A DNA stretch of 64,000 nt from Flavobacteriales bacterium. GTDB taxonomy: Bacteria > Bacteroidota > Bacteroidia > Flavobacteriales_D > Sanyastnellaceae. The position numbers and the translations under genes are program-made. The stretch covers positions 1-64,000 of the forward strand of contig PKEB01000006.1 in assembly GCA_002863125.1 (NCBI GenBank), given 5' to 3'. The notes under the pieces were generated by a model. That model saw nothing but the letters and a program-made list of their open reading frames with translations, was not told the DNA's origin and did no database searches. Positions 1 through 64,000 of this stretch are shown piece after piece (positions within the stretch are counted from its first letter, which is position 1; the number at the start of each line of letters is the position of its first letter).

Positions 1-323
1 GAGCTTAAGCAAGCAACTCGAAATTAAGCATTCATCTTACAAAACCTCAATTTCACAGAGGTTTTTCTCATGAACCAGGTGGTTTTATCGTAAAATGTAT
101 TGCTTATTGAATGTATTTTCCTTAATCAAAAACAATCAAAAAACGCCCCGTTTGGAGCGTTTTTGATATGGAGTGGCGTGGCGATTTTGCGAAGAACCGC
201 GTCGGCTTGTGAATCGTATTTCATCGGCTGCGGCCGATGGGCAATGAAATCTATCGTACCTGGGTTTACGGGAAAATTCGCGATAAGGTTGCGGAGCGGC
301 GCGGCAGTTCGTTTCTTGTCCCC
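1..323. other. AT-rich leading intergenic stretch, no gene seen
   Basis: The first 323 bases hold no convincing coding sequence. The open frames here lack family features and overlap the terminator-like hairpin at 139-164. The stretch is more AT-rich than the genes that follow. It probably contains the 3' end region of a gene outside the window and the promoter of the esterase gene at 324. An ATG at 237 is in frame with that gene but would put 29 polar residues in front of a clean signal peptide, so it was not used. Confidence 0.6.
139..164. terminator. Bidirectional intrinsic terminator
   Basis: AAAAACGC (139-146) pairs with GCGTTTTT (157-164), extended inward by two C-G pairs after one mismatch around a GTTT loop. 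The stem carries an A-run on one side and a T-run on the other, so it could end transcription in either direction. It most likely separates the gene at 324 from whatever lies left of the window. Confidence 0.7.
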
Positions 324-1427
324 ATGATCACACGCCTCGCCATCGCATGCTGCCTCTTCCTCGGATTCGGGCTTGTCGCTGATGCGCAATTTCAACAAAC
401 CTTTGAATACGGCGGCGTAGAGCGCACCTACTACCTAGACCTCCCCGCCGATCTGGCCGCGGGGGCGCCTCTGGTATTCGTTTTGCACGGCTACACGAGC
501 AGCGCGTGGGTCATCCGCAACTACTCCGGCTGGTCCACCATTGCAGCTAACGAAAGCGTGGCAGTATGCTACCCGCAAGGAACCCTCGACAACAACGGCA
601 TATCCCACTGGAACGCCAACCTAGGCATCAGTACGACAGATGACCACGGCTTCCTAGTCGCGCTCGCTCAGCACTTGCAAGCAACCTACAGCCTCAGCGC
701 AGAGTGTACCTATTCTTGCGGCATGTCAAACGGCGGGTACATGAGCTACTCGCTGGCCTGCAATCACCCCGATGTATTCCGAGCGGTGGGGTCGGTCACA
801 GGCGCCATGAGCAATTACGACTACAACAACTGCAACCCGGATGAGGTGGTGCCGGTCATCCACCTTCATGGCACGGCCGACTACATCGTAAGTTATTACA
901 ATGGCGTCGGTGGAGGCACCTGGGGCAACACGGGCGTTCCCGAGATCATCGACCTATGGACGGGAATGATGGGCACCACAGAAGAAAGTGAGACCGACCT
1001 CCCCAACCTCGAGCTCTTTGACTTCTCGTCGGTCGAATTCTTCCGATACTACGGTGCGCCGGACGGACAGGAATTTCACCATTATCGCGTGAGTGGTGGC
1101 GGCCACGACTGGTTCGGCGCATGGGGCAACCAAGACATCGAGAGCACCGAACTCCTCTGGGAATTCTTCCAATCGCACTGTGCCGGGGAGTTTACTTCAG
1201 TCGAAGAGGCGCCGCAGGCGAAAGCTGAACTTGTGGAGTTGACAGGCGAAGGATTGCGCGTGTTGAATCGTTGCCACGTGCGGGTTTTTGACTTGCAAGG
1301 CCGCTTGGTGCAGAATTGGCATAATGCATCAGCCGGGCTCGTGCTGCCCCGAGCTCAGCTGATTGGCAGCCCCTTGATTCAAGCGATTGCGCCGAACGGC
1401 GCGGTGCAAGTCGTTCGCGTCCAGTAA
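324..1427 (+). CDS. Secreted PHB-depolymerase/feruloyl-esterase-like hydrolase (LpqC family)
   Basis: A 367-residue secreted alpha/beta hydrolase. Residues 1-22 form a signal peptide ending ADAQ, which is why the ATG at 324 is preferred to the upstream ATG at 237. The nucleophile motif GMSNG is at about residue 135, the acidic residue sits in HGTAD (about 186) and the catalytic His in GGGHDW (about 261). An oxyanion-type HGY motif lies near residue 56. This layout matches the polyhydroxybutyrate depolymerase/LpqC/feruloyl esterase family, which cleaves ester bonds in polyesters or plant-type phenolic esters; the substrate cannot be told from sequence. The last 80 residues contain VFDLQGRLV, typical of a T9SS type A sorting domain, but the usual PNP motif is missing, so the domain looks degenerate. 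Confidence 0.85.
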   Translation: MITRLAIACCLFLGFGLVADAQFQQTFEYGGVERTYYLDLPADLAAGAPLVFVLHGYTSSAWVIRNYSGWSTIAANESVAVCYPQGTLDNNGISHWNANLGISTTDDHGFLVALAQHLQATYSLSAECTYSCGMSNGGYMSYSLACNHPDVFRAVGSVTGAMSNYDYNNCNPDEVVPVIHLHGTADYIVSYYNGVGGGTWGNTGVPEIIDLWTGMMGTTEESETDLPNLELFDFSSVEFFRYYGAPDGQEFHHYRVSGGGHDWFGAWGNQDIESTELLWEFFQSHCAGEFTSVEEAPQAKAELVELTGEGLRVLNRCHVRVFDLQGRLVQNWHNASAGLVLPRAQLIGSPLIQAIAPNGAVQVVRVQ

Positions 1428-1499
1428 TTCTCCATTCCGGTCGGGGTGCAGCTCATGCACCTCTGAAAACCTTTGCCTGTTGCGAACGGTTTAAATGGC

Positions 1500-3488
1500 A
1501 TGTTCCGCATTGCATGCCTTCTTCTTGTCGTGGCCAGCTCAGCACCCGTTTGGAGTCAATCGGATGAACCCGCCGTCCAAACGTGGAACGAAATCCTGCT
1601 CGAGGCCATTCGCAATGACCTCGCCCGCCCCAACGTGCACGCCCGCAACCTGCACCACTTCAGCACCGGCCAGTATGCGCTTCAGTTGCTGTCTGAAGGC
1701 TTGGACGGTACCGCCGTCGATGCTGCGGTCGCCTGGCCGGATGCACCTGACGGGATTGGCACCTGGTCGCCAGGTACGATTGGACACCGGGACATGATGG
1801 CCGCCTACGCCTTCCGCTTCATTTCACTGCGGTACGCTGCTTCGCCGGACTGGGGCGAAACCCTTGGGCTGCTGGTCAATGCATTCATCGATGCCACCGG
1901 CACCATCCCCAACAATTTGCTCAACAACTCTGAAGCTGCGGCCTACGGAAACAGCGTGGCGGAGGCCATCAATGCTGCTTACCTCGCGGACGGCGCCAAC
2001 CAGCAAGGCAACTACGCCAACACCTGTTACGAACCGGTCAACGATCCGCTCGATGTCACAGAAGAGGGCCAGTGCAACTTCACGCTCGAAGACCCCAACC
2101 GCTGGCAGCCCCTCTCCTTCGGTGGCAGCTTCGTGGACCAAGCCGGCAACGAGACCTTCCAGGACGTCGTACCATTCAGCGGCGCCAATTGGGGCAACGT
2201 CGCCCCTTTTGCCCTCCAGGCGAGCGATGCGAGTTACCTCGAGCGCGACGGCTGTACGTACCCCGTGTACTTCGATCCCGGCCCGCCTTCGTTGTTGGGT
2301 GAGGCGGACGAGAGTTTGTACAACTGGCAAAACGGTTTTGCCCTCGTCGCCCGCTGGCAAACCCAACTCAACATGGAAGACGGCGTCACGGTCGACATCA
2401 GCCCGCGCAGCATCGGCAACCTCAACGCTGATCCCGATTTCCCCGACTACCTCTACAACCAAGTCGAGGGCGGCGATATCGGCCCCGGCCACGCCTTCAA
2501 CCCCGTGACGGGCATGCCATACGAGCCGGAACAGGTTTTGCGTGGCGACTTCACCCGGGTGCTGGCCGAGTTCTGGGCAGACGGCCCGGATTCCGAAACG
2601 CCACCCGGCCACTGGTTCACCATCCTGAACGAAGCGACGGCTCACCCTGATTTTGATTGGCGGTGGAACGGCCGCGGGGAGCCGCTCAGCCACGACGCGT
2701 GGTTGGCGCGGGCGTATCGGCTGCTCGGTGGCGCGATGCACGATGCGGCGATTGCCACGTGGAGCATTAAGGGGTACTACGATTTCGTGCGGCCGATTTC
2801 GGCGATTCGGTTCATGCTGACCAAAGGCCAGTGCTCAGATCCGGCGCTGGGGAATTTTGACCCGCAGGGCGTGCCGCTCATCGAAAACGTCTTTGAAATC
2901 ATCGAGGCAGGTGACCCCATTTTGGCCGAAGAACCCCAAGCGCTCGGCATGGTCAAGGTGCACCAGTGGGTGCCCAATCCCGATACGGGCGTCCCGGCTT
3001 TCGAATGGCGCACGGGCTGCTCGTGGTGGCCGTACCAGCGACCGACATTTGTAACGCCGCCGTTTGCCGGCTATGTGAGCGGCCACTCGACCTACTCGCG
3101 GGCCGCGGCCGAAGTCTTGGCGCACGCCACCGGCTCGGCGTATTTCCCCGGTGGCCTTGGTACATTCGAAGTGGAAGCCAACAACTTCCTAGCGTTTGAA
3201 TCGGGTCCCTCCGAATCGTTCACCTTGCAGTGGGCCACCTACCGCGATGCGGCCGACCAATGTGCCCTCAGCCGCATCTGGGGCGGCATCCACCCGCCCA
3301 TGGACGACATCCGCGCCCGGGTCATTGGCTCGCAAGTTGCCGACCTCGCCATTGCGGCGTACGAGGAAGAAGCGGCATCGCTGCTCAACCCCGTATTCTG
3401 CGCCGAAGACATCGATGCCAACGGCAACGTGGGCACAGGCGACCTCCTCCTCCTGCTATCGAAGTACGGGGAGGATTGCGAGGAATGA
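1500..3488 (+). CDS. Secreted vanadium-haloperoxidase/PAP2-superfamily protein with C-terminal dockerin-like tag
   Basis: A 662-residue secreted protein. The ATG at 1500 starts a signal peptide ending VWSQ; an in-frame TTG at 1473 adds only nine polar residues. The core resembles vanadium-dependent haloperoxidase-related PAP2 proteins: FVRPISAIRF in the middle, SGHSTYSRAAAEVL at about residues 526-540 and RIWGGIHPPMDD near 590 carry the oxyanion-binding His and Arg residues of the superfamily. Activity could be halide oxidation or phosphate-ester hydrolysis. The protein does not end in a T9SS domain. Its last 29 residues (3399-3485) are a single dockerin-like loop bracketed by Cys, also found on the GH81 enzyme and on the nuclease at 45903. 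It is transcribed toward the GH81 gene, which ends 24 nt away. Confidence 0.8.
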   Translation: MFRIACLLLVVASSAPVWSQSDEPAVQTWNEILLEAIRNDLARPNVHARNLHHFSTGQYALQLLSEGLDGTAVDAAVAWPDAPDGIGTWSPGTIGHRDMMAAYAFRFISLRYAASPDWGETLGLLVNAFIDATGTIPNNLLNNSEAAAYGNSVAEAINAAYLADGANQQGNYANTCYEPVNDPLDVTEEGQCNFTLEDPNRWQPLSFGGSFVDQAGNETFQDVVPFSGANWGNVAPFALQASDASYLERDGCTYPVYFDPGPPSLLGEADESLYNWQNGFALVARWQTQLNMEDGVTVDISPRSIGNLNADPDFPDYLYNQVEGGDIGPGHAFNPVTGMPYEPEQVLRGDFTRVLAEFWADGPDSETPPGHWFTILNEATAHPDFDWRWNGRGEPLSHDAWLARAYRLLGGAMHDAAIATWSIKGYYDFVRPISAIRFMLTKGQCSDPALGNFDPQGVPLIENVFEIIEAGDPILAEEPQALGMVKVHQWVPNPDTGVPAFEWRTGCSWWPYQRPTFVTPPFAGYVSGHSTYSRAAAEVLAHATGSAYFPGGLGTFEVEANNFLAFESGPSESFTLQWATYRDAADQCALSRIWGGIHPPMDDIRARVIGSQVADLAIAAYEEEAASLLNPVFCAEDIDANGNVGTGDLLLLLSKYGEDCEE

Positions 3489-3512
3489 CCTCGGCCTAAA
3501 TGAGTGCCTGGT

Positions 3513-6248
3513 CTAGAGGCAGGTATCCCCGAACGCCGCCAGCAATTGAAGCAAGTCATTGACGGTGACCACACCGTCATCGTCCAAGTCGCCGGCACAA
3601 CCGTCATCGACGATGATGTTGCAGCTGCCATCGTCCATGGTCGCTAACGGGTTGTAGTTCGACGCGCCCGAATACGTGCAGCCCAATACATCTTCCTCAT
3701 CGCAGATGCCGTTGTTGTTGAAGTCGTGCTCGCACACGTCATCGCCACCGCCGCCGTTATCGCCGCCACCGCCTGAACCGGGACAGGCATCGCAGCTGTT
3801 GTAGCAGACCACGCCGATGTCGGCGTTGCCGCTGGCTGGCACTTCGAAATAGCGGTTGGTGAATTCGCCCGTCGTCAGCGTGCATGCGGCATCAGCGACC
3901 GGATCGAACAATTCCCCGAACGCCCAGTCGCCGTTCACAAACTTGTACTCAATCGAACCCGGTGCCAAATCCAACACCACTTCATAGACGCCGTCACCGT
4001 CGTCATCGCTCATGGGCGTGCACGTACCACACCACCCGTCGATGCTTCCGCCCGTCACATATACGCCGCCTTGGAGCGTTTCCTGGGACATGTCCACTTC
4101 AAAGCGCACGCCGTCCACAGTTGTGCCGCCGCCGTCATCACCACCGCCGTCTCCGCCACCGCCGCCGCCGCTTCCACCGAGCGCCTCCTCGATGCCCGGC
4201 CGCGTAGCGAGCCAGTACAAGGTGTTCGTCTCCGAATTGCCATCGTCGTAGCCGGTGAGGGTTTGGCATTCGTTCCAACCCGCCGCCGGATCTATCACGG
4301 CATGGGCCATGTACACAAAGCCTTTCCAACCTTCACCAATACTCGGATTGTCCAAGGCTGTCACGAGCACCGGGTACTCCTCCTCTACCCATGCCGGCTC
4401 GAGCAGTTCCTCCGTGATGGGCGTAAACGGTAGCATCTGGATGCAGTGGATGAACTCTGTGTTAGCGCCAAAGAACGTCCCGTAATCAACCTTGGTGCTC
4501 CACAACACCCCAACCACCTTGTTCGAGGCGAAGGGCTCATCGTAGATGCCGTCGTTGGAATCCACCTGCCAGTATTGCTGGGTGGAGCGGATTTCAGTGG
4601 CCAGCATCAACCGGCCTAAATCCCGCAAGCGATCGTTGCCCGTGGCCAAACCATACAGGTACACGCTATACCAGGCATTGACCGCTTCTGAGGTGCTCTC
4701 TTGGTTGCGTCCGTCGCCAAACTCGAAGAGGCCCGATGCCCACGAATGGCCCACAAACCAGTCCTTGTTGCGCATGAAGGTGTAATGCGGATCGGACGCG
4801 GCGGGATTGGCCAAATTGCGCACGAGGTGCATGACCTCATCGCCCCACTGCGCCACCCACGTGGGGTTGTCTTTGGCCATGCACGCCGCAGCATACAGGA
4901 AGTAGCCGTAGTGGAAGTGGTGGTCGTTGTATACTCCTTGATCAAAGCTACCACCGGACGTCGTGATGACGCCGCCCCACGTTTCGTCGTAGCGCAGCGG
5001 GTCGCTATTGGTGGCGTTGAGCCACGGGTGCAGAGCGTTGCCGAGGTTGGTTCGGTAATTAGCGGCCAGCGCAGTTTCGTTGAGCTCGTCGGCAATGACG
5101 GCCATGCGGCCCACTGCGGCGAGTTGCTTGGCCCCGAAGTACGTGTCGTTGGCGTTGATGGGCCAATTGGCATCGGCCGCCAAAGCGTCCCGGACGTCTT
5201 GTTCCAATGAAGGTGCGATGCCACTAGGCGACTCGAAGCCGATGGTCGTGAGCGCCTCGGTCATGTGCCACGCGCCCCCGAGCACAAGGGGCAAGTTGCC
5301 CTTGATTGTGGGGTACGCCGTTCCGGCCTCGGGCGTTTCCTGCAAGACCGGCAGGTGATGCGGCAAGGCGCACTGCAATGCCTGCGTCGCCGACCCTCCA
5401 CTCATGCTCGCGAGCTCCCAATCAAACACCAATTCGGCTTGATCGCCAGTGGCCGTGGCGCTCACCGTTCCTCCCGTGGGATAGGCATCGGAATGCGCAT
5501 CGAGCAAAGTGGTCGAAGTGGCCACGTTGTTCCCGCCAACCACGGCCATGCGCAGCACACCGTTCCACTGGCTCGGACCCTGCAACGTGTTGTTGCCGGT
5601 GTAGGTCAATGCGATAGGTTCTGAAGCGTACAGCACCCACGTCTGGCCGTTGTTGAGCACCAGTTCAAACCGGCTATCTGTAATGCTCGCATTGGGGCTG
5701 GCACCGTTGATGCTCAAGATGGCGTGAATGGTGCTTACCTCCGGGGTTAGTCCGGAGTACACGGTGGTCAGGTAGGGCATGCCGCGAACGATGGGTGCTT
5801 GCAACGTTCCGGCACCGGCGCTCCACTCCACAGTCACCGAAAGCGGATCGTAGTCAACCACCTGGTGCGCCGCGAGAGATTCGCTGGTACCGAGTGTCCA
5901 ATTCGACACGAATGAAGAAATCACGAACGTCTCGCTGGTTACCATGCCCGGCATGCACCCGCTCAACCCGTCGGTCGAGCACTTGACGATGTACGGCAGC
6001 GAATTGGCTACACCCGTTCCTTCGTTGAGCACGAAATTCTCCCACCACGCATTGGTCGGCAAAGGTGCATCGGTGGAGGCCCAACGGGCCGTAGGCGCTT
6101 GCACTGAAGTGATGAGGGCAAACGGCGGCGCTTGGGTACTCAGCGGCACATCATCCAACAACGCAATGGGCTGTTGGGCTCGTGTGTTTTGGAAAACGAA
6201 ACATAAAGCCGTTACGGCTAAAACAAGGCGAATTTGGTGGAGCATCAT
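3513..6248 (-). CDS. GH81 endo-beta-1,3-glucanase with C-terminal dockerin-like tag
   Basis: A 911-residue secreted glycoside hydrolase family 81 enzyme that cuts beta-1,3-glucan (laminarin, curdlan, fungal wall glucan). Signal peptide 1-25 ends TRAQ; the start at 6248 is chosen over a TTG at 6290. The catalytic half shows YNDHHFHYGYF (Asp at 442), then DWFVGHSWASG and NQESTSEAVNAWY (Glu 517 and 521), all hallmarks of GH81. A Gly-rich linker, encoded around 4140-4185, is followed by a beta-sandwich module (about 730-830) resembling starch-binding-like domains. A short Cys-rich piece with GASNYNP and DDGSC comes next, and the protein ends in a 28-residue Cys-bracketed dockerin-like loop (3516-3599). 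It probably acts with the GH16/GH3/GH5 genes 25-40 kb away. Confidence 0.92.
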   Translation of the reverse strand: MMLHQIRLVLAVTALCFVFQNTRAQQPIALLDDVPLSTQAPPFALITSVQAPTARWASTDAPLPTNAWWENFVLNEGTGVANSLPYIVKCSTDGLSGCMPGMVTSETFVISSFVSNWTLGTSESLAAHQVVDYDPLSVTVEWSAGAGTLQAPIVRGMPYLTTVYSGLTPEVSTIHAILSINGASPNASITDSRFELVLNNGQTWVLYASEPIALTYTGNNTLQGPSQWNGVLRMAVVGGNNVATSTTLLDAHSDAYPTGGTVSATATGDQAELVFDWELASMSGGSATQALQCALPHHLPVLQETPEAGTAYPTIKGNLPLVLGGAWHMTEALTTIGFESPSGIAPSLEQDVRDALAADANWPINANDTYFGAKQLAAVGRMAVIADELNETALAANYRTNLGNALHPWLNATNSDPLRYDETWGGVITTSGGSFDQGVYNDHHFHYGYFLYAAACMAKDNPTWVAQWGDEVMHLVRNLANPAASDPHYTFMRNKDWFVGHSWASGLFEFGDGRNQESTSEAVNAWYSVYLYGLATGNDRLRDLGRLMLATEIRSTQQYWQVDSNDGIYDEPFASNKVVGVLWSTKVDYGTFFGANTEFIHCIQMLPFTPITEELLEPAWVEEEYPVLVTALDNPSIGEGWKGFVYMAHAVIDPAAGWNECQTLTGYDDGNSETNTLYWLATRPGIEEALGGSGGGGGGDGGGDDGGGTTVDGVRFEVDMSQETLQGGVYVTGGSIDGWCGTCTPMSDDDGDGVYEVVLDLAPGSIEYKFVNGDWAFGELFDPVADAACTLTTGEFTNRYFEVPASGNADIGVVCYNSCDACPGSGGGGDNGGGGDDVCEHDFNNNGICDEEDVLGCTYSGASNYNPLATMDDGSCNIIVDDGCAGDLDDDGVVTVNDLLQLLAAFGDTCL

Positions 6249-6259
6249 GCTGTAATATA
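6249..6259 (-). promoter_or_regulatory. TAnnTT box 5 nt before the GH81 start
   Basis: TATATT (6259-6254 on the minus strand) is followed by five bases and then ATG. It matches the Bacteroidota -7 element at a spacing that would put transcription initiation at or next to the start codon. Confidence 0.4.
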
Positions 6260-6281
6260 CCTGAAATGCCGATACCCTGCT

Positions 6282-6293
6282 TAACTTCAACTC
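6282..6293 (+). promoter_or_regulatory. TAnnTT box 6 nt before the metalloprotease start
   Basis: TAACTT (6282-6287) is followed by six bases and ATG at 6294. The 45-bp gap to the divergent GH81 start contains both boxes, so the two genes may be transcribed from back-to-back leaderless promoters. Confidence 0.4.
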
Positions 6294-7919
6294 ATGACCC
6301 TAGCCTTTCGCCTTCTCTGTGCTACCGCATGTGCACTTTTCATCGTCTGCACGAGTGCACTTGCTAAGGCGCCGCACGCCTTTCCACTCCACTACACCCT
6401 CCATGCGATGCACGCGGACATCATTCCGCTTTCGGAGGGTGAGAAGGCCGCGCTGGCCGATGCCATCATCGAAGGTGAGGTCGTCGCCACCCAATCGTTT
6501 TGGAAAAACAACCGCATCGTTTCCACCCTCACCATCGCCTCCGAAACCGTTCCGTACCAGGTCGAACTGATCGGCGGCGCCTTCGAAGACGTGGGCTCCT
6601 TCTGCACGGGCGAGATGTACCTCAACACCGGCGCCAAGGGCACCTTCTACTTGAGTGGCAGCCACGCTGAAGGCTGGAAACCGGCGTGCGGGGTGCAATC
6701 CTACGAACCGCTGCAGCGCGACGTTTTGACCATGGGATTCGACCGCAGCACCGTCGAATTGAGCACGGACTGGGCCGCCGGCAACGGCATGGAAATGCTG
6801 ACCATCACCGGCACAGGGTTCGGGTCGGTGCAAGGCAGCGGCTACGTCACCTTCGAGACCGGCGGCGGCTATTATGACGCAGACGCCGCGGCCAATTTTA
6901 ACTACACCGATTGGTCGAATACCTCCATCACGATCGAAATACCGCAGGCCCAATCCAACCGCATCCGGGTCATCACCAACGATGGCACCACGCTCGAGTC
7001 GGCCGACTCCTTGCACATCCGGTACAACCTCGACTCGGAGCCATTCAGCCACTACGGTTACACCCACCTCTACAACAACTACGGCGACGGCAGCTACCTC
7101 TTCCACGTCAATGAAGCCATCTTCAACGAACCCGAACGGCTTGAAGCTGTGGAGCGGACATTGGACGATTTTGTCTGCAAGACCGGTGTGAATTTTCAAC
7201 TCAACGAAACGCCAACATCTTTAGGATGGGACCTCGGCGACGGGCAAAACACCATCTCCTTCGACACCTCGGACAACCCACTCTCTCCAGGCACGGTTGG
7301 CTACTGCCATACGCTGTGGTGGAGCTGCATCCTCGGTGACGTCACTTTCTACGTCGCGGGCGAGATCGACGTGGTGCTCAACGCAAACTTCGATTACGAC
7401 TACGGAACCGGTGACCTTACCGACGGCAACGCCAAGTTTGCGTACGTGCTGATTCACGAGCTCGGGCACGCCATGCGCCTCGGTCATGTCAACGAATGGG
7501 GCGAAAGCATGTACCCGTCCGTCACGGATTGGCCTTCTCAGAATTGGTTTGAACGCGACACGATTTCCACCAACGACCGGCTGGGCGTGTCACACGCTGT
7601 GGACATCGCTTCGACGTTTACGTTCAGTGCCTGCGGCATTTCCGTGATGGAGCCGCTCGACATCGACTGCGAGCCGGTTGTACAAGTGGCGGAGGTCGAA
7701 GGGGCTGCGGCGCCCGCGCCTTATCCCAATCCGTTCGAGGACTTCATCACCTTGCCAAGTACAGGCGTTTGGACGCTGACGGACATCACCGGCAAAGTGG
7801 TGCAGCGCGCAGCCAACTCCAGCGCAGCCATGGCAACCGAAGGACTACCAGCGGGCTACTACCTGCTCCGATGTGAGGGCATTCCCGAGCCCCGGAACTA
7901 CCGGATGATCAAGGATTAA
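6294..7919 (+). CDS. Secreted metzincin-type zinc metalloprotease with IPT/TIG domain and T9SS sorting domain
   Basis: A 541-residue secreted protein. A signal peptide (about 1-25, ending ALAKA) is followed by an N-terminal region, an IPT/TIG-type beta-sandwich (about 165-245, with LTITGTGFG and the paired RIRVITNDG strand) and a protease domain. The zinc site reads HELGHAMRLGH at 388-398, giving three His ligands and the general-base Glu389. A downstream MYPS serves as the Met-turn. The C-terminus has YPNPF and a terminal beta-hairpin typical of T9SS type A sorting, so the enzyme is probably delivered to the cell surface or released. Matrixin-like peptidases with this architecture are common in marine Flavobacteriia; the substrate is unknown. 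The gene is divergent from the GH81 gene. Confidence 0.85.
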   Translation: MTLAFRLLCATACALFIVCTSALAKAPHAFPLHYTLHAMHADIIPLSEGEKAALADAIIEGEVVATQSFWKNNRIVSTLTIASETVPYQVELIGGAFEDVGSFCTGEMYLNTGAKGTFYLSGSHAEGWKPACGVQSYEPLQRDVLTMGFDRSTVELSTDWAAGNGMEMLTITGTGFGSVQGSGYVTFETGGGYYDADAAANFNYTDWSNTSITIEIPQAQSNRIRVITNDGTTLESADSLHIRYNLDSEPFSHYGYTHLYNNYGDGSYLFHVNEAIFNEPERLEAVERTLDDFVCKTGVNFQLNETPTSLGWDLGDGQNTISFDTSDNPLSPGTVGYCHTLWWSCILGDVTFYVAGEIDVVLNANFDYDYGTGDLTDGNAKFAYVLIHELGHAMRLGHVNEWGESMYPSVTDWPSQNWFERDTISTNDRLGVSHAVDIASTFTFSACGISVMEPLDIDCEPVVQVAEVEGAAAPAPYPNPFEDFITLPSTGVWTLTDITGKVVQRAANSSAAMATEGLPAGYYLLRCEGIPEPRNYRMIKD

Positions 7920-7928
7920 GAGAAGGAA

Positions 7929-8651
7929 TCACCAACGCATCGGCACCTCCATCAGGAGAATCCGGGCGTCTTCTGACGCGGCAATGTCGATGCTGGACGT
8001 GTTCCATACACCGAGGCCGTCGCGGCGACCGAGCGTGCGGCCGTCAATGGTCACGGAGCCTTCGAGCACAAAGGCATAGACGCCTTGGCCGTCTCCGTGC
8101 AGCGCATACGATTGCGTGTGCCCCGCATCCCAGGAGCCGAGGTTGAACCACGCGTTTTGGTGGATCTCCACACCTTCTGCACCGTCGGGGCTGACGACGG
8201 TCAGGAGGTTGTTGCGTTCGGCGCTTGCGTCAAAGGCTTGTTGGTCGTAGCTGGGCTCCAGATCCCGGGCGTTCGGGAACATCCAGATTTGCAACAGCCG
8301 CACCGGCTTAGTGGCGTTGGGATTCTTCTCGGAGTGCAAAACGCCTGTTCCAGCGGACATGATTTGGACTTCGCCGTGGCGAATCACAGACGTATTCCCC
8401 ATGCTGTCTTGATGTTCCAAGTCCCCTTCAAGCGGAATGGTGACGATCTCCATGTTGTCGTGCGGATGGGTATTGAACCCAGCACCCGCACCAATGAAGT
8501 CATCGTTCAACACGCGCAAGGCGCCGAAGTGCATGCGCTCGGGGTTGTGCCAACTGGAAAAACTGAACGAATGGTAGGTGTCGAGCCAACCGTGGTCGGC
8601 GTGGCCGCGCGTATCCGCAGCGTGGTAAACGTATTGGGCTTGATTTTCCAT
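7929..8651 (-). CDS. Pirin family protein (bicupin)
   Basis: A 240-residue pirin. The N-terminal cupin carries the family signature: RGHADHGWLDTYHSFSF, then NPERMHFGALRVLNDD, then THPHDNMEIVT, whose His residues and the later Glu bind a single metal. TGVLHSEKN supplies the last part of the site. Bacterial pirins of the YhhW type act as quercetin dioxygenase-like enzymes or as redox sensors; which applies here is not visible. The start at 8651 matches the usual family N-terminus. An ATG at 8723 in the same frame would add a hydrophobic 24-residue leader, making an exported form possible but unusual. It is convergent with the metalloprotease gene. Confidence 0.88.
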   Translation of the reverse strand: MENQAQYVYHAADTRGHADHGWLDTYHSFSFSSWHNPERMHFGALRVLNDDFIGAGAGFNTHPHDNMEIVTIPLEGDLEHQDSMGNTSVIRHGEVQIMSAGTGVLHSEKNPNATKPVRLLQIWMFPNARDLEPSYDQQAFDASAERNNLLTVVSPDGAEGVEIHQNAWFNLGSWDAGHTQSYALHGDGQGVYAFVLEGSVTIDGRTLGRRDGLGVWNTSSIDIAASEDARILLMEVPMRW

Positions 8652-8838
8652 GTAAAAAGGGCGAAAGGCAGCTGTACTGAAAGGGACAACTACACCAAGG
8701 AATAGAATGTTCCGAATGGTCATGACTTTACGAACTGTGCCGAGGGCTTTATTGTTTCGAGCGCCCTAAAATTAATGCGGGCAAATTTTGAATTTTTAAA
8801 GGAAAACCCAACCTTGCAATTCATTCAAAATCAACCCA

Positions 8839-9345
8839 ATGAACGCCTACCTAACCCCATTAAAGGCTGCGGCCTTCGCCCTGTGCATCGCGCTTTTTGC
8901 ATGCAACGCTCCCACCGAATCCACCTTGCCCACTTCCAGCGGCTTCTCGCCTGAAGGCGGTCCCGTGTACTTCGGAAGCGAGGCTTCCGTGCAACTCGTC
9001 AAGGACATCGATGCCGCCTGGGCAGCCGAAGACATGGAACAGCTGGCTTCGTTTTTCGCCGATACCTGCGTCTTTGATTGGCACGATGGCAACCGCTACG
9101 AAGGACCAGAAGCGTTCATCGGTCGCATCATGGCCGACACCCTCGACCACGATTGGACATTCAACTGGGCGTATGCCGTTGACGCCAACTTGGAAGAGGC
9201 CGGAGATTGGGTCCACGCCGGATTTGACGTCAAGAGCACCCAAGACAGTGTACTCGTGGAGCACGCTTGGTTCCAAGAGTGGTACTACATCGAAGGAGGA
9301 AAGGTCCTCTACTGGTACAACATGAAGGGCACCCGGCCCAACTAG
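8839..9345 (+). CDS. Lipoprotein with NTF2/SnoaL-like fold
   Basis: A 168-residue probable lipoprotein. Residues 1-22 form a lipoprotein signal with lipobox LFAC. After a Ser/Pro-rich linker the segment from about residue 48 (VKDIDAAWAAEDMEQLASFFADTCVFD) through YYIEGGKVLYWYN has the order of helices and strands of the SnoaL-like/NTF2-like cone fold. Such domains may bind a small ligand or be enzymatic; no catalytic pair can be named with confidence. The stop codon overlaps the stop of the convergent gene at 9342 within a CTAG. Confidence 0.7.
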   Translation: MNAYLTPLKAAAFALCIALFACNAPTESTLPTSSGFSPEGGPVYFGSEASVQLVKDIDAAWAAEDMEQLASFFADTCVFDWHDGNRYEGPEAFIGRIMADTLDHDWTFNWAYAVDANLEEAGDWVHAGFDVKSTQDSVLVEHAWFQEWYYIEGGKVLYWYNMKGTRPN

Positions 9346-9644
9346 AGGACCACGGCCAACACGGCCCATCCAACCAAGAAGCCGCCAGCTACGAGTCCGC
9401 CCAGTGCGTGGATGAGTAGGCTGGCGCGCTTTTTTTCCAGCTGCTGCATTTTGACCAGCTGCGCCTTGGCGAGGTTGCGGAAATTCGCCTGTTTGCGCGC
9501 CGTATCGGCATCGCGCGAACGCCGCACAAAATCGTACACCAAGGCCCGGCATCGGTCGATGCTGCCTTGGAACGGGTCGTACTCCGCAAAGAGCACCCAT
9601 TGGATGGCGTGAAATACCAGCTTGATGCGTTGTTGTGCAGGCAT
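9342..9644 (-). CDS. Small single-pass membrane protein of unknown function
   Basis: A 100-residue protein that I do not recognise. Residues 1-70 are helical and rich in Arg, Lys and Gln, suggesting an amphipathic or coiled-coil segment. Residues 75-100 form one transmembrane helix rich in Gly, Ala and Val at the extreme C-terminus, which makes it tail-anchored with a cytoplasmic basic domain. The gene overlaps the convergent lipoprotein gene by 4 nt and lies 31 nt downstream of the dioxygenase gene on the same strand, so the two may be co-transcribed. Confidence 0.6.
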   Translation of the reverse strand: MPAQQRIKLVFHAIQWVLFAEYDPFQGSIDRCRALVYDFVRRSRDADTARKQANFRNLAKAQLVKMQQLEKKRASLLIHALGGLVAGGFLVGWAVLAVVL

Positions 9645-9675
9645 GCCTGCTTCAACGCAAAATCAGCCCGCAAGG

Positions 9676-10653
9676 TTACATCCGCGCGATGCGAAGAACC
9701 GCCACGCACCGGCCGCGCTCGGTCGTTGCCACAACCTGCACAACATACGACTGCGGACCATTCGGCAGATCGGCGCCGAGATCGAAGGTGTGCGCACCCG
9801 CCGGTAAATGCCCAAAGTCGCGTTCCCACACCCGCTTGCCGTTGAGGTCGAACACGGTCACGTGCACAGCCGCCGGCTGAAGCAATTCCAACGGCAAGGC
9901 AGTCGAGGCGGAAAACGGGTTGGGGTAATTGGCGCCCAACGCCATCACCTCTGCGGTGCGGCGTTCCTCGTAGCCGATGCCGACCGTGCCCTCGCCCTCT
10001 ACGGTCACTTCGTATTCGGAAACGTATTCGCCGTTGGCGGCGTCCCATTCGAGCGACGCCAATTGCAGGTCGTAGCCATCGCTGAACGCGAAGTCCTGTT
10101 CCGGCGTCAAGGGGTCCGGTCCTTCGGGGTACAGTTCGGCGTGGGTCTGCACCGCATCCACCACCGCTGCGTGCGGCCACGTCCACTGGGATACGGCGCT
10201 GTACTGCGTGCTAACGTGCACCTGGAAGTGCATGTGCGTCACGCGCCCTGGGTACCATCCCGGCACGATGGTAATGAATTCGCACTCCCCGTTTTCGTCG
10301 GTGATCTGGTAGCCGCGGCAGTACGTCAGCCCCTCTTCCGAGTTATACCCCGAGTAGTTACCGTCGCGATCGCAGTGCCAAATGTTGACGCGCACGCCCG
10401 GCATGGGCTGGCAGTTGCCCGCTCCGATGACGCGAACCTTTTGGCGCATCTGCACCCCGACCCGGTCTTCGCGAATGTCCTGGCGGAAAAAGTATTCATT
10501 GGCCGTCAAATCCAACGGAAAGGGGCCCGCGGTCTCGCTGGGCACCAGGATGCAATTGCTCCCGCCACCAGGAGGCGATTGGGCGTGGAGTTTGGGCACA
10601 AAAGGCAGCAGCGAAAGGCCGCCGAGGGATTTGAGGAAATGTCCGCGTTTCAC
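9676..10653 (-). CDS. Secreted intradiol ring-cleavage dioxygenase with T9SS sorting domain
   Basis: A 325-residue secreted protein starting with GTG at 10653. Residues 1-25 form a signal peptide ending HAQ. The dioxygenase domain resembles the protocatechuate 3,4-dioxygenase/catechol 1,2-dioxygenase family: ETAGPFPL, then GVRVNIWHCDRDGNYSGY, then PGWYPGRVTHMHFQV supply the Tyr, Tyr, His and His ligands of the non-haem Fe(III). After about residue 225 comes a linker and a T9SS type A sorting domain (NYPNPFSASTAL, then VFDLNGKRV). Intradiol dioxygenases are usually cytoplasmic, so an exported, sorted form would act on extracellular catechols, for example from algal phenolics. TACCTT lies 6 nt before the GTG. 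The gene is 16 nt from the upstream hydroxylase gene. Confidence 0.85.
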   Translation of the reverse strand: MKRGHFLKSLGGLSLLPFVPKLHAQSPPGGGSNCILVPSETAGPFPLDLTANEYFFRQDIREDRVGVQMRQKVRVIGAGNCQPMPGVRVNIWHCDRDGNYSGYNSEEGLTYCRGYQITDENGECEFITIVPGWYPGRVTHMHFQVHVSTQYSAVSQWTWPHAAVVDAVQTHAELYPEGPDPLTPEQDFAFSDGYDLQLASLEWDAANGEYVSEYEVTVEGEGTVGIGYEERRTAEVMALGANYPNPFSASTALPLELLQPAAVHVTVFDLNGKRVWERDFGHLPAGAHTFDLGADLPNGPQSYVVQVVATTERGRCVAVLRIARM

Positions 10654-10665
10654 GCAGACAAGGTA
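10654..10665 (-). promoter_or_regulatory. TAnnTT box 6 nt before the dioxygenase start
   Basis: TACCTT (10665-10660 on the minus strand), six bases, then GTG. It supports the GTG as the true start because no ATG gives a complete signal peptide. Confidence 0.4.
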
Positions 10666-10669
10666 GCGC

Positions 10670-11482
10670 CTACTTGCGCTCTTTGGTGCGGAAGGGCAGC
10701 GACATTTGGTAGGCCAAATCGTTCCCGCGGCTGTCGTCCGCCACGTCCAAGCCGTATTTCACCTCGGTGATATCCCCCTCCATGTACGTGCCGAACAGCC
10801 GGTCCCAGATGCTCAGCATGTTGCCGTAGTTGCGATTGGTCCACGGCGCCTCGAAGTGGTGATGGAATTTGTGCATGTTGGGCGTCACAAACACGTAGCT
10901 CATGACCCGCTCCAAACGCTCTGGCAGCTGCACGTTGGCGTGCGTCATGTAGGTGAAAAAGATGGTCAGCGTGCGGTAAAAAATGTAGTACGCAACAGGA
11001 GCTCCCGTCACCACCAAGGCGATGGCTGAAAACAGTTCCCGGAATATGAAATCAATCGGATGGTGCCGCGTGCCGGTGGTCACGTCCACGTGCGTATCGC
11101 TGTGGTGCACCATATGCAGGTTCCAGAGCAGCGGCAAATTATGCATGATGTAGTGAACACCATACTGGGCAATCAAGTCAAACAGCACAACGGTCGCCAG
11201 CAAACCCAGCCAAGCCGGCATCGCTACCCAGTGAACCAGTCCAATTCCCTCCAGCGCCGTCCACTGAACAATGCCCACGGCCAACGCGCTGAAGATGATG
11301 CTAATCAACATGGTCGTGCCCAATAAAGCCAGATTGGTCCGGGTGTGCCGCCAGCTTCTAAACCCGCCGGCAAACAGCGGACGGATGCCCTCGATAATGA
11401 CATTCAGGGTCATACAAATCATAATCCAGATTAATTTTTGCGAGGATGGCATCCCTTCAAAAAAGGCCAGAAACTGTTCCAT
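10670..11482 (-). CDS. Sterol desaturase/fatty acid hydroxylase family membrane protein
   Basis: A 270-residue integral membrane di-iron enzyme. Four or five hydrophobic helices surround the three His clusters of the superfamily: HYIMH (near residue 112), HMVHH (near 125) and HKFHHH (near 208), with an additional RHHP between the second and third. Members hydroxylate or desaturate sterols, carotenoids, fatty acids or sphingoid bases at the membrane. The substrate is not evident; carotenoid or lipid hydroxylation is typical for this phylum. The gene lies 16 nt upstream of the dioxygenase gene, so they may form a short operon. Confidence 0.88.
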   Translation of the reverse strand: MEQFLAFFEGMPSSQKLIWIMICMTLNVIIEGIRPLFAGGFRSWRHTRTNLALLGTTMLISIIFSALAVGIVQWTALEGIGLVHWVAMPAWLGLLATVVLFDLIAQYGVHYIMHNLPLLWNLHMVHHSDTHVDVTTGTRHHPIDFIFRELFSAIALVVTGAPVAYYIFYRTLTIFFTYMTHANVQLPERLERVMSYVFVTPNMHKFHHHFEAPWTNRNYGNMLSIWDRLFGTYMEGDITEVKYGLDVADDSRGNDLAYQMSLPFRTKERK

Positions 11483-11576
11483 AGGGGTTCATTTGACGTG
11501 TTCCCAAGGTAATCCGAAACCAGGTAATATGTTCGCCTGAATCCACGCGTGTGCTCCATTTCGTTACCTTTATAAT

Positions 11577-11821
11577 ATGTCACGCCTACGGCACTTATTG
11601 CAGCACTACTTCTCGTCACAGGCTTTAATGCTCAGTCTCCGTGCGATTGGTTCGACCACGACGGCGACGGCTTGATTGGCGGTAACACCATGTTGTACGC
11701 CTTGGGCAATTACGGCGTCGTCGGAGGCCCGATGGATCCTGATAGCTCGGGCGTGCAAGACCTGTCAGGCTTTCGTAAGAAGGGCACGGAACACCTCAGT
11801 TCACCCCCCAGCGGTCACTGA
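11577..11821 (+). pseudogene. Frameshifted remnant: signal peptide plus dockerin-like loop
   Basis: One reading frame (bases 11582-11821) encodes a signal-peptide-like stretch, TALIAALLLVTGFNAQ, followed by SPCDWFDHDGDGLIGG, TMLYALGNYG and a short polar tail. This is the same Cys plus DxDGDG plus LGNYG pattern as the C-terminal tags of the proteins at 1500, 3513 and 45903. The frame has no ATG, GTG or TTG start. An ATG at 11577, preceded by TACCTT at 11565-11570, lies one base out of frame, so a single inserted base would restore a complete small gene. It is either a decayed gene or an assembly error. The 3' end overlaps the gene at 11796. Confidence 0.55.
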
Positions 11822-12107
11822 CCAAGGTGCCCTCTCCCATGGACTCAATCGATTCACAAGCGTCCACCATGACTTCACGGGCGTTGGCCGCCTGCACCGG
11901 CAACTGAGCATTCACCAGGGCTTCCTTGCTCGGCCAAAGTGCGTGCGCCCAATACATGGTCTCCGATGCGCGGTACAACCGCGAGCCACCGCTGCCATTG
12001 GCCTTACGAATTTCATCGGTCACGGCTTCCCACGCTTCCTCAAAATCCGCTTGGCGATCGGGCTTGACTTGGAAGACGTACAACACGGCGTATTGAAATT
12101 CTTTCAT
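11796..12107 (-). CDS. Small ABM/dimeric alpha-beta-barrel protein
   Basis: A 103-residue protein starting MKEFQYAVLYVFQVKPD. The first strand, the helix DFEEAWEAVTDEIRKA, the GSRLYRA strand and the WAHALWPSKEAL segment match the antibiotic-biosynthesis-monooxygenase (ABM) or similar ferredoxin-like dimeric barrel fold. These proteins include cofactor-free oxygenases and haem-degrading enzymes, but many have no known role. The start at 12107 is preferred over an upstream in-frame extension that runs antisense through the neighbouring gene. TATGTTTG, an exact Bacteroidota -7 box, lies about 20 nt before the start on the minus strand. Confidence 0.7.
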   Translation of the reverse strand: MKEFQYAVLYVFQVKPDRQADFEEAWEAVTDEIRKANGSGGSRLYRASETMYWAHALWPSKEALVNAQLPVQAANAREVMVDACESIESMGEGTLVSDRWGVN

Positions 12108-12147
12108 GATGGGCGAAGTTTGTGGCACAAACATAGCACGCTCTACT

Positions 12148-12708
12148 ATGGCCCTCACACCCACCACCTCCATTCCGCTCGGTTTCCAAGCCCCGCCATT
12201 CACGCTTCCGGATGCCCGCACGGGTGACGCATTGAACAGCGGCGAGCTAATGCAAGGAGGACCGTCGGTGGTGGTGTTTATGTGCAATCACTGCCCGTTT
12301 GTGGTGCATTTGGTGGATTCGCTGGTCGATTTCGCCGCGGAGTACCAAGCGCGAGGTTTGAATTTCATCGCCATTTCGAGCAACGACGTGGAGAATTACC
12401 CCCAAGATGGCTTCGAGCAGATGCGCGAATTGGCGACCGAAAAAGACTTCACGTTCCCTTACCTCTACGACGAATCCCAGGACGTGGCGCGCTCCTACGA
12501 TGCGGCGTGCACGCCCGACTTCAGCGTGTTCGACGCCAATGGAAAGTGCGTGTATCGCGGTCAATATGATGGGTCACGGCCCAGCAACGATATACCCGTG
12601 AACGGTGAAGATTTGCGCCGCGTCTGCGATGCCCTGCTTGCCGGCGAATCAGTGCCAGCGGAAGGCCAAGTCCCGTCCATCGGGTGCAACATTAAGTGGA
12701 AGTCATGA
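12148..12708 (+). CDS. Thioredoxin-fold peroxiredoxin-like protein
   Basis: A 186-residue cytoplasmic redoxin of the AhpC/TSA-related group. FQAPPFTLPDARTG is the typical N-terminal strand. The redox motif is CNHCPFV (about residues 48-54), a CxxC with a Pro immediately after it, and CTPDFSVFDANG supplies the cis-Pro region. Proteins with the CNHCPFV motif are widespread and annotated as thioredoxin family; the physiological partner is unknown. The ATG at 12148 gives the family-typical N-terminus. The start region lies opposite the divergent gene ending at 12107. Confidence 0.85.
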   Translation: MALTPTTSIPLGFQAPPFTLPDARTGDALNSGELMQGGPSVVVFMCNHCPFVVHLVDSLVDFAAEYQARGLNFIAISSNDVENYPQDGFEQMRELATEKDFTFPYLYDESQDVARSYDAACTPDFSVFDANGKCVYRGQYDGSRPSNDIPVNGEDLRRVCDALLAGESVPAEGQVPSIGCNIKWKS

Positions 12709-12878
12709 GCGTGTAACGTGCAGGTTGTCAAATCGTTATTTCTCTGCCCATGGCAGGGTCAGACCCATGATCTTAGTCATTCATTAATAATAATTTGATG
12801 TCTATTCTGTTGGAAAATTGGTGCAATCACCCTGATAACCCTGTCCTGAGGAAATGGAATTTACGCTGTTGACCCTCC

Positions 12879-12886
12879 TAATTTTG
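12879..12886 (+). promoter_or_regulatory. Exact Bacteroidota -7 box upstream of the TonB receptor
   Basis: TAATTTTG fits TAnnTTTG exactly and lies 32 nt before the ATG at 12919, in the 210-bp gap after the thioredoxin gene. No clear TTG element is present at the expected distance upstream. The rest of the gap is AT-rich and shows nothing else. Confidence 0.5.
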
Positions 12887-12918
12887 GACCACTAAATCAT
12901 CAGATTCACATTTTGAGA

Positions 12919-15687
12919 ATGAGACACCTTATCCACCTCGCCCTAATAGGCGTTTTCTGCGCAACGGCCTCGATTTCGTTTGCACAAATCACAGGTAGAG
13001 TCACCGACGCCTCCACAGGCGGCGCACTGCCTGGAGCAACTGTAATGGTCGAAGGCAGCGGCAGCGGTGTCGCCACCGGACCCGACGGCACGTTTAGCCT
13101 GAATGGAGCAGCTGACGGTAACATCGTCGTCTCCTTCATCGGCTACGAAACCCGGACCCTCGCTGCGAAAACAGACATGGGCAGCATCAGCCTTGAACCC
13201 AAGGCTCTTGGCTTGGGCGCAGCGTCCATCATCGCCAACGTCGTGGACATCGCGATCGCACGGGAAACGCCGGTAGCGGTATCAACCATCTCCCCTGCGG
13301 AAATCGCGCAGAAGGTGGGCAACATGGAATTCCCGGAAATCATGAACCGCACGCCCGGTGTGTACGCCACGAAACAAGGCGGTGGTTATGGCGACTCGCG
13401 CATCAGCCTCCGCGGTTTTGACCAGCGCAATACGTCATTCCTAATCAACGGCCAGCCGGTCAATGACATGGAAAACGGCTGGGTATACTGGTCAAACTGG
13501 CAAGGCTTGACAGACGTAGCTTCCGGCATCCAAATCCAGCGTGGCTTGGGTGCTTCTCGATTGGCGGTTCCATCAGTAGGTGGTACCGTTTCTATTTTCA
13601 CCAAAGCGGCGCAGATGGAGCAGGGCGGTTCGATTTCAGAAACCATTGGTAACGACGGTTACATGAAGACATCAATCAGCTACAACACCGGCAAAAACGA
13701 CAACGGATGGGCTTCTTCTTTCTTGCTCAGTCAATGGTCCGGCGAAGGCTACGTCAACAATACCCAAGGCGCAGGTTGGACCTACTTCGCAGCCATCGGC
13801 TATGAACCAGAAGGCTCTAAGCACGCCATGAACTTGAGCGTTTTGGGCGCCGGACAATGGCACCACCAGCGTGATGTTGAGGTCAGCATCCGCGACTACG
13901 ACTATTTCGGTGAAGGCGGTCAGGAACTCAACGACGGCAAAATCGATCGCCGCTGGAACAGCAATGGCGGCATGCTCGACGGAGCGGAATTCAGCATGCG
14001 CCGCAACTTCTACAACAAGCCGCTGGCGACGTTTAATTGGGATTGGACCATCACGGAGAACTTAACGTTGAACACGTCGCTGTACGGTTCAGCCGGTCGT
14101 GGTGGCGGAACAGGACCACGCGGTCGCAACTATGATGTCCTTCCTTACCAACAGGATTTGTACTCCTTCATGGTCGAGGACAGCACGACGCAGTTCCGTA
14201 CGGAAGACGGCCGAGTCAATTATGACGCCATCATCGCGGACAACCAAGCCGGTGCTACTCCGCACGACGGGAGCGTCAATGGCAACTACGAGGGTGCACT
14301 CATCGGTTCCAACCAGTGGGGCATTGAGGCCGACACTTCTGGAACGATTTACACTGGAGGTGGCATGATTCGCCGCGCGTCCATGAACTCACACGACTGG
14401 GTTGGCGCCATCTCCAATTTGGAGTACAACTCAGGCAACTTGCGGGTTTCTGCAGGTATTGACTTGCGTCGCTACAAGGGGTACCACTACCGCGCCTTGA
14501 ACCACTTGATGGGCTTTGATGCATACTACTCAGGTGGCAATCGCAATAACAACGGCCAGATCATCGAGACGACCATCGAAGCGAGCCCGTTCAACAACAC
14601 CAGCCTCAACGGTCCGAAGATCGACTACTACAACGTGGGCAACGTCAACTGGGCTGGCTTGAACGGTTTGGCGGAATACAAGGCCGACGGCTTCACAGCG
14701 GTTGTTCAAGCCGGTCTCTCTGCTCAGACCTACCAGCGCGAAGACTACTTCGACCAGCCCGGCAATGCCATATCTGAAATTGCCACACGCAACGGTGGTT
14801 ACGTAAAGGGCGGCGCGAACTACAACATCGATGAATCATCCAACGTATTCTTCAACGCCGGATTGATCTCGCGTCAACCGAATTTCGACGGCATCTTCCC
14901 AGGCTACGCCAACAACATCAACGAGGACCTCGAAAACGAGGAAATCCAATCGTTGGAATTGGGCTACGGCTGCGTCGGCGACAAGGTGACCGTTAACGCA
15001 AACGTGTACTCCACCAACTGGGGTAATCGCTTCATCTCTCAAGGCGTGGGCATCGTTGTAAACGATTCCGTGACCGTAGACGGCTCTGCGCAGTTCAGTG
15101 GCATCAACGTTCAGCACACCGGCTTCGAATTGGAAATGAACTACTACCCCATGGACGGCTTGAAGGTCATCGGCATGCTCTCTTTGGGTGACTGGCGCTA
15201 CACCTCCAACTTCGAGGCGGCTGTATTCGATGACCAAAACAATCCCGTTGCTGGTCAAGAGTTCACCCTCTACACCGAAGGTGAAAAGGTGGGTGACGCT
15301 GCTCAGACGGTCGCCAACCTCGGCCTGGATTACCAGATCAACCCCATGATTTCTGTGGACTTGGGTGCACGCTACGTCGACAACCTCTACGCCGACTACA
15401 GCATCGCAAACTCGGCGTTCTTGAGCGAGGACAACCTCGGTGCAGTGAAGCTGCCATCGTACAGCCTCATCGACCTCGGAACCACTGCGCGTTTCGAGTT
15501 GATGGGCATGGACGCTAGCTTCCGCATCAACGTCAACAACTTGCTCGATACCGAGTACATCGCGGAATCAAACTCGAACATCCACGCGGAAGACGGCTCC
15601 GACACCTGGAACGGTGTGGACACCCGCAACTTCGTGTGGTTCGGTTTCGGCCGCACATGGAACGCTTCTTTGAAGTTTAACTTCTAA
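12919..15687 (+). CDS. TonB-dependent receptor with N-terminal carboxypeptidase-regulatory-like domain
   Basis: A 922-residue outer-membrane receptor. Signal peptide to about residue 22 (SFAQ), then a CarboxypepD_reg-like domain (GRVTDASTGGALPGATV), a plug domain (MNRTPGVYATK, then DSRISLRGFDQRN) and a beta-barrel that ends with the aromatic WNASLKFNF outer-membrane signal. It lacks the typical SusC signatures and has no SusD partner beside it, so it is more like a siderophore or small-molecule receptor than a glycan importer. The ATG at 12919 is preferred to TTG at 12913. A strong hairpin terminator follows at 15709, so the gene is a single transcription unit. Confidence 0.88.
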   Translation: MRHLIHLALIGVFCATASISFAQITGRVTDASTGGALPGATVMVEGSGSGVATGPDGTFSLNGAADGNIVVSFIGYETRTLAAKTDMGSISLEPKALGLGAASIIANVVDIAIARETPVAVSTISPAEIAQKVGNMEFPEIMNRTPGVYATKQGGGYGDSRISLRGFDQRNTSFLINGQPVNDMENGWVYWSNWQGLTDVASGIQIQRGLGASRLAVPSVGGTVSIFTKAAQMEQGGSISETIGNDGYMKTSISYNTGKNDNGWASSFLLSQWSGEGYVNNTQGAGWTYFAAIGYEPEGSKHAMNLSVLGAGQWHHQRDVEVSIRDYDYFGEGGQELNDGKIDRRWNSNGGMLDGAEFSMRRNFYNKPLATFNWDWTITENLTLNTSLYGSAGRGGGTGPRGRNYDVLPYQQDLYSFMVEDSTTQFRTEDGRVNYDAIIADNQAGATPHDGSVNGNYEGALIGSNQWGIEADTSGTIYTGGGMIRRASMNSHDWVGAISNLEYNSGNLRVSAGIDLRRYKGYHYRALNHLMGFDAYYSGGNRNNNGQIIETTIEASPFNNTSLNGPKIDYYNVGNVNWAGLNGLAEYKADGFTAVVQAGLSAQTYQREDYFDQPGNAISEIATRNGGYVKGGANYNIDESSNVFFNAGLISRQPNFDGIFPGYANNINEDLENEEIQSLELGYGCVGDKVTVNANVYSTNWGNRFISQGVGIVVNDSVTVDGSAQFSGINVQHTGFELEMNYYPMDGLKVIGMLSLGDWRYTSNFEAAVFDDQNNPVAGQEFTLYTEGEKVGDAAQTVANLGLDYQINPMISVDLGARYVDNLYADYSIANSAFLSEDNLGAVKLPSYSLIDLGTTARFELMGMDASFRINVNNLLDTEYIAESNSNIHAEDGSDTWNGVDTRNFVWFGFGRTWNASLKFNF

Positions 15688-15708
15688 GATTTCGTACAAC
15701 ATTTTGGA

Positions 15709-15737
15709 AACGGGAGGCTTCGGTCTCCCGTTTTTTT
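15709..15737 (+). terminator. Intrinsic terminator after the TonB receptor
   Basis: AACGGGAG (15709-15716) pairs perfectly with CTCCCGTT (15725-15732) around an 8-nt loop, followed by a T-run to 15737. It lies 21 nt after the receptor stop codon. Confidence 0.9.
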
Positions 15738-15743
15738 GTGCTG

Positions 15744-15755
15744 TATTTTTAGGGC
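15744..15755 (+). promoter_or_regulatory. TAnnTT box 6 nt before the small lipoprotein start
   Basis: TATTTT (15744-15749), six bases, then ATG at 15756. It sits directly after the preceding terminator, so a 5' UTR longer than a few bases is unlikely. Confidence 0.45.
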
Positions 15756-16046
15756 ATGAAGCATGTGATGATGTGGGCGGCAGCCACGGTATTCCTATTA
15801 AGTTGTGGAGAAAGCGAACCCGATTTTTCAGGCAAAGACTTTTCGCAGGAATTCAAAGAGGGCTACGTCAAGAGTTGCCAAACGCAAGCCCGCGGCATGA
15901 GCGCATCAGACGCCAAAAAATACTGCAAGTGCTCCCTGAACCAGCTAATGACGTTTTGGGACAGCGAGGAAGCGGCAGGGTTGGACATGCAAGGCATGGC
16001 TCCGTACGAGATTCAGCGGATCCTCGTCACTCCATGCATGAAATAA
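15756..16046 (+). CDS. Small Cys-containing lipoprotein
   Basis: A 96-residue protein of unknown function. The N-terminus MKHVMMWAAATVFLLSCGE is a lipoprotein signal with lipobox LLSC. The mature part contains four further Cys residues (in VKSCQTQ, KYCKCSL and VTPCMK) and is mainly helical, so two disulfides are possible. Small helical lipoproteins with a SCxxxA...YCxC pattern recur in Flavobacteriia, but I cannot assign a role. It lies between the receptor terminator and the deiodinase-like gene. Confidence 0.7.
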   Translation: MKHVMMWAAATVFLLSCGESEPDFSGKDFSQEFKEGYVKSCQTQARGMSASDAKKYCKCSLNQLMTFWDSEEAAGLDMQGMAPYEIQRILVTPCMK

Positions 16047-16131
16047 GCGGGGTCGCTTAACATTTTTCTGTCCTCTCATACGAACCTTTTCGGAGGTTGA
16101 TTGGTCATCTGTGTGCAAGATGTTTGAAACC

Positions 16132-17322
16132 ATGCACCACCTCACACGAGCGAGGCACATCCTCGCGACCCTTTTGGCCGGTATGGCCTGCACCCTCTCC
16201 GTGGCCCAGTATGGAGATTTCGGTTTGGCCGAACAACCCGCGGACACAGCAGCCGTAGACGACATCATCTACTACGGCGATTATATGGATATGTCCGGCG
16301 GATATAACGTCGGCGACACCGTTTTCGACTTCACCGCTTACGACTTCGATGGCAACCCCATCAACCTCTACGACCAGTTAGCCGGAGAACGGCCAGTGGT
16401 TCTGGTGAGCGGCAGTGTCTCGTGCATTCGCTTCCGGAATGTCTTCGACCCATTGGTTCCTGGACAAGAGGTGTGGGCAGCCCGTACGTTCATCTACGAC
16501 CATCAAGACGACTTCAATTGGATTTTTATCTACGGCGTCGAAGCCCATCCCACTGACGGCAACTGCCCCAGCAACTGCCCCCCTACCATCAACACAGACA
16601 CGGCAGTGGTCCAGCCAGCGGTATACTCCGAGCGTCGGTGGGCCATGCACAACTGGGAAAACTCAACGGAGCATGACATGCCGTTTACCATGTACGCCGA
16701 CAATCCAGATAATTCCATTTACAATAACTTCTTCCAACGCCCCTTTGGCCTCCTCGCATTGAACTGCGACGGCACGGTCGGTATCCGAGCAGACTGGGTA
16801 ACGTCTTTCTTCTTGGATATCAGTAACGAGGAGGAATTGATGATGTTCCGAGAGAGCTACACATCCTGTCAAATCGATTGGGAGCCCGAAGAGGATGAGG
16901 ATGAGGATGAGGAAGAGCAGGACGACACTGAGGACGACACCGAGGATGACACTGAGGACGATGACACCACAGGAGGAGACGACGACTCGGACGACGACGA
17001 GCCGGTAGACTACGACGGACCCGACCATGCCCTCGAAGGACACGCCGGGAACGGAACGGCGTCCGACCTTTCAGAACAAGCGCCAACAGGAGCAGCCCTG
17101 CGCGTGTTTCCCAATCCGGCTCAATCGACACTCACCGTGGTTTCCGATGCCCAAATCAATTCACTGCAGTTGACCGACTTGCGCGGACGCACAGTGGCCC
17201 AGTGGACCGCGGTTGATCGGATTCTTAAGTTGCCAGTAGCGAATCTTCCGCGCGGCCAGTACGTGTTGATTGGGCACACACCAGACGGAGCCATCAGCCA
17301 CCGCCGGGTCATTTTGCACTGA
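16132..17322 (+). CDS. Secreted iodothyronine-deiodinase-like thioredoxin-fold protein with acidic linker and T9SS domain
   Basis: A 396-residue secreted protein. Signal peptide 1-26 ends SVAQ. Residues about 60-245 form a thioredoxin-like domain close to the iodothyronine deiodinase family: GDTVFDFTAYDFDGNPINL, RPVVLVSGSVSCIRF and IFIYGVEAHPTDG. Cys98 aligns with the selenocysteine of animal deiodinases, and EAHPTDG matches their conserved Glu-Ala-His loop. Residues 251-290 are almost entirely Asp, Glu and Thr. The C-terminus (VFPNPAQSTL, then LTDLRGRTV) is a T9SS type A sorting domain. True deiodination is not implied; bacterial relatives are better viewed as peroxiredoxin-like. Alternative starts are ATG 16120 and GTG 16111. 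It converges on the cyclophilin gene with a 4-nt gap. Confidence 0.75.
   Translation: MHHLTRARHILATLLAGMACTLSVAQYGDFGLAEQPADTAAVDDIIYYGDYMDMSGGYNVGDTVFDFTAYDFDGNPINLYDQLAGERPVVLVSGSVSCIRFRNVFDPLVPGQEVWAARTFIYDHQDDFNWIFIYGVEAHPTDGNCPSNCPPTINTDTAVVQPAVYSERRWAMHNWENSTEHDMPFTMYADNPDNSIYNNFFQRPFGLLALNCDGTVGIRADWVTSFFLDISNEEELMMFRESYTSCQIDWEPEEDEDEDEEEQDDTEDDTEDDTEDDDTTGGDDDSDDDEPVDYDGPDHALEGHAGNGTASDLSEQAPTGAALRVFPNPAQSTLTVVSDAQINSLQLTDLRGRTVAQWTAVDRILKLPVANLPRGQYVLIGHTPDGAISHRRVILH
16882..17001 (+). repeat. Low-complexity acidic repeat inside the deiodinase-like gene
   Basis: Reiterated GAGGAT and GACACTGAGGAC-type units encode a 40-residue Asp/Glu/Thr tract (residues 251-290) with near-identical TEDD repeats. 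The tract joins the catalytic domain to the sorting domain and may bind calcium or act as a spacer. Slippage during replication could change its length between strains. Confidence 0.8.
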
Positions 17323-17326
17323 ACAG

Positions 17327-18025
17327 TCAGTCGATCAAACGCATCCGCATGGTGACGTCCTCCACGGGTCGGTCGCCCCGAGCTGTGCGCACCGCAGCGA
17401 TGGAATCAATGATGTCAAGGCGGTCGATGACCTGGCCAAAGACCGTGTATTCCATGTCCAAAAACGGCGTGCCGCCGTCCGCGGCATAAGCAGCTTTTTG
17501 CTCCTCAGTGTAGGCAAACCCCGGGTAATTGCGCTGCATCCGTGATTCAAAGTTGGCCAGCTGATCGCCGGTATAGGTCTTGCCTTGGACGAGGTAAAAC
17601 TGGCTTCCGGACGAACGCTTTTCGGGATTGACCTGGTCCCCTTGACGGGCGGCACTCAGGGCGCCCTTGAGGTGCATGTGTGTCGAATCCATTTCGGCTT
17701 CGATGGTGTAACCGGGTCCGCCAGTGCCCAGCCGCGCCCCCGGTGCAGCACCTCGGCTGTTGGGGTCACCGCCCTGCACCATGAAGTCTTTGATGACCCG
17801 GTGGAACAGCAAATCGTTGTAGAACCCTTCCTCTACAAGCTTGATGAAATTGTCCCGGTGCGCCGGGGTATCATCAAACAACTCGATGGTCATGGTACCG
17901 AAGCGCGTCTCCAGCGCGACACGGGTAGGCCCGTCTTTCGTTCGGCCAGCGGATTGGCTCGCTGCGCAACCGGCAAGGAACAGGGCGAATGCACTCGCCC
18001 ATAGGGTCAATTTCAATTTCTGCAT
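17327..18025 (-). CDS. Cyclophilin-type peptidyl-prolyl isomerase lipoprotein
   Basis: A 232-residue lipoprotein (lipobox LAGC at about 17-20). The cyclophilin domain runs from about residue 38: FGTMTIELFDDTPAHRDNFIKL, FHRVIKDFMVQGGDP, GSQFYLV and VFGQVIDRLDIID carry the Arg, Phe, Met, Gln and Phe residues of the active site. It catalyses cis-trans isomerisation of Xaa-Pro bonds, probably in the periplasm on exported proteins. An insertion around residues 150-180 (YTGDQLANFESRMQ through EEQKAAYAADGG) is typical of Bacteroidota members. Confidence 0.92.
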   Translation of the reverse strand: MQKLKLTLWASAFALFLAGCAASQSAGRTKDGPTRVALETRFGTMTIELFDDTPAHRDNFIKLVEEGFYNDLLFHRVIKDFMVQGGDPNSRGAAPGARLGTGGPGYTIEAEMDSTHMHLKGALSAARQGDQVNPEKRSSGSQFYLVQGKTYTGDQLANFESRMQRNYPGFAYTEEQKAAYAADGGTPFLDMEYTVFGQVIDRLDIIDSIAAVRTARGDRPVEDVTMRMRLID

Positions 18026-18067
18026 GGTCTAATTCTTCCCGACCAATTTACCACAATCCCACACGCC

Positions 18068-18970
18068 TCAGCCCCACAGGTCGTGCGCAATTCGAAACGT
18101 ATTGCAGTGGGCCTCCACGATGTGCCAAATGTCCGGGGAATAGCCGCCACCCATGCTGCACACCACCGGGACCCCATCGGTGTGGCATCGCTCCAAGATA
18201 CGGCGGTCGCGTTCCCCACAACCCGCCGAAGAGACGCCCAAGCGGCCTAATTTGTCCGTCTCCAGAATGTCCACCCCACATTGGTAAAACACTATGTCCG
18301 GTTCCACCTCATCGAGCAACCGCGGCCAGTGCGCGTCAAGCAGTTGCAGGTAATGGCGGTCATCGATGCCATCGGGCAAGCCCACGTCGAGGTCGCTGGT
18401 CTCCTTGTGCATCGGATAGTTCCCCGCGCCGTGCATCGAAAACGTGAACACCCGGGAGTCGTTCTCAAAAATCTTGGCGGTTCCGTTGCCTTGGTGAACG
18501 TCCAAATCCACAATCAATGCCCGCTCAATTCGACCCTCGTCGAGGAGAGCGGCGGCCGCAAGCGCAAAATCGTTGAGCAGGCAAAATCCCTCGCCCCGGT
18601 CACGGTAGGCGTGGTGGGTACCGCCGGCAATGTTAAGGGCCACGCCCGATTCGAAGGCGTGCCGGGCACATTCAACCGTCCCTCCCATGATCATCACCTC
18701 GCGCTGGACCAACGCCTCTGACCACGGAAATCCGGTCCGGCGTTCCTCCTTGTGCGAGAGCTCGCCGGCCTTCAGTTTCGCCCAGTACTCCGGGTCGTGC
18801 ACCTGGTGGACCGCTTCATCGCCCAACGGTATCGGCGAAAAAAACTGAGATTCGGACAGCGTGCCTTCGTGAACCAATTGCTCGGGCACCAACTCGTATT
18901 TCTCCATAGGAAAGCGATGCCCCTCGGGCAACGCGTGCGCGTAATCGGCGTTCCACGCCACTCGGATCAT
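18068..18970 (-). CDS. Histone-deacetylase-family (acetoin utilization-like) amidohydrolase
   Basis: A 300-residue class II HDAC-like zinc amidohydrolase. Key motifs in order: GGTHHAYRDRGEGFCLLND (charge-relay His pair), DLDVHQGNG (metal Asp and His), FSMHGAGNYP, GVDILETDKLGRL (metal Asp) and MGGGYS (transition-state region). Bacterial relatives deacetylate acetylated lysine, polyamines or other small amides in the cytoplasm. The start at 18970 gives the family N-terminus; the frame extends further upstream antisense to another gene and was cut. It follows the Kazal-protein gene by 8 nt, so it is probably the last gene of the phospholipid-related operon. Confidence 0.9.
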   Translation of the reverse strand: MIRVAWNADYAHALPEGHRFPMEKYELVPEQLVHEGTLSESQFFSPIPLGDEAVHQVHDPEYWAKLKAGELSHKEERRTGFPWSEALVQREVMIMGGTVECARHAFESGVALNIAGGTHHAYRDRGEGFCLLNDFALAAAALLDEGRIERALIVDLDVHQGNGTAKIFENDSRVFTFSMHGAGNYPMHKETSDLDVGLPDGIDDRHYLQLLDAHWPRLLDEVEPDIVFYQCGVDILETDKLGRLGVSSAGCGERDRRILERCHTDGVPVVCSMGGGYSPDIWHIVEAHCNTFRIAHDLWG

Positions 18971-18978
18971 GTTGCTAT

Positions 18979-19950
18979 CTATTCGAGGATGAACAGTTGA
19001 TGAACAGCAGGGAATCCGTTTTGTTGCGCTTGAATCACATACATGCCACGGGCCAACCCTTGCACATTCAATTGGGCGTCGGCGCGTTGCGTGGTATGCT
19101 CCAATATCACCTGACCATCCAGCCGTACAACCCGAAACAAAACAGGTACCGCGGGATTCCATCCACGCACTTGCACGCGGTCGGAAGCGGGGTTTGGGGC
19201 GACCTGAAGCTGAGGTACTTCCCATTCACTTACGCTGCTGGTTTCGCACGGTCCGGGGGTCCACTGGGCAATGCCTCCTGCGTACCAAGCCGTGCAGGCG
19301 TTGGAATACGTAATGCTGTCGCAACCGCACACGGGGTTGTAATTGAATGGACAAGGGGCCGTCGCATCGATGCGGTCCTCGTCGTAGCAGTCGCCTGGGC
19401 AAGCACCTGGCTCAAACGCACTCACAAAATCCACATAGGTCGCCACGCAATCATTGAAATGGCTCAGGCTGTCGCAACCGCATACTGGTGTGGGGTCCAC
19501 GGTGTTGCAATCCACGCTGGGATCCGCAAGCGATGGATCGAGGCATTCGGATGTTTCAGGGCAACTGGCTTGGCAGTCTTCCATGCTCGCAAACGAATAC
19601 ACGCTATAATCCACCTCATCCACTTCCCAACCACACCCGGACAAATACGTACAGCTGCCGTTGTACATCACAATGCCCATGGCCATGTCACAAAGTCCGA
19701 AGTCCACGCCTCCCAAATCCACACAGTCCGTCGCCGTTCCGGTGCACTCGCCGTCCACCCATGACGTCACACCGCCGTAATTCGTCGCCCAGCAATCGTT
19801 GCTATACGTCATCCCATCGCAGCCGCATACCGGTGCCCACAGGGCCAGGCACATCACCGTGGGGTCAATGAGCGTAGAATCGACGCAGGTCTGGGCGGGA
19901 AGTTGAGCCGCCAGCGCAGCGGTCATGAGGGCAAAGAGTGCATGTTTCAT
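18979..19950 (-). CDS. Secreted multi-Kazal serine protease inhibitor-like protein with T9SS domain
   Basis: A 323-residue secreted Cys-rich protein. Signal peptide to about residue 20. Three Kazal-like repeats each contain PVCGCD followed by a C-terminal Cys pair: APVCGCDGMTYSNDC (about 40-55), TPVCGCDSLSHFNDC (about 150-165) and NPVCGCDSITYSNAC (about 205-220). Between the first and second lies another Cys-rich segment with SGCGWEVD. Kazal domains usually inhibit serine proteases by presenting a reactive loop. The last 85 residues (VAPNPASDRV, then LDGQVILEH) form a T9SS type A sorting domain, so the inhibitor would be on the cell surface or released. Its start overlaps the plsC stop by 4 nt, implying translational coupling. 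Confidence 0.85.
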   Translation of the reverse strand: MKHALFALMTAALAAQLPAQTCVDSTLIDPTVMCLALWAPVCGCDGMTYSNDCWATNYGGVTSWVDGECTGTATDCVDLGGVDFGLCDMAMGIVMYNGSCTYLSGCGWEVDEVDYSVYSFASMEDCQASCPETSECLDPSLADPSVDCNTVDPTPVCGCDSLSHFNDCVATYVDFVSAFEPGACPGDCYDEDRIDATAPCPFNYNPVCGCDSITYSNACTAWYAGGIAQWTPGPCETSSVSEWEVPQLQVAPNPASDRVQVRGWNPAVPVLFRVVRLDGQVILEHTTQRADAQLNVQGLARGMYVIQAQQNGFPAVHQLFILE

Positions 19951-20663
19951 GGAGAATCAGATGAGGGAATTTTGTTTTCATCAAGCAAATCGTGTGCCAT
20001 GGCTTCGATGGCCAACTGGGCCTTTTCAGTGATGACATCGATGCTGGTTTCAGCAGGAAACGACAGGGGATCTCCCATCACCAGCGTACCGCCGAAGGGG
20101 ACAATCAACGTGCGGCCCTTGGGCAAGGTTCGGTACAGCCCGTCCAGGTAAACGGGAATGACCGGAATGTCCGGATGCCGTGACGCCAAGTGGCCGACGC
20201 CGCGCTTGAAATCCGCCATCACTCCCGGCACCCCACGGGTTCCCTCTGGAAAGAGAATCAAGCTATGCCCTTGCCGAAGCATGGCGTCAAGCAATTCAAT
20301 GGGATCAACGTCCCGCTCCTCCTTGGTTCGTGAGATGAGTACGGCGTTGACCAGGTTTTTCATGGACCAACTGCGGAAGCCCGAACGGCCAAAAAAGTCT
20401 TGGGCCGCTACCGAGTGCGTCAAATGAATCCGGTGCGAGGGTACGATGGTCATCAGCGACATGGCATCGAGGTGGCTGTTATGGTTAGCGATGTAAATGA
20501 CCGGCCCGTCGGGGTGAGGTGCTTTGGCCCACACGTAACGCAAGCCGATGACGACCCCAAATACGGTGCGCCACAGCACCTTGTACAGAAACCACAGCAA
20601 CCAGCGACGTCCACTGGGGACGCGCGCATTGAACAACTCAGCATCGATGCTTCCGGGGGACAT
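19947..20663 (-). CDS. 1-acylglycerol-3-phosphate acyltransferase (PlsC family)
   Basis: A 238-residue membrane-associated acyltransferase. Motif I is NHNSHLD (about 59-65, the catalytic His and Asp) and motif III is FPEGTRG (about 137-143); one hydrophobic helix lies at 20-45. The family transfers an acyl chain to lysophosphatidate to make phosphatidate. It sits directly after a CdsA-like and a CDP-alcohol transferase gene, so it probably feeds the same accessory lipid route rather than being the housekeeping enzyme; another PlsC-like gene starts at 63724. TAACTT lies 6 nt before the start. Confidence 0.9.
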   Translation of the reverse strand: MSPGSIDAELFNARVPSGRRWLLWFLYKVLWRTVFGVVIGLRYVWAKAPHPDGPVIYIANHNSHLDAMSLMTIVPSHRIHLTHSVAAQDFFGRSGFRSWSMKNLVNAVLISRTKEERDVDPIELLDAMLRQGHSLILFPEGTRGVPGVMADFKRGVGHLASRHPDIPVIPVYLDGLYRTLPKGRTLIVPFGGTLVMGDPLSFPAETSIDVITEKAQLAIEAMAHDLLDENKIPSSDSP

Positions 20664-20675
20664 GCCGGCAAGTTA
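20664..20675 (-). promoter_or_regulatory. TAnnTT box 6 nt before plsC
   Basis: TAACTT (20675-20670 on the minus strand), six bases, then ATG. It overlaps the end of the upstream gene, so it would act as an internal operon promoter. Confidence 0.3.
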
Positions 20676-21635
20676 GCCCGCGGTCGTCACTCCGAAAAAA
20701 TAGATGAGGTGAAAAAACGGGGCTGCCGCCGCTGAAAAACCGTCCAACCGGTCCAGGTAGCCCCCGTGCCCGGGGATGGCATTGCCAGAGTTTTTGATGC
20801 CCAAATCGCGTTTGATTCCCGAGGCGATCGCATCCCCCATGAAGCCCGCCAAGGCTACGCAGAATCCCGTGAAGGCGGCCTCCCACGCTTCAAGCGGCGT
20901 CAGGAATCGGAGCGCCACCGCAATGAGCGTAACCGACAACACCCCGCCGATGAGACCCTCCCACGTCTTGTTGGGGCTGACTTTCGGAAGCACGGCGCGC
21001 TGCCCGATTGTTTTGCCCCAGCCGAACTGAAGAACATCGTTAATGCCCACGAGGAAAATCAAGTACAGCAAAAGGCCCTGTGGACCAGCGGTGAAGCTCG
21101 GGATTTCCGGCAGGTGAAACAGCAATGCCAAGTGACTCATGCCGTAGACCCAAGCCACCAGCGAATAAGGCATCAGCCCGATCGACCGCACGATTCCCTG
21201 CGTCTCCCCGCGGATCACCAGCATAAACGGGATGACCACAAACATGAACACCGGGATGAACGCCAAGAACAGCGTCGTCATCCCCAAGTAGGCCAAGGCG
21301 TATTGGACGGGGATGACCGCATAGCAAAGCATGACCACATTGCGTTCGCGTTGGTCCAACTTAAGCAACGGGTACATTTCACGAAGCAAGGCAAAACTCA
21401 AAAAAGCAAGTCCGATGTGCGTCACCAGCGGATGCGCCAAGGTGGTGACGATGAAACACGCGCACATGATCCACCACGAGCGGGTACGGACCAGCAGCTC
21501 TTTAACCAATTTGCCCGGCTTAAAAAAGTTCCAGGTGTTCCAGGCTACGGACGAAAACACCAGGATGCACAGGATGATGAGAATCACCCACTGCACTTCG
21601 GCATTGACGCTCCACGCTTCGATCAGTTTATTCAT
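20673..21635 (-). CDS. CdsA-like phosphatidate cytidylyltransferase (YnbB type)
   Basis: A 320-residue polytopic membrane protein with about eight hydrophobic helices. The C-terminal half carries the CdsA signature: SPNKTWEGLIGG, GDAIASGIKRDLGIKNSG, then PGHGGYLDRLDG, including the Mg-binding Asp residues. It converts phosphatidate and CTP to CDP-diacylglycerol. The close link to a CDP-alcohol transferase and PlsC, and the divergent N-terminal half, suggest the accessory YnbB-like group rather than the essential CdsA. The start at 21635 overlaps the upstream stop by 4 nt (ATGA). Confidence 0.9.
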   Translation of the reverse strand: MNKLIEAWSVNAEVQWVILIILCILVFSSVAWNTWNFFKPGKLVKELLVRTRSWWIMCACFIVTTLAHPLVTHIGLAFLSFALLREMYPLLKLDQRERNVVMLCYAVIPVQYALAYLGMTTLFLAFIPVFMFVVIPFMLVIRGETQGIVRSIGLMPYSLVAWVYGMSHLALLFHLPEIPSFTAGPQGLLLYLIFLVGINDVLQFGWGKTIGQRAVLPKVSPNKTWEGLIGGVLSVTLIAVALRFLTPLEAWEAAFTGFCVALAGFMGDAIASGIKRDLGIKNSGNAIPGHGGYLDRLDGFSAAAAPFFHLIYFFGVTTAG

Positions 21636-22237
21636 GGCTTGAGGGTTTTGTGAACGCGGCGTACAGTGCTCCACAGCAGCCCAATGAGCACGGCATACAC
21701 GCCGTACATAGCATACGGTTCAACAGCGACTCCAGCGCCCATCAGGAGGCAAAAAACACCCCACACGAGCGTGCGGTCGCTTTTGCCCATGGGGCCTTCA
21801 TATCGGCGTTCGCCGGAGACGGATGCCCCCAGGACGCCGGCGTATTCATTGACGGCCGTGAGCCACAACAACGCCGCAACCCACCCGACATGCACTCCGG
21901 GGACCAAGGCCAACGGCCACATCACCAAGGCATCGCTGACGACATCCCCTAATTCATTCAACACCGCGCCGCCCCTGGAGGTCAGGTTGAAGGTGCGGGC
22001 CATCATGCCATCCAAAGCGTTCAAGGCCATCCGCACGAGCAATCCACCAGCTACCGCAAAAAACCAATACCGGTTCGCAAGGCCAAGTACGAACGCGTAG
22101 CCAAGTCCACCAGACAAGACGATGGCCAGCCAAGTCAGTACATTGGGCGTCACACCCGCATTGCGCAGCCGCTGCATCAAGGGCGTCAACATCCGCTGAA
22201 ACGCCGGCTTCAGATCATAGGTCGTCGGCACGTTCAT
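21632..22237 (-). CDS. CDP-alcohol phosphatidyltransferase (YnbA type)
   Basis: A 201-residue integral membrane enzyme with about six helices. The CDP-alcohol transferase motif is LDGMMARTFNLTSRGGAVLNELGDVVSD, read as DGxxAR then G then D then D, whose Asp residues bind two metals and supply the base (about residues 75-102). It exchanges the CMP of CDP-diacylglycerol for an alcohol acceptor. The acceptor (glycerophosphate, inositol phosphate, serine or other) cannot be read from sequence. It overlaps both neighbours by 4 nt, a sign of tight coupling. Confidence 0.9.
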   Translation of the reverse strand: MNVPTTYDLKPAFQRMLTPLMQRLRNAGVTPNVLTWLAIVLSGGLGYAFVLGLANRYWFFAVAGGLLVRMALNALDGMMARTFNLTSRGGAVLNELGDVVSDALVMWPLALVPGVHVGWVAALLWLTAVNEYAGVLGASVSGERRYEGPMGKSDRTLVWGVFCLLMGAGVAVEPYAMYGVYAVLIGLLWSTVRRVHKTLKP

Positions 22238-23037
22238 TCAGGCACGGGGTATCTGGCATCAAAAGGCCGGTTGTGGATGCGCTTACGAGGCAGGCCTTCT
22301 GGGAATTGGCCGTGTTCGAAGAAGTACCGCATCGGCTCGCCGAGCACATCCCATCGTACGTACATCATGTCGTGGTCCAAGGCCACGTGAAAGGCATCGT
22401 GCGCGGTAGAATCGATGGCACGCCAATCGTACACCAACGGCCCTATCGCTTTCGCCTCTTCCTGCAAAAACCGCATCAGCCGAGTCGCGCGGTTTTCGAT
22501 GATGAGGCCTTTGTGGAGGGGATCACCGGTGGGAACGGGTGGCCAGTCGACCTCGCTGAGGTCACGCAGTACCCGTCCTAACTTCAGCATGCCGAGCTTA
22601 GGGATGCGCTCCATCGCGGCTGCCGGTGCGCGCTCTTGTGTCGGGCTCCGGTCGTACACGATGGCTGTCAGGTTGGGCATTGGCGTCGCCAGTACCTGCG
22701 TGTTCAGGAGGTAGGCACCGGCGATGTAGCAAATGGCTTTGATTTCACCGTATTCCGCCAATTCATACTCCTCGACAAAGTCCGCCAAGGCTTCGGTGCT
22801 TGCCGCAAGGGATTTTCTCAGCAGCACATCCGGGATGTACACGTCCATGCCGGAATCCTCCCAATACGCCATCTGGGCCTTGCATCCCCCGCGCGTTCCG
22901 CCGAATCCATTCAGGATGAGCAACGCCGTTTTTTCCGATTTCGGCGCGTCCGAATCCACGTGAATCCAGTGCCTGGCTTCGCCATCCTGCGGGAGGGCAA
23001 CAAAAACGAATAACAACAAGGTGTACAGCCTCAGCAT
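22234..23037 (-). CDS. Exported alpha/beta-hydrolase-like protein lacking an obvious nucleophile
   Basis: A 267-residue protein with a signal peptide (about 1-22, MLRLYTLLLFVFVALP). LLILNGFGGTRGG has the look of an alpha/beta hydrolase first strand with an oxyanion loop, and MDVYIPDVLLRKSL resembles the second strand. The expected nucleophile elbow aligns with AICYIAGAY, which has no Ser in a GxSxG. HDAFHVALDHDMMYVRWDV may contain the His region. It is therefore either a catalytically inactive relative or uses another residue. It is the first gene of the operon with the lipid enzymes, so it may bind or carry a lipid. TATTTT lies 5 nt before the start. Confidence 0.6.
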   Translation of the reverse strand: MLRLYTLLLFVFVALPQDGEARHWIHVDSDAPKSEKTALLILNGFGGTRGGCKAQMAYWEDSGMDVYIPDVLLRKSLAASTEALADFVEEYELAEYGEIKAICYIAGAYLLNTQVLATPMPNLTAIVYDRSPTQERAPAAAMERIPKLGMLKLGRVLRDLSEVDWPPVPTGDPLHKGLIIENRATRLMRFLQEEAKAIGPLVYDWRAIDSTAHDAFHVALDHDMMYVRWDVLGEPMRYFFEHGQFPEGLPRKRIHNRPFDARYPVPE

Positions 23038-23048
23038 GGGGCAAAATA
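23038..23048 (-). promoter_or_regulatory. TAnnTT box 5 nt before the lipid operon
   Basis: TATTTT (23048-23043 on the minus strand), five bases, then ATG at 23037. It is the probable promoter of the five- or six-gene lipid operon. Confidence 0.45.
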
Positions 23049-23109
23049 CGACTTTTGTGAAATGGGTGAATCGAACTAACTTCCTATCTTTTTCGGAGAA
23101 TTCGATGGC

Positions 23110-23946
23110 ATGAAGCACGTTCTTCCATTCCCAATCCTCCTAGCCGGGCTATTAGCAACAGCCACAGCCCAATTGGATGTCGTCCATTGGGTGCCGCCGC
23201 TTCATAGCCGGGACAACGGCCAGATCAACGACCACTACCTCTACCTATCCACGCCAGAAACCTCACCCGTTACCGTCAACCTGCACGATGGCAGCGGTGC
23301 CACGTTTGGAGATTCGCCGTACACCATTTCAAACGGCAGTCCCGTGGCCATTGAAATTGGAAATGGGCAAACGTCGGGGAGCAAGCTGATGGTCAGCCAA
23401 GGTGAATTGAACGAGACGCTGACCAACCGCGGCATCAAAGTGGAGGCGAGTGCGCCCATTTTTTGCAATGCACGGTACCGGTCCTCTTGGCAAGCCGAAG
23501 CGCTCACATCCAAAGGTGCGCAAGCCCAAGGCCAGGCATTTCGCTTGGGCGGCATGCCCATCACCTACCAAGGGGGAATCCGCTCCTATGTTTTTGGCAT
23601 CATGGCCACAGAAGACAACGTACAGGTGCAAATTTCCGGGTATGACAACAATGTTGTTTTTGCCGGAACGCCGACCGTCAACGATGACTTCCTCGCCTTC
23701 ACCCTCAACGAAGGCGTGCGCATGCAGGTCGTCAACCGCTGGGGCACCCTGCTTTTCTCGGATTTGGACTTCGGTGGCAGCGCCGGCTGGGACCCCCGCG
23801 ATGACGCCTCGGAAGGTACCTATTACTTCATCCTTGACATTCCAATCACCACCGAAGAATTGACCGTCACCACGGTCGAAGGAACCGAAATTCTCGAAGG
23901 CCCCACGACGGCCACCTACCACGGCCATTTCACGTTGGTCCGTTAA
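23110..23946 (+). CDS. Short secreted protein: IgGFc-binding-like N-terminus joined to a gliding/T9SS type B C-terminus
   Basis: A 278-residue secreted protein. Signal peptide to about residue 20. Residues 22-195 (DVVHWVPPLHSRDNGQIND, then SNGSPVAIEIG, then FCNARYRSSWQAEALTSKG) match the N-terminus of long Bacteroidota surface proteins related to the IgGFc-binding domain. The sequence then passes without linker into VNRWGTLLF, DPRDDASEGTYYFILD, the gliding-associated T9SS type B sorting region. Full-length relatives usually carry many Ig-like repeats between these parts, so this looks like an internally deleted or minimal form. Its role is unknown; adhesion is plausible. It is divergent from the lipid operon. 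Confidence 0.7.
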   Translation: MKHVLPFPILLAGLLATATAQLDVVHWVPPLHSRDNGQINDHYLYLSTPETSPVTVNLHDGSGATFGDSPYTISNGSPVAIEIGNGQTSGSKLMVSQGELNETLTNRGIKVEASAPIFCNARYRSSWQAEALTSKGAQAQGQAFRLGGMPITYQGGIRSYVFGIMATEDNVQVQISGYDNNVVFAGTPTVNDDFLAFTLNEGVRMQVVNRWGTLLFSDLDFGGSAGWDPRDDASEGTYYFILDIPITTEELTVTTVEGTEILEGPTTATYHGHFTLVR

Positions 23947-23957
23947 TCCCTCGCTCC

Positions 23958-25427
23958 ATGAAAACACGCCTTCTTCTCATTGCTTCATTTTTCTTGAACA
24001 GCTGCGCTGCGCAAACCTTTTCCGAGGCCATGGACGAAGCCATGGAAACGCATGGCGTGATGGGCATGTCGGCCCTTATTATTTGCGATGGGGAAATCGG
24101 GGAGGCGTATTACGGTGGACTCCGGAATTACGAGAACGACTGGCCGGTTGATGAAGCGACGCGCTACCGCATTGCCTCCATTTCCAAAAGCGTCACCGCC
24201 ATGGGGTGCATGAAACTCGTGGAATCGTCGGTGCTCGATCTGGATCTTGACATCTCGGAATACCTGCCGTTTGACGTCAACAACCCCAACCATCCGGATG
24301 CCACGATCACGCTTCGAATGCTGCTCAGCCACACGTCCAGCGTACAGGACGGCGACGGCTACAGCCCGTTTCTAACGGCAACCTACCAAAGCACGAACAA
24401 CCTGCCATCGCTCGGTGAATTGCTGGAACCCACCGGAACATGGTACACCTCAAACATGTACCGCACGGAGGTCCCCGGGACTTATTATGCCTACAGCAAC
24501 TTGAATTTTGGCTTGGTCGCTACAGTTATGGAGGCTGCTGCCGGACTGCGGTTTGATGTGCTCATGGACGAGCTGATTTTCCAACCCATGGGACTCGGGT
24601 GTTCGTACGATGTCGGCGCGCTGGAAGGGATTGAAAACCTGGCCGCGCTCTACCGCAACCAAGGCGGATGGGTGGCCCAAGCCGATCAATACAACGGCGT
24701 GAGTCCCGGCTCGCCTGAATTGGCCGCATACACTCCCGGCAGCAACGGTTCGCGATTCGCCCCACAAGGCGGGCTGCGCGCCAGTGCGGCGGAACTCTAC
24801 GAATTGATGGCGGTCCTATTCAACAGCGGCATCGCCTCAAACGGCACCGCGGTGCTGGCCCCCGAAACCGTGGAGGCCATGCTCACCGAGCACTGGACCT
24901 ATGACGGCAGCAACGGCAACAATTACTACAACCTGTTCAACAGCTGGGGGCTGGGGATCCAGCGCGTCACCAACACCGCCATGGGCGACATCGTCTTCCC
25001 GGAATTACAGATGTGGGGGCACCCAGGCGAGGCGTACGGACTGATCAGCGATTGGTACTTCGACCCGGTTGCCAAGGACGGCGTCATTTTCTTGACCAAC
25101 GGCGCCTGGAATGGGTACAGCTTCGGAAACAGCTCTGCGTTCTACACCTTGGAAGAGGATGTATTCGACGCTGGGGAAGAAGCGCTGGATTGCACGGCGG
25201 ATGTGGCAACGGCTGCAGTCACTTCAGCGCCGGTTGTGCCGAATTTCGGGCGCCCTGGGGAGGCCATTGCGTGCCACGGCACCGGCGCCATGCTGTGGCA
25301 AGACGCACTGGGCAAAACCGTTGCACAAACCCCCGCTCAGCGCAGCAGCGTCATCCCAACGTTGCCTGCAGGGAGCTACTTTATTAGGATGGAAGGGCAA
25401 AAACCTGTGCGGTTCACGGTGCTGTGA
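23958..25427 (+). CDS. Secreted serine hydrolase of the beta-lactamase/penicillin-binding fold
   Basis: A 489-residue exported protein. Signal sequence to about residue 19. The catalytic domain shows SISK (S-x-x-K nucleophile motif at about residues 75-78), YSN (about 180) and HPG in place of KTG (about 356). This is the class C beta-lactamase/esterase/D-aminopeptidase superfamily; most environmental members are esterases or peptidases rather than beta-lactamases. The last 60 residues (LPAGSYFIRMEGQKPV) resemble the end of a T9SS type A domain. It starts 11 nt after the previous gene, so they may be co-transcribed. Confidence 0.85.
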   Translation: MKTRLLLIASFFLNSCAAQTFSEAMDEAMETHGVMGMSALIICDGEIGEAYYGGLRNYENDWPVDEATRYRIASISKSVTAMGCMKLVESSVLDLDLDISEYLPFDVNNPNHPDATITLRMLLSHTSSVQDGDGYSPFLTATYQSTNNLPSLGELLEPTGTWYTSNMYRTEVPGTYYAYSNLNFGLVATVMEAAAGLRFDVLMDELIFQPMGLGCSYDVGALEGIENLAALYRNQGGWVAQADQYNGVSPGSPELAAYTPGSNGSRFAPQGGLRASAAELYELMAVLFNSGIASNGTAVLAPETVEAMLTEHWTYDGSNGNNYYNLFNSWGLGIQRVTNTAMGDIVFPELQMWGHPGEAYGLISDWYFDPVAKDGVIFLTNGAWNGYSFGNSSAFYTLEEDVFDAGEEALDCTADVATAAVTSAPVVPNFGRPGEAIACHGTGAMLWQDALGKTVAQTPAQRSSVIPTLPAGSYFIRMEGQKPVRFTVL

Positions 25428-25985
25428 TCAGTTGACCGTGTAAATCCACATGGGCGGCAGGTTGCGGAACACTGAACGCACCCGACGGAACGCAAACCGG
25501 CGGTAATGCCGTTCCATCATCCGGGGAAAATACGTAAACCACCGGTACACCGCCCCGGCATCCGTGCGCTTTTGCAAGGTCGCCATTAACGGCTGCATCA
25601 CCGGGCTGGGCAGGGTAAACGGCAAGCCGGATACGATCAAATCAATCCGCGGCCAACCGCGTTCTTCCACATACGCATCCAAATCCGCAGCGCTGCCTTG
25701 AATGATTTCAAACCGGTCCCCATACGCTGAACGCAAGTGCGGGATGTAATCGGGATTCAATTCGATGACGATGACGTTGCACGACTCCGGAACGTTCGCG
25801 AAGAGCTCGCGCGTGAAGCAACCGGTCCCCGGCCCCAACTCCACCACATACGCCTGTTGGCTCAGGTCGATGCCCTCGAACATGGCCCGGCTGGCACAGC
25901 GACTGCTGGGAATCAAACTCGCATTCCGCCGAGGATTGCGAAGGAAATTCCAGATGAACGTGCGCGTGGTGTGCGAGCGAGGCAT
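25428..25985 (-). CDS. Class I SAM-dependent methyltransferase, phospholipid N-methyltransferase-like
   Basis: A 185-residue methyltransferase. VELGPGTGCFTRELF (about 48-62) is the SAM-binding motif I, ELNPDY is motif II and SGLPF is the post-I substrate motif. The last two resemble rRNA adenine dimethylases and the PmtA-like phospholipid methyltransferases. The short length and N-terminus (IWNFLRNPRRNASLIPSS) fit the PmtA-like group, which methylates phosphatidylethanolamine. A role as a different small-molecule methyltransferase is possible. The start at 25985 has TACATT 5 nt before it. Confidence 0.75.
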   Translation of the reverse strand: MPRSHTTRTFIWNFLRNPRRNASLIPSSRCASRAMFEGIDLSQQAYVVELGPGTGCFTRELFANVPESCNVIVIELNPDYIPHLRSAYGDRFEIIQGSAADLDAYVEERGWPRIDLIVSGLPFTLPSPVMQPLMATLQKRTDAGAVYRWFTYFPRMMERHYRRFAFRRVRSVFRNLPPMWIYTVN

Positions 25986-25996
25986 GTTCCAATGTA
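25986..25996 (-). promoter_or_regulatory. TAnnTT box 5 nt before the methyltransferase start
   Basis: TACATT (25996-25991 on the minus strand), five bases, then ATG at 25985. Confidence 0.4.
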
Positions 25997-26039
25997 CGGG
26001 GATTTTGACGGAGAGGTTGCGACCAGCGGTGGCGTGGAC

Positions 26040-26052
26040 TACCTTTTCGCCC
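26040..26052 (+). promoter_or_regulatory. TAnnTT box 7 nt before the AtoE-like transporter start
   Basis: TACCTT (26040-26045), seven bases, then ATG at 26053. Together with the box at 25986 it makes a compact divergent pair within 67 bp. Confidence 0.35.
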
Positions 26053-27438
26053 ATGCTTGAATCGCTGCTCAATCGGTACACCCGCGGCTTCCAGCGCTAC
26101 ATGCCCACGCCGCTGTCCATCGCTGTGCTCCTCACACTGGTGGCGGGAGCCTTGGCCATGCGTGGCGCCACACCACTCGAAGTCATGGGCGCCTGGGTCA
26201 ACGGCATGTGGAGCGCGGGGCTGATTCGGTTTGGCTTTCAAGCGATGTTCATGCTCGTACTGGGCCACGTACTAGCCCTCGCACCTCCCGTGCGGCGCGG
26301 CTTGGACAAAGCCGTCGTATGGGTCGTTTCGAACCCGCGATGGGCCGCTGCCAAAACCGCCCTCCTCGCCATGGCCCTCGGTTGGCTGAATTGGGGGTTG
26401 GGCTTGGTCGGCGGGGCAATTCTGGTGCGCGGCGTTATGGACATGATGCGCCAACAGGGGCGGCAAGGTGAAGTGAACTTCGGCGTCATCGGCGCCGCCG
26501 GTTACGCCTCCATGCTCGTCTGGCACGGCGGACTCAGCGGTTCCGCGCCACTCAAAGTAGCCGAGGCAGGCCACCTCCAGGAATTGGTGGGTGGAGCCGA
26601 TTGGGCCACCGCGCTGCCCGAGGCCATTGGATTGCGGGAAACCGTCTTCAGCAGTTGGAGCCTCGCGCTCACCGCAGCCGTCGCTTTGGCCGCCGTCGCG
26701 GTATTCGCTTGGTTGGGTCGCACCGTTCAGGCGGCACCCGACGACGCAGCTCGCGCTGAACCCGCACAGGCTGCTCCGGAGTCCGCACCGAAAACCCCCG
26801 CGGACCAATTGGACCAGCGCCGCGGGCTTTCGTTGCTGGCGGGCGCGTTATGCTTCGCAGGGGCCATCTGGTGGGCCCAGCAAGGACCACCGGTAAGCCA
26901 ACTCCGCTTCATCACCCCGGACTGGATCAACCTGTTGCTTTTGGGACTCGCCTTGATGGCCCATCCGTCCATGCGCGCGTTTTTGAACGCCTTGGACGAG
27001 GCCATCTCCGGCGCCTCCGGCATCCTCGTGCAATTCCCGATTTACTTCGGCATCATGGGCATGGTCACAGGGACCGAATTGGGAACGTGGTTGGCCGATG
27101 GCTTGGTGGGGGCTACCTCACGTGCTTGGCTACCCGTTGCCTTGTTCACCTCGTCGGGCGTCCTCAACGTCTTCGTGCCCAGCGGTGGCGGCCAGTGGGC
27201 CGTGCAAGGACCGCTCGTACTGGAGTCCTGCCAGGCCTTGGGATTGGACTTGCCCCGCGGCATCATGGCCATGGCGTACGGCGACCAATTGACCAACATG
27301 CTCCAGCCCTTTTGGGCGCTGCCCCTCCTCGGAATTACCGGACTAAAGGCCCGGGACATCTTGCCCTATACCCTCCTGTTGATGGTGATTGCCGGAGCGG
27401 TGATGTTGGCGGGCATGCTCATGTGGGGCGCTGGATAA
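26053..27438 (+). CDS. Short-chain fatty acid transporter, AtoE family
   Basis: A 461-residue inner-membrane transporter with about 12 hydrophobic segments. The N-terminal part (LNRYTRGFQRYMPTPLS, then MWSAGLIRFGFQAMFMLVLGH) and the C-terminal PSGGGQWAVQGP followed by GDQLTNMLQPFWALPLLG are characteristic of the AtoE short-chain fatty acid permease group. A charged loop (about residues 225-260) splits two halves. The ATG at 26053 is preferred to an upstream in-frame extension overlapping the methyltransferase gene. Substrates are probably acetate- to butyrate-type acids or acetoacetate. Confidence 0.85.
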   Translation: MLESLLNRYTRGFQRYMPTPLSIAVLLTLVAGALAMRGATPLEVMGAWVNGMWSAGLIRFGFQAMFMLVLGHVLALAPPVRRGLDKAVVWVVSNPRWAAAKTALLAMALGWLNWGLGLVGGAILVRGVMDMMRQQGRQGEVNFGVIGAAGYASMLVWHGGLSGSAPLKVAEAGHLQELVGGADWATALPEAIGLRETVFSSWSLALTAAVALAAVAVFAWLGRTVQAAPDDAARAEPAQAAPESAPKTPADQLDQRRGLSLLAGALCFAGAIWWAQQGPPVSQLRFITPDWINLLLLGLALMAHPSMRAFLNALDEAISGASGILVQFPIYFGIMGMVTGTELGTWLADGLVGATSRAWLPVALFTSSGVLNVFVPSGGGQWAVQGPLVLESCQALGLDLPRGIMAMAYGDQLTNMLQPFWALPLLGITGLKARDILPYTLLLMVIAGAVMLAGMLMWGAG

Positions 27439-27447
27439 AATGCTGCG

Positions 27448-28248
27448 ATGAAATCCAAACCCCACATCCCCGTCTTCCGCGTAGACGCCTTCGTAGCGAA
27501 AGGCTTCTTAGGCAACGTGGCGTGTGTCATGCCGCTGACGGAGTGGTTGGACGACGAAGAACTGCTGCGCATTGCCGCAGACAACGGCGTTCCGGAGACC
27601 GCTTATACGGTCAAATCTGGGAGCGAGTACCAATTGCGCTGGTTCACCCCCGACATCGAAATGGACCTGTGCGGCCACGCGACCCTCGCCGCAGGCCACA
27701 TCGTCCTCACCGAATTGGAACCCGACAGCGACTTTGTGGCATTTTCATCCGTCAGCGGCCCGCTGAAAGTAAGCCGGAAAGACGGCAAATACGCCATGCG
27801 CCTTCCCTTGCGTGACCCGCAGCCCGCGGAGCTCCCGGATGCCATCCGCGATGCGCTGAACATCCAACCGTTGGAGGTGCTGAAGGCCCGGGATTATGTC
27901 CTCGTCTACGATAACCAAGAGGACGTCACCAACATCGCCATCGACCGGCCCGTCTTCGATCAAATCAACCTAGGGACCGGAGGTGTCATCGTAACGGCAC
28001 CCGGGGTTTCCTGCGACTTTGTATCTCGGTTTTTCACCCCCCAAGCGACCATCCTCGAGGACCCCGTTACGGGCTCAGCTCATTGCTCCCTCGCCCCCTA
28101 TTGGGCCAAGCACATAGGCCACGACCACCTGCACGCCCGGCAACTTTCGGCGGAAGGCGGCGAACTCCATTGCTCGATCCGAGGAGAAACGGTCGAAATC
28201 GTGGGCGCGGCCCAAACGTCACAGCGCGGCCACCTCGCGGTGAACTAA
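27448..28248 (+). CDS. PhzF-family isomerase/epimerase-like protein
   Basis: A 266-residue PhzF fold protein, two similar alpha/beta halves. GNVACVM near the N-terminus, NGVPETAY (catalytic Glu about residue 51), DLCGHAT (about 73-79) and EDPVTGSAHC (about 206-215) are the family motifs. PhzF itself isomerises trans-2,3-dihydro-3-hydroxyanthranilate in phenazine synthesis, but no other phenazine gene is near, so another small-molecule isomerase role is more likely. It starts 9 nt after the transporter gene. Confidence 0.9.
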   Translation: MKSKPHIPVFRVDAFVAKGFLGNVACVMPLTEWLDDEELLRIAADNGVPETAYTVKSGSEYQLRWFTPDIEMDLCGHATLAAGHIVLTELEPDSDFVAFSSVSGPLKVSRKDGKYAMRLPLRDPQPAELPDAIRDALNIQPLEVLKARDYVLVYDNQEDVTNIAIDRPVFDQINLGTGGVIVTAPGVSCDFVSRFFTPQATILEDPVTGSAHCSLAPYWAKHIGHDHLHARQLSAEGGELHCSIRGETVEIVGAAQTSQRGHLAVN

Positions 28249-28273
28249 CCCCGGTGTGCCGTGTTCTTTTGGC

Positions 28274-28861
28274 ATGGCAGCACTCCTCTCCTCCTGGCCG
28301 TTGGCCATCGCTACATTTTTGGTCTCCGCCCTGATGATTGGCACCGCGTGTTCAACGCCATCGGCCGAATCAAAATTCCTCCCGCTGGTCATTGATTTCA
28401 CGACCGATGCCAGTTGGCGACCGCTGAACGACGGCGTCATGGGCGGGCTTTCCGAAGGCCGCGTCACCTGGGATGAAGGCATGCATTGGGTGGGACAAAC
28501 GCGGTTGGAAAACAACGGGGGATTCAGTTCCGTGCGCGCCGCCTGGGGCGAATACAACCTCGACGGACTCAGCTCCATCACGATCCGATGCAAAGGCGAA
28601 GGCGGCCCGTTCAAGCTCACCATGGAAATGTCTCAACGCTGGTGGATGCCCTACGCGTATGGTTCGTTCGAACCGACGGCGGACTGGCAAGACATCACCA
28701 TTGACGCCAAAGACCTGACGTGGAGCCAAGCCTTCACCGGCGACATGGAAACGCTGCCCCTCAAGCAAGCGCTCGGCAGCGTCATCCGAGTGGGTTTCAT
28801 GAAATACGACGGAACCGCCCAAGCCTTCGACCTTGAGGTCGCTTCCATCCGGTTCGAGTAG
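28274..28861 (+). CDS. CIA30 (NDUFAF1-like) domain lipoprotein
   Basis: A 195-residue protein with a hydrophobic N-terminus ending GTACS, a likely lipobox. Residues about 40-195 match the CIA30 beta-jelly-roll: WRPLNDGVMGGLSEGRV, FSSVRAAW, LDGLSSITIRCKG and the closing VIRVGFMKYDG with DLEVASIRF. Eukaryotic CIA30 helps assemble respiratory complex I; bacterial forms are mostly uncharacterised and may bind carbohydrate or protein. The ATG at 28274 is preferred to the GTG at 28256. Confidence 0.8.
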   Translation: MAALLSSWPLAIATFLVSALMIGTACSTPSAESKFLPLVIDFTTDASWRPLNDGVMGGLSEGRVTWDEGMHWVGQTRLENNGGFSSVRAAWGEYNLDGLSSITIRCKGEGGPFKLTMEMSQRWWMPYAYGSFEPTADWQDITIDAKDLTWSQAFTGDMETLPLKQALGSVIRVGFMKYDGTAQAFDLEVASIRFE

Positions 28862-28868
28862 CCTTCCG

Positions 28869-30056
28869 CTACCCTACCGAAAGCTTGCCTGCAACTTCCT
28901 TGGCTTTGGCCACCAAACCGTGCGCATCCGAATCCAACGGACCGTGCGCCAATCCCACGGCCATGCGGCGGTAAGGCCGCACACTGGGTTTGCCGAAAAT
29001 CCGGAAGTCCGTGTCGGGCAGAACGGCATCGGCAGCCACGCGCACGACGGGTGAGGCATCCGCTTGCACCCCTTCAGGCGCCAGCACCACGGCACTCGCT
29101 CCATTGCGCACGTGGTCAATGGACAACACCGGAATGCCCAGCACGGCGCGGGCGTGCAATTCGAATTCGGTGAAATTTTGGGTGCCGGCCAAGGTCACCA
29201 TTCCGGTGTCGTGCGGACGCGGCGACAATTCCGAGAAGTACACCGTGCCCTCGCTTTCAACAGTCGGGTTTTGGATGAAAAACTCCACCCCCCAGATGCC
29301 GGCGCCACGGAGCGAAGCCGTCACGGACTCAGCCATGCGCTGGGCCTCTTCCAGCAGGTGGGGTTCCATGGGCATGGGCTGCCAGCTCTCTTGGTAATCG
29401 CCGCGTTCTTGTCGGTGGCCGATGGGCGGACAAAACAACGTCGGCCCATCCTGTTGGGTGAGGGTCAACAGGGTGATTTCGTAATCGAAGTCGATGAAGG
29501 ATTCAACGATGACCTCGGCCAAGTCTCCCCGGGAACCGCTGAGCGCGTAGTCCCAAGCGCGTTGGATGTCGTCCTCGGTGCGGATGACTGATTGGCCTTT
29601 GCCCGAACTCGACATGAGCGGTTTCACCACACAGGGCATGCCGACGGCCTCGACACCCGCCGCCAATGCTGCATACGACGTGGCGTAGCGGTAGGGCGCC
29701 GTTTTCAAGCCCAACTCCGCCGCCGCCAAATCACGGATGGCCTTGCGATTCATCGTGAAGTTGGCCGCACGGGCAGATGGCACCACATGGATTCCGCGCT
29801 CCTCGTAGTCGTAAAAACGCTCGGTTCGGATCGACTCCACCTCTGGCACAATGATGTCCGGTTGGTGCTTCGCGACCACCGCATCCAACGCCTCCCCATC
29901 CAGCATGTTGATGACCTCGCAGCTATCAGCCACCTGCATGGCTGGCGCCCCTTTGTAGGCGTCGACAGCGATGACCGTTTGGCCGTAACGTTGGAGGGCG
30001 ATGACCACTTCTTTGCCGAGTTCGCCCGAGCCGAGGAGGAGGATTTTCTTGTGCAT
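28869..30056 (-). CDS. purT: Formate-dependent phosphoribosylglycinamide formyltransferase
   Basis: A 395-residue ATP-grasp enzyme matching PurT along its length. [13 protein letters not shown] opens the N-terminal domain, PEVESIRTE marks the substrate loop, [11 protein letters not shown] is the ATP-grasp P-loop, and WGVEFFI followed by [13 protein letters not shown] carries the metal ligands. It transfers formate to glycinamide ribonucleotide using ATP, a folate-free route for the third step of purine synthesis. No other purine gene is adjacent. TAACTT lies 5 nt before the start. It converges on the CIA30 gene. Confidence 0.95.
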
Positions 30057-30067
30057 GCCGAAAGTTA
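30057..30067 (-). promoter_or_regulatory. TAnnTT box 5 nt before purT
   Basis: TAACTT (30067-30062 on the minus strand), five bases, then ATG at 30056. Confidence 0.45.
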
Positions 30068-30111
30068 ACCCTGCTGGGCACGCTTTTCAGCATTTTTGCG
30101 ACATTCGCCTT

Positions 30112-30633
30112 ATGAAAAAAGTTCTCTGGATAGTCTTGGCCTTGGTCGCCCTCGTTTTCGGTTTTCTCATTTCCCAAGGCCTCTACCGCACCGTTGAAGT
30201 GGAGCAAGGTGAGCAAGGTGGATTCATCCTGGTCGGCGTGGAGCACGTAGGACCTTACATGGAAATCGGTGGGGCGTTTGCTAGGGTCAAAACCCAATTC
30301 CCCGACGGCGAACTCGCGGGCATCTACTACGACAACCCCGAGTTCGTTCCTGAAGATTCCTTGCGGTCCTTTGCTGGAGTGAAGGTCTCGGCCACAGAAG
30401 GATTGGAGGCGATCGCTGCCCACCCTGAATTCCGTTTGGTGGAGATCGAAAAAGGACCTGTTCTGTACACGGAATGGTCCGGAGGTTCCGGAGTAGTGAG
30501 CATGATCCTCGGCACCATGAAGGCCTACCCGGCCCTCAAAGCAGCCTGCGAAGAAACCGGCTTGTGCACGGAAAACAGCATCGCCTTCGAAGAATACAGC
30601 AACACCGGTACGCGGTACGTGATGAAGCTCTGA
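30112..30633 (+). CDS. Membrane-anchored GyrI-like/SOUL-type ligand-binding protein
   Basis: A 173-residue protein. Residues 4-22 (VLWIVLALVALVFGFLIS) form one N-terminal membrane anchor. The rest has the GyrI-like double-repeat fold: a first half around FILVGVEHVGPYMEIGGAF and a second around FRLVEIEKGPVLYTEWSGG, followed by YPALKAACEE. Related TEX264-like and GyrI proteins bind small molecules or DNA gyrase; an anchored form is typical of Bacteroidota, function unknown. GACATT lies 6 nt before the start, one mismatch from the TAnnTT box. Divergent from purT. Confidence 0.75.
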   Translation: MKKVLWIVLALVALVFGFLISQGLYRTVEVEQGEQGGFILVGVEHVGPYMEIGGAFARVKTQFPDGELAGIYYDNPEFVPEDSLRSFAGVKVSATEGLEAIAAHPEFRLVEIEKGPVLYTEWSGGSGVVSMILGTMKAYPALKAACEETGLCTENSIAFEEYSNTGTRYVMKL

Positions 30634-30636
30634 AGC

Positions 30637-33600
30637 TTAACGTTCGAAGTAAATCAATCGGGTGACATCGCCTTCATGCGCCTGAACCCGCACGACGTGG
30701 TAGCCTGCTGAATAAACGCTGGTAGGCAATTCAAACGGTTGGCCGCATTGGATGCGTTGGGTCGCCACCAACCGTCCGGACAGGTCCGAAACGCTCACTG
30801 TGACCGTTTCGTTGGTGTCTACTCCGAGGATGTTCAGCACGCCCGATGAAGGATTGGGCACGACCTTGATCTCAAAGGACGCATCGAGTTCCGGTTGGCT
30901 CATGCTCAGCTCCCCAAATGCTTGGATTTCCCACAGTGAATGGCCCCATTCGGTCGCCCGTTCAATGCCTTCCACTTGGATGTAGCGGGCGTCGACAGCC
31001 GGGTAGAACAAATCGTTCCCGCCGTCGGCCTCCGTCTCGTGAACGAGCATCGTCCAATTGACCCCGTCGAGCGACACGCGCAGCTTGTACTCGCTGGAGT
31101 AGGCGGTTTCCCATGCCAATGCAATGACATCCAAGGTGTAGACATCGAGCAAATCCACCGTGATGGTTTGCGGGTCCGAAAAGGCCGAACTCCACCGCGT
31201 AGCGAAGTTACCGTCCACCGCCTTGGCGGCTGGGTATTCCCAGCTCTCGGCACTCGTTGCCGTGACAGGCTTCAGGTAACACAGGTTGGGCACTAATTCC
31301 GACGGGTCTTCGACATCCACATCCACCTCGAGGCTGTTGTTGGTTTCGATCAGTTCGTCCCACGCACCTTCACCGTCAACGGTCGCTTGAACGGTGAAGC
31401 TGTCATATGACCCCGGTACCCAGAATGGCGAACCATCGGGGCCCTCGGTTGCACCGAGCAAGATGCACCCGCCCGCACGCAGCGTATCTGTCAAGGTGGA
31501 CGTGCTGCTCACTTGAACGCCGTTCACCGCAAACGTCAATTCCAACGGTGTGCCGGGAAGCGCGTCGCCAGTGCCCGCGTTTTTGACCAACCCGAGGAAC
31601 AGGACCGAGTCCGTTGGCATAGGGAAGCGGGGGTAATGGTAAATCCGCGTCACCTCAAAGTCCGGCGCCGGCGCTACTTCTTCCAATGTGAATGCCACAT
31701 TCAGCTCCAAGGCATCGGAGGCACCCCCAACGTGGGCCACGTAATCACCCGTTGCTACTGCATAGGCTGCAGTCGCTTCATCGTAGTAGAACAGGTCGTT
31801 GGCCGTGAGTTCAAAGTTGACCGTGGCGGTCTCGCCTGGCTGCAGTTCCACTTTCTCGAAGCCTTTCAACTCCTTTTTGGGCATCCACACATCGGTGGCA
31901 TTGTTCTCCATATACAACTGCACCACTTCCTCGCCCATGACGTCACCCGTGTTGGTGACGTCCACGCTGAATTGCACTGGTTCGCCCACCGGGAGCGCCG
32001 GCCCGTTGACCGTGAAATTGCTGTAGGCAAACGTGGTGTAGCTGAGACCAAATCCAAAGGCAAACTGCGGCGTCAGGTCCAATTCGTCATAGTACCGGTA
32101 GCCGCAATTGTAATCGTCCGAGAAACTGTCGTTCCACGCTGGCATTTGCGCGTCATCCACCGGCATGGTCACCGGCAGCTTTCCGCTGGGGTTGTATTCG
32201 CCGTAGAGCACGTCGGCAATGGCGTTGCCTCCTTCCATCCCAGGGTAGAAGGCGTACAAAAAGCCGCGAGCATTGTCAATAGCCGAAGGGATGGAACAAA
32301 TGCCACCGCTCTTCAACACGACAACGACGTTGGAATTCTCTTCAGCCAAGGCGTTGATCAAATCCTGTTGGACACCGGGCAATTCCACGGAATCATTCGT
32401 GCGGTCCACCGGTCCGGGCGGATAGTTTTCCCCTTCTTGGGTTTGATCCAGTCCCCCAACGAAAATTACATAGTCGGCTGCTGCAGCGACGTCACGTGCC
32501 GCTTGAAAGCCTGAGGTATCCGTGCTGTTGATATCGCAGCCGTTCGCCCAGAGCACTTGCTGAGCTCCGATGCGATTGACCAATCCCACATAAGGACTTA
32601 CGGCGTACGGCGGGTCCACCCAACTGCTGCCGAATCCGTCGAGCTGTGCCACTTGGGTGCTCGGTCCGACCAACGCCACGGTCATGCCATCATCTGACAA
32701 CGGCAGGATGTCGCCCTCGTTTTTGAGCAAGACAATGGCCTCCCGGCCTGCTTCGCGTGCGAGCTGCTGGTGCTCGGGGACGTTGGCGCCCGTGAAGGGA
32801 TTTCCGACCGGGAAATTGTCCATCATGCCGACCATGTACTTGGTCCGCAGCACGGGGCGCACCGCGGCATCCAAATCCGCATCGGTGATGTCGCCCGAAG
32901 CATACAACTCCTCGAGGTGGGCTTCGTACTCCGATTCATCGACGTCCATTTCCAAGTCGCAGCCGGCCTTGAGGGCCTTTTCCGCATCCCAGACCGAACC
33001 CCAATCCGACACCACATAGAACGGATAACCCCAGTGGTCCCGCAAGATTTCGGTGAGCAGTTCCGTACTCTCCGCGCTCTTGTTCCCGTTCACCAAGTTG
33101 TAGGCATTCATAACCGATAACGCACCTGCGTCTTGCATCACGCGACGGAAATTGTACCCGTAATGCTCCATCAACTGGCGCGTGCTCATGAGGTGATTCA
33201 CCGCGTGACGATTTTCCTGCTTGTTGACGCCGTTGAAGTGCTTGATTGTCGCCACGACCGGTTCGGTCTGAATACCGCGCACCAGCGGGATGTTCATGTG
33301 CGCGCACAGGAAAGGGTCCTCCCCACCTGTCTCCGGGCTGCGCCCATTGCGCGGATCGCGGCACAAGTCCAAAGCGGGACCGAGCTGCTGGTGTTTGCCG
33401 TAGGCGTGAAACTCCCGTCCCATGGCCCGGCCGATGTCGAACATCATCTCCTTGTTCCAAGACGCGGCCATCGCAATACCCGTCGGAAAAGAAGTCGCAT
33501 CCACAAACCGCACCCCATGCGGACCGTCCGACATCACGAATCCCGGGATGCCAAGCACCTCGTTGTCCGATGTCGTCCAGAAGGAATTCCGTCGAATCTG

Positions 33601-33726
33601 GTTCATTTTCTGGAGGTGGGACATCTGGTCGATCTTCTCCTGAATCAGGTCTTCGAGCGCATTTTGTCCGTTCAATGGAAGGCACATCATGAGGCCCGCA
33701 AGGGCTAGAAGGGAAAAACGAAGCAT
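30637..33726 (-). CDS. Secreted GH3 beta-glucosidase with CARDB, F5/8C and T9SS domains
   Basis: A 1029-residue secreted enzyme. Signal peptide 1-20, then a GH3 catalytic unit: GFVMSDGPHGVR, GPALDLCRDPRNGRSPE, TIKHFNGV and VVSDWGS with nucleophile Asp241. The GH3 C-terminal domain and a fibronectin-III-like domain (about 585-670, FAFGFGLSYTTF before it) follow. Then come a CARDB domain (about 690-805, with IETNNS), an F5/8 type C discoidin-like carbohydrate-binding domain (about 815-945) and a T9SS type A sorting domain. It probably trims beta-glucan oligosaccharides from the non-reducing end. It is divergent from susC and is the left edge of the glucan locus. Confidence 0.93.
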   Translation of the reverse strand: MLRFSLLALAGLMMCLPLNGQNALEDLIQEKIDQMSHLQKMNQIRRNSFWTTSDNEVLGIPGFVMSDGPHGVRFVDATSFPTGIAMAASWNKEMMFDIGRAMGREFHAYGKHQQLGPALDLCRDPRNGRSPETGGEDPFLCAHMNIPLVRGIQTEPVVATIKHFNGVNKQENRHAVNHLMSTRQLMEHYGYNFRRVMQDAGALSVMNAYNLVNGNKSAESTELLTEILRDHWGYPFYVVSDWGSVWDAEKALKAGCDLEMDVDESEYEAHLEELYASGDITDADLDAAVRPVLRTKYMVGMMDNFPVGNPFTGANVPEHQQLAREAGREAIVLLKNEGDILPLSDDGMTVALVGPSTQVAQLDGFGSSWVDPPYAVSPYVGLVNRIGAQQVLWANGCDINSTDTSGFQAARDVAAAADYVIFVGGLDQTQEGENYPPGPVDRTNDSVELPGVQQDLINALAEENSNVVVVLKSGGICSIPSAIDNARGFLYAFYPGMEGGNAIADVLYGEYNPSGKLPVTMPVDDAQMPAWNDSFSDDYNCGYRYYDELDLTPQFAFGFGLSYTTFAYSNFTVNGPALPVGEPVQFSVDVTNTGDVMGEEVVQLYMENNATDVWMPKKELKGFEKVELQPGETATVNFELTANDLFYYDEATAAYAVATGDYVAHVGGASDALELNVAFTLEEVAPAPDFEVTRIYHYPRFPMPTDSVLFLGLVKNAGTGDALPGTPLELTFAVNGVQVSSTSTLTDTLRAGGCILLGATEGPDGSPFWVPGSYDSFTVQATVDGEGAWDELIETNNSLEVDVDVEDPSELVPNLCYLKPVTATSAESWEYPAAKAVDGNFATRWSSAFSDPQTITVDLLDVYTLDVIALAWETAYSSEYKLRVSLDGVNWTMLVHETEADGGNDLFYPAVDARYIQVEGIERATEWGHSLWEIQAFGELSMSQPELDASFEIKVVPNPSSGVLNILGVDTNETVTVSVSDLSGRLVATQRIQCGQPFELPTSVYSAGYHVVRVQAHEGDVTRLIYFER

Positions 33727-33745
33727 GGGTTAATTTTTGGTCAGT

Positions 33746-33753
33746 CGAATATA
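33746..33753 (-). promoter_or_regulatory. Candidate -7 box of the GH3 gene
   Basis: TATATTCG on the minus strand, 19 nt before the GH3 start. It differs from TAnnTTTG by one base. A TTG lies 13 nt further upstream, a shorter spacing than is usual. Confidence 0.35.
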
Positions 33754-34012
33754 ATTTACTCCTCCGCAAGCAGCGCATGAATCGAGCGGACATTGAGGCC
33801 CACGAAACGGCACGTGCGCACTTCGGTTTCGCAGATGCGGAGGACGAGGTTCATGGGCGCAGGTTTTCACCGGCAAGGTAATGCGACGAAGGCGCCCAAA
33901 CGAAATGAATCTAAATCGATTTTTCGGCACACCCTGTCGCAGTTACACACCTCATTTTTACATGCATTACCCGCCCTGTGCAACCTGGGTTCCTTTTGTC
34001 ATCGAAATCGTG

Positions 34013-34020
34013 TACTTTCG
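34013..34020 (+). promoter_or_regulatory. Candidate -7 box of susC
   Basis: TACTTTCG lies 61 nt before the susC start, with a TTTTG 14 nt upstream. It would give a 5' leader of about 50 nt, unlike the genes with boxes next to the start codon. Confidence 0.35.
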
Positions 34021-34081
34021 CCCAAATTGTGGTTAAGCGCAGCTCAATGAAGAGGCCGCCACACCTTCTAACCCAAATCCC

Positions 34082-37000
34082 ATGCTTCCGAAACTCATTC
34101 GAATGCAATCCAGTGTCCTGGCGGTATTGGCATTGCTATTGCTCGGCGGATTGACCCCGCTGATTGCCCAGGTTGACATCACCGGCTCCATCACCGATGG
34201 CGCGACCGGTGAGCCGCTCATCGGCGCGACCGTGATTCAAAAAGGAACCACGAACGGCACTAACGCCGGTGTCGATGGTTCGTTCACGTTGACCGTAGAA
34301 TCGCTTCCCACAGAAGTGATTTTCAGCTTCGTCGGTTACGAGGCGCAAATCAAAGAGATTACCAACACGCAGCCCTTGGCGATTGTGCTGGTGGAAGACG
34401 CCGAACTCGTCGGCGAAGTGGTCGTCGTAGGGTATGGCCGACAGAAGAAACGAGTCTCGACGGGATCCATTGCCAAAGTCACTGCGGAAGACATCGAGGG
34501 CATTCCCGTGCCGGACGTCATTTCGACGCTGGAAGGCCAAACTTCCGGTTTGCTTGTCAATGAATCGAGCGGACAACCCGGTGCTGGCAAGTCCATACTC
34601 GTTCGCGGTATTAGCACGAATGGTGACAACTCGCCACTTTTCATCGTAGATGGACTGCAACTTGGCAACATCGACAACATCAACCCTGCCGACATCGAGT
34701 CTATTGATGTATTGAAGGATGCGGCCTCCAGTGCCATCTACGGTGCCCGTGCAGCAAACGGGGTCGTCATCATCACCACCAAGAACGGCAGCGGTAAGGA
34801 CGAAGGAACCATCAGCTACCAGACGAGCTACTTGAATTCTCAGCCGTGGAAGCTCCCCGAGATGCTCGGTGCGGAAGATTACGTCATGCTCATCCGAGAA
34901 AAGTTTGCCAACAGCAACCAGACCTCTGCACTCGATGTACTGGGTTTCCCCAACATGGGCGACGAATTGACGGCCAACACGAACTGGATGGATGAAATCT
35001 TCAATCCAGCAACCGTGGTGAATCACCGTTTGACGGCCACCACCAAGAACTCCTACCTCTCGGTCGATTACTGGGACCAGACGGGAGTCATTGGTGGGGA
35101 GAAGTCCAACTACACACGTTACTCGGTGCGCTATAACAGCTCCAAGAAGTACAAGGACTTCATCACCATCGGCCAAAATCTCAACCTCAACCGTACCGAC
35201 AACAACAATATCGGAACGAACAGCGCGTTCGGCGGGGTACAATCTGATGCCTTTGCCTACGATCCCCTGACGCCGGTCTACGATGATGTCGGGCAATACG
35301 GCTTCGCACAGTCCCCATGGGTGCAAAAGGAATACATCAATCCTCTCAGCCGATTGTGGCTAATTAATGGCGATGGCAAATCGGACCAAATGATCGGAAA
35401 CTTCTTCCTCGAAGCCGAACTCTTTGACGGTTTCAGTGTCAAAACGGACATCGGCTTTGACCTGAACTGGTGGGATTACCGAAGCTTCACCCCGACCTAT
35501 GAATTCCACCCTGCCGCGCAAAACCTGACCAACGACGTGAGCCAAGGTTCTGGAAACTTCCAAGGCATCCAGTGGGAAAACACGGCGCACTACACACGCT
35601 CCAAGGACAAGCACAATTTTGATCTCCTCGCCGGCACATCGTACCGGGCCAACGACTTCCGACAAGTCGGCGGCTCAACTTCAGAACTACCGATTGACAA
35701 TCAGTTCGACCCCAACTTCCAGTACCTTGATGCTGGCCAAGACACCTTAGACAATACTTTCGGCGGAGCGAACGTACACTACGCGCTGATAAGCACGTTC
35801 GGACGTGTGCTGTACAACTACGATGAGAAATACCTCTTCTCTGCAACGCTTCGCCGCGATGGCTCGTCAAACTTCGGCCCGGGCAACCAGTTCGGTGTAT
35901 TCCCTTCCGCCTCGGTCGGTTGGGTTGCCTCCAAAGAAGGGTTCATGGAAACCATCGAGCCGGTTAGCTTCCTGAAGCTGCGCGCTTCATGGGGGATCAA
36001 TGGCTCGGACCGCATCTCGCCGCTGAGCTACGTTAGCCGCATTGAACGCGTATTCACCTACGCCTTCGGTTCGGAAAGCCAAACCCTGAACACCGGTACG
36101 GCCCTCGCCACGCCGCCCAACCCCAATGTGAAATGGGAGGAGAGTGAGCAAATCGATATCGGTGTCGAACTCGGAATGTTTGACGACAAACTCACCGTTG
36201 AAGCGGACTTCTACCGAAAGACCACCAAAGACCTGCTCATGACGCAGCAGATTCCGGGCTACATCGGTGCCACCAACAACCCAACTTCCAATCTCGGTGA
36301 GATTCGCAACCAAGGGATTGACCTGGTCTTGGGCTACCGCGCCGGTCAAGGCGATTTGAAGTGGAACACCCAGCTGACTTACACCCACTTCAAGAATGAA
36401 GTGATCAGCGTCGCCGGTGAAACCGGTTACCTCAACGGTTGGGGCTGGCCCGTTCGCAACACGGCCATTACACGTATGACCGAAGGGTACGAAGTAGGCC
36501 ACTTCGTGGGGTACCAAGCGGACGGTATTTTCCAAAACCAAGGCGAAATCTTCAGCCACGTAAACGCCGAAGGTAGCCTCCTCCAGCCCAATGCTGCTCC
36601 TGGGGACATCCGATTCCTCGATACCAACGGCGACGGCACCATCAACTCCGATGACATCGCGGACATCGGCAGCCCTTGGCCCAAGCACATCATCGGCTTG
36701 AGCGCCAGCGTCACATACAAAGACTTCTACGCAAGCGCCATCTTCAACGCCCAAATCGGCCACGAGATCTACCGCACGTACGAGCGTTCAGACGTCACGT
36801 TCTCCAACTACCAGAGCTTCTGGTTGGGCCGTTGGACGCCGGAAAACCCCAGCACGGAGTTGCCGCGTTTGACATCAACGGACCCCAACAACAACCAGCG
36901 TCCTTCGGATTTCTACCTCGAAAACGGAAACTTCCTCCGCCTGCGCAACCTGCAAATCGGCTGGAACGTTCCCGCGAACATCTTGGAGAAATTCAACATG

Positions 37001-37168
37001 AAGGAGGCCAAAATTTACCTCACGGGTACCAACCTCTTCACCTTAACCAAGTACCGCGGATTTGACCCCGACATCGGGACCAGTGGCTGGATCTTGGATA
37101 CCGGCATCGACAAAGGTTTCTACCCGAACAACCGCTCCATCGGTGCGGGCCTCAACGTTTCATTCTAA
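34082..37168 (+). CDS. susC: SusC/RagA-type TonB-linked outer-membrane transporter (beta-glucan locus)
   Basis: A 1028-residue outer-membrane glycan importer. Signal peptide to about residue 30 (LIAQ), then a CarboxypepD_reg-like domain (GSITDGATGEPLIGATV), the SusC-specific VVVVGYGRQKK segment, a plug domain with VLKDAASSAIYGARAANGVVIITTK (a SusC hallmark, here paraphrased from its flanking residues) and a barrel ending NVSF. The barrel is closed by the SusD lipoprotein encoded 12 nt downstream. It imports oligosaccharides using TonB energy; the surrounding GH3, GH5 and GH16 genes point to beta-1,3-glucan. The ATG at 34082 begins the signal peptide with MLPKLIRMQSSVL. Confidence 0.95.
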   Translation: MLPKLIRMQSSVLAVLALLLLGGLTPLIAQVDITGSITDGATGEPLIGATVIQKGTTNGTNAGVDGSFTLTVESLPTEVIFSFVGYEAQIKEITNTQPLAIVLVEDAELVGEVVVVGYGRQKKRVSTGSIAKVTAEDIEGIPVPDVISTLEGQTSGLLVNESSGQPGAGKSILVRGISTNGDNSPLFIVDGLQLGNIDNINPADIESIDVLKDAASSAIYGARAANGVVIITTKNGSGKDEGTISYQTSYLNSQPWKLPEMLGAEDYVMLIREKFANSNQTSALDVLGFPNMGDELTANTNWMDEIFNPATVVNHRLTATTKNSYLSVDYWDQTGVIGGEKSNYTRYSVRYNSSKKYKDFITIGQNLNLNRTDNNNIGTNSAFGGVQSDAFAYDPLTPVYDDVGQYGFAQSPWVQKEYINPLSRLWLINGDGKSDQMIGNFFLEAELFDGFSVKTDIGFDLNWWDYRSFTPTYEFHPAAQNLTNDVSQGSGNFQGIQWENTAHYTRSKDKHNFDLLAGTSYRANDFRQVGGSTSELPIDNQFDPNFQYLDAGQDTLDNTFGGANVHYALISTFGRVLYNYDEKYLFSATLRRDGSSNFGPGNQFGVFPSASVGWVASKEGFMETIEPVSFLKLRASWGINGSDRISPLSYVSRIERVFTYAFGSESQTLNTGTALATPPNPNVKWEESEQIDIGVELGMFDDKLTVEADFYRKTTKDLLMTQQIPGYIGATNNPTSNLGEIRNQGIDLVLGYRAGQGDLKWNTQLTYTHFKNEVISVAGETGYLNGWGWPVRNTAITRMTEGYEVGHFVGYQADGIFQNQGEIFSHVNAEGSLLQPNAAPGDIRFLDTNGDGTINSDDIADIGSPWPKHIIGLSASVTYKDFYASAIFNAQIGHEIYRTYERSDVTFSNYQSFWLGRWTPENPSTELPRLTSTDPNNNQRPSDFYLENGNFLRLRNLQIGWNVPANILEKFNMKEAKIYLTGTNLFTLTKYRGFDPDIGTSGWILDTGIDKGFYPNNRSIGAGLNVSF

Positions 37169-37180
37169 AGCTCAGAACTC

Positions 37181-38821
37181 ATGATTAAGCACCTACGCAA
37201 AGTAACGCTCCTTCTCGCCCTCGCTTTGAGCTTTGGAGCCTGTAACAAAGATCGACTCCAAGTGGACCCTGTGAACCAGGTCCTGTCAAGCACCTACTAC
37301 CAAACGGAACTGCACGTGTCCGAAGCACTCATTGGTGCCTACGACCCGGTCGGTTGGACCATGGCCTATGGGCAGTGGATTTCCCCTGTGATGTTTGGTG
37401 AGATTCGCTCGGATAATGCCAACGCCGGTGGCGACCCCTCCAACAACGACCAGCCCGGATGGCAGGAATTCGATGATTTCACGGAAACCAATACCAACAC
37501 CGTACTTCACCCCCTCTACCGCCGCAGCTACATCGGAATCAACCGGGTGAACAGCCTGTTGAGCAACACGGACACAAGTGACCCCGCGTTGTCTTCCGAT
37601 GCAGTGCAATTGTACCTCGCGGAGGCAAAATTCCTACGGGCGTTTTACCACTTTGAAGTGTTCCGTCATTTCGGTCCCATCCCGGTTATCACCGAGGAAT
37701 TGGCCCCCGACGAAGTGAGTTTGCAGCGCAATACCCTCTCCGAGGTGATGCAGCAAATCATCGATGACTGCGAGGATGCGGCAGCGTTACTTCCCGTCAT
37801 GCCGGTTTCAGGCCAGGAAGGACGTGCCACGAAAGGTGCCGCCTTGGCACTGATGGGCAAGGCCTACCTCTACTGGGCAGACCTAAGCGGCGACGATGCC
37901 ACGAAATTTGATGCTGCAGCATCGGCGCTGCAAGAAGTGGTGGACTTGGGCGCGTACGAATTGGTGGACGATTTGGAATCGCTTTACACCCAAGGCACAC
38001 GCAACACCACCGAAGCCGTTTTTGAAATACAGCACAACCCCCTCTACACCAGTGATTGGGGTTGGTTTGAAGGAATCGACGGCAACGGTATTATTCAATT
38101 GTGCGGCATCCGCGGCTTGTGCGCAGATCACCCTACCTTGGAAGCGGGCTGGGGATTCCTGTCTGTTACAGAAGGATTGTACAACCATTTCTTGGATGAC
38201 GATCATTTCCGCCGGGACGTGGCTATTTCGTCGGAGGCTACATTGGAGCAAGACATGATCGATGCAGGACTTTCCTGTGACCCCATCGTCGACGCGACCC
38301 AGAATAACCCCATCGACTACACGGGCTACTTCCAAGCCAAGTACCAAAACTTCAAAGCGTTTGCCGGTACCAACATCAACGGCGGCAACGAGCACTTGAC
38401 GAAGGCGCAGAACACGCATTACATCCGGTACGCTGATGTCCTGCTGATGCTGGCTGAGGCCTTGCACCGCGGGTCGGGCGACGACGGCTCTGCCATGGCT
38501 CACATTGATGCCGTCCGCGAGCGGGCTGCTGGACCGGGCGACAATGCCGGAACATTCCGTACCGCATCGCAGTTGATGGCAGATGAGGGCATGAGCCTGC
38601 TCGACGTCATTTGGTACGAACGCCGTGCGGAGTTCGCTTGCGAAGGCGACCGCTGGACCGACCTCGTGCGCTCAGGACGCGCGGAATCTAGCCTGTTCGT
38701 TGGCGACGGTGACAAAGAAGGTAATTTCGACGACGAGAGCCTCTGGCTTCCCGTTGCACTGGAAGAGACTGTCATCGCCAACGGCATGACCACGTACCCG
38801 GATGCTTCCCTTTTTGATTGA
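37181..38821 (+). CDS. susD: SusD/RagB-family glycan-binding lipoprotein
   Basis: A 546-residue surface lipoprotein (lipobox FGAC at about 17-20). NQVLSSTYYQTELHVSEALIGAYD is the SusD N-terminal tetratricopeptide start, YLAEAKFLRAFYHFEVFRHFG the central helix pair, and IRYADVLLMLAEALHR plus IWYERRAEFACEGDRWTDLVRSG near the end are SusD signatures. It covers the SusC pore and binds the glycan. It begins 12 nt after susC and is followed after 29 nt by the PKD lipoprotein gene, forming one operon. Confidence 0.95.
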   Translation: MIKHLRKVTLLLALALSFGACNKDRLQVDPVNQVLSSTYYQTELHVSEALIGAYDPVGWTMAYGQWISPVMFGEIRSDNANAGGDPSNNDQPGWQEFDDFTETNTNTVLHPLYRRSYIGINRVNSLLSNTDTSDPALSSDAVQLYLAEAKFLRAFYHFEVFRHFGPIPVITEELAPDEVSLQRNTLSEVMQQIIDDCEDAAALLPVMPVSGQEGRATKGAALALMGKAYLYWADLSGDDATKFDAAASALQEVVDLGAYELVDDLESLYTQGTRNTTEAVFEIQHNPLYTSDWGWFEGIDGNGIIQLCGIRGLCADHPTLEAGWGFLSVTEGLYNHFLDDDHFRRDVAISSEATLEQDMIDAGLSCDPIVDATQNNPIDYTGYFQAKYQNFKAFAGTNINGGNEHLTKAQNTHYIRYADVLLMLAEALHRGSGDDGSAMAHIDAVRERAAGPGDNAGTFRTASQLMADEGMSLLDVIWYERRAEFACEGDRWTDLVRSGRAESSLFVGDGDKEGNFDDESLWLPVALEETVIANGMTTYPDASLFD

Positions 38822-38850
38822 TTATAACAACCATTCATAATTCTAATCCA

Positions 38851-40551
38851 ATGAACCTTAACAAATTCATTTACGGTCTCGGACTCACCCTGTTGGGCGG
38901 TCTCGTTTTGACCGGATGCCGGAAGGACGATCCGGAGGAACCCGGCGATACCGTCGCAACGTTCCAATACGAAATCAGCGCAGGCAACTGGGCCGAGGTC
39001 ACCTTCACCAACTACTCGCAAAACGCAAGCTCGTACGCTTGGGACTTCGGCGATGGCAACACCAGCACTGAAGAGAGCCCCGTGCACACGTACGCAGCGG
39101 GTGGTACTTATAATGTCACACTTACGGCTACAGGCGCTGCAGGTTCGGCCTCACGTACAGAGACCATCAACATCGTTGACCCCAACACCGCTGGGATGTT
39201 CTTGTCAGGCGCAGAGGGTAAGACATGGTACCTCGACCGAGAAGCGATTGCCATGGGCATCGGCCCCGGACCGGGTGATGTTTCTTGGTGGTCTTTCGGT
39301 GGCGTAACCCCCTTGGGTGAGCGTCCGTGCATCCTCGATGATGCATACACCTTCAATCCCGACGGAACGTGGGAAAAGAACACCGGCGGAACCTTGTTTG
39401 TCGATTCAGATGCCAACGGCGGATGGCTCGGAAACAGCTTCGAAACATGCTACGACGAGACCACGCCTGACCTCTTTGTTGGTCCCAATGGCGAGGACTT
39501 GAGCGCCTTTGCAGACGGAGGTGACTACACTTACAGCTTCGACCCAGCTCAAGGCATGATCTCCATCGAGGGATTCGGCGCCTACATTGGACTGGCTCAG
39601 AAGACGAACGACGGCGACAGCTACATCCCCGTTTCAACGAAGATGTACACCGTCCTCAACATGGAGACAGGTGCGAATTCAGATCGTATGGAAATCGCTT
39701 TGGTCATGCCTGACGGCGCGGCTTGGACGTTCTACCTCGTGCACTATCACGATGCCAACGACCTTCCTCCCATTCCGATCGCAGGTCCTGCAGCGAGCTT
39801 CAGCTACGTCAAAGAAGGAACCACAGTGACTTTCACCAACACGTCGAATAACGCTACATCTGCGAACTGGGACTTTGGTGATGGCAACTTCAGCACCGAC
39901 TACAACGCGGTTCACACCTACGCGGCGGACGGCGATTACACGGTGACCTTGACGGTCAGTGACGACAACTTCGCCACCGATGAAGCCACAGAAACCATCT
40001 CTATCAGTTCAGCCGTATTCACTGCTGCAGACCTCTCAAGTGCAGAGGGCAAGGTGTGGCGATTGGACGGTGAAGGCTCCTACATCGTCGGACCTGCTCA
40101 AGGAAGCGGCGAATGGTGGGGCGGTTTGGACGCTGCCGGCGTCGTGGAGCGCTACTGCCAGATGGATGATGAATTCATCTTCTACGACGATGGAACCTTC
40201 GTTATCGATACACAAGGCGACGTGTGGGCGGAAAGCTACATGGGCGGCAACAACGAATGCCTGACCGATGAGTCATTGGTCGCTCCGTTTGACGTCTTTG
40301 GATCGGGAACGCACGCGTTCACAACAACCGGTGCAGAAATCACCGTCAACGGCCTTGGTGCATACATCGGTTTCAACAAAGCCTCGAACGAAGGTGAATT
40401 ACCAAACGAAGGAACCGGTACGCCAGCGTCAACAATCACCTACGAGGTTTACGAGTACAGCAACAACGATGCTGAGCGCTTGACCATCACCGTGGATTAC
40501 GGTGAGAACCCAGGTGAAGCCTACTGGACCATTCGTTTGATTGCTGAATAA
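38851..40551 (+). CDS. Surface lipoprotein with two PKD plus beta-sandwich units (SusE/F-position glycan-binding protein)
   Basis: A 566-residue lipoprotein (lipobox LTGC). It consists of two similar halves, each a PKD domain followed by an all-beta unit. PKD1 spans about 36-108 with YAWDFGDGNTSTEESPVHTYA; PKD2 spans about 315-388 with NWDFGDGNFSTDYNAVHTYA. The units at 115-305 and 392-566 share LSxAEGKxWxLD near the start, W-rich segments (VSWWSFGG, GEWWGGLD) and a FGAYIG or LGAYIG motif. The third position after SusC and SusD is where surface glycan-binding proteins are encoded, and PKD lipoproteins occur there in laminarin loci. A terminator follows at 40573. Confidence 0.8.
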   Translation: MNLNKFIYGLGLTLLGGLVLTGCRKDDPEEPGDTVATFQYEISAGNWAEVTFTNYSQNASSYAWDFGDGNTSTEESPVHTYAAGGTYNVTLTATGAAGSASRTETINIVDPNTAGMFLSGAEGKTWYLDREAIAMGIGPGPGDVSWWSFGGVTPLGERPCILDDAYTFNPDGTWEKNTGGTLFVDSDANGGWLGNSFETCYDETTPDLFVGPNGEDLSAFADGGDYTYSFDPAQGMISIEGFGAYIGLAQKTNDGDSYIPVSTKMYTVLNMETGANSDRMEIALVMPDGAAWTFYLVHYHDANDLPPIPIAGPAASFSYVKEGTTVTFTNTSNNATSANWDFGDGNFSTDYNAVHTYAADGDYTVTLTVSDDNFATDEATETISISSAVFTAADLSSAEGKVWRLDGEGSYIVGPAQGSGEWWGGLDAAGVVERYCQMDDEFIFYDDGTFVIDTQGDVWAESYMGGNNECLTDESLVAPFDVFGSGTHAFTTTGAEITVNGLGAYIGFNKASNEGELPNEGTGTPASTITYEVYEYSNNDAERLTITVDYGENPGEAYWTIRLIAE

Positions 40552-40572
40552 TCAAGCACATCCCTCCACGAG

Positions 40573-40607
40573 AAAAGGGAATCGGCCATGCGCCGGTTCC
40601 CTTTTTT
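40573..40607 (+). terminator. Intrinsic terminator after the susCD operon
   Basis: AAAAGGGAA-T-CGGC (40573-40586) pairs with GCCG-G-TTCCCTTTT (40592-40605) around CATGC, followed by more T. It is 21 nt after the stop of the PKD lipoprotein gene. Confidence 0.9.
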
Positions 40608-40675
40608 CTTTCCTTGAGTTCCGAGTGGATTTGCAACTGATTCCCTTCCTGCTTACCCACCTATTTGCCCAAAAC

Positions 40676-40712
40676 AAAAAAGGGAACTCGTAAGACACCA
40701 GTTCCCTTTCTT
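40676..40712. terminator. Bidirectional intrinsic terminator between convergent genes
   Basis: AAAGGGAACT and AGTTCCCTTT pair perfectly over 10 bp around an 11-nt loop, with an A-run left and a T-rich run right. It lies 19 nt beyond the GH5 stop codon on the minus strand and 125 nt after the PKD gene. Confidence 0.88.
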
Positions 40713-40730
40713 TTCAAAATGAGTCCCCGC

Positions 40731-43469
40731 TTATTCGGGAATCTTGATGAACCGCCCGACGTCCACCGTTTCGTCTTCGCGCAGGATGAACACGTTGTAC
40801 AAGCCGGCGGCCCAATCGCTTACAACGATGCGTTCTTGGATGGTGGAAACGTCGCGGAAGACCTTTCCGTAAACCGGACGGCCGCGGTTGTCGTAAATGC
40901 TCAAGGTCAAGTCTTGACGGAAGAACAGACCGAAAGCGATGTTGACCTCGTTCACCGTAGGGTTCGGGTAGGCAACCACGGTTTGGTATGGGAATTCAAA
41001 CACGGTGTCGTCGTCGATATCACCGAGGTACTTGAATTCAATCCAGTTCAAATTGAACGGAGCCGCGGTCACGAGGACGCGCAACTGGTATTCGCCGGAC
41101 GCATTGAGGGTAACCGTCTCCGTGGTGGTCTGCCACGTCTGCCACCCGCCAGTGGACGGGAATTCAGCTTCGCACACATACGTATTGATGCCACTGTCGT
41201 GCAGCAATACCAGCTCGACCCCACCTGCGCTTTGTGACGCCGTGCGGAACGAAACGTCGTAATCGCCGCTGTACAGGACATTGACATCGTACAGCATGTA
41301 GTCACCCGGATCGAGGTAGCCGATGTTCAGGCCGCCCCCAACGTCTGTGGTGCTCTCAATCTCAACGCCTTCGGCTTCAACAAAATTCTCAACCTCAATC
41401 CAACCGGGAATCGGGTAGACGAAATCCAGGGTGTTGTCAACCGGCTCTTGCGTGAACTGCTGCAGACTGCTTCCATCAGCAGCGGTAATACCAGAACCCG
41501 TGTAGGAGATGGTCAAGTCTTGCGTAGCCAAGAGTAGCTCATCCATATCGAAGACAATGGTTTGGTCATTTTCAGTACTCATACTCAAGGTATTGAAGGC
41601 AAGCGGCAGACCGTTGTCGAAGATTTGGAAATCCGACACCTCGGCATTGAGTGGTTGGCTGATCGGCTTGTTCAACGTCAAGGCAATCTGGTTGGCATTC
41701 AGCGTACGCGCCGTCAAATACGCCATGTCTACCTCATCAGCGGGGATGCCGGTAAACGTAAAGTCGAAGCTGCCGACGTTGAATCCCGATTGGTCCGCTT
41801 GGAAGCGCACCGTCTGCACACCTTCCATCAGCAGTACGTCCTCGATGGTCAGGGTGGACCAATTGCTGGTACCGCCTGTCGTCTGTACGTTGATCGACGA
41901 AGTGACTTGGACACCGTCGACGTCTAGGTGGAAAATGCCATTCGAGCCGTCCGCCGCCACGCGCAGATCGATGTCATACAAGCCAGAGGTCGCCACATCC
42001 ACCGTGTAGTCCATCCATTCGTCCATGGAAATCCACCCCACGTTGTAGCCGTTGGAATTCAACTGGTCCGTTGAAAATTCAATGTCAACACCATCGTTGC
42101 GGTATTGCCAACCGTTGTTCCACGCCGTGAACTCACCGGTCGTCACATGGAACGTGGCCACCTGTTCATCATTGTAGGCGTAGCCTTGGCGGCCCAAGTC
42201 AAAATCCGATGCGTACACCAAACCGGGCACGGGATGTGGCTCTCCGTGAAAGGGCTTGGTCTCGTCCGTGGCGACTTGCCGGAACATAGCATCGGGGACA
42301 TTGGTCTGGATGACGCAATTCTCAGTTTTCAATCCCTCGGCTAATTCCATCAACGAAGCCGTGGCGACTTCCACCGAAGGCTGCAATGCATTGCCGTTCC
42401 AGTAGTCGAGCAAATCCTGGTAGCCATCTGTCTTGGCGATGGACATGGGGCAAGAGATGCTTTCGATTTTCTTCAGTGGCCACCACGCCCAGCCCATGTT
42501 CAAGTCTTCGAGCAAGTGGATGGCATCCCGGAACCAAGCGTTACCGTTTTCACCGCTTTCTCCCACGTAAAGCGGCACGTTGTGTTCATCGCGGAGGGAG
42601 GTCACAAACTCCATATCCACCGGCTCGTTCTTACTCCAGTATTTGTGTGGAGAGTATACCAGTTGATCATCCCACGGCGGGGTCAAACCCGTGAAGTCGT
42701 TGGCAAACCAGTTGCCCTCGATGAAAATGATATGGTCCGGGTCGACCGTGCGGATGCTGTCTGTGCACTGCATGTACAGGCTACGCAAAGCGGATCCATT
42801 CGGAAGGTTCCAGTTGGGTTCGTTGAGCAAGTCGTACCCGGCGACCCATTGTTCGCCTACGTAGTGCTCGGCAATGCGCTTCCAAAGCGCCACCATTTTG
42901 TTCTTGTTTTCGATGCTCTCCCACAGGGAAGGATTCGCCGGATTGTAGTCCGAGATCTCCTGCGCATAGCCCTGACCGCCGGGAGCTGCGTGCAGGTCCA
43001 AGATGACGTACATCTCGTTGGCGGCGCACCAAGCCACCAAACTGTCGGTCAATTCAAACCCGGTGTCGATCCAGGTGTTTTCGCCGGCTACCGGCTCGTC
43101 CTCAATGGGGAGTGTCCAGAGGTTGTAGTGCATGGGGAGGCGCACGGAGTTGAATCCCCACGCCTTCAGCGAGTCGATGTCCGACTTCTGGACGTGGTTG
43201 TGCAACCAGGCGTCATACCACGCGTCGGTGTTTTCGACCCCAATGAGGTCTTCAATCATGGCGCGGATCTCGTACTGCGGCCCGGCAAACCCGCTGGTTT
43301 GCATCATATAGCCCTCTTGCACCATCCAACCGCCCAAGCCCATTCCACGAAGCAACATCGGCTCGCCAGCCTCATTCACAATGTTTTGGCCATCAACACT
43401 CAAAAAATGCTGGGCACTGATCGGCCCGAGGCCGAGAAAAACAAGCAAAACAATGAATACGCACCTCAT
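40731..43469 (-). CDS. Secreted GH5 glycoside hydrolase with two carbohydrate-binding modules and T9SS domain
   Basis: A 912-residue secreted enzyme. Signal peptide 1-20 (ISAQ). The GH5 barrel spans about 25-390: RGMGLGGWMVQEGYM at the start, FNSVRLPMHYNLW, YDLLNEPNW (acid/base Glu217) and LYVGESGENG (nucleophile Glu304). Residues about 415-560 and 690-830 are two CBM6-like modules (GMxxxDFDLG-type start, then NVGWISMDEWMDYTVDV; IEVENFVEAEGVEIE, then NIGYLDPGDYMLYDV), separated by a beta-sandwich at about 570-680. The end (VVAYPNPTVNEV, then IYDNRGRPVYG) is a T9SS type A domain. Likely beta-1,3- or beta-1,6-glucan side-chain cleavage; the subfamily cannot be read. The TTG-side extension upstream of 43469 was rejected. 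Confidence 0.9.
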   Translation of the reverse strand: MRCVFIVLLVFLGLGPISAQHFLSVDGQNIVNEAGEPMLLRGMGLGGWMVQEGYMMQTSGFAGPQYEIRAMIEDLIGVENTDAWYDAWLHNHVQKSDIDSLKAWGFNSVRLPMHYNLWTLPIEDEPVAGENTWIDTGFELTDSLVAWCAANEMYVILDLHAAPGGQGYAQEISDYNPANPSLWESIENKNKMVALWKRIAEHYVGEQWVAGYDLLNEPNWNLPNGSALRSLYMQCTDSIRTVDPDHIIFIEGNWFANDFTGLTPPWDDQLVYSPHKYWSKNEPVDMEFVTSLRDEHNVPLYVGESGENGNAWFRDAIHLLEDLNMGWAWWPLKKIESISCPMSIAKTDGYQDLLDYWNGNALQPSVEVATASLMELAEGLKTENCVIQTNVPDAMFRQVATDETKPFHGEPHPVPGLVYASDFDLGRQGYAYNDEQVATFHVTTGEFTAWNNGWQYRNDGVDIEFSTDQLNSNGYNVGWISMDEWMDYTVDVATSGLYDIDLRVAADGSNGIFHLDVDGVQVTSSINVQTTGGTSNWSTLTIEDVLLMEGVQTVRFQADQSGFNVGSFDFTFTGIPADEVDMAYLTARTLNANQIALTLNKPISQPLNAEVSDFQIFDNGLPLAFNTLSMSTENDQTIVFDMDELLLATQDLTISYTGSGITAADGSSLQQFTQEPVDNTLDFVYPIPGWIEVENFVEAEGVEIESTTDVGGGLNIGYLDPGDYMLYDVNVLYSGDYDVSFRTASQSAGGVELVLLHDSGINTYVCEAEFPSTGGWQTWQTTTETVTLNASGEYQLRVLVTAAPFNLNWIEFKYLGDIDDDTVFEFPYQTVVAYPNPTVNEVNIAFGLFFRQDLTLSIYDNRGRPVYGKVFRDVSTIQERIVVSDWAAGLYNVFILREDETVDVGRFIKIPE

Positions 43470-43504
43470 GTCCTTATGATTAAGTTCGCTAAATTTATGC
43501 GTGT

Positions 43505-43533
43505 GAAAAATACAACCTTTTGCGATACCCAAA
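43505..43533 (-). promoter_or_regulatory. Promoter of the GH5 gene
   Basis: On the minus strand TTTG (43533-43530) is followed by TATTTTTC (43512-43505), 17 nt after the TTG. This fits the Bacteroidota -33/-7 pattern with a single mismatch. The -7 box is 35 nt before the start, giving a normal 5' UTR. Confidence 0.55.
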
Positions 43534-43580
43534 AGCCTTAATGGTGTTGCAAATCATTGTTTCAAAACGCCCTTAAACTC

Positions 43581-44756
43581 ATGCCCAAATTTTCTGTGCT
43601 TGCACTCCTTTTCATCGCTGTCGTCTGCGTCCAATGTGGCAAGGATGATGCCCCAAGCGTGGTGCCCAACGTGTACTTCCCCATCGATGTGAGCGCACTG
43701 GAATCCCCCGAAAATTCAACCTTCGACTTTCCTCTGGTGCTGGACCGAAGCACCGATCGTGCGGTGACGGTTGTGTACGAGACACGCCCGTGGACCGCAA
43801 CGGAAGGAGAGGACTTCGTTCCTGCATCGGGCTCCATTACGTTTGCCCCGGGCGAGACGTCTGCCACCATTTCGGTGGAAATTGTCATTGACGAGTACCT
43901 CGAAGATGACGAGCAGTTCCGCGTCGTTTTGGTCGAGTCGCAGAATGGGCTGTTCCTCGACGGCATTCAGCAAGCCATCGGCACCATCCGCAACGACGAT
44001 ACCGCCATTCAGGTCACGACGGAAGGATATGTTTCTGCCGACAGCTACGCCGGTAAGACCCTCGTGTGGTCAGACGAATTCGAAGGAGACCAAATCGACC
44101 TCAGCAACTGGACCTACGATTTGGGTGCACATGGCTGGGGCAACCAAGAGCTTCAACTCTACACCTCGAGCAGCGAAAATTCTTACGTCCACGATGGCAA
44201 TCTGATGATCGTTGCGAAAGAGCAAGGCGCCATGTATACCTCTGCTCGCATGAAGTCGATTGACTTACAGGAATTTCAATACGGCCGCATCGACGTGCGG
44301 GCCGTGTTGCCGAAAGGCCAAGGCATCTGGCCGGCCATCTGGATGCTCGGCGCCAACTTCCCAACCGCAGGTTGGCCGGCATGCGGTGAAATCGACATCA
44401 TGGAACTGATCGGTTCATCCCCCAATTATGTGCACGGCACCGTACACTATGGCAACGACTACACGCAGCATCAGTTCACGGGCCAGGGAACGGGGATTCC
44501 ATTTGGCGAAACCTTCTCGGACGAATTCCATGTTTTCTCCATCGATTGGAACGCGCAGGGCATCACGTGGTACTTGGACGATGTGGAATTCTTCAGCATT
44601 GACCAGTCGGTGAGTGGCAGTCAGAACTATCCGTTCGACAATCCGTTCTTCTTCATCTTGAACGTTGCCGTCGGCGGACAGTGGCCCGGCTACCCGGACG
44701 AAACCACGGAATTCCCGCAGTACATGGCGGTGGACTACGTGCGGGTCTTCCAGTAA
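43581..44756 (+). CDS. GH16 laminarinase lipoprotein with Calx-beta domain
   Basis: A 391-residue surface lipoprotein (lipobox VQCG). Residues about 30-140 form a Calx-beta-like domain (ATEGEDFVPASGSITFAPGE, DEYLEDDEQF). GH16 follows from about 158: LVWSDEFEG, WGNQELQLYT, GRIDVRAVLPKGQGIWPAIWMLG and GEIDIMELIG with Glu270, Asp272 and Glu275 as nucleophile, assisting residue and acid/base. The family cuts beta-1,3 linkages in laminarin. The ATG at 43581 gives a clean lipoprotein signal; a TTG at 43557 is less likely. It is divergent from the GH5 gene across 111 bp. Confidence 0.95.
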   Translation: MPKFSVLALLFIAVVCVQCGKDDAPSVVPNVYFPIDVSALESPENSTFDFPLVLDRSTDRAVTVVYETRPWTATEGEDFVPASGSITFAPGETSATISVEIVIDEYLEDDEQFRVVLVESQNGLFLDGIQQAIGTIRNDDTAIQVTTEGYVSADSYAGKTLVWSDEFEGDQIDLSNWTYDLGAHGWGNQELQLYTSSSENSYVHDGNLMIVAKEQGAMYTSARMKSIDLQEFQYGRIDVRAVLPKGQGIWPAIWMLGANFPTAGWPACGEIDIMELIGSSPNYVHGTVHYGNDYTQHQFTGQGTGIPFGETFSDEFHVFSIDWNAQGITWYLDDVEFFSIDQSVSGSQNYPFDNPFFFILNVAVGGQWPGYPDETTEFPQYMAVDYVRVFQ

Positions 44757-44763
44757 TTTCGCT

Positions 44764-44781
44764 GGCATGAAGTTTCATGCC
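44764..44781. repeat. Perfect 8-bp inverted repeat with 2-nt loop
   Basis: GGCATGAAGTTTCATGCC lies 7 nt after the GH16 stop codon. It could fold into a tight hairpin or serve as a protein-binding palindrome. No T-run follows, so it is not a standard intrinsic terminator. Confidence 0.6.
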
Positions 44782-44827
44782 GCCTACTAAGCCGCGACCA
44801 AGCAGCGCCAAGCCCCGTTGCAGCTGT

Positions 44828-44861
44828 AAAAAATCCCCGCCTCCACAGCAGGAGACGGGGA
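44828..44861 (-). terminator. Intrinsic terminator for the membrane-protein gene
   Basis: On the minus strand TCCCCG, one mismatch, CTCC pairs with GGAG, mismatch, CGGGGA around a 6-nt loop, followed by six T. It lies 21 nt downstream of the stop codon at 44883. Confidence 0.85.
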
Positions 44862-44882
44862 CTGAGATGCGCGGAAATACGG

Positions 44883-45332
44883 TTAGTCGTTGGTGCCCGC
44901 TGGGATACGGTCGGTGGTCATCAAGAACACCCCCACCAAAGGGAGCACGGCGAGAATGCCGTGGTAGGCGGCCGCGATGCTTTTGGTGGTTTCGGTCAAT
45001 TCCAAGCTCGCTGGCATCGCCTGAATGAGGATCACACCAAACAAGTTGACGGCGCTCAGCGACAAAAAGACCTTGACACCAAACGACTTGAACACCTTCG
45101 TGCCATCATAATTCAAGCGATTTGGGAAGGCCAACACCGCTTGCACCCCCCACAGGAACGCGTACGCCAAGTGTGCAACCTCTCCGGTAGCGTTGTAAGT
45201 CATGATTTCGTTGGGAACAACGATCAGGGCGTAAAGGAAATAGCCCGTGAGAAAAAACATGCGGTTCTTGCGGATAACGCCGAACAACGCGAGCGCCGTC
45301 GGAATGCCCGCGACAATTACCAATGGATCCAT
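44883..45332 (-). CDS. Small polytopic membrane protein of unknown function
   Basis: A 149-residue protein with four or five transmembrane helices (about 3-20, 27-43, 52-70, 88-105, 120-140) and a short charged loop NRLNYDGTKVFKSFG. I do not recognise the family. It is a single-gene unit with its own terminator, and a perfect TGTGA-N6-TCACA palindrome lies 50 nt before its start, hinting at control by a CRP/FNR-type regulator. Confidence 0.65.
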   Translation of the reverse strand: MDPLVIVAGIPTALALFGVIRKNRMFFLTGYFLYALIVVPNEIMTYNATGEVAHLAYAFLWGVQAVLAFPNRLNYDGTKVFKSFGVKVFLSLSAVNLFGVILIQAMPASLELTETTKSIAAAYHGILAVLPLVGVFLMTTDRIPAGTND

Positions 45333-45381
45333 GATGTAAAGAATTAAGGGTTAGATGACGGCAACTTAGTCCAGCGCCCAA

Positions 45382-45397
45382 TGTGATTCACATCACA
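45382..45397. promoter_or_regulatory. CRP/FNR-like palindromic operator
   Basis: TGTGATTCACATCACA has perfect TGTGA and TCACA half-sites separated by 6 nt, the classic CRP-type arrangement. It lies between the membrane-protein gene (start 45332, minus) and the end of the gene at 45436 (minus). It most likely regulates the membrane-protein gene. Confidence 0.5.
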
Positions 45398-45435
45398 TCG
45401 ATTCAGCTATGAACGATGAGCATGTGCAAAACGCC

Positions 45436-45675
45436 TCAGGCATCCGCCTTTCCGGGGCGGTGGCGCTCGTTGTGCAGGCGACGACGCGAAGTCATTTGCT
45501 CAAGCTCTTCTCCCCATTCATTCAGATCCTCCGGGTCTTCGGGGTTGTATGAAGGGGGGCGCTTGGCGTGCACATTTTTCAAATCGCGTTTCCGGCCCAT
45601 ACACTCCCAACACCCACCATCATCGCTATGTTCAAGCCCATCGTGCTGGAAAATTGGGTACCTTAGAGCATGCAT
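45436..45675 (-). CDS. Small CxxC-containing protein of unknown function
   Basis: A 79-residue protein starting MHALRYPIFQHDGLEHSDDG. It contains GGCWECMGR, a CxxC pair with a preceding His, and a hydrophilic tail rich in Glu, Arg and Pro (NPEDPEDLNEWGEELEQM). A zinc-binding or redox role is possible. The composition and codon choice look protein-like. Its ATG forms one half of the palindrome ATGCAT shared with the start of the plus-strand ORF at 45670, so at most one of the two may be real. Confidence 0.5.
   Translation of the reverse strand: MHALRYPIFQHDGLEHSDDGGCWECMGRKRDLKNVHAKRPPSYNPEDPEDLNEWGEELEQMTSRRRLHNERHRPGKADA
45659..45669 (+). promoter_or_regulatory. TAnnTT box 5 nt before the small secreted ORF
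   Basis: TACCTT (45659-45664), five bases, then ATG at 45670. Confidence 0.35.
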
Positions 45676-45906
45676 CGCATTCAACCCATGCTTCTCGCGC
45701 TTGTCCTCTTCAGTTGGGCTTTTCCGGCTATTTCTCACGGCCAGGGCATCCACCACTGGGAGCCGGCAATCGAAAACAGGGCAGCACCGAATGCCGTGCT
45801 GCGCGCAATGTGGAGGATCTTCTTCATGCTTCGAAGGTACTGCAGGTTTGGGCGAGGCTCAGTGATTTCGAGCACCAAGGCGAAAAAGCGTATTTTGAGG
45901 TCATGA
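45670..45906 (+). CDS. Small ORF with signal peptide, coupled to the nuclease gene
   Basis: A 78-residue frame opening with MHRIQPMLLALVLFSWAF, a good signal peptide ending SHGQ, followed by GIHHWEPAIENRA and then an Arg-rich, poorly protein-like tail. Its stop TGA overlaps the ATG of the nuclease gene (ATGA). In the nuclease frame the same DNA reads as a well-behaved helix, VEDLLHASKVLQVWARLSDF, so the tail may come from a frameshift in a once longer protein. It is either a small secreted peptide or a decayed gene. Confidence 0.4.
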   Translation: MHRIQPMLLALVLFSWAFPAISHGQGIHHWEPAIENRAAPNAVLRAMWRIFFMLRRYCRFGRGSVISSTKAKKRILRS

Positions 45907-47666
45907 AGGAAGTGAAAACATTAAATCTTGTTGCCCAAGCCGCGTCGTTCTGTGTTGGCGTTTTGATGACCTTTTCACTCGATGCGCAATCCGAAATCAT
46001 CATGGATGGCGTTTTTGACGATTGGGCGAATATCCCCAGTGTCATGGATGGCGATGACCCCGGTGTGATGGATTTGTTGGAAATGAAAGTCGCCAATGAC
46101 GAGACGTACCTCTACGTGTACCTCCGGGTGGCTGAGGAAATCAAATTGGTCGAAGCGCTCATCCCCCACAGCATCTACCTTCAAATTGACACCGATGTGG
46201 ACGCTGCAACGGGCTATGAAGTGCAAGAAGGCTTTGGGTCGGAATTGGGCATTGATTTCGCGGATCACTTCGCCTACTTCAATGTCGATCCCAATGTGGT
46301 CGTGAATTTCTACGACATCGGATTCCATCCAGCACCCACCGTGACAAGCGCAGCGTTCGAATTGGCCATCCGCCGCGATGCTGTCCCCGACGGTGTGCAC
46401 CCGCTGTTCCCGAACAACGAAATTCGCATGCTGTTCCGAGAGACCGTCGGTGGGGATCAACTGCCCAATCTGGGGCAAGAATTCATTTATGCGTTTACGG
46501 AAGACGTTGCGGCCATCGAGCCCATTGCTTTGGCTAAAATGAATCCGATTTCGGTTCGAACATGCGCGTACAATGTGCTTGCCAATGGATTGACGGATGC
46601 CAACCGGCAGCCGCATTTTGAACGGATACTGAAGGCCATTGATGCCGAGGTTTTTCTGTTCAATGAATGCAGCGGGATTGCAGCCGCAACCCTGAAAAAT
46701 CTCCTGGATGCGTGGTTACCCACGGGTACGGCGAGCGGATGGCACACCGTCAAAGACGGCGGCCGCATCACGGCATCCATTTGGCCCATCCTCACTACCT
46801 GGTATGGCATCAGCCGGCAGACGCCTTCCCTCATCGACGTACCGGGCGAACGCGGCGGTCCGATGCTATTCATCAACAGCCACCTGTCGTGCTGCGGGGC
46901 AAACGGCGCCCGGCAAGACCAAGTGGACCAGATGGCCGCTTGGATTACACAAGAAACCGCTGCCGACGGAGACGTACCGTACAACACACCTCTGGTGTAT
47001 GGCGGCGACTTGAATTTAGTCGGATACGCCCAACAGCTGACGACGCTGCTCACCGGTGAGGTTCAGGACGAAGCCACCTATGGTGCAGGCGCCCCCCCTG
47101 ACTGGGATGGTACCGACTGGGCCGATGCACTTCCGCGCCACACCCACGCCCCTCTCTCCTACACATGGCTCAACGAAGCAGAAGGGGACTGGCCACCGGG
47201 ACGGCTGGACTACCTGCTTTACAGCGATGCCGTAATCACCGCTGAACACTCCTTTGTCCTTTACACGGAAGGGTTGCCTGCGGATGCATTGGCCACACAT
47301 GGTTTGCAGGCCAACGACACCGAATCCGCTTCGGATCACCTGCCGGTCGTTACCGATTTTGTAGCCAACGCCCTCCTCAGTACCGACAGCGACGGCGACG
47401 GCGTGAACAATGACGACGAATGGAACGCCGGTACGGACCCCTACAACGCCGACACCGACGGCGACGGATTGACGGACGGACTCGAATTGACCATGGGTGT
47501 GACCGATCCGCTGAACGCCGACTCGAACAACAACGGATGCCCCGATGGCGAAGAAGCACTTGGGGGATGCGACGATGCGTGCGTGGGCGATTTGAACCTC
47601 AACGGAATCGTGGATGTGGGCGACGTGCTCCTGCTATTGGGCAACTTCGGGGTTACCTGTCTGTGA
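45903..47666 (+). CDS. Secreted endonuclease/exonuclease/phosphatase-family protein with C-terminal dockerin-like tag
   Basis: A 587-residue secreted protein. Signal peptide to about residue 29 (LDAQ). Residues 30-195 form a beta-sandwich (MDGVFDDWANIPS, DETYLYVYLRV) seen in front of many Bacteroidota enzymes. The EEP domain (about 205-465) has NVLANGL, LFNECSG (metal Glu), NSHLSCCGANG, GGDLNLVG, RLDYLLYS and SASDHLPVV (catalytic Asp-His). It should hydrolyse phosphodiesters, most simply extracellular DNA or RNA. Calcium-binding thrombospondin type 3-like repeats (DSDGDGVNNDDEW, DTDGDGLTDGLE) follow, then a 28-residue Cys-bracketed dockerin-like tag (47580-47663) at the extreme end. Confidence 0.85.
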   Translation: MKEVKTLNLVAQAASFCVGVLMTFSLDAQSEIIMDGVFDDWANIPSVMDGDDPGVMDLLEMKVANDETYLYVYLRVAEEIKLVEALIPHSIYLQIDTDVDAATGYEVQEGFGSELGIDFADHFAYFNVDPNVVVNFYDIGFHPAPTVTSAAFELAIRRDAVPDGVHPLFPNNEIRMLFRETVGGDQLPNLGQEFIYAFTEDVAAIEPIALAKMNPISVRTCAYNVLANGLTDANRQPHFERILKAIDAEVFLFNECSGIAAATLKNLLDAWLPTGTASGWHTVKDGGRITASIWPILTTWYGISRQTPSLIDVPGERGGPMLFINSHLSCCGANGARQDQVDQMAAWITQETAADGDVPYNTPLVYGGDLNLVGYAQQLTTLLTGEVQDEATYGAGAPPDWDGTDWADALPRHTHAPLSYTWLNEAEGDWPPGRLDYLLYSDAVITAEHSFVLYTEGLPADALATHGLQANDTESASDHLPVVTDFVANALLSTDSDGDGVNNDDEWNAGTDPYNADTDGDGLTDGLELTMGVTDPLNADSNNNGCPDGEEALGGCDDACVGDLNLNGIVDVGDVLLLLGNFGVTCL

Positions 47667-47724
47667 CCTCGCCTTGGGGTTCAATCGGTTAGGGCTTAAG
47701 TTTGAGTCAAGTAAGTCTGTAGCC

Positions 47725-49581
47725 ATGCACCGTTTTTCCCTCCTTGCCCTCGCCCTTCTTTGCGCCGCTCACCCGCTCTTCAGCCAAGATGCGCGGGTGC
47801 TCATCATCGGTTTGGACGGATTGCGATCGGACTGCCTCGAGGCTGCGGAAACGCCAGCGCTGGATGGCCTCATCGAGAACGGCGTCTTCAGCCCCGATGC
47901 GCTGAACAACGACATCACGTACAGCGGCCCCGGTTGGTCGGCGATGGTATGCGGCGCTTGGTCCGATGCCCACGGCGTCACCAACAACGATTTCACCGGG
48001 AGCAACTACGCGACCTACCCCTCCTTCTTGGATCGATTGGAAACCATCAATCCGGAGCTGAATACCTACTCTATATGCCACTGGTCCCCCATCAACGACT
48101 ACATCCAGGGCGACGTAGTTGATGAATCCATCAACACGACGAGTGACCAAGCCGTTGCCGACGCGGCTGGCGCCATCTTGGGCGGGGGCAACCCGCACGC
48201 CATGTTCTTGCACTTCGACGACGTGGACCTCGCCGGCCACAGCTACGGGTTCAGTCCCAATGTGCCCGCCTACATCGACGCCATCGAAACCGTTGACGCG
48301 CATGTAGCCGAAGTCCTCTCCGCTTTGACGAGTCGCCCCAATTATGAGGAAGAAAATTGGCTCATCCTCACCTCAACCGACCACGGTGGCATTGGTTACG
48401 GACACGGCGGGGAATCCATCGATGAGCAAATCATCTTTTTCAGTGCCAGCGGGCCGTCGGTCGATCCCGAACTCGTGGTCAAGGACACCCTCGAAATCCT
48501 GCCACCACCCGAGAACTGCGTGGCACTCGGCGCTGCCGAACTGCAATTTGAAGGGAACGGCGACGCGGTGCACATCGCAGAGAATCCCCTGCTCTCCCTC
48601 GGTTCGGACCAAGATTTCACGATCGAAGTGCGCATCCGTACAGAAGCCTCCCCCGACGTCGCCATCGTTGGAAACAAGGACTGGGATTCCGGGCTCAACC
48701 CCGGATTTGTCTTCTCCTTCGAATACCCCAACGGACCGGCTTGGAAAGTCAACATTGGGGACGGAGACAACCGAGCCGATGCCAACGGAGCCGCTGGGGT
48801 TTCGGACGGCCAATGGCACACGCTGTCGTGTTCGTACGACCGAGACGGTTCTATGCGCCTCTACACCGACGGCGTCTTCTCCGCAGAAGAAGACATCAGC
48901 GGCATCGGAAACCTCGATGTGGGGGAAGGCTGGTATTTCGGCTCGGACATCGACGGCGGGTACAGCTACACGGGCGCCATTGCGGAAGTGCGCTTCTGGC
49001 ACGGGGTTTTGGACGATGCCACCATCCTCGACTGGCACTGCAGCGCGATAACCGAAGCCCACCCCGCTTGGGAGGCGCTTCAAGGGCATTGGCAGCTCAC
49101 CGAGGGCGCTGGCACGGACATCGGCTCTGCAGCAAACGCAGAACTCTCGGGTACAGCAGACGGAACGTTGTGGCAGGTCCCGGAATCGTTGATTGTCTTC
49201 GACTACAGCAACACCCCGCGCATCGTTGACGTGGCCGTGACGGCGTTGGACCACATGTGTGTGACCATCGACCCCACCTGGAACCTCGCCGGCATTTCGT
49301 GGGTGGACGGGTGCAACAGCGCCGACGTTTTTGACACCGACCGGTGCTTCATCGATGCGCGGATTTTCCCCAACCCCGGCTCCGACTCCTTTCAGATCAC
49401 CGGCATCACCCCCGGTACGGATGTGGAGGTGTATCACCCGAACGGCAAGTGCATCCACAAATCCCGACCCGGAGCCACCTCAGGTCACATTGCACCCGGC
49501 GGCGCTGAGTCCGGCATGTACCTCATCCACGTGATCGATGGCGAGCAGCGCCGCACGCTCCGGTGGATTCGTCAAAATTGA
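47725..49581 (+). CDS. Secreted alkaline phosphatase-superfamily enzyme with nested LamG domain and T9SS domain
   Basis: A 618-residue secreted protein. Signal peptide to about 20. The catalytic domain is of the type I phosphodiesterase/nucleotide pyrophosphatase group: LIIGLDGLRSDCL (metal Asp), ITYSGPGWSAMVCG (nucleophile Ser or Thr region, about 65-77), HFDDVDLAGHSYG and STDHGGIGYGHGG (metal His and Asp). A LamG/concanavalin-like domain is inserted at about 268-485, and the phosphatase fold resumes with TPRIVDVAVTALDHM (about 497-511). A T9SS type A domain (IFPNPGSDSF, then VYHPNGKCI) ends the protein. It follows the nuclease gene by 58 nt; together they could release phosphate from nucleic acids. 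Confidence 0.85.
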   Translation: MHRFSLLALALLCAAHPLFSQDARVLIIGLDGLRSDCLEAAETPALDGLIENGVFSPDALNNDITYSGPGWSAMVCGAWSDAHGVTNNDFTGSNYATYPSFLDRLETINPELNTYSICHWSPINDYIQGDVVDESINTTSDQAVADAAGAILGGGNPHAMFLHFDDVDLAGHSYGFSPNVPAYIDAIETVDAHVAEVLSALTSRPNYEEENWLILTSTDHGGIGYGHGGESIDEQIIFFSASGPSVDPELVVKDTLEILPPPENCVALGAAELQFEGNGDAVHIAENPLLSLGSDQDFTIEVRIRTEASPDVAIVGNKDWDSGLNPGFVFSFEYPNGPAWKVNIGDGDNRADANGAAGVSDGQWHTLSCSYDRDGSMRLYTDGVFSAEEDISGIGNLDVGEGWYFGSDIDGGYSYTGAIAEVRFWHGVLDDATILDWHCSAITEAHPAWEALQGHWQLTEGAGTDIGSAANAELSGTADGTLWQVPESLIVFDYSNTPRIVDVAVTALDHMCVTIDPTWNLAGISWVDGCNSADVFDTDRCFIDARIFPNPGSDSFQITGITPGTDVEVYHPNGKCIHKSRPGATSGHIAPGGAESGMYLIHVIDGEQRRTLRWIRQN

Positions 49582-49687
49582 GCCACACGTGAATGGAGTG
49601 CCACCTCGTACCGTGGAGTAGAACTTTGGTACCGGTCCATTGCGTGAACTTGGTGATTTCAACGACCTTTGGAACGAAGCCTTTACC

Positions 49688-50233
49688 ATGAACTACGCTG
49701 TCCTCAAAGCACTTCATATCATTTTTGTGGTCACCTGGTTTGCAGGGCTGTTTTACATCGTTAGGCTCTTGATTTACATCCAAGAAGGCAATCAACGCAA
49801 TGATGCAGAACGTGACATCCTTGTGCCCCAACTCAAATTGATGAGCCGCCGCTTGTGGATGGGCATTACGTGGCCATCGGCCATTATCACTGCTCTGCTC
49901 GGAACGAGTTTGGTGTGGCAGATACCAGGCTTTCTCCAGCAACCCTGGATGCATATGAAGCTCGCTCTCGTTTTATTGCTTTATGCATACCACGGATACA
50001 CTCACCGCTTGGTGAGTCAATGCTTGAACGACACATGCCGAATGTCTTCCTATGGGCTCCGGATGTGGAATGAACTGGCTACACTTTTCCTGTTCGGAAT
50101 TGTTTTTTTGGTCGTTTTGAAAACAACAACCAACTGGGTGTGGTTCGGTAGCGGGTTATTGTTATTGACAGTTGGATTAGCTTATGCCATAGCACGGTAC
50201 AAGAAATACCGTCAAAAAAACGAGAACGACTGA
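49688..50233 (+). CDS. hemJ: Protoporphyrinogen IX oxidase, HemJ type
   Basis: A 181-residue inner-membrane protein with four helices. YAVLKALHIIFVVTWFAGLFY carries the invariant His of HemJ (residue 10), RLWMGITWP the conserved Arg-Leu-Trp segment, and WMHMKLALVLLLYAYHGY the conserved Lys and His. It oxidises protoporphyrinogen IX to protoporphyrin IX, the penultimate step of heme synthesis, independent of HemG or HemY. The ATG at 49688 starts the family-typical N-terminus. It converges on hemN with a 7-nt gap and belongs to the heme cluster. Confidence 0.9.
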   Translation: MNYAVLKALHIIFVVTWFAGLFYIVRLLIYIQEGNQRNDAERDILVPQLKLMSRRLWMGITWPSAIITALLGTSLVWQIPGFLQQPWMHMKLALVLLLYAYHGYTHRLVSQCLNDTCRMSSYGLRMWNELATLFLFGIVFLVVLKTTTNWVWFGSGLLLLTVGLAYAIARYKKYRQKNEND

Positions 50234-50240
50234 GTCAATC

Positions 50241-51610
50241 TCAGACCGTCATTGAAAACACCTTGGTCGTCGGTGCCTTTCGAAGCAATTCTAGGTCTAG
50301 GGCCATGCAAACGTTGCGAACAAAAGGGCGTCCTTTCGGTGTGACGGTTAATTGAAAGCCATCACGCTGGACCAACCCATCTTTTTCCATCTCGTCTAGT
50401 TTCTCAAGGCAATTATGCATATCAGGGAAACGGTCCACCTCGGATTCGAATGAAGTTTGGAACTGACACATGAGTTGCAAGATGTGTTTACGAATTACGA
50501 GGTCCTCATTGCTCAACATATGACCTCGAAATACTGGTATTTCATTCTTTAAGGCCTGATTCTCATATGCGGCAACAGTTTTCACATTCTGAGCGAATCC
50601 CCCCCATGAATCGCTGATTGATGACATCCCCAACCCAACCATCAATCGCGTTTTTCCTGAAGTATACCCCATGAAATTCCGGTGCAATGAACCCGAGTGA
50701 TAAGCCTTGGCCAGGGAGTCTTCTGGCAAGGCAAAATGGTCCATGCCTATCTCCTCATAGCCCAGGGCCAGAAACCGCTCTTTTCCGATTTCATAGAGCT
50801 TCCGTTTCCCCTCATTAGACGGCAAATCTTTTTCATCATAGCCTCGCTGGCCGGTCCCCTTGATCCAGGGAACATGAGCATAGCTGTAAAAGGCGATGCG
50901 ATCTGGTCGCAATTCAGCAGTCAAATCAATTGTGCGCTGCATGGCAGACTCCGATTGGTGTGGAAGACCAAACACCAGATCATGGCTGACAGACTGATAC
51001 CCTACTTCACGGCTCATCTCAGTAACCGCGCGTACGTCTTCGAAAGACTGAATGCGGTTGATGGCCTTTTGTACAACAGGATCATAATCCTGGATACCGA
51101 AACTATTTCGGGTAAATCCAAGTGCATGCAAAACTTCAAGGTGAGCGCGCGTAGTGTTGTTCGGGTGGGCCTCAAAACTGTAGAGCGGTGCCTCACATGG
51201 GTCCGCGTGTTCAAACAAACCCTCAATCAAATCACGCAAATGATCTGGCGAAAAGAAAGTAGGTGTACCTCCGCCTAAGTGCAACTCCTTGATGCGGGGT
51301 CTGGCGCCGAAAACACGCAGATAACTCTTCCATTCAGCCAGCACAGCTTTGACATATGGAGACTCCACGGAATGACGTTTGGTAATGTGCTTGTGGCACC
51401 CACAAAAAGTACACAGTGATTCACAGAATGGCAGGTGGATATAAACACTGATGCCTTCTTCTTCATTGGATTCAGTAAACGCCGTCGCCACGCTTGCCAA
51501 CCACTTATCCGTATCGAACGTATCGCTTTTCCAATAAGGTACAGTCGGGTAGCTCGTATAGCGGGGGCCCGGAACATTGTACTTGCGAATCAAATGTTTT
51601 TCAAAGGCCA

Positions 51611-51611
<1 letters not shown>
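50241..51611 (-). CDS. hemN: Oxygen-independent coproporphyrinogen III oxidase
   Basis: A 456-residue radical SAM enzyme. The [4Fe-4S] motif is in YIHLPFCESLCTFCGCHKHI (CxxxCxxC, about 57-70); GGGTPTFF is the SAM-binding segment. N-terminal KYNVPGPRYTSYPT is characteristic of true HemN. It decarboxylates two propionates of coproporphyrinogen III to give protoporphyrinogen IX without oxygen, which suits low-oxygen growth. The start shares one base with the hemB stop (TGATG). No oxygen-dependent HemF is present in the window. Confidence 0.97.
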
Positions 51612-53603
<1,992 letters not shown>

Positions 53604-53607
<4 letters not shown>

Positions 53608-54239
53608 GGTCGTAGTGTTGCGATTACGAGGTCAACAACGCGTTCTCGTGTGGGATGTGTAACAAACAAGGCTTCGTGGCCAAAAGTTCGAGCCGCTTCG
53701 GCCGTTGTCGGGCCAATGCAAAAGGCCCTTGGCTGGCTGGAATTCACGGCATGGAAACTCCTCACACCGGAAGGACTGAAAAACATAACAGCATCTGCAT
53801 CTGGCTTCACTCTGATCCCATTCAATAAGGTGTCATAGACTTCAACAATTTGCAAGGAACGTCCAACCTTCGCAAACCCATTCTCTATGGTCGGCATCCG
53901 AGTCGACCCACAAATGAAGGTACATGGCAGGTCAAGGCGTAAGGCATCACACATGAGTGAGTTGGCATCGGTGTGGATCGAGTGCACTTGGGCTCCACGT
54001 TTGCTCAATTGCTCCGCAGTGCCTTCACCAACGCAAAGGACAGTGCGCCCTACCCAGTCGCAACCATGCAGCGCATTCTGGCTGGTGACTAGAACCGTTT
54101 CGTGCTGTACAGGGTCAAACTGCTTTCTGGGCGCAATACGAACAAAATCATGGGCTGAGCAATCCATCCCAGCATCCGATAGCTTTTGGATTGATTCAGC
54201 GGATAATGTTTTAGTCGACACCACACTAATCCGATCCAT
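53604..54239 (-). CDS. hemD: Uroporphyrinogen III synthase
   Basis: A 211-residue cytoplasmic enzyme; poorly conserved as usual for Hem[11 protein letters not shown] matches the first domain edge, VEVYDTL and [12 protein letters not shown] with [14 protein letters not shown] the C-terminal conserved region that shapes the active site. It closes hydroxymethylbilane with inversion of ring D. The start is uncertain: ATG 54239 or 54245, both overlapping the hemC end by 14-20 nt. The position between hemC and hemE supports the call strongly. Confidence 0.88.
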
Positions 54240-55128
54240 GCTCATTGGCTTTGATGGCTTCGATGATTGCACGCCCCCCATTGTTCAATAATTCTTGTGC
54301 CCACAGACTCCCCAATTCCGGGCGTGCACAATCATCCGACCGCTCAATCCGTATTTCTTGAGAACCGTCCAGTGCAGTCAAGCATCCAGTAAATTGGACT
54401 TCTTGTCCCTCTACCCTCGCGTGAGCTCCAATCGGAGCAGAACATCCGCCCTCAAGTGCAAACAAAAACGCACGCTCAATGGATGTTGCCAATTGAGAAG
54501 GTGCATGGTTCAGGTGAGCGACCTGTTGCTTTATCTCCTCGTTCCCTTTGCGCCCGATTACGACAATTGCTCCTTGTGCGGGCGCAGCCACCATCCAATC
54601 CAAATCCACGACTTCACGCTCGTCTCCGCGCAACTGCAACCGTTCTAAACCCGCAGCAGCAAGCACGCCCCCTCTCCACGGGTTACTGGCGACCCGTGCT
54701 AACCGCGTCTCCACATTCCCTCGAAGCCCCACGATTTGATGATGCGGATGGCGGTGTAACCATTGCGCTTTTCTCCGAATACTGCCGGTAGCAACTATAT
54801 TCGAATCAACGTCATTGCCAACCAAGACATCATGGTGAGTGCCTCTTTCGAGAACAGCAAAAATTTCCAAATCTGGCAAAAGTTGCGTAGGTACATCTTT
54901 CATGCTGTGCACAGCTACATCCACCTCGCCCGATATCAATGCATCATCCAATGCCTTAGTGAAGATTCCCGTGCCCATGGCCTGCAAGGACCGGTCTTGA
55001 ATTCGATCGCCCTTCGTTTGAATGACGCGAATCTCTGTGTCGACTCCTATCAAATGCAACGCATTGGCCACCGTGCGCGCTTGGAATAACGCGAGGTTGC
55101 TTCCACGCGATCCGATTCGCACCATCAT
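54226..55128 (-). CDS. hemC: Porphobilinogen deaminase (hydroxymethylbilane synthase)
   Basis: A 300-residue cytoplasmic enzyme. RIGSRGSNLALFQA opens domain 1, VHSMKDVPT contains catalytic Asp, VGLRGNVETRLAR the Arg cluster and EGGCSAPIGAHA the Cys that carries the dipyrromethane cofactor. It polymerises four porphobilinogens. Its start overlaps the hemA stop by 4 nt (ATGATG context). Confidence 0.97.
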   Translation of the reverse strand: MMVRIGSRGSNLALFQARTVANALHLIGVDTEIRVIQTKGDRIQDRSLQAMGTGIFTKALDDALISGEVDVAVHSMKDVPTQLLPDLEIFAVLERGTHHDVLVGNDVDSNIVATGSIRRKAQWLHRHPHHQIVGLRGNVETRLARVASNPWRGGVLAAAGLERLQLRGDEREVVDLDWMVAAPAQGAIVVIGRKGNEEIKQQVAHLNHAPSQLATSIERAFLFALEGGCSAPIGAHARVEGQEVQFTGCLTALDGSQEIRIERSDDCARPELGSLWAQELLNNGGRAIIEAIKANEHGSD

Positions 55129-56375
55129 GCTGTTTCGTTTTGGCTATCGAACACCCGTTGGAGCACATCCATGTCGTCTTCTACTGAGCCACTCTGGTTG
55201 CGTAAATACGATGCTACTTGATTGGTTACTTTCTGTATCAGTCTATCCGTCAAATGAACCACAGAATCCGTCTCTATGTCCCTCTCACTCTGCATCCGAC
55301 TCAATTCAATATCACGGTAACTCTTTAAATTCTGAGCCACCATGCCCAACAACGGCGCGACGTTTTGTGTCTGCACCCACGTGTCAAAACTGGTGAATTC
55401 TTCTTCTACGATTGCATTAGCCTGGGGAATGTGGTCTCGGCGCGCTGCAAGCTGCTGTTTCGCATATGCACTGATTTCATCAACGTTCAATAAGGTGACA
55501 CCCGGTAAATGTCCCACTTCTGGATCCACATTTCTTGGCATACTCATGTCCAAGATCAATAATTCCTGTTGCTCACCTACCATTTCGCGTGGCACGGTAT
55601 AACCCTGTGCGCCTGTTGCCACAATCAAAACCCGAGCGCCTCGAACGGCGGCTTCCAAGCTGTCAATGGAACGACTCCGAAAACCGTGTTCCGCAGCAGC
55701 TGAATCTGATTTGCTTTCATCCCGATTGATGACTGTAATGGAAGCGCTACGAGCATGTTTCGCCAAATTCTTGCACGTATTTCGGCCCAACTTACCTAGG
55801 CCAAACAACACAACATTGACCGCTTCGAGATTGGATAATTCAGACCGCAAGTAATGGATGGCACTGAATGCTACAGAAGTCGCGCCGGAACTGATTCCCG
55901 TTTCTGCCTTCACTCTCTTACCGGCTTTCAGCGCGGATGAGACCACTCGGTCTAGAAAGGGGATAGGCGTTCCTAATTGTTGCGTGCGTCTGAATGCCAC
56001 CTTGAGCTGACCTGTTATTTCTGTGTCTCCGACGATTTGGGATTCCAAAGCGCAAGCAACGCGAAACAGGTGTTTTACAGCTGCTGGGCCAGACATGTGC
56101 CGGCACGATGACTTCCAAACGTTTTGTTTTACATCAATGAATTCACGTAAAATTGATTCTACCTCTTTCTTCGCGAGGTATGTCCAGTAGCATTCCACAC
56201 GGTTGCATGTCGCAAGAATCATCACATCGCGTGCCCCAGCCTTTGTCAATGTTGATATGATGCTAGACTGATCAGGCTCAGACAAACTGAACTTTTCACG
56301 GGTCTCAAAGTTCGCTTTGTGAAACGCAATGCTAATTGCTTCAAAGCGAGAAATAGCCTCTTCAATCCTTCGCAT
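55125..56375 (-). CDS. hemA: Glutamyl-tRNA reductase
   Basis: A 416-residue NADPH enzyme that reduces glutamyl-tRNA to glutamate-1-semialdehyde, the first committed C5-pathway step. ATCNRVECYW holds the catalytic Cys (about residue 50), SQIVGDTEITGQ the conserved catalytic-domain helix, FGLGKLGRNTCKN the NADPH-binding site and LDMSMPRNVDPEV the central signature. The C-terminal dimerisation helices are present. The start at 56375 gives MRRIEEAISRFEAISIAFHK; TATTTTTG, an exact -7 box, ends 3 nt before it. It is the first gene of the minus-strand heme operon. Confidence 0.96.
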   Translation of the reverse strand: MRRIEEAISRFEAISIAFHKANFETREKFSLSEPDQSSIISTLTKAGARDVMILATCNRVECYWTYLAKKEVESILREFIDVKQNVWKSSCRHMSGPAAVKHLFRVACALESQIVGDTEITGQLKVAFRRTQQLGTPIPFLDRVVSSALKAGKRVKAETGISSGATSVAFSAIHYLRSELSNLEAVNVVLFGLGKLGRNTCKNLAKHARSASITVINRDESKSDSAAAEHGFRSRSIDSLEAAVRGARVLIVATGAQGYTVPREMVGEQQELLILDMSMPRNVDPEVGHLPGVTLLNVDEISAYAKQQLAARRDHIPQANAIVEEEFTSFDTWVQTQNVAPLLGMVAQNLKSYRDIELSRMQSERDIETDSVVHLTDRLIQKVTNQVASYLRNQSGSVEDDMDVLQRVFDSQNETA

Positions 56376-56386
56376 AATCAAAAATA
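56376..56386 (-). promoter_or_regulatory. Exact -7 box directly before hemA
   Basis: TATTTTTG on the minus strand (56386-56379), three bases, then ATG at 56375. This is the best TAnnTTTG match among the start-adjacent boxes and implies a leaderless hemA operon mRNA if it is used. Confidence 0.5.
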
Positions 56387-56436
56387 CCGCCAGTCCTCGC
56401 CAACCTTCTATTTCAATCGTAACGAAAGTGTCACAG

Positions 56437-56451
56437 GTGCATAAAATGCAC
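56437..56451. promoter_or_regulatory. Palindrome between divergent hemA and hemH
   Basis: GTGCATAAAATGCAC has perfect 6-bp arms and a 3-nt spacer. It lies near the middle of the 147-bp gap between the two heme operons, where one bound regulator could control both. Confidence 0.45.
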
Positions 56452-56522
56452 GTGAACAATGGCTCGATTACAGTGGTTTCATTTCTTTTGCCTCGTGCAG
56501 AAGAAATAAACACCAAAATCGC

Positions 56523-57569
56523 ATGAAAAAAGGGGTTTTTCTCATCAACCTAGGTTCACCCAAAAGTCCAACGAAAGAAGATGTGCGGGTTTACCTCGAT
56601 GAATTCCTCATGGACCCACGTGTGGTTGACCTACCACAACCCCTTCGTTCCATTCTCGTGCGCGGAATCATCCTAAATACCCGCCCGAAAAAATCAGCAG
56701 CAGCCTATGCCAAGGTATGGACCGACGAAGGTTCTCCCTTGATTGTGTTTTCCGAACGGGTGAAATCCAAACTTGAAGTTAGGCTCGACGGTATTCCCGT
56801 GGCTTTGGGCATGCGCTATGGCGAACCAAGCATTGAACGCGGCTTGAATGAGCTTGCCGCATTGGGTGTCGATGACGTCCTTGTTGTTCCATTGTACCCC
56901 CAGTACGCTATGTCAACAACGGAGACTGTGGTTGAAAAAGTGCGAGAGGTCATAGCACAGAAGCACGAGGGAATCCGAGTGCAAGGGGTTGCGCCATTTT
57001 ACAAGGACGAAAGTTACATCGCTGCCATGGCTGCATCTGCTCAGAAGGCTGCGAACCACGAAGCATATGACCGCATTCTATTTTCGTACCATGGTGTTCC
57101 AGAACGCCATATCCGCAAATCCGATCTTACGGGCTCACACTGCAAAATCGATGGCACATGCTGCCATACTCCCAGCAAGGCTCACGAAGAGTGCTACCGT
57201 CATCAGTGCTTCGAAACGACCAAGCTTGTGGCGGAGGCGTTAAATATTCCGCTCGAAAAGTGCTTGAGTACCTTTCAAAGTCGACTGGGTATCGATCCTT
57301 GGTTGAAACCGTACACTGCAGACACACTGGAAAAGTTGCCAGACAACGGAATCACTAAATTGGCTGTTTTAACGCCCTCTTTTGTGTCGGATTGTCTCGA
57401 AACGATTGAAGAGATGGATATGGAAAATCGCGAAATTTTTGAAGAGGCAGGCGGTGTAGTGTACGATTTCATCCCCTGCCTGAACGACAGTGATCCATGG
57501 GTAGACGCGCTCGAAAAATGGGTGAACGATTGGTGCATCAATCAACTCCCAACGCAGCACATCGCGTGA
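56523..57569 (+). CDS. hemH: Ferrochelatase
   Basis: A 348-residue enzyme inserting Fe(II) into protoporphyrin [15 protein letters not shown] opens the protein, [14 protein letters not shown] is the conserved anion/substrate loop, [10 protein letters not shown] holds the catalytic His (about 186) and [13 protein letters not shown] contains the conserved Glu. A Cys-rich insert ([12 protein letters not shown], then CYRHQC; about 200-225) occurs in some bacterial ferrochelatases and may bind metal. It shares one base with the hemL start (TGATG). Divergent from hemA. Confidence 0.96.
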
Positions 57570-58846
57570 TGAGATACGAACGCTCCTCTTCACTATTTGC
57601 CAGTGCCCAAAATAGCATTCCCGGAGGCGTTAACTCACCGGTGAGGGCATTCAAGTCTGTTGGTGGACATCCCATTTTTATGCGCAGCGCCAAGGGTGCA
57701 TACCTTACCGACGTCGATGGAAACTCGTACATCGATTACATCAACTCGTGGGGGCCACAAATTCTCGGTCACGCCTATTCTCCCGTGATTGAAGCCATCC
57801 AAAAAGCAGCGGAGAAGGGCACGTCTTTTGGGACACCTACCGAACTGGAAACCCAAATTGCTGAGCTCGTATGTACCATGGTGCCGTATGTGGAGCAAGT
57901 TCGAATGGTGAGTTCAGGAACGGAAGCATGCATGAGTGCCGTTCGTCTCGCACGCGGGTATAACGGGAAGGAAAAAATCATCAAATTCGCCGGTTGCTAC
58001 CATGGCCACTCCGACTCTTTCTTGATTCAAGCTGGCAGTGGAGCAGTGACTTTCGGCACCCCAAGTTCTCCCGGTGTAACCCAAGGCACTGCCAAGGATA
58101 CGTTACTGGCTGAGTACAATGACCTTGCCTCTACATCGGCAATACTCGAATCAAGTGCTGGTGAAGTGGCCGCAATCATCGTCGAACCTGTTGCAGGCAA
58201 CATGGGATGTATTCCCCCGAAACCGGGATTTTTGAAAGGGCTCCGTAAGCTCGCCACTGAGCATAATACTCTGCTCATTTTTGACGAGGTCATGACCGGT
58301 TTCCGATTGTCAAAAGGCGGTGCCGCTGCATTGTACGGCGTCACCCCCGACCTGGTGTGTTTCGGAAAAGTCATCGGGGGAGGATTGCCGGTTGGTGCCT
58401 TCGCGGGACCACGGAAAATCATGTCGCACTTAGCTCCGACGGGCCCTGTGTACCAGGCGGGAACGTTATCTGGCAACCCCCTGGCAATGTCTGCAGGCTA
58501 TGCATTGTTGTCGGAATTGAATGAAAATCCAGAAATCTACGGCCAGCTGGAGGCACACGGCCGAGGCCTTGTTCAAGACATCGCCACAGTTCTCTGCGAG
58601 CTCTCCATCGCACACCAGATCAATCACGTCGGATCGATGCTCTCGGTCCACTTGTGCGAGGAGCCCGTTACGGACTTCGATTCAGCCAAATCTGGTGATA
58701 ACGATGATTTCAAGGCGTTGTTCCATCACATGCTATCCCAAGGGATTTACTTGCCACCATCGGCGTATGAATCATGGTTCCTATGCGCTTGCCTGGATGA
58801 CTCCACCCACAACCGAACCATCGAAGCCTTCCGCTCTTTCCGATGA
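57569..58846 (+). CDS. hemL: Glutamate-1-semialdehyde 2,1-aminomutase
   Basis: A 425-residue PLP enzyme converting glutamate-1-semialdehyde to 5-aminolevulinate. [17 protein letters not shown] is the GSAM N-terminal signature, [18 protein letters not shown] and GCYHGHSD bind PLP phosphate, [11 protein letters not shown] holds the PLP Asp and [13 protein letters not shown] the Schiff-base Lys. The start at 57569 is coupled to the hemH stop; the open frame extends upstream within hemH but the family N-terminus begins here. Confidence 0.97.
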
Positions 58847-58883
58847 TTTGAGCTTTACGGGATCAATGCCCTTCAATGGCTTT

Positions 58884-58895
58884 TACCTTCGTAGT
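58884..58895 (+). promoter_or_regulatory. TAnnTT box 6 nt before the signal-peptide mini-ORF
   Basis: TACCTT (58884-58889), six bases, then ATG at 58896; the full octamer is TACCTTCG. Confidence 0.4.
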
Positions 58896-58985
58896 ATGCT
58901 AAGCAGGATTATCTTCTTGCTTCTTGCAGCCCTCAATCTTCACGAAAGTGCTGCCCAAACAGTGACCAGCTACAAGAGTTTTTAA
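58896..58985 (+). CDS. 29-residue ORF consisting of a signal peptide and short tail
   Basis: MLSRIIFLLLAALN continues into LHESAAQ and a tail of eight residues before TAA. It is a textbook signal peptide with almost no mature part. A start-adjacent promoter-like box precedes it, and the next gene begins 4 nt after its stop in another frame. It could be a truncated secreted-protein gene, a short secreted peptide or a translated leader of the following gene. Confidence 0.4.
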   Translation: MLSRIIFLLLAALNLHESAAQTVTSYKSF

Positions 58986-58989
58986 TACT

Positions 58990-60048
58990 GTGAACAACAA
59001 GCTCATATCGAAAAAGAAGGTGCCCTTCCCGGTCACGCCGTCGCTGCAAGTGTACTTGGATGCACACGGCCGTTCGATTGAGATTCCGGTATCGTACGAC
59101 GACCTGTTGCGCTTCGAGGGCAGCGTGCCCATCCTCGACGGGAACGATGAGGACACGCTGTGGGTCGATTGCCTGTACAGCATGTCGGACCGGGACGAGC
59201 TCGTCCTCAATTTGAAGCGGCTGTACTCCATCCTGCACGCCGACGGAAGCGATACCATCCTGCCGTTTATCACGGTGGACAGCATCGCGTTTTGCACTTT
59301 TGGCAACACCAAGCCGTTCCGGGTGAAGGTTCGGAACGTCATCAACGACAACTACATTTTTCTGTACATCAAGAAATGCGACGCTTCCCGCATCTACGGG
59401 TTGGAATTGGAGCAACTTCTGTCGCCGAACCGCATCAATTTCTTGGTTTACCGGAACACCCTCATCGAGGAACACATCGTCGGCATCCCGGGCGACGTCT
59501 TCATCAACCAACGCCTGGAATCGCTGTCCATGCAGGACAAACGCGCGCTAGCCAAAGAGTACGTCAAATTCAACGAACGCTGCTTCCTCCGATTACTGGG
59601 CGACATGCGATCGTACAACTACGTGGTGGTCATCACGCAGGATTTTGACCGCATCCAATACCGCCTGCGCGCCATCGACTTTGACCAGCAGAGCTACGAG
59701 GGGGACGCGCGGGTCTACAAGCCGGAATGCCTTCCCGAGAACGACGTGTTGACGAAGATGACACGCGACGTGCTCCCAGAGGAATCGGTCGACCAATACG
59801 TCAAGGAAGAGCGTTCATTGCTGGCTAAACGCGCGGCGAGCGAGAGCCAACGTCTGCACGATCTGCTGGCCTGCATGAAGGAGGATCACATCTCCGCGGA
59901 GGGCAAAATCGACGAGCTCAAAGGCGAGCTTTTCAGCCTGACTGGGGATATTAACTTCAAGAAGGCCCCTAACATGGGCGCAGTCTTGCAGGCAGCATTG
60001 GACTTTGTCCGCCGCAATTACAAAACGGAAAACCCGTTCATGCGGTGA
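58990..60048 (+). CDS. Conserved-looking cytoplasmic protein of unknown function
   Basis: A 352-residue protein starting with GTG at 58990. It has no signal peptide or membrane segment. The N-terminal 230 residues are mixed alpha/beta with VSYDDLLRFEGSVPILDG, VDSIAFCTFGNTKPF and LRAIDFDQQSYEGDARVYKP (an IDFDQ motif reminiscent of kinase-like or nucleotidyl-binding folds, but too weak to assign). Residues 255-320 are strongly charged and helical, probably coiled-coil. The GTG start 4 nt after the mini-ORF suggests translational coupling. Function not recognised. Confidence 0.7.
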   Translation: MNNKLISKKKVPFPVTPSLQVYLDAHGRSIEIPVSYDDLLRFEGSVPILDGNDEDTLWVDCLYSMSDRDELVLNLKRLYSILHADGSDTILPFITVDSIAFCTFGNTKPFRVKVRNVINDNYIFLYIKKCDASRIYGLELEQLLSPNRINFLVYRNTLIEEHIVGIPGDVFINQRLESLSMQDKRALAKEYVKFNERCFLRLLGDMRSYNYVVVITQDFDRIQYRLRAIDFDQQSYEGDARVYKPECLPENDVLTKMTRDVLPEESVDQYVKEERSLLAKRAASESQRLHDLLACMKEDHISAEGKIDELKGELFSLTGDINFKKAPNMGAVLQAALDFVRRNYKTENPFMR

Positions 60049-60064
60049 CCTGACCCGCGGCATA

Positions 60065-63000
60065 TCACTCGATGACAACCCGCTTCCAGAACCGTCCAGC
60101 CGCGCCTTCCAGCTCAACCAAATAAAGCCCTTGGGCCAAGTCTAAGTCGACGGTCGTGACGCCTGAATCTGCCACGCGACCGAAAGCCACTCGTTGGCCG
60201 GAGGCCGCGTACATGGACCATCGCTCCAGTCCGAGTTCGAAGCGCCATGCAATAGAGAAGGCGCCTCGGTTGGGATTGGGGAAAATGAGGATATCGTCCG
60301 CCAGCGGCTCTTCAATTCCAAGGCCAATGCCTTCGCCGCACCCCATCACCATGAGTGTGTCCGAAGACACGCAAGGCACCGTGGCAGACACGATGTAGGT
60401 ACCGGCCTCGAAGGCGGTGAAAAATGGCCCTGTAGTACCGTCGTTCCACACGTAATCGTTGTAGCCAATGCCGGCGTCCAACACAGCGATTTCACCGTTG
60501 CAAAGCTCGATATCCGGCCCCAGGTCAATGGGCGTCACCTCGGTCGTCAGCACCTCGACCTCATCTGTCACGGCGCAAATCGCCGTTTCCGCCGTCACCG
60601 CGTACAGCCCGGGTGCGGAGACCTCGAGCATCTGGGTGTCCTCGCCCGTGCTCCAGGCGTAGGACAAAAATCCAGGACCGGCATCCAAAAGATGAGTCGC
60701 CCCGTCGTTGCAAAGCCCGAAATCCGCCCCCAAATCCAACCCGGGATCGGGCGCGACCTCCACTTCCATCGTCCCGGAAACCACGCCGCATGCCAAGGCC
60801 ATGTTCGCCGTGATGACCGCCGTCCCCGATGCTGGAAAATCGACGAAGATCTCTCCGTTGGCCAGTTCAGTGAAGCCCGCTCCTTCGATCGTCCACTCAA
60901 CGCTCCCTTCCAAGCATTCGCTTCCGTAGACGTTGTAAGGCTGCGGCGATCCCGCGCACACCGTGGTGGCTCCTTCCAAGAAGAGGGATTCCCCGTGCAC
61001 GTAGCGGTGGAAGTAATTGCCGAAGCTGTTGATCAATGCTTGGAAATTGGCGAAGGCCGGCTCGAACTGGGCTTGACCTGCGGGTAAATTCGGCGCCACG
61101 ATGCGCGCAATTTCGCCGCCGAACGCATTCTCGATGTAGATGTTTCCATCGGGAGCGCGCTGCGGGTAGAAGTAGACGATTCCGCTTGGCTGATTGATTA
61201 GCGCTGCACCGGCCATGAGGTCCGATTCGTCCATACCATCCAGGTCCACCTGGTAAATGCTTGTGCCAAACTCGCCCGTGAACAGGTACAGGTATTGTCC
61301 ACTTCCGCTGAATTCCCACCCCACCAAATCGCTCAGACCGAAATCAACGGCCAGGGACAGGGCCCCGGAGGAAGCGTCAAAATCCATGAGGTAGTTCCCG
61401 TGCATGATGCGATCGCCTTTGGCCGTCGGCGTCAGCGGCAACGTAAAGAAAACGTCCTGAGACAACTCCGACACCACCGGATCCGATGCGACGCCCTCTT
61501 GTGTCACCAGCCAGGCCAGATAGCGCCCTTCCAGCTGGTCGTACGTGAGCAACCAAAAGTCCACAAGGTTGCAATGGCGCACACAGGTCAACGCCTCTTG
61601 TCCGTGGGTCCCCAAGAATTGGTTTTTCAAGGTTACATCCCCCAATCCGTCCTCCAACGTTTCATCGATCAAGGAGTAGTACAAACCACCCTCCTCGGCA
61701 TCTTCAGGCAAAGACGAGTGAAAGACAAAGTACGCATCGGGGTCGCCCGGTCGCTGCACGATCATGGAGCCATAATGACTGGATGTATTGCCGAGGAGTT
61801 CACCCCCGTTGGGCATCACTTCATAATTGCGGTTGAGCACTTCGGTGCCGGTACACAAGAACAACACATCGCCTGACGCGTCACACAAGGTGGTTTTGCA
61901 GTGATCAGCGTTGGGCGGCAGGTTGTTTTCGAGCACCGGAGCAGGCGGGTCCACATTGAAATCCAAGCCGTAGGCCGATCCGAATGAATTGAAAAACAAC
62001 CACTGGTTTGCTTCATTGCCCGAGGCACAGGTTCCCACGGACAGATTCAACGGCTCCGACCAATCCGAACACGTCGGTCCCTCGGCAAAGAGTTGAAGCG
62101 TGTAGGCACCTGAGGCCTCAAACTCGAAGAGGGGGTTCTCCTCCTCAGAGACCGGTTCGCCGTCGATGTACCAGGTGTAGGCCGTCGCTCCGATGGTGGT
62201 GTTCTCGACCTCCAATGCCCCGCCCGTTTCGAACTGCACGGAACTGCTCGTGAAAGTGGCCTCAACGGGACAGGTCACCGCCACATCAAAGGCGACCGTC
62301 TCGGTGCAGCCGGGTGCTTGTCCGTCCATGACCACCGAAACCACATACGATCCCTGCTCCTCCGGAACAAAGATGAAATCCACCGTTGTCGCTTGGGAGG
62401 CGCCATCAACAAACCACTCGTACCCAACTGCGTTGGCAGAAACATTGGTGAACGCGACGGTGCCGCCCACCTCCAATTCCAGGGCAGTGGACGCGACGTT
62501 CACCTCGATGGGCAAGTCACACGGACCCGTGCAGCGGTCCCCTTCCAACAACGACATTCGCACTTCGAGCAACACCGCTTGCATGCGGTTTGCTTGTCCC
62601 TCGGTGAACCGTTCAAAGCAGGCCAAGTTGGCGTAGTCCATGAAATTGGTTTGCATGTCCAATTGATCGCCCAATCCACCGAGCGCGACGCTGCGAAACG
62701 GATTGTTGATGCTGGCGTCGTCTTCGTCCGTGGCACAGCTGTTGGTGCCATCGAAGCACAAGGTGTTGAACGCAGCCGCATCCGGCGGGGTATCGCACAC
62801 CAGATCGCCCGAGGTGAAGCAATCATCGTTCGGACAACCGCCTTGAAAGGTGTGGTACAAGCCCAAATAATGCCCCACCTCGTGTGCCACCACAGCGGTC
62901 GCCGATGGCGACGCCCCCATGGCCGTGGATTCGACCACGATTCCGTCGAGCGCTTCGCCGTGCATTGTCGGAAAGGTCGCAAACCCTACGACCGCCTCAT

Positions 63001-63508
63001 TGTCCTCCTCGCGCGTGATCGCCTCCACCACCCAAATGTTCAGGTACTGCGTCGCGTCCCAATGGCTCAGGGACTTCAAATCCGCTTCCTGTGCCGGCAC
63101 AAGTACATCCGTCAATTCCGATTCCACCCGCTCAATCCCCGAGCAGAAAGTGCCTTCCGGATCCTCGGCGGCCAAGCAAAACTGAATGCCTGTCTGCACG
63201 CCCAATTCGTTTTGGTAGTATCCGTTGTTGGAGAAGGCATCGTTCAAGAATTCGATGGCATCGATGACGAGAGCGTCTTCGATGTTCTCCGGTCCGTTGT
63301 TGTGAATGATGTGGACCACGACAGGAACAGTGAGCGTTTCTCCCGTACGCTCAAAATTTCCAGATAAACACTCAAAAACGCGGTCATTGCAGGCCGCCTC
63401 GTCTCCACGGTGCAGGGCATGCAGGGCATCAAAGCCACAAAAATGTTGGGCCAACGCCCCCTGCGCACACCCAAGTGCGACCATCAGGAAAAGGGTATTC
63501 AACTTCAT
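60065..63508 (-). CDS. Large secreted M43-type (cytophagalysin/pappalysin) metalloprotease with T9SS domain
   Basis: A 1147-residue secreted protease. Signal peptide to about 20 (LAQ). The protease domain (about 55-325) has PVVVHIIHNNGPENI, the zinc motif HEVGHYLGLYH at 209-219 and the Met-turn NFMDYANLACFERFTEGQ, all typical of MEROPS M43. Cys-rich loops (GGCPNDDCF, LVCDTPPD) bind calcium in relatives. PKD/Ig-like domains (about 335-490), a beta-propeller-like middle (about 500-840) and two or three Ig-like modules with LLDAGPGFLSYAWSTG and AVLDAGIGYNDYVWNDG repeats follow. The last 75 residues (IFPNPNRGAF, then MYAASGQRV) are a T9SS type A sorting domain. Confidence 0.92.
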   Translation of the reverse strand: MKLNTLFLMVALGCAQGALAQHFCGFDALHALHRGDEAACNDRVFECLSGNFERTGETLTVPVVVHIIHNNGPENIEDALVIDAIEFLNDAFSNNGYYQNELGVQTGIQFCLAAEDPEGTFCSGIERVESELTDVLVPAQEADLKSLSHWDATQYLNIWVVEAITREEDNEAVVGFATFPTMHGEALDGIVVESTAMGASPSATAVVAHEVGHYLGLYHTFQGGCPNDDCFTSGDLVCDTPPDAAAFNTLCFDGTNSCATDEDDASINNPFRSVALGGLGDQLDMQTNFMDYANLACFERFTEGQANRMQAVLLEVRMSLLEGDRCTGPCDLPIEVNVASTALELEVGGTVAFTNVSANAVGYEWFVDGASQATTVDFIFVPEEQGSYVVSVVMDGQAPGCTETVAFDVAVTCPVEATFTSSSVQFETGGALEVENTTIGATAYTWYIDGEPVSEEENPLFEFEASGAYTLQLFAEGPTCSDWSEPLNLSVGTCASGNEANQWLFFNSFGSAYGLDFNVDPPAPVLENNLPPNADHCKTTLCDASGDVLFLCTGTEVLNRNYEVMPNGGELLGNTSSHYGSMIVQRPGDPDAYFVFHSSLPEDAEEGGLYYSLIDETLEDGLGDVTLKNQFLGTHGQEALTCVRHCNLVDFWLLTYDQLEGRYLAWLVTQEGVASDPVVSELSQDVFFTLPLTPTAKGDRIMHGNYLMDFDASSGALSLAVDFGLSDLVGWEFSGSGQYLYLFTGEFGTSIYQVDLDGMDESDLMAGAALINQPSGIVYFYPQRAPDGNIYIENAFGGEIARIVAPNLPAGQAQFEPAFANFQALINSFGNYFHRYVHGESLFLEGATTVCAGSPQPYNVYGSECLEGSVEWTIEGAGFTELANGEIFVDFPASGTAVITANMALACGVVSGTMEVEVAPDPGLDLGADFGLCNDGATHLLDAGPGFLSYAWSTGEDTQMLEVSAPGLYAVTAETAICAVTDEVEVLTTEVTPIDLGPDIELCNGEIAVLDAGIGYNDYVWNDGTTGPFFTAFEAGTYIVSATVPCVSSDTLMVMGCGEGIGLGIEEPLADDILIFPNPNRGAFSIAWRFELGLERWSMYAASGQRVAFGRVADSGVTTVDLDLAQGLYLVELEGAAGRFWKRVVIE

Positions 63509-63686
63509 CGAAGCAGGTGTGAATCGGATTGCCTACACTCAAAACACATCTTTTCGCGAGAAGTTGCGCGGTGGATGTCAACTTCAATAAGGTATTCATT
63601 TGGGAATAGTCCCGAGGTGGACTTCTGCAGGCGCCTTGTGGAAGGGTGCGAGTGAGAATTTGCGCAGTTTCGAAAGCGCACATTTT

Positions 63687-63694
63687 TACATTTG
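63687..63694 (+). promoter_or_regulatory. Exact -7 box upstream of the acyltransferase gene
   Basis: TACATTTG fits TAnnTTTG exactly and lies 29 nt before the ATG at 63724. A TTTG is 24 nt upstream of it, longer than the usual spacing. The remaining 215-bp gap between the M43 gene and this start shows nothing else. Confidence 0.5.
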
Positions 63695-63723
63695 CATTAG
63701 CCTTGATTTACTTCCCTTACTAA

Positions 63724-64000
63724 ATGACGGAGTCCACCCCAAACCAAGCCATCCTCAAGGGTTCGAAAACACTTGCACAGGTTCGCATGGCATTCATTAT
63801 GCTTACCCTGTTTGTCTTGGTCCTCCTCAGCCTGCTGTTAAGGTTGGTGTTTTTCCTTTTTCCGAGGCACCTCTTCCTTCGGTTCAACGTTCGATTTATC
63901 ATTTACCCATTCTCTCGGTTGCTCATGTGGATTGTGGGAGTGAAGCTGGTAGTGAAAGGTAAAATGCCTTCTTCCCAGCACCTCATCGTAAGCAACCACC
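63724..64000 (+). CDS. PlsC-like lysophospholipid acyltransferase, N-terminal part
   Basis: The gene is cut by the window end; 92 residues are visible. A polar N-terminus is followed by a long hydrophobic segment (FIMLTLFVLVLLSLLLRLVFF), a basic stretch and a second amphipathic segment, then VKLVVKGKMPS and LIVSNH at the very edge. The latter is the start of the NHxxxxD acyltransferase motif I. It is probably a 1-acylglycerol-3-phosphate acyltransferase; the missing C-terminus prevents a firmer call. Confidence 0.75.
   Translation, partial: MTESTPNQAILKGSKTLAQVRMAFIMLTLFVLVLLSLLLRLVFFLFPRHLFLRFNVRFIIYPFSRLLMWIVGVKLVVKGKMPSSQHLIVSNH

Follow-up and report, generated by a model that had tools for sequence, protein, structure and literature searches.

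The C-terminal domain (CTD) of the type IX secretion system (T9SS) is the usual recognition mark of surface and secreted proteins in the Bacteroidota. The stretch of DNA analysed here, a window of 64 kb from a Flavobacteriales bacterium, raises the question of what a different and much shorter C-terminus does on three of its secreted proteins. The initial annotation had claimed that these otherwise unrelated proteins end in one common pattern and that none carries the T9SS type A domain. All three tags were found as claimed, and the hosts are indeed of different folds. A haloperoxidase-like secreted protein (1473..3488, plus strand; VCPO second domain, PF22778 at 36.1 bits, without TIGR04183) has as its C-terminus a single tag (Tag 1, 3399..3485, plus strand) composed of a C-x2-D calcium loop, a DLLLLL helix and the motif YGEDC; its sequence, FCAEDIDANGNVGTGDLLLLLSKYGEDCEE, is followed by the stop of the ORF, with the closing Cys two residues ahead of it. 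A GH81 endo-beta-1,3-glucanase (3513..6290, minus strand; PF17652 and PF03639, with a DDGSC repeat) likewise has a single tag as its final residues (Tag 2, 3516..3602, minus strand; GCAGDLDDDGVVTVNDLLQLLAAFGDTCL, then the stop of ORF 3513-6290), and a GH81 homolog from another genome (L125) is tagged in the same way. The third host is a secreted protein of the exo/endonuclease-phosphatase fold with TSP3 repeats (45549..47666, plus strand, its true start likely near 45939; PF03372 and PF18884), again with a single tag as its final residues (Tag 3, 47580..47663, plus strand; CVGDLNLNGIVDVGDVLLLLGNFGVTCL, then the stop of ORF 45549-47666). Against the profile built from them the three tags score 66.8, 60.3 and 56.7 bits, respectively, by construction.

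The window tags span 28-31 residues, with the closing Cys one or two residues ahead of the stop in all three, and follow the consensus C-x2-D-x-[DN]-x-[DN]-G-x5-D-[LV]-L-x-L-L-x2-[FY]-G-x2-C. A degenerate DNA pattern derived from them matches the window three times, each match being one of the tags, and found nothing in 100 dinucleotide-preserving shuffles of the window. None of the three proteins matches TIGR04183 or PF18962 at E ≤ 1, and none matches the models for T9SS CTD types A, B and C (TIGR04183, TIGR04131, NF033708). No Pfam or NCBIfam model scores over its cut-off on the three tags, the GH81 tag giving a single sub-threshold match to EF-hand_6 (12.6 bits, cut-off 25). GH3, SusC, SusD, a PKD protein and GH5-CBM6 lie at 30640-43532 of the window, a putative polysaccharide (perhaps beta-glucan) utilisation locus. 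The GH3 and GH5 enzymes beside SusC/SusD (30.6-43.5 kb) have T9SS CTDs, and the GH81 enzyme, about 24 kb from this locus, has the tag instead; both marks are thus present on polysaccharide enzymes of the same window.

A search of the source genome (2.27 Mb) with the profile made from the three tags (E ≤ 10) gave 51 units in 41 ORFs. With a second profile, made from 31 units, 53 units were found in the identical 41 ORFs at E ≤ 0.0015, two weaker matches (E 0.22 and E 0.65) being left out. The unit closes 38 of the 41 ORFs (within six residues of the stop in 36 by the first profile, and in C30 and C6 by the second), while in the remaining three it stands after the signal peptide. Single and tandem (two-repeat) forms are both present, two-unit forms accounting for 10 of the 41 ORFs by the first profile. 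Other genomes were sampled, as opposed to censused, by a pattern scan of which the stop codon was no part and in which the last Cys of the unit was required; at least 119 stretches were found, and among the matches listed 97 come from Flavobacteriales records. From 151 ORFs, five in which no unit reached E < 1e-3 were dropped, as was one open at its end; 137 of the 145 complete ORFs left among the matches listed have a unit (E < 1e-3) within six residues of the stop, 82 of them a single unit and 55 two or more. The extreme C-terminal position claimed from the window is borne out by this profile check. Truncation by chance of a two-repeat dockerin was considered as an origin of the tag and rejected, since singles predominate (82 of the 137 among the matches listed) and have a closing Cys pair of their own. 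A crude rule assigns a Sec-like signal peptide to 85 of the 116 tagged ORFs that are complete and to 189 of 636 control ORFs without a tag, some of these perhaps not coding. Three tagged ORFs, of 2045-2979 residues, contain repeats, which we take to be of a type known from surface proteins. Two small proteins, L026 (the source genome's own C10, 54830-55558, minus strand) and L120:4768-5556, consist of a signal peptide, a tag and a lamin tail domain (LTD).

Both profile and structure comparisons relate the tag to dockerins. Among ten modules of the source genome (eight two-unit, two single), the GC-type dockerin NF041540 is listed for seven at E ≤ 10 and exceeds its 29-bit cut-off in two, the tandems L028 (36.0 bits) and L037 (32.7 bits); PF00404 exceeds its cut-off in one (28.9 bits). 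Among the matches listed, 71 of 145 tagged C-termini match NF041540 at E ≤ 0.01. The window tags themselves do not match NF041540 at E ≤ 1, and no match to PF00404 is listed for the three window proteins. Searched against the PDB, the tandem profile finds the dockerin chain 2y3n_B (E 9.2e-11) and the single-unit profile finds the same chain (E 1.5e-10 over two stretches), on which the predicted tandem fold (pLDDT 88) superposes with a TM score of 0.78 and an rmsd of 1.0 Å (E 1.7e-4). The AlphaFold2 model of Tag 2 (mean pLDDT 86.9) shows a loop and one helix (residues 21-30), and a Foldseek search with a 36-residue single model gave seven weak matches (E 3.9 to 9.0), all of them dockerin entries. 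Across 73 singles, positions 1 and 12 of the 12-residue calcium loop (D12, D23) are invariant and position 5 (D16) is nearly so; position 3 of the tag loop is mostly N or D. This agrees with the dockerin pattern of acidic or Asn ligands at positions 1, 3, 5 and 12. The singles of alignment A7 had in addition been selected for a Cys close to their end. The conserved helix reads DLLxLL or DLLxFL.

Judged by the profiles and by the predicted tandem fold, then, the tag unit is probably a dockerin F-hand, and its tandem form is predicted to adopt the dockerin fold. The tandems match both 2y3n and the GC-type dockerin, a family of which the initial annotation made no mention. The single form of the window lies outside the known dockerin families in repeat number, in profile match and in cohesin. 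The GC-type dockerin, whose name implies anchoring by the domain, typically stands at the C-terminus, as the tag does; the tandem tags match it, whereas the window tags differ in having one repeat and no inner FGC. With the cellulosomal dockerins (PF00404; 2y3n) the tags have in common the F-hand calcium loop and helix as well as the profile and fold matches of the tandems, but differ by their single repeat, as opposed to the two F-hands of dockerin type I, by the outer Cys pair, by their non-cellulosomal cargo and by the lack of a Pfam cohesin in the genus. Some cellulosomal dockerins are reported to be closed by an intramolecular clasp, which is not known to involve Cys.

The cysteines of the tag were compared in a set of 205 distinct C-terminal modules that contains related sequences and of which the listed part was found through the closing-Cys pattern; the closing Cys is therefore partly selected in the pattern-scan set, while the first and inner Cys are not. 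Among the matches listed and the genomes searched, 125 of the 131 single modules and 72 of the 73 tandems have the outer pair; the tandems contain two inner Cys in 57 cases, none in 15, three in one and a lone inner Cys in no case. In the source genome and its relatives, where the closing Cys was not required, the flanking pair pointed out in the initial annotation is found in 53 of the 57 singles and in all 17 tandems, which have two inner Cys (nine), none (eight) and never one. Because the outer Cys are nearly always paired and the inner ones occur as a pair or are absent, their co-conservation is, as far as sequence can tell, a pattern of disulfides, with an outer clasp that is kept and an inner one that is gained or lost as a pair. 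The outer Cys would accordingly be joined in a disulfide.

The exclusion of tag and T9SS domain holds well beyond the window. Not one of the 41 tagged ORFs of the source genome overlaps any of its 67 over-cut-off TIGR04183 matches (one has a sub-threshold match of 14.8 bits, away from its end). Among the matches listed, TIGR04183 (E ≤ 0.01) is found in one of 145 tagged C-termini, and TIGR04131 and NF033708 in none at the same threshold; the one exception is, by its tail, almost certainly L086:4377-8000, in which the unit is internal and not C-terminal. Exclusion at one and the same protein end is partly trivial, and homologs were therefore compared for tag versus CTD. Of 28 genomes picked to span tag-rich genera, tag-poor genera and other families, 24 contain matches to the window haloperoxidase, 40 in all, with identities of 39-50 percent. 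Leaving out three of the 40 that are open at the C-terminus, as well as two partial neighbouring ORFs, 37 complete homologs remain, 10 of them ending in the tag. The other 27 all match TIGR04183 (E ≤ 0.01), and none of the 11 tagged proteins (the 10 and that of the window) does; each of the 38 complete haloperoxidases thus has either the tag or the type A domain, none both and none neither. In the 11 the tag begins shortly after the catalytic domain. The complete haloperoxidases of the tag-poor genera g181, g196, g184, g187 and g183 are all of the CTD form, three genomes (G423, G064, G417) have tag and CTD forms as paralogs, and three others (G415, G420, G421) have tagged ones only.

On a tree of 39 catalytic domains (the 37 homologs, that of the window, which sits on a long branch of 1.3, and L161), the tag/CTD label changes four times (four to six in bootstraps), and at least two of the changes are forced by well-supported branches. 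In the FG-GAP/ASPIC family, for which 30 of 72 matches were fetched and one open as well as three partial or duplicate ORFs were left out, the tag is the last element in 3 of the 29 complete homologs obtained; TIGR04183 is matched by 21 of the remaining 26. These homolog counts, like the module counts above, include close relatives and are not independent. Because homologs end in either one, tag and CTD have replaced one another during the evolution of enzymes of one kind. The proposal that the tag marks a second route beside the T9SS domain is supported more directly by this swap, in sequence terms as an alternative to the CTD, than by exclusion alone. The tag, of about 30 residues, and the type A CTD (TIGR04183 / PF18962), of about 70, are unrelated in sequence and share the C-terminal place on homologous secreted enzymes. 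A trade-off of tags for CTDs at the level of whole genomes was also considered and rejected: over 21 genera the densities per Mb of tags and of CTD candidates, the latter being first-look numbers since the scored matches were limited to 78, show no significant anticorrelation (Spearman -0.35, p 0.12).

We suggest, with a probability of roughly 0.58, that the tag is a disulfide-clasped half-dockerin which binds a putative receptor and so stands in for the T9SS tail in delivery or attachment. The tagged proteins would pass the Sec system and fold in the oxidising envelope, where a disulfide from the first to the last Cys would close the single F-hand and its 12-residue loop would bind calcium. 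Loop and helix could then dock on a receptor at or in the outer membrane, and such docking would replace the delivery and attachment that the type A CTD gives to the homologs. The simplest way across the outer membrane, and to a presumed surface location, would be docking onto an exported protein or onto an outer-membrane shuttle. The unit lies near the mature N-terminus of L026/C10 and of L120, neither of which has a CTD. A binding module would be expected to occur in this way, and these copies, few as they are, speak for a module that binds irrespective of its position rather than for a translocation signal tied to the C-terminus. A more far-reaching version, in which a 28-residue disulfide-clasped half-dockerin and a dedicated outer-membrane receptor or shuttle form a family-wide, cohesin-independent address system, repeatedly swapped with the CTD on dozens of enzymes and adhesins per genome, we regard as tentative and somewhat doubtful.

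As to the partner, the initial annotation had raised the prospect of a cohesin-like protein, which was not found: the Pfam cohesin PF00963 is absent at E ≤ 0.1 from all 13 genomes of the genus and even at E ≤ 1 from the source genome. Over cut-off it occurs in 5 of 61 genomes of the family and does not track the number of tags, being present in 2 of the 36 genomes with at least 20 tag units and in 3 of the 25 with fewer. A classical cellulosome was thus rejected, as no Pfam cohesin follows the tag, and the partner may be a divergent cohesin or another receptor. For freshwater Planctomycetes, a non-cellulosomal cohesin-dockerin complex has been proposed in the planctosome model (PMC6461901), according to which dockerins would assemble secreted enzymes and a protein with a lamin tail domain takes part. 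A protein with an LTD besides signal peptide and tag (L026) is present here too; cohesins are annotated in the planctosome (PMC6461901), whereas here none tracks the tag.

Three other explanations were considered. The tag might be a T9SS signal class beyond CTD types A, B and C, read by the translocon or a dedicated shuttle, with any later docking optional, an explanation that we hold to be unlikely though deserving of attention. Its stand-in for the type A CTD in homologs and its place at the extreme C-terminus are what such a signal would show, TIGR04183 proteins are present in all 61 genomes of the family, and there is precedent in the three CTD classes already described (PMC10202324) and in the PorP-like anchors for type B and the shuttle proteins described in PMC9143113 and PMC12618676; a term search of PMC12618676 turned up neither dockerin nor type C. 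Yet the tag has no sequence likeness to a CTD, and a few of its copies are N-terminal. Records of Phycisphaerae, which are not known to have a T9SS, contain dockerin-like units as well, clear in L090 and weak in L197.

We consider it improbable that the tagged proteins stay periplasmic, with the tag docking to an envelope component and no export for want of a CTD. The tagged forms do lack the CTD and are rich in Sec-like signal peptides by the crude rule given above, but their homologs bear the export domain, one tagged protein is an endo-glucanase, and the three very long tagged ORFs contain repeats presumably of surface proteins. Little probability is likewise given to a partner-free role as a C-terminal cap stabilised by calcium and a disulfide: such a cap would agree with a small folded unit predicted with high confidence and with the failure to find a partner among Pfam cohesins, and is harder to reconcile with the occurrence of the tag on unrelated folds, its exchange with the CTD, the conserved DLLxLL or DLLxFL helix and an expansion concentrated in one family.

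This expansion is lineage-specific. In twelve other members of the genus the search found 34 to 58 units per genome (E ≤ 0.001), and of seven genomes from other families of the order six have none and one has a single unit at the same threshold. Within the family the tag is present in 57 of 61 genomes and in 21 of 21 genera (E ≤ 1e-6), with 0 to 86 units per genome; the four genomes without it all belong to genus g181, and 36 of the 61 have 22 to 86 units. A phylum-wide draw, in which the best 20 candidates per genome were scored, found the tag in 3 of 395 genomes: the source genome, one member of its family and one order-mate with one unit. Records titled Euryarchaeota (L191) and Deltaproteobacteria (L175) were considered as signs of a wider spread and rejected; since their tails have the flavobacterial DDGSC context, they are probably mis-binned contigs.

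The frequency of the tag bears on how exoproteomes are predicted. In the source genome the 41 tagged ORFs and the 67 over-cut-off CTD matches are of the same order of frequency, and predictions based on CTDs overlook the tagged proteins. The pairs of tagged and CTD-bearing homologs make the function of the tag directly testable. Dockerins are here spreading without a recognisable cohesin, in possibly the smallest form of a working dockerin. Already known are the domain family, named in NCBIfam, and the proposal of a non-cellulosomal cohesin-dockerin system (PMC6461901). Among open-licence PMC papers we found none on dockerin tags replacing T9SS domains and none under the name GC-type dockerin; what seems to be new is the Cys-clasped single unit, together with its expansion throughout the family and the exchange with CTDs.

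A Cys-free F-hand with the approximate pattern P-[DY]-x-[DN]-x-[DN]-G..DLL..L..FG follows closely after the signal peptide in otherwise different proteins: L042 (residues 43-65; the source genome's own C1:58808), L046 (own C4:79839), L110, L151 and L180. It may represent a separate, N-terminal class of tag module.
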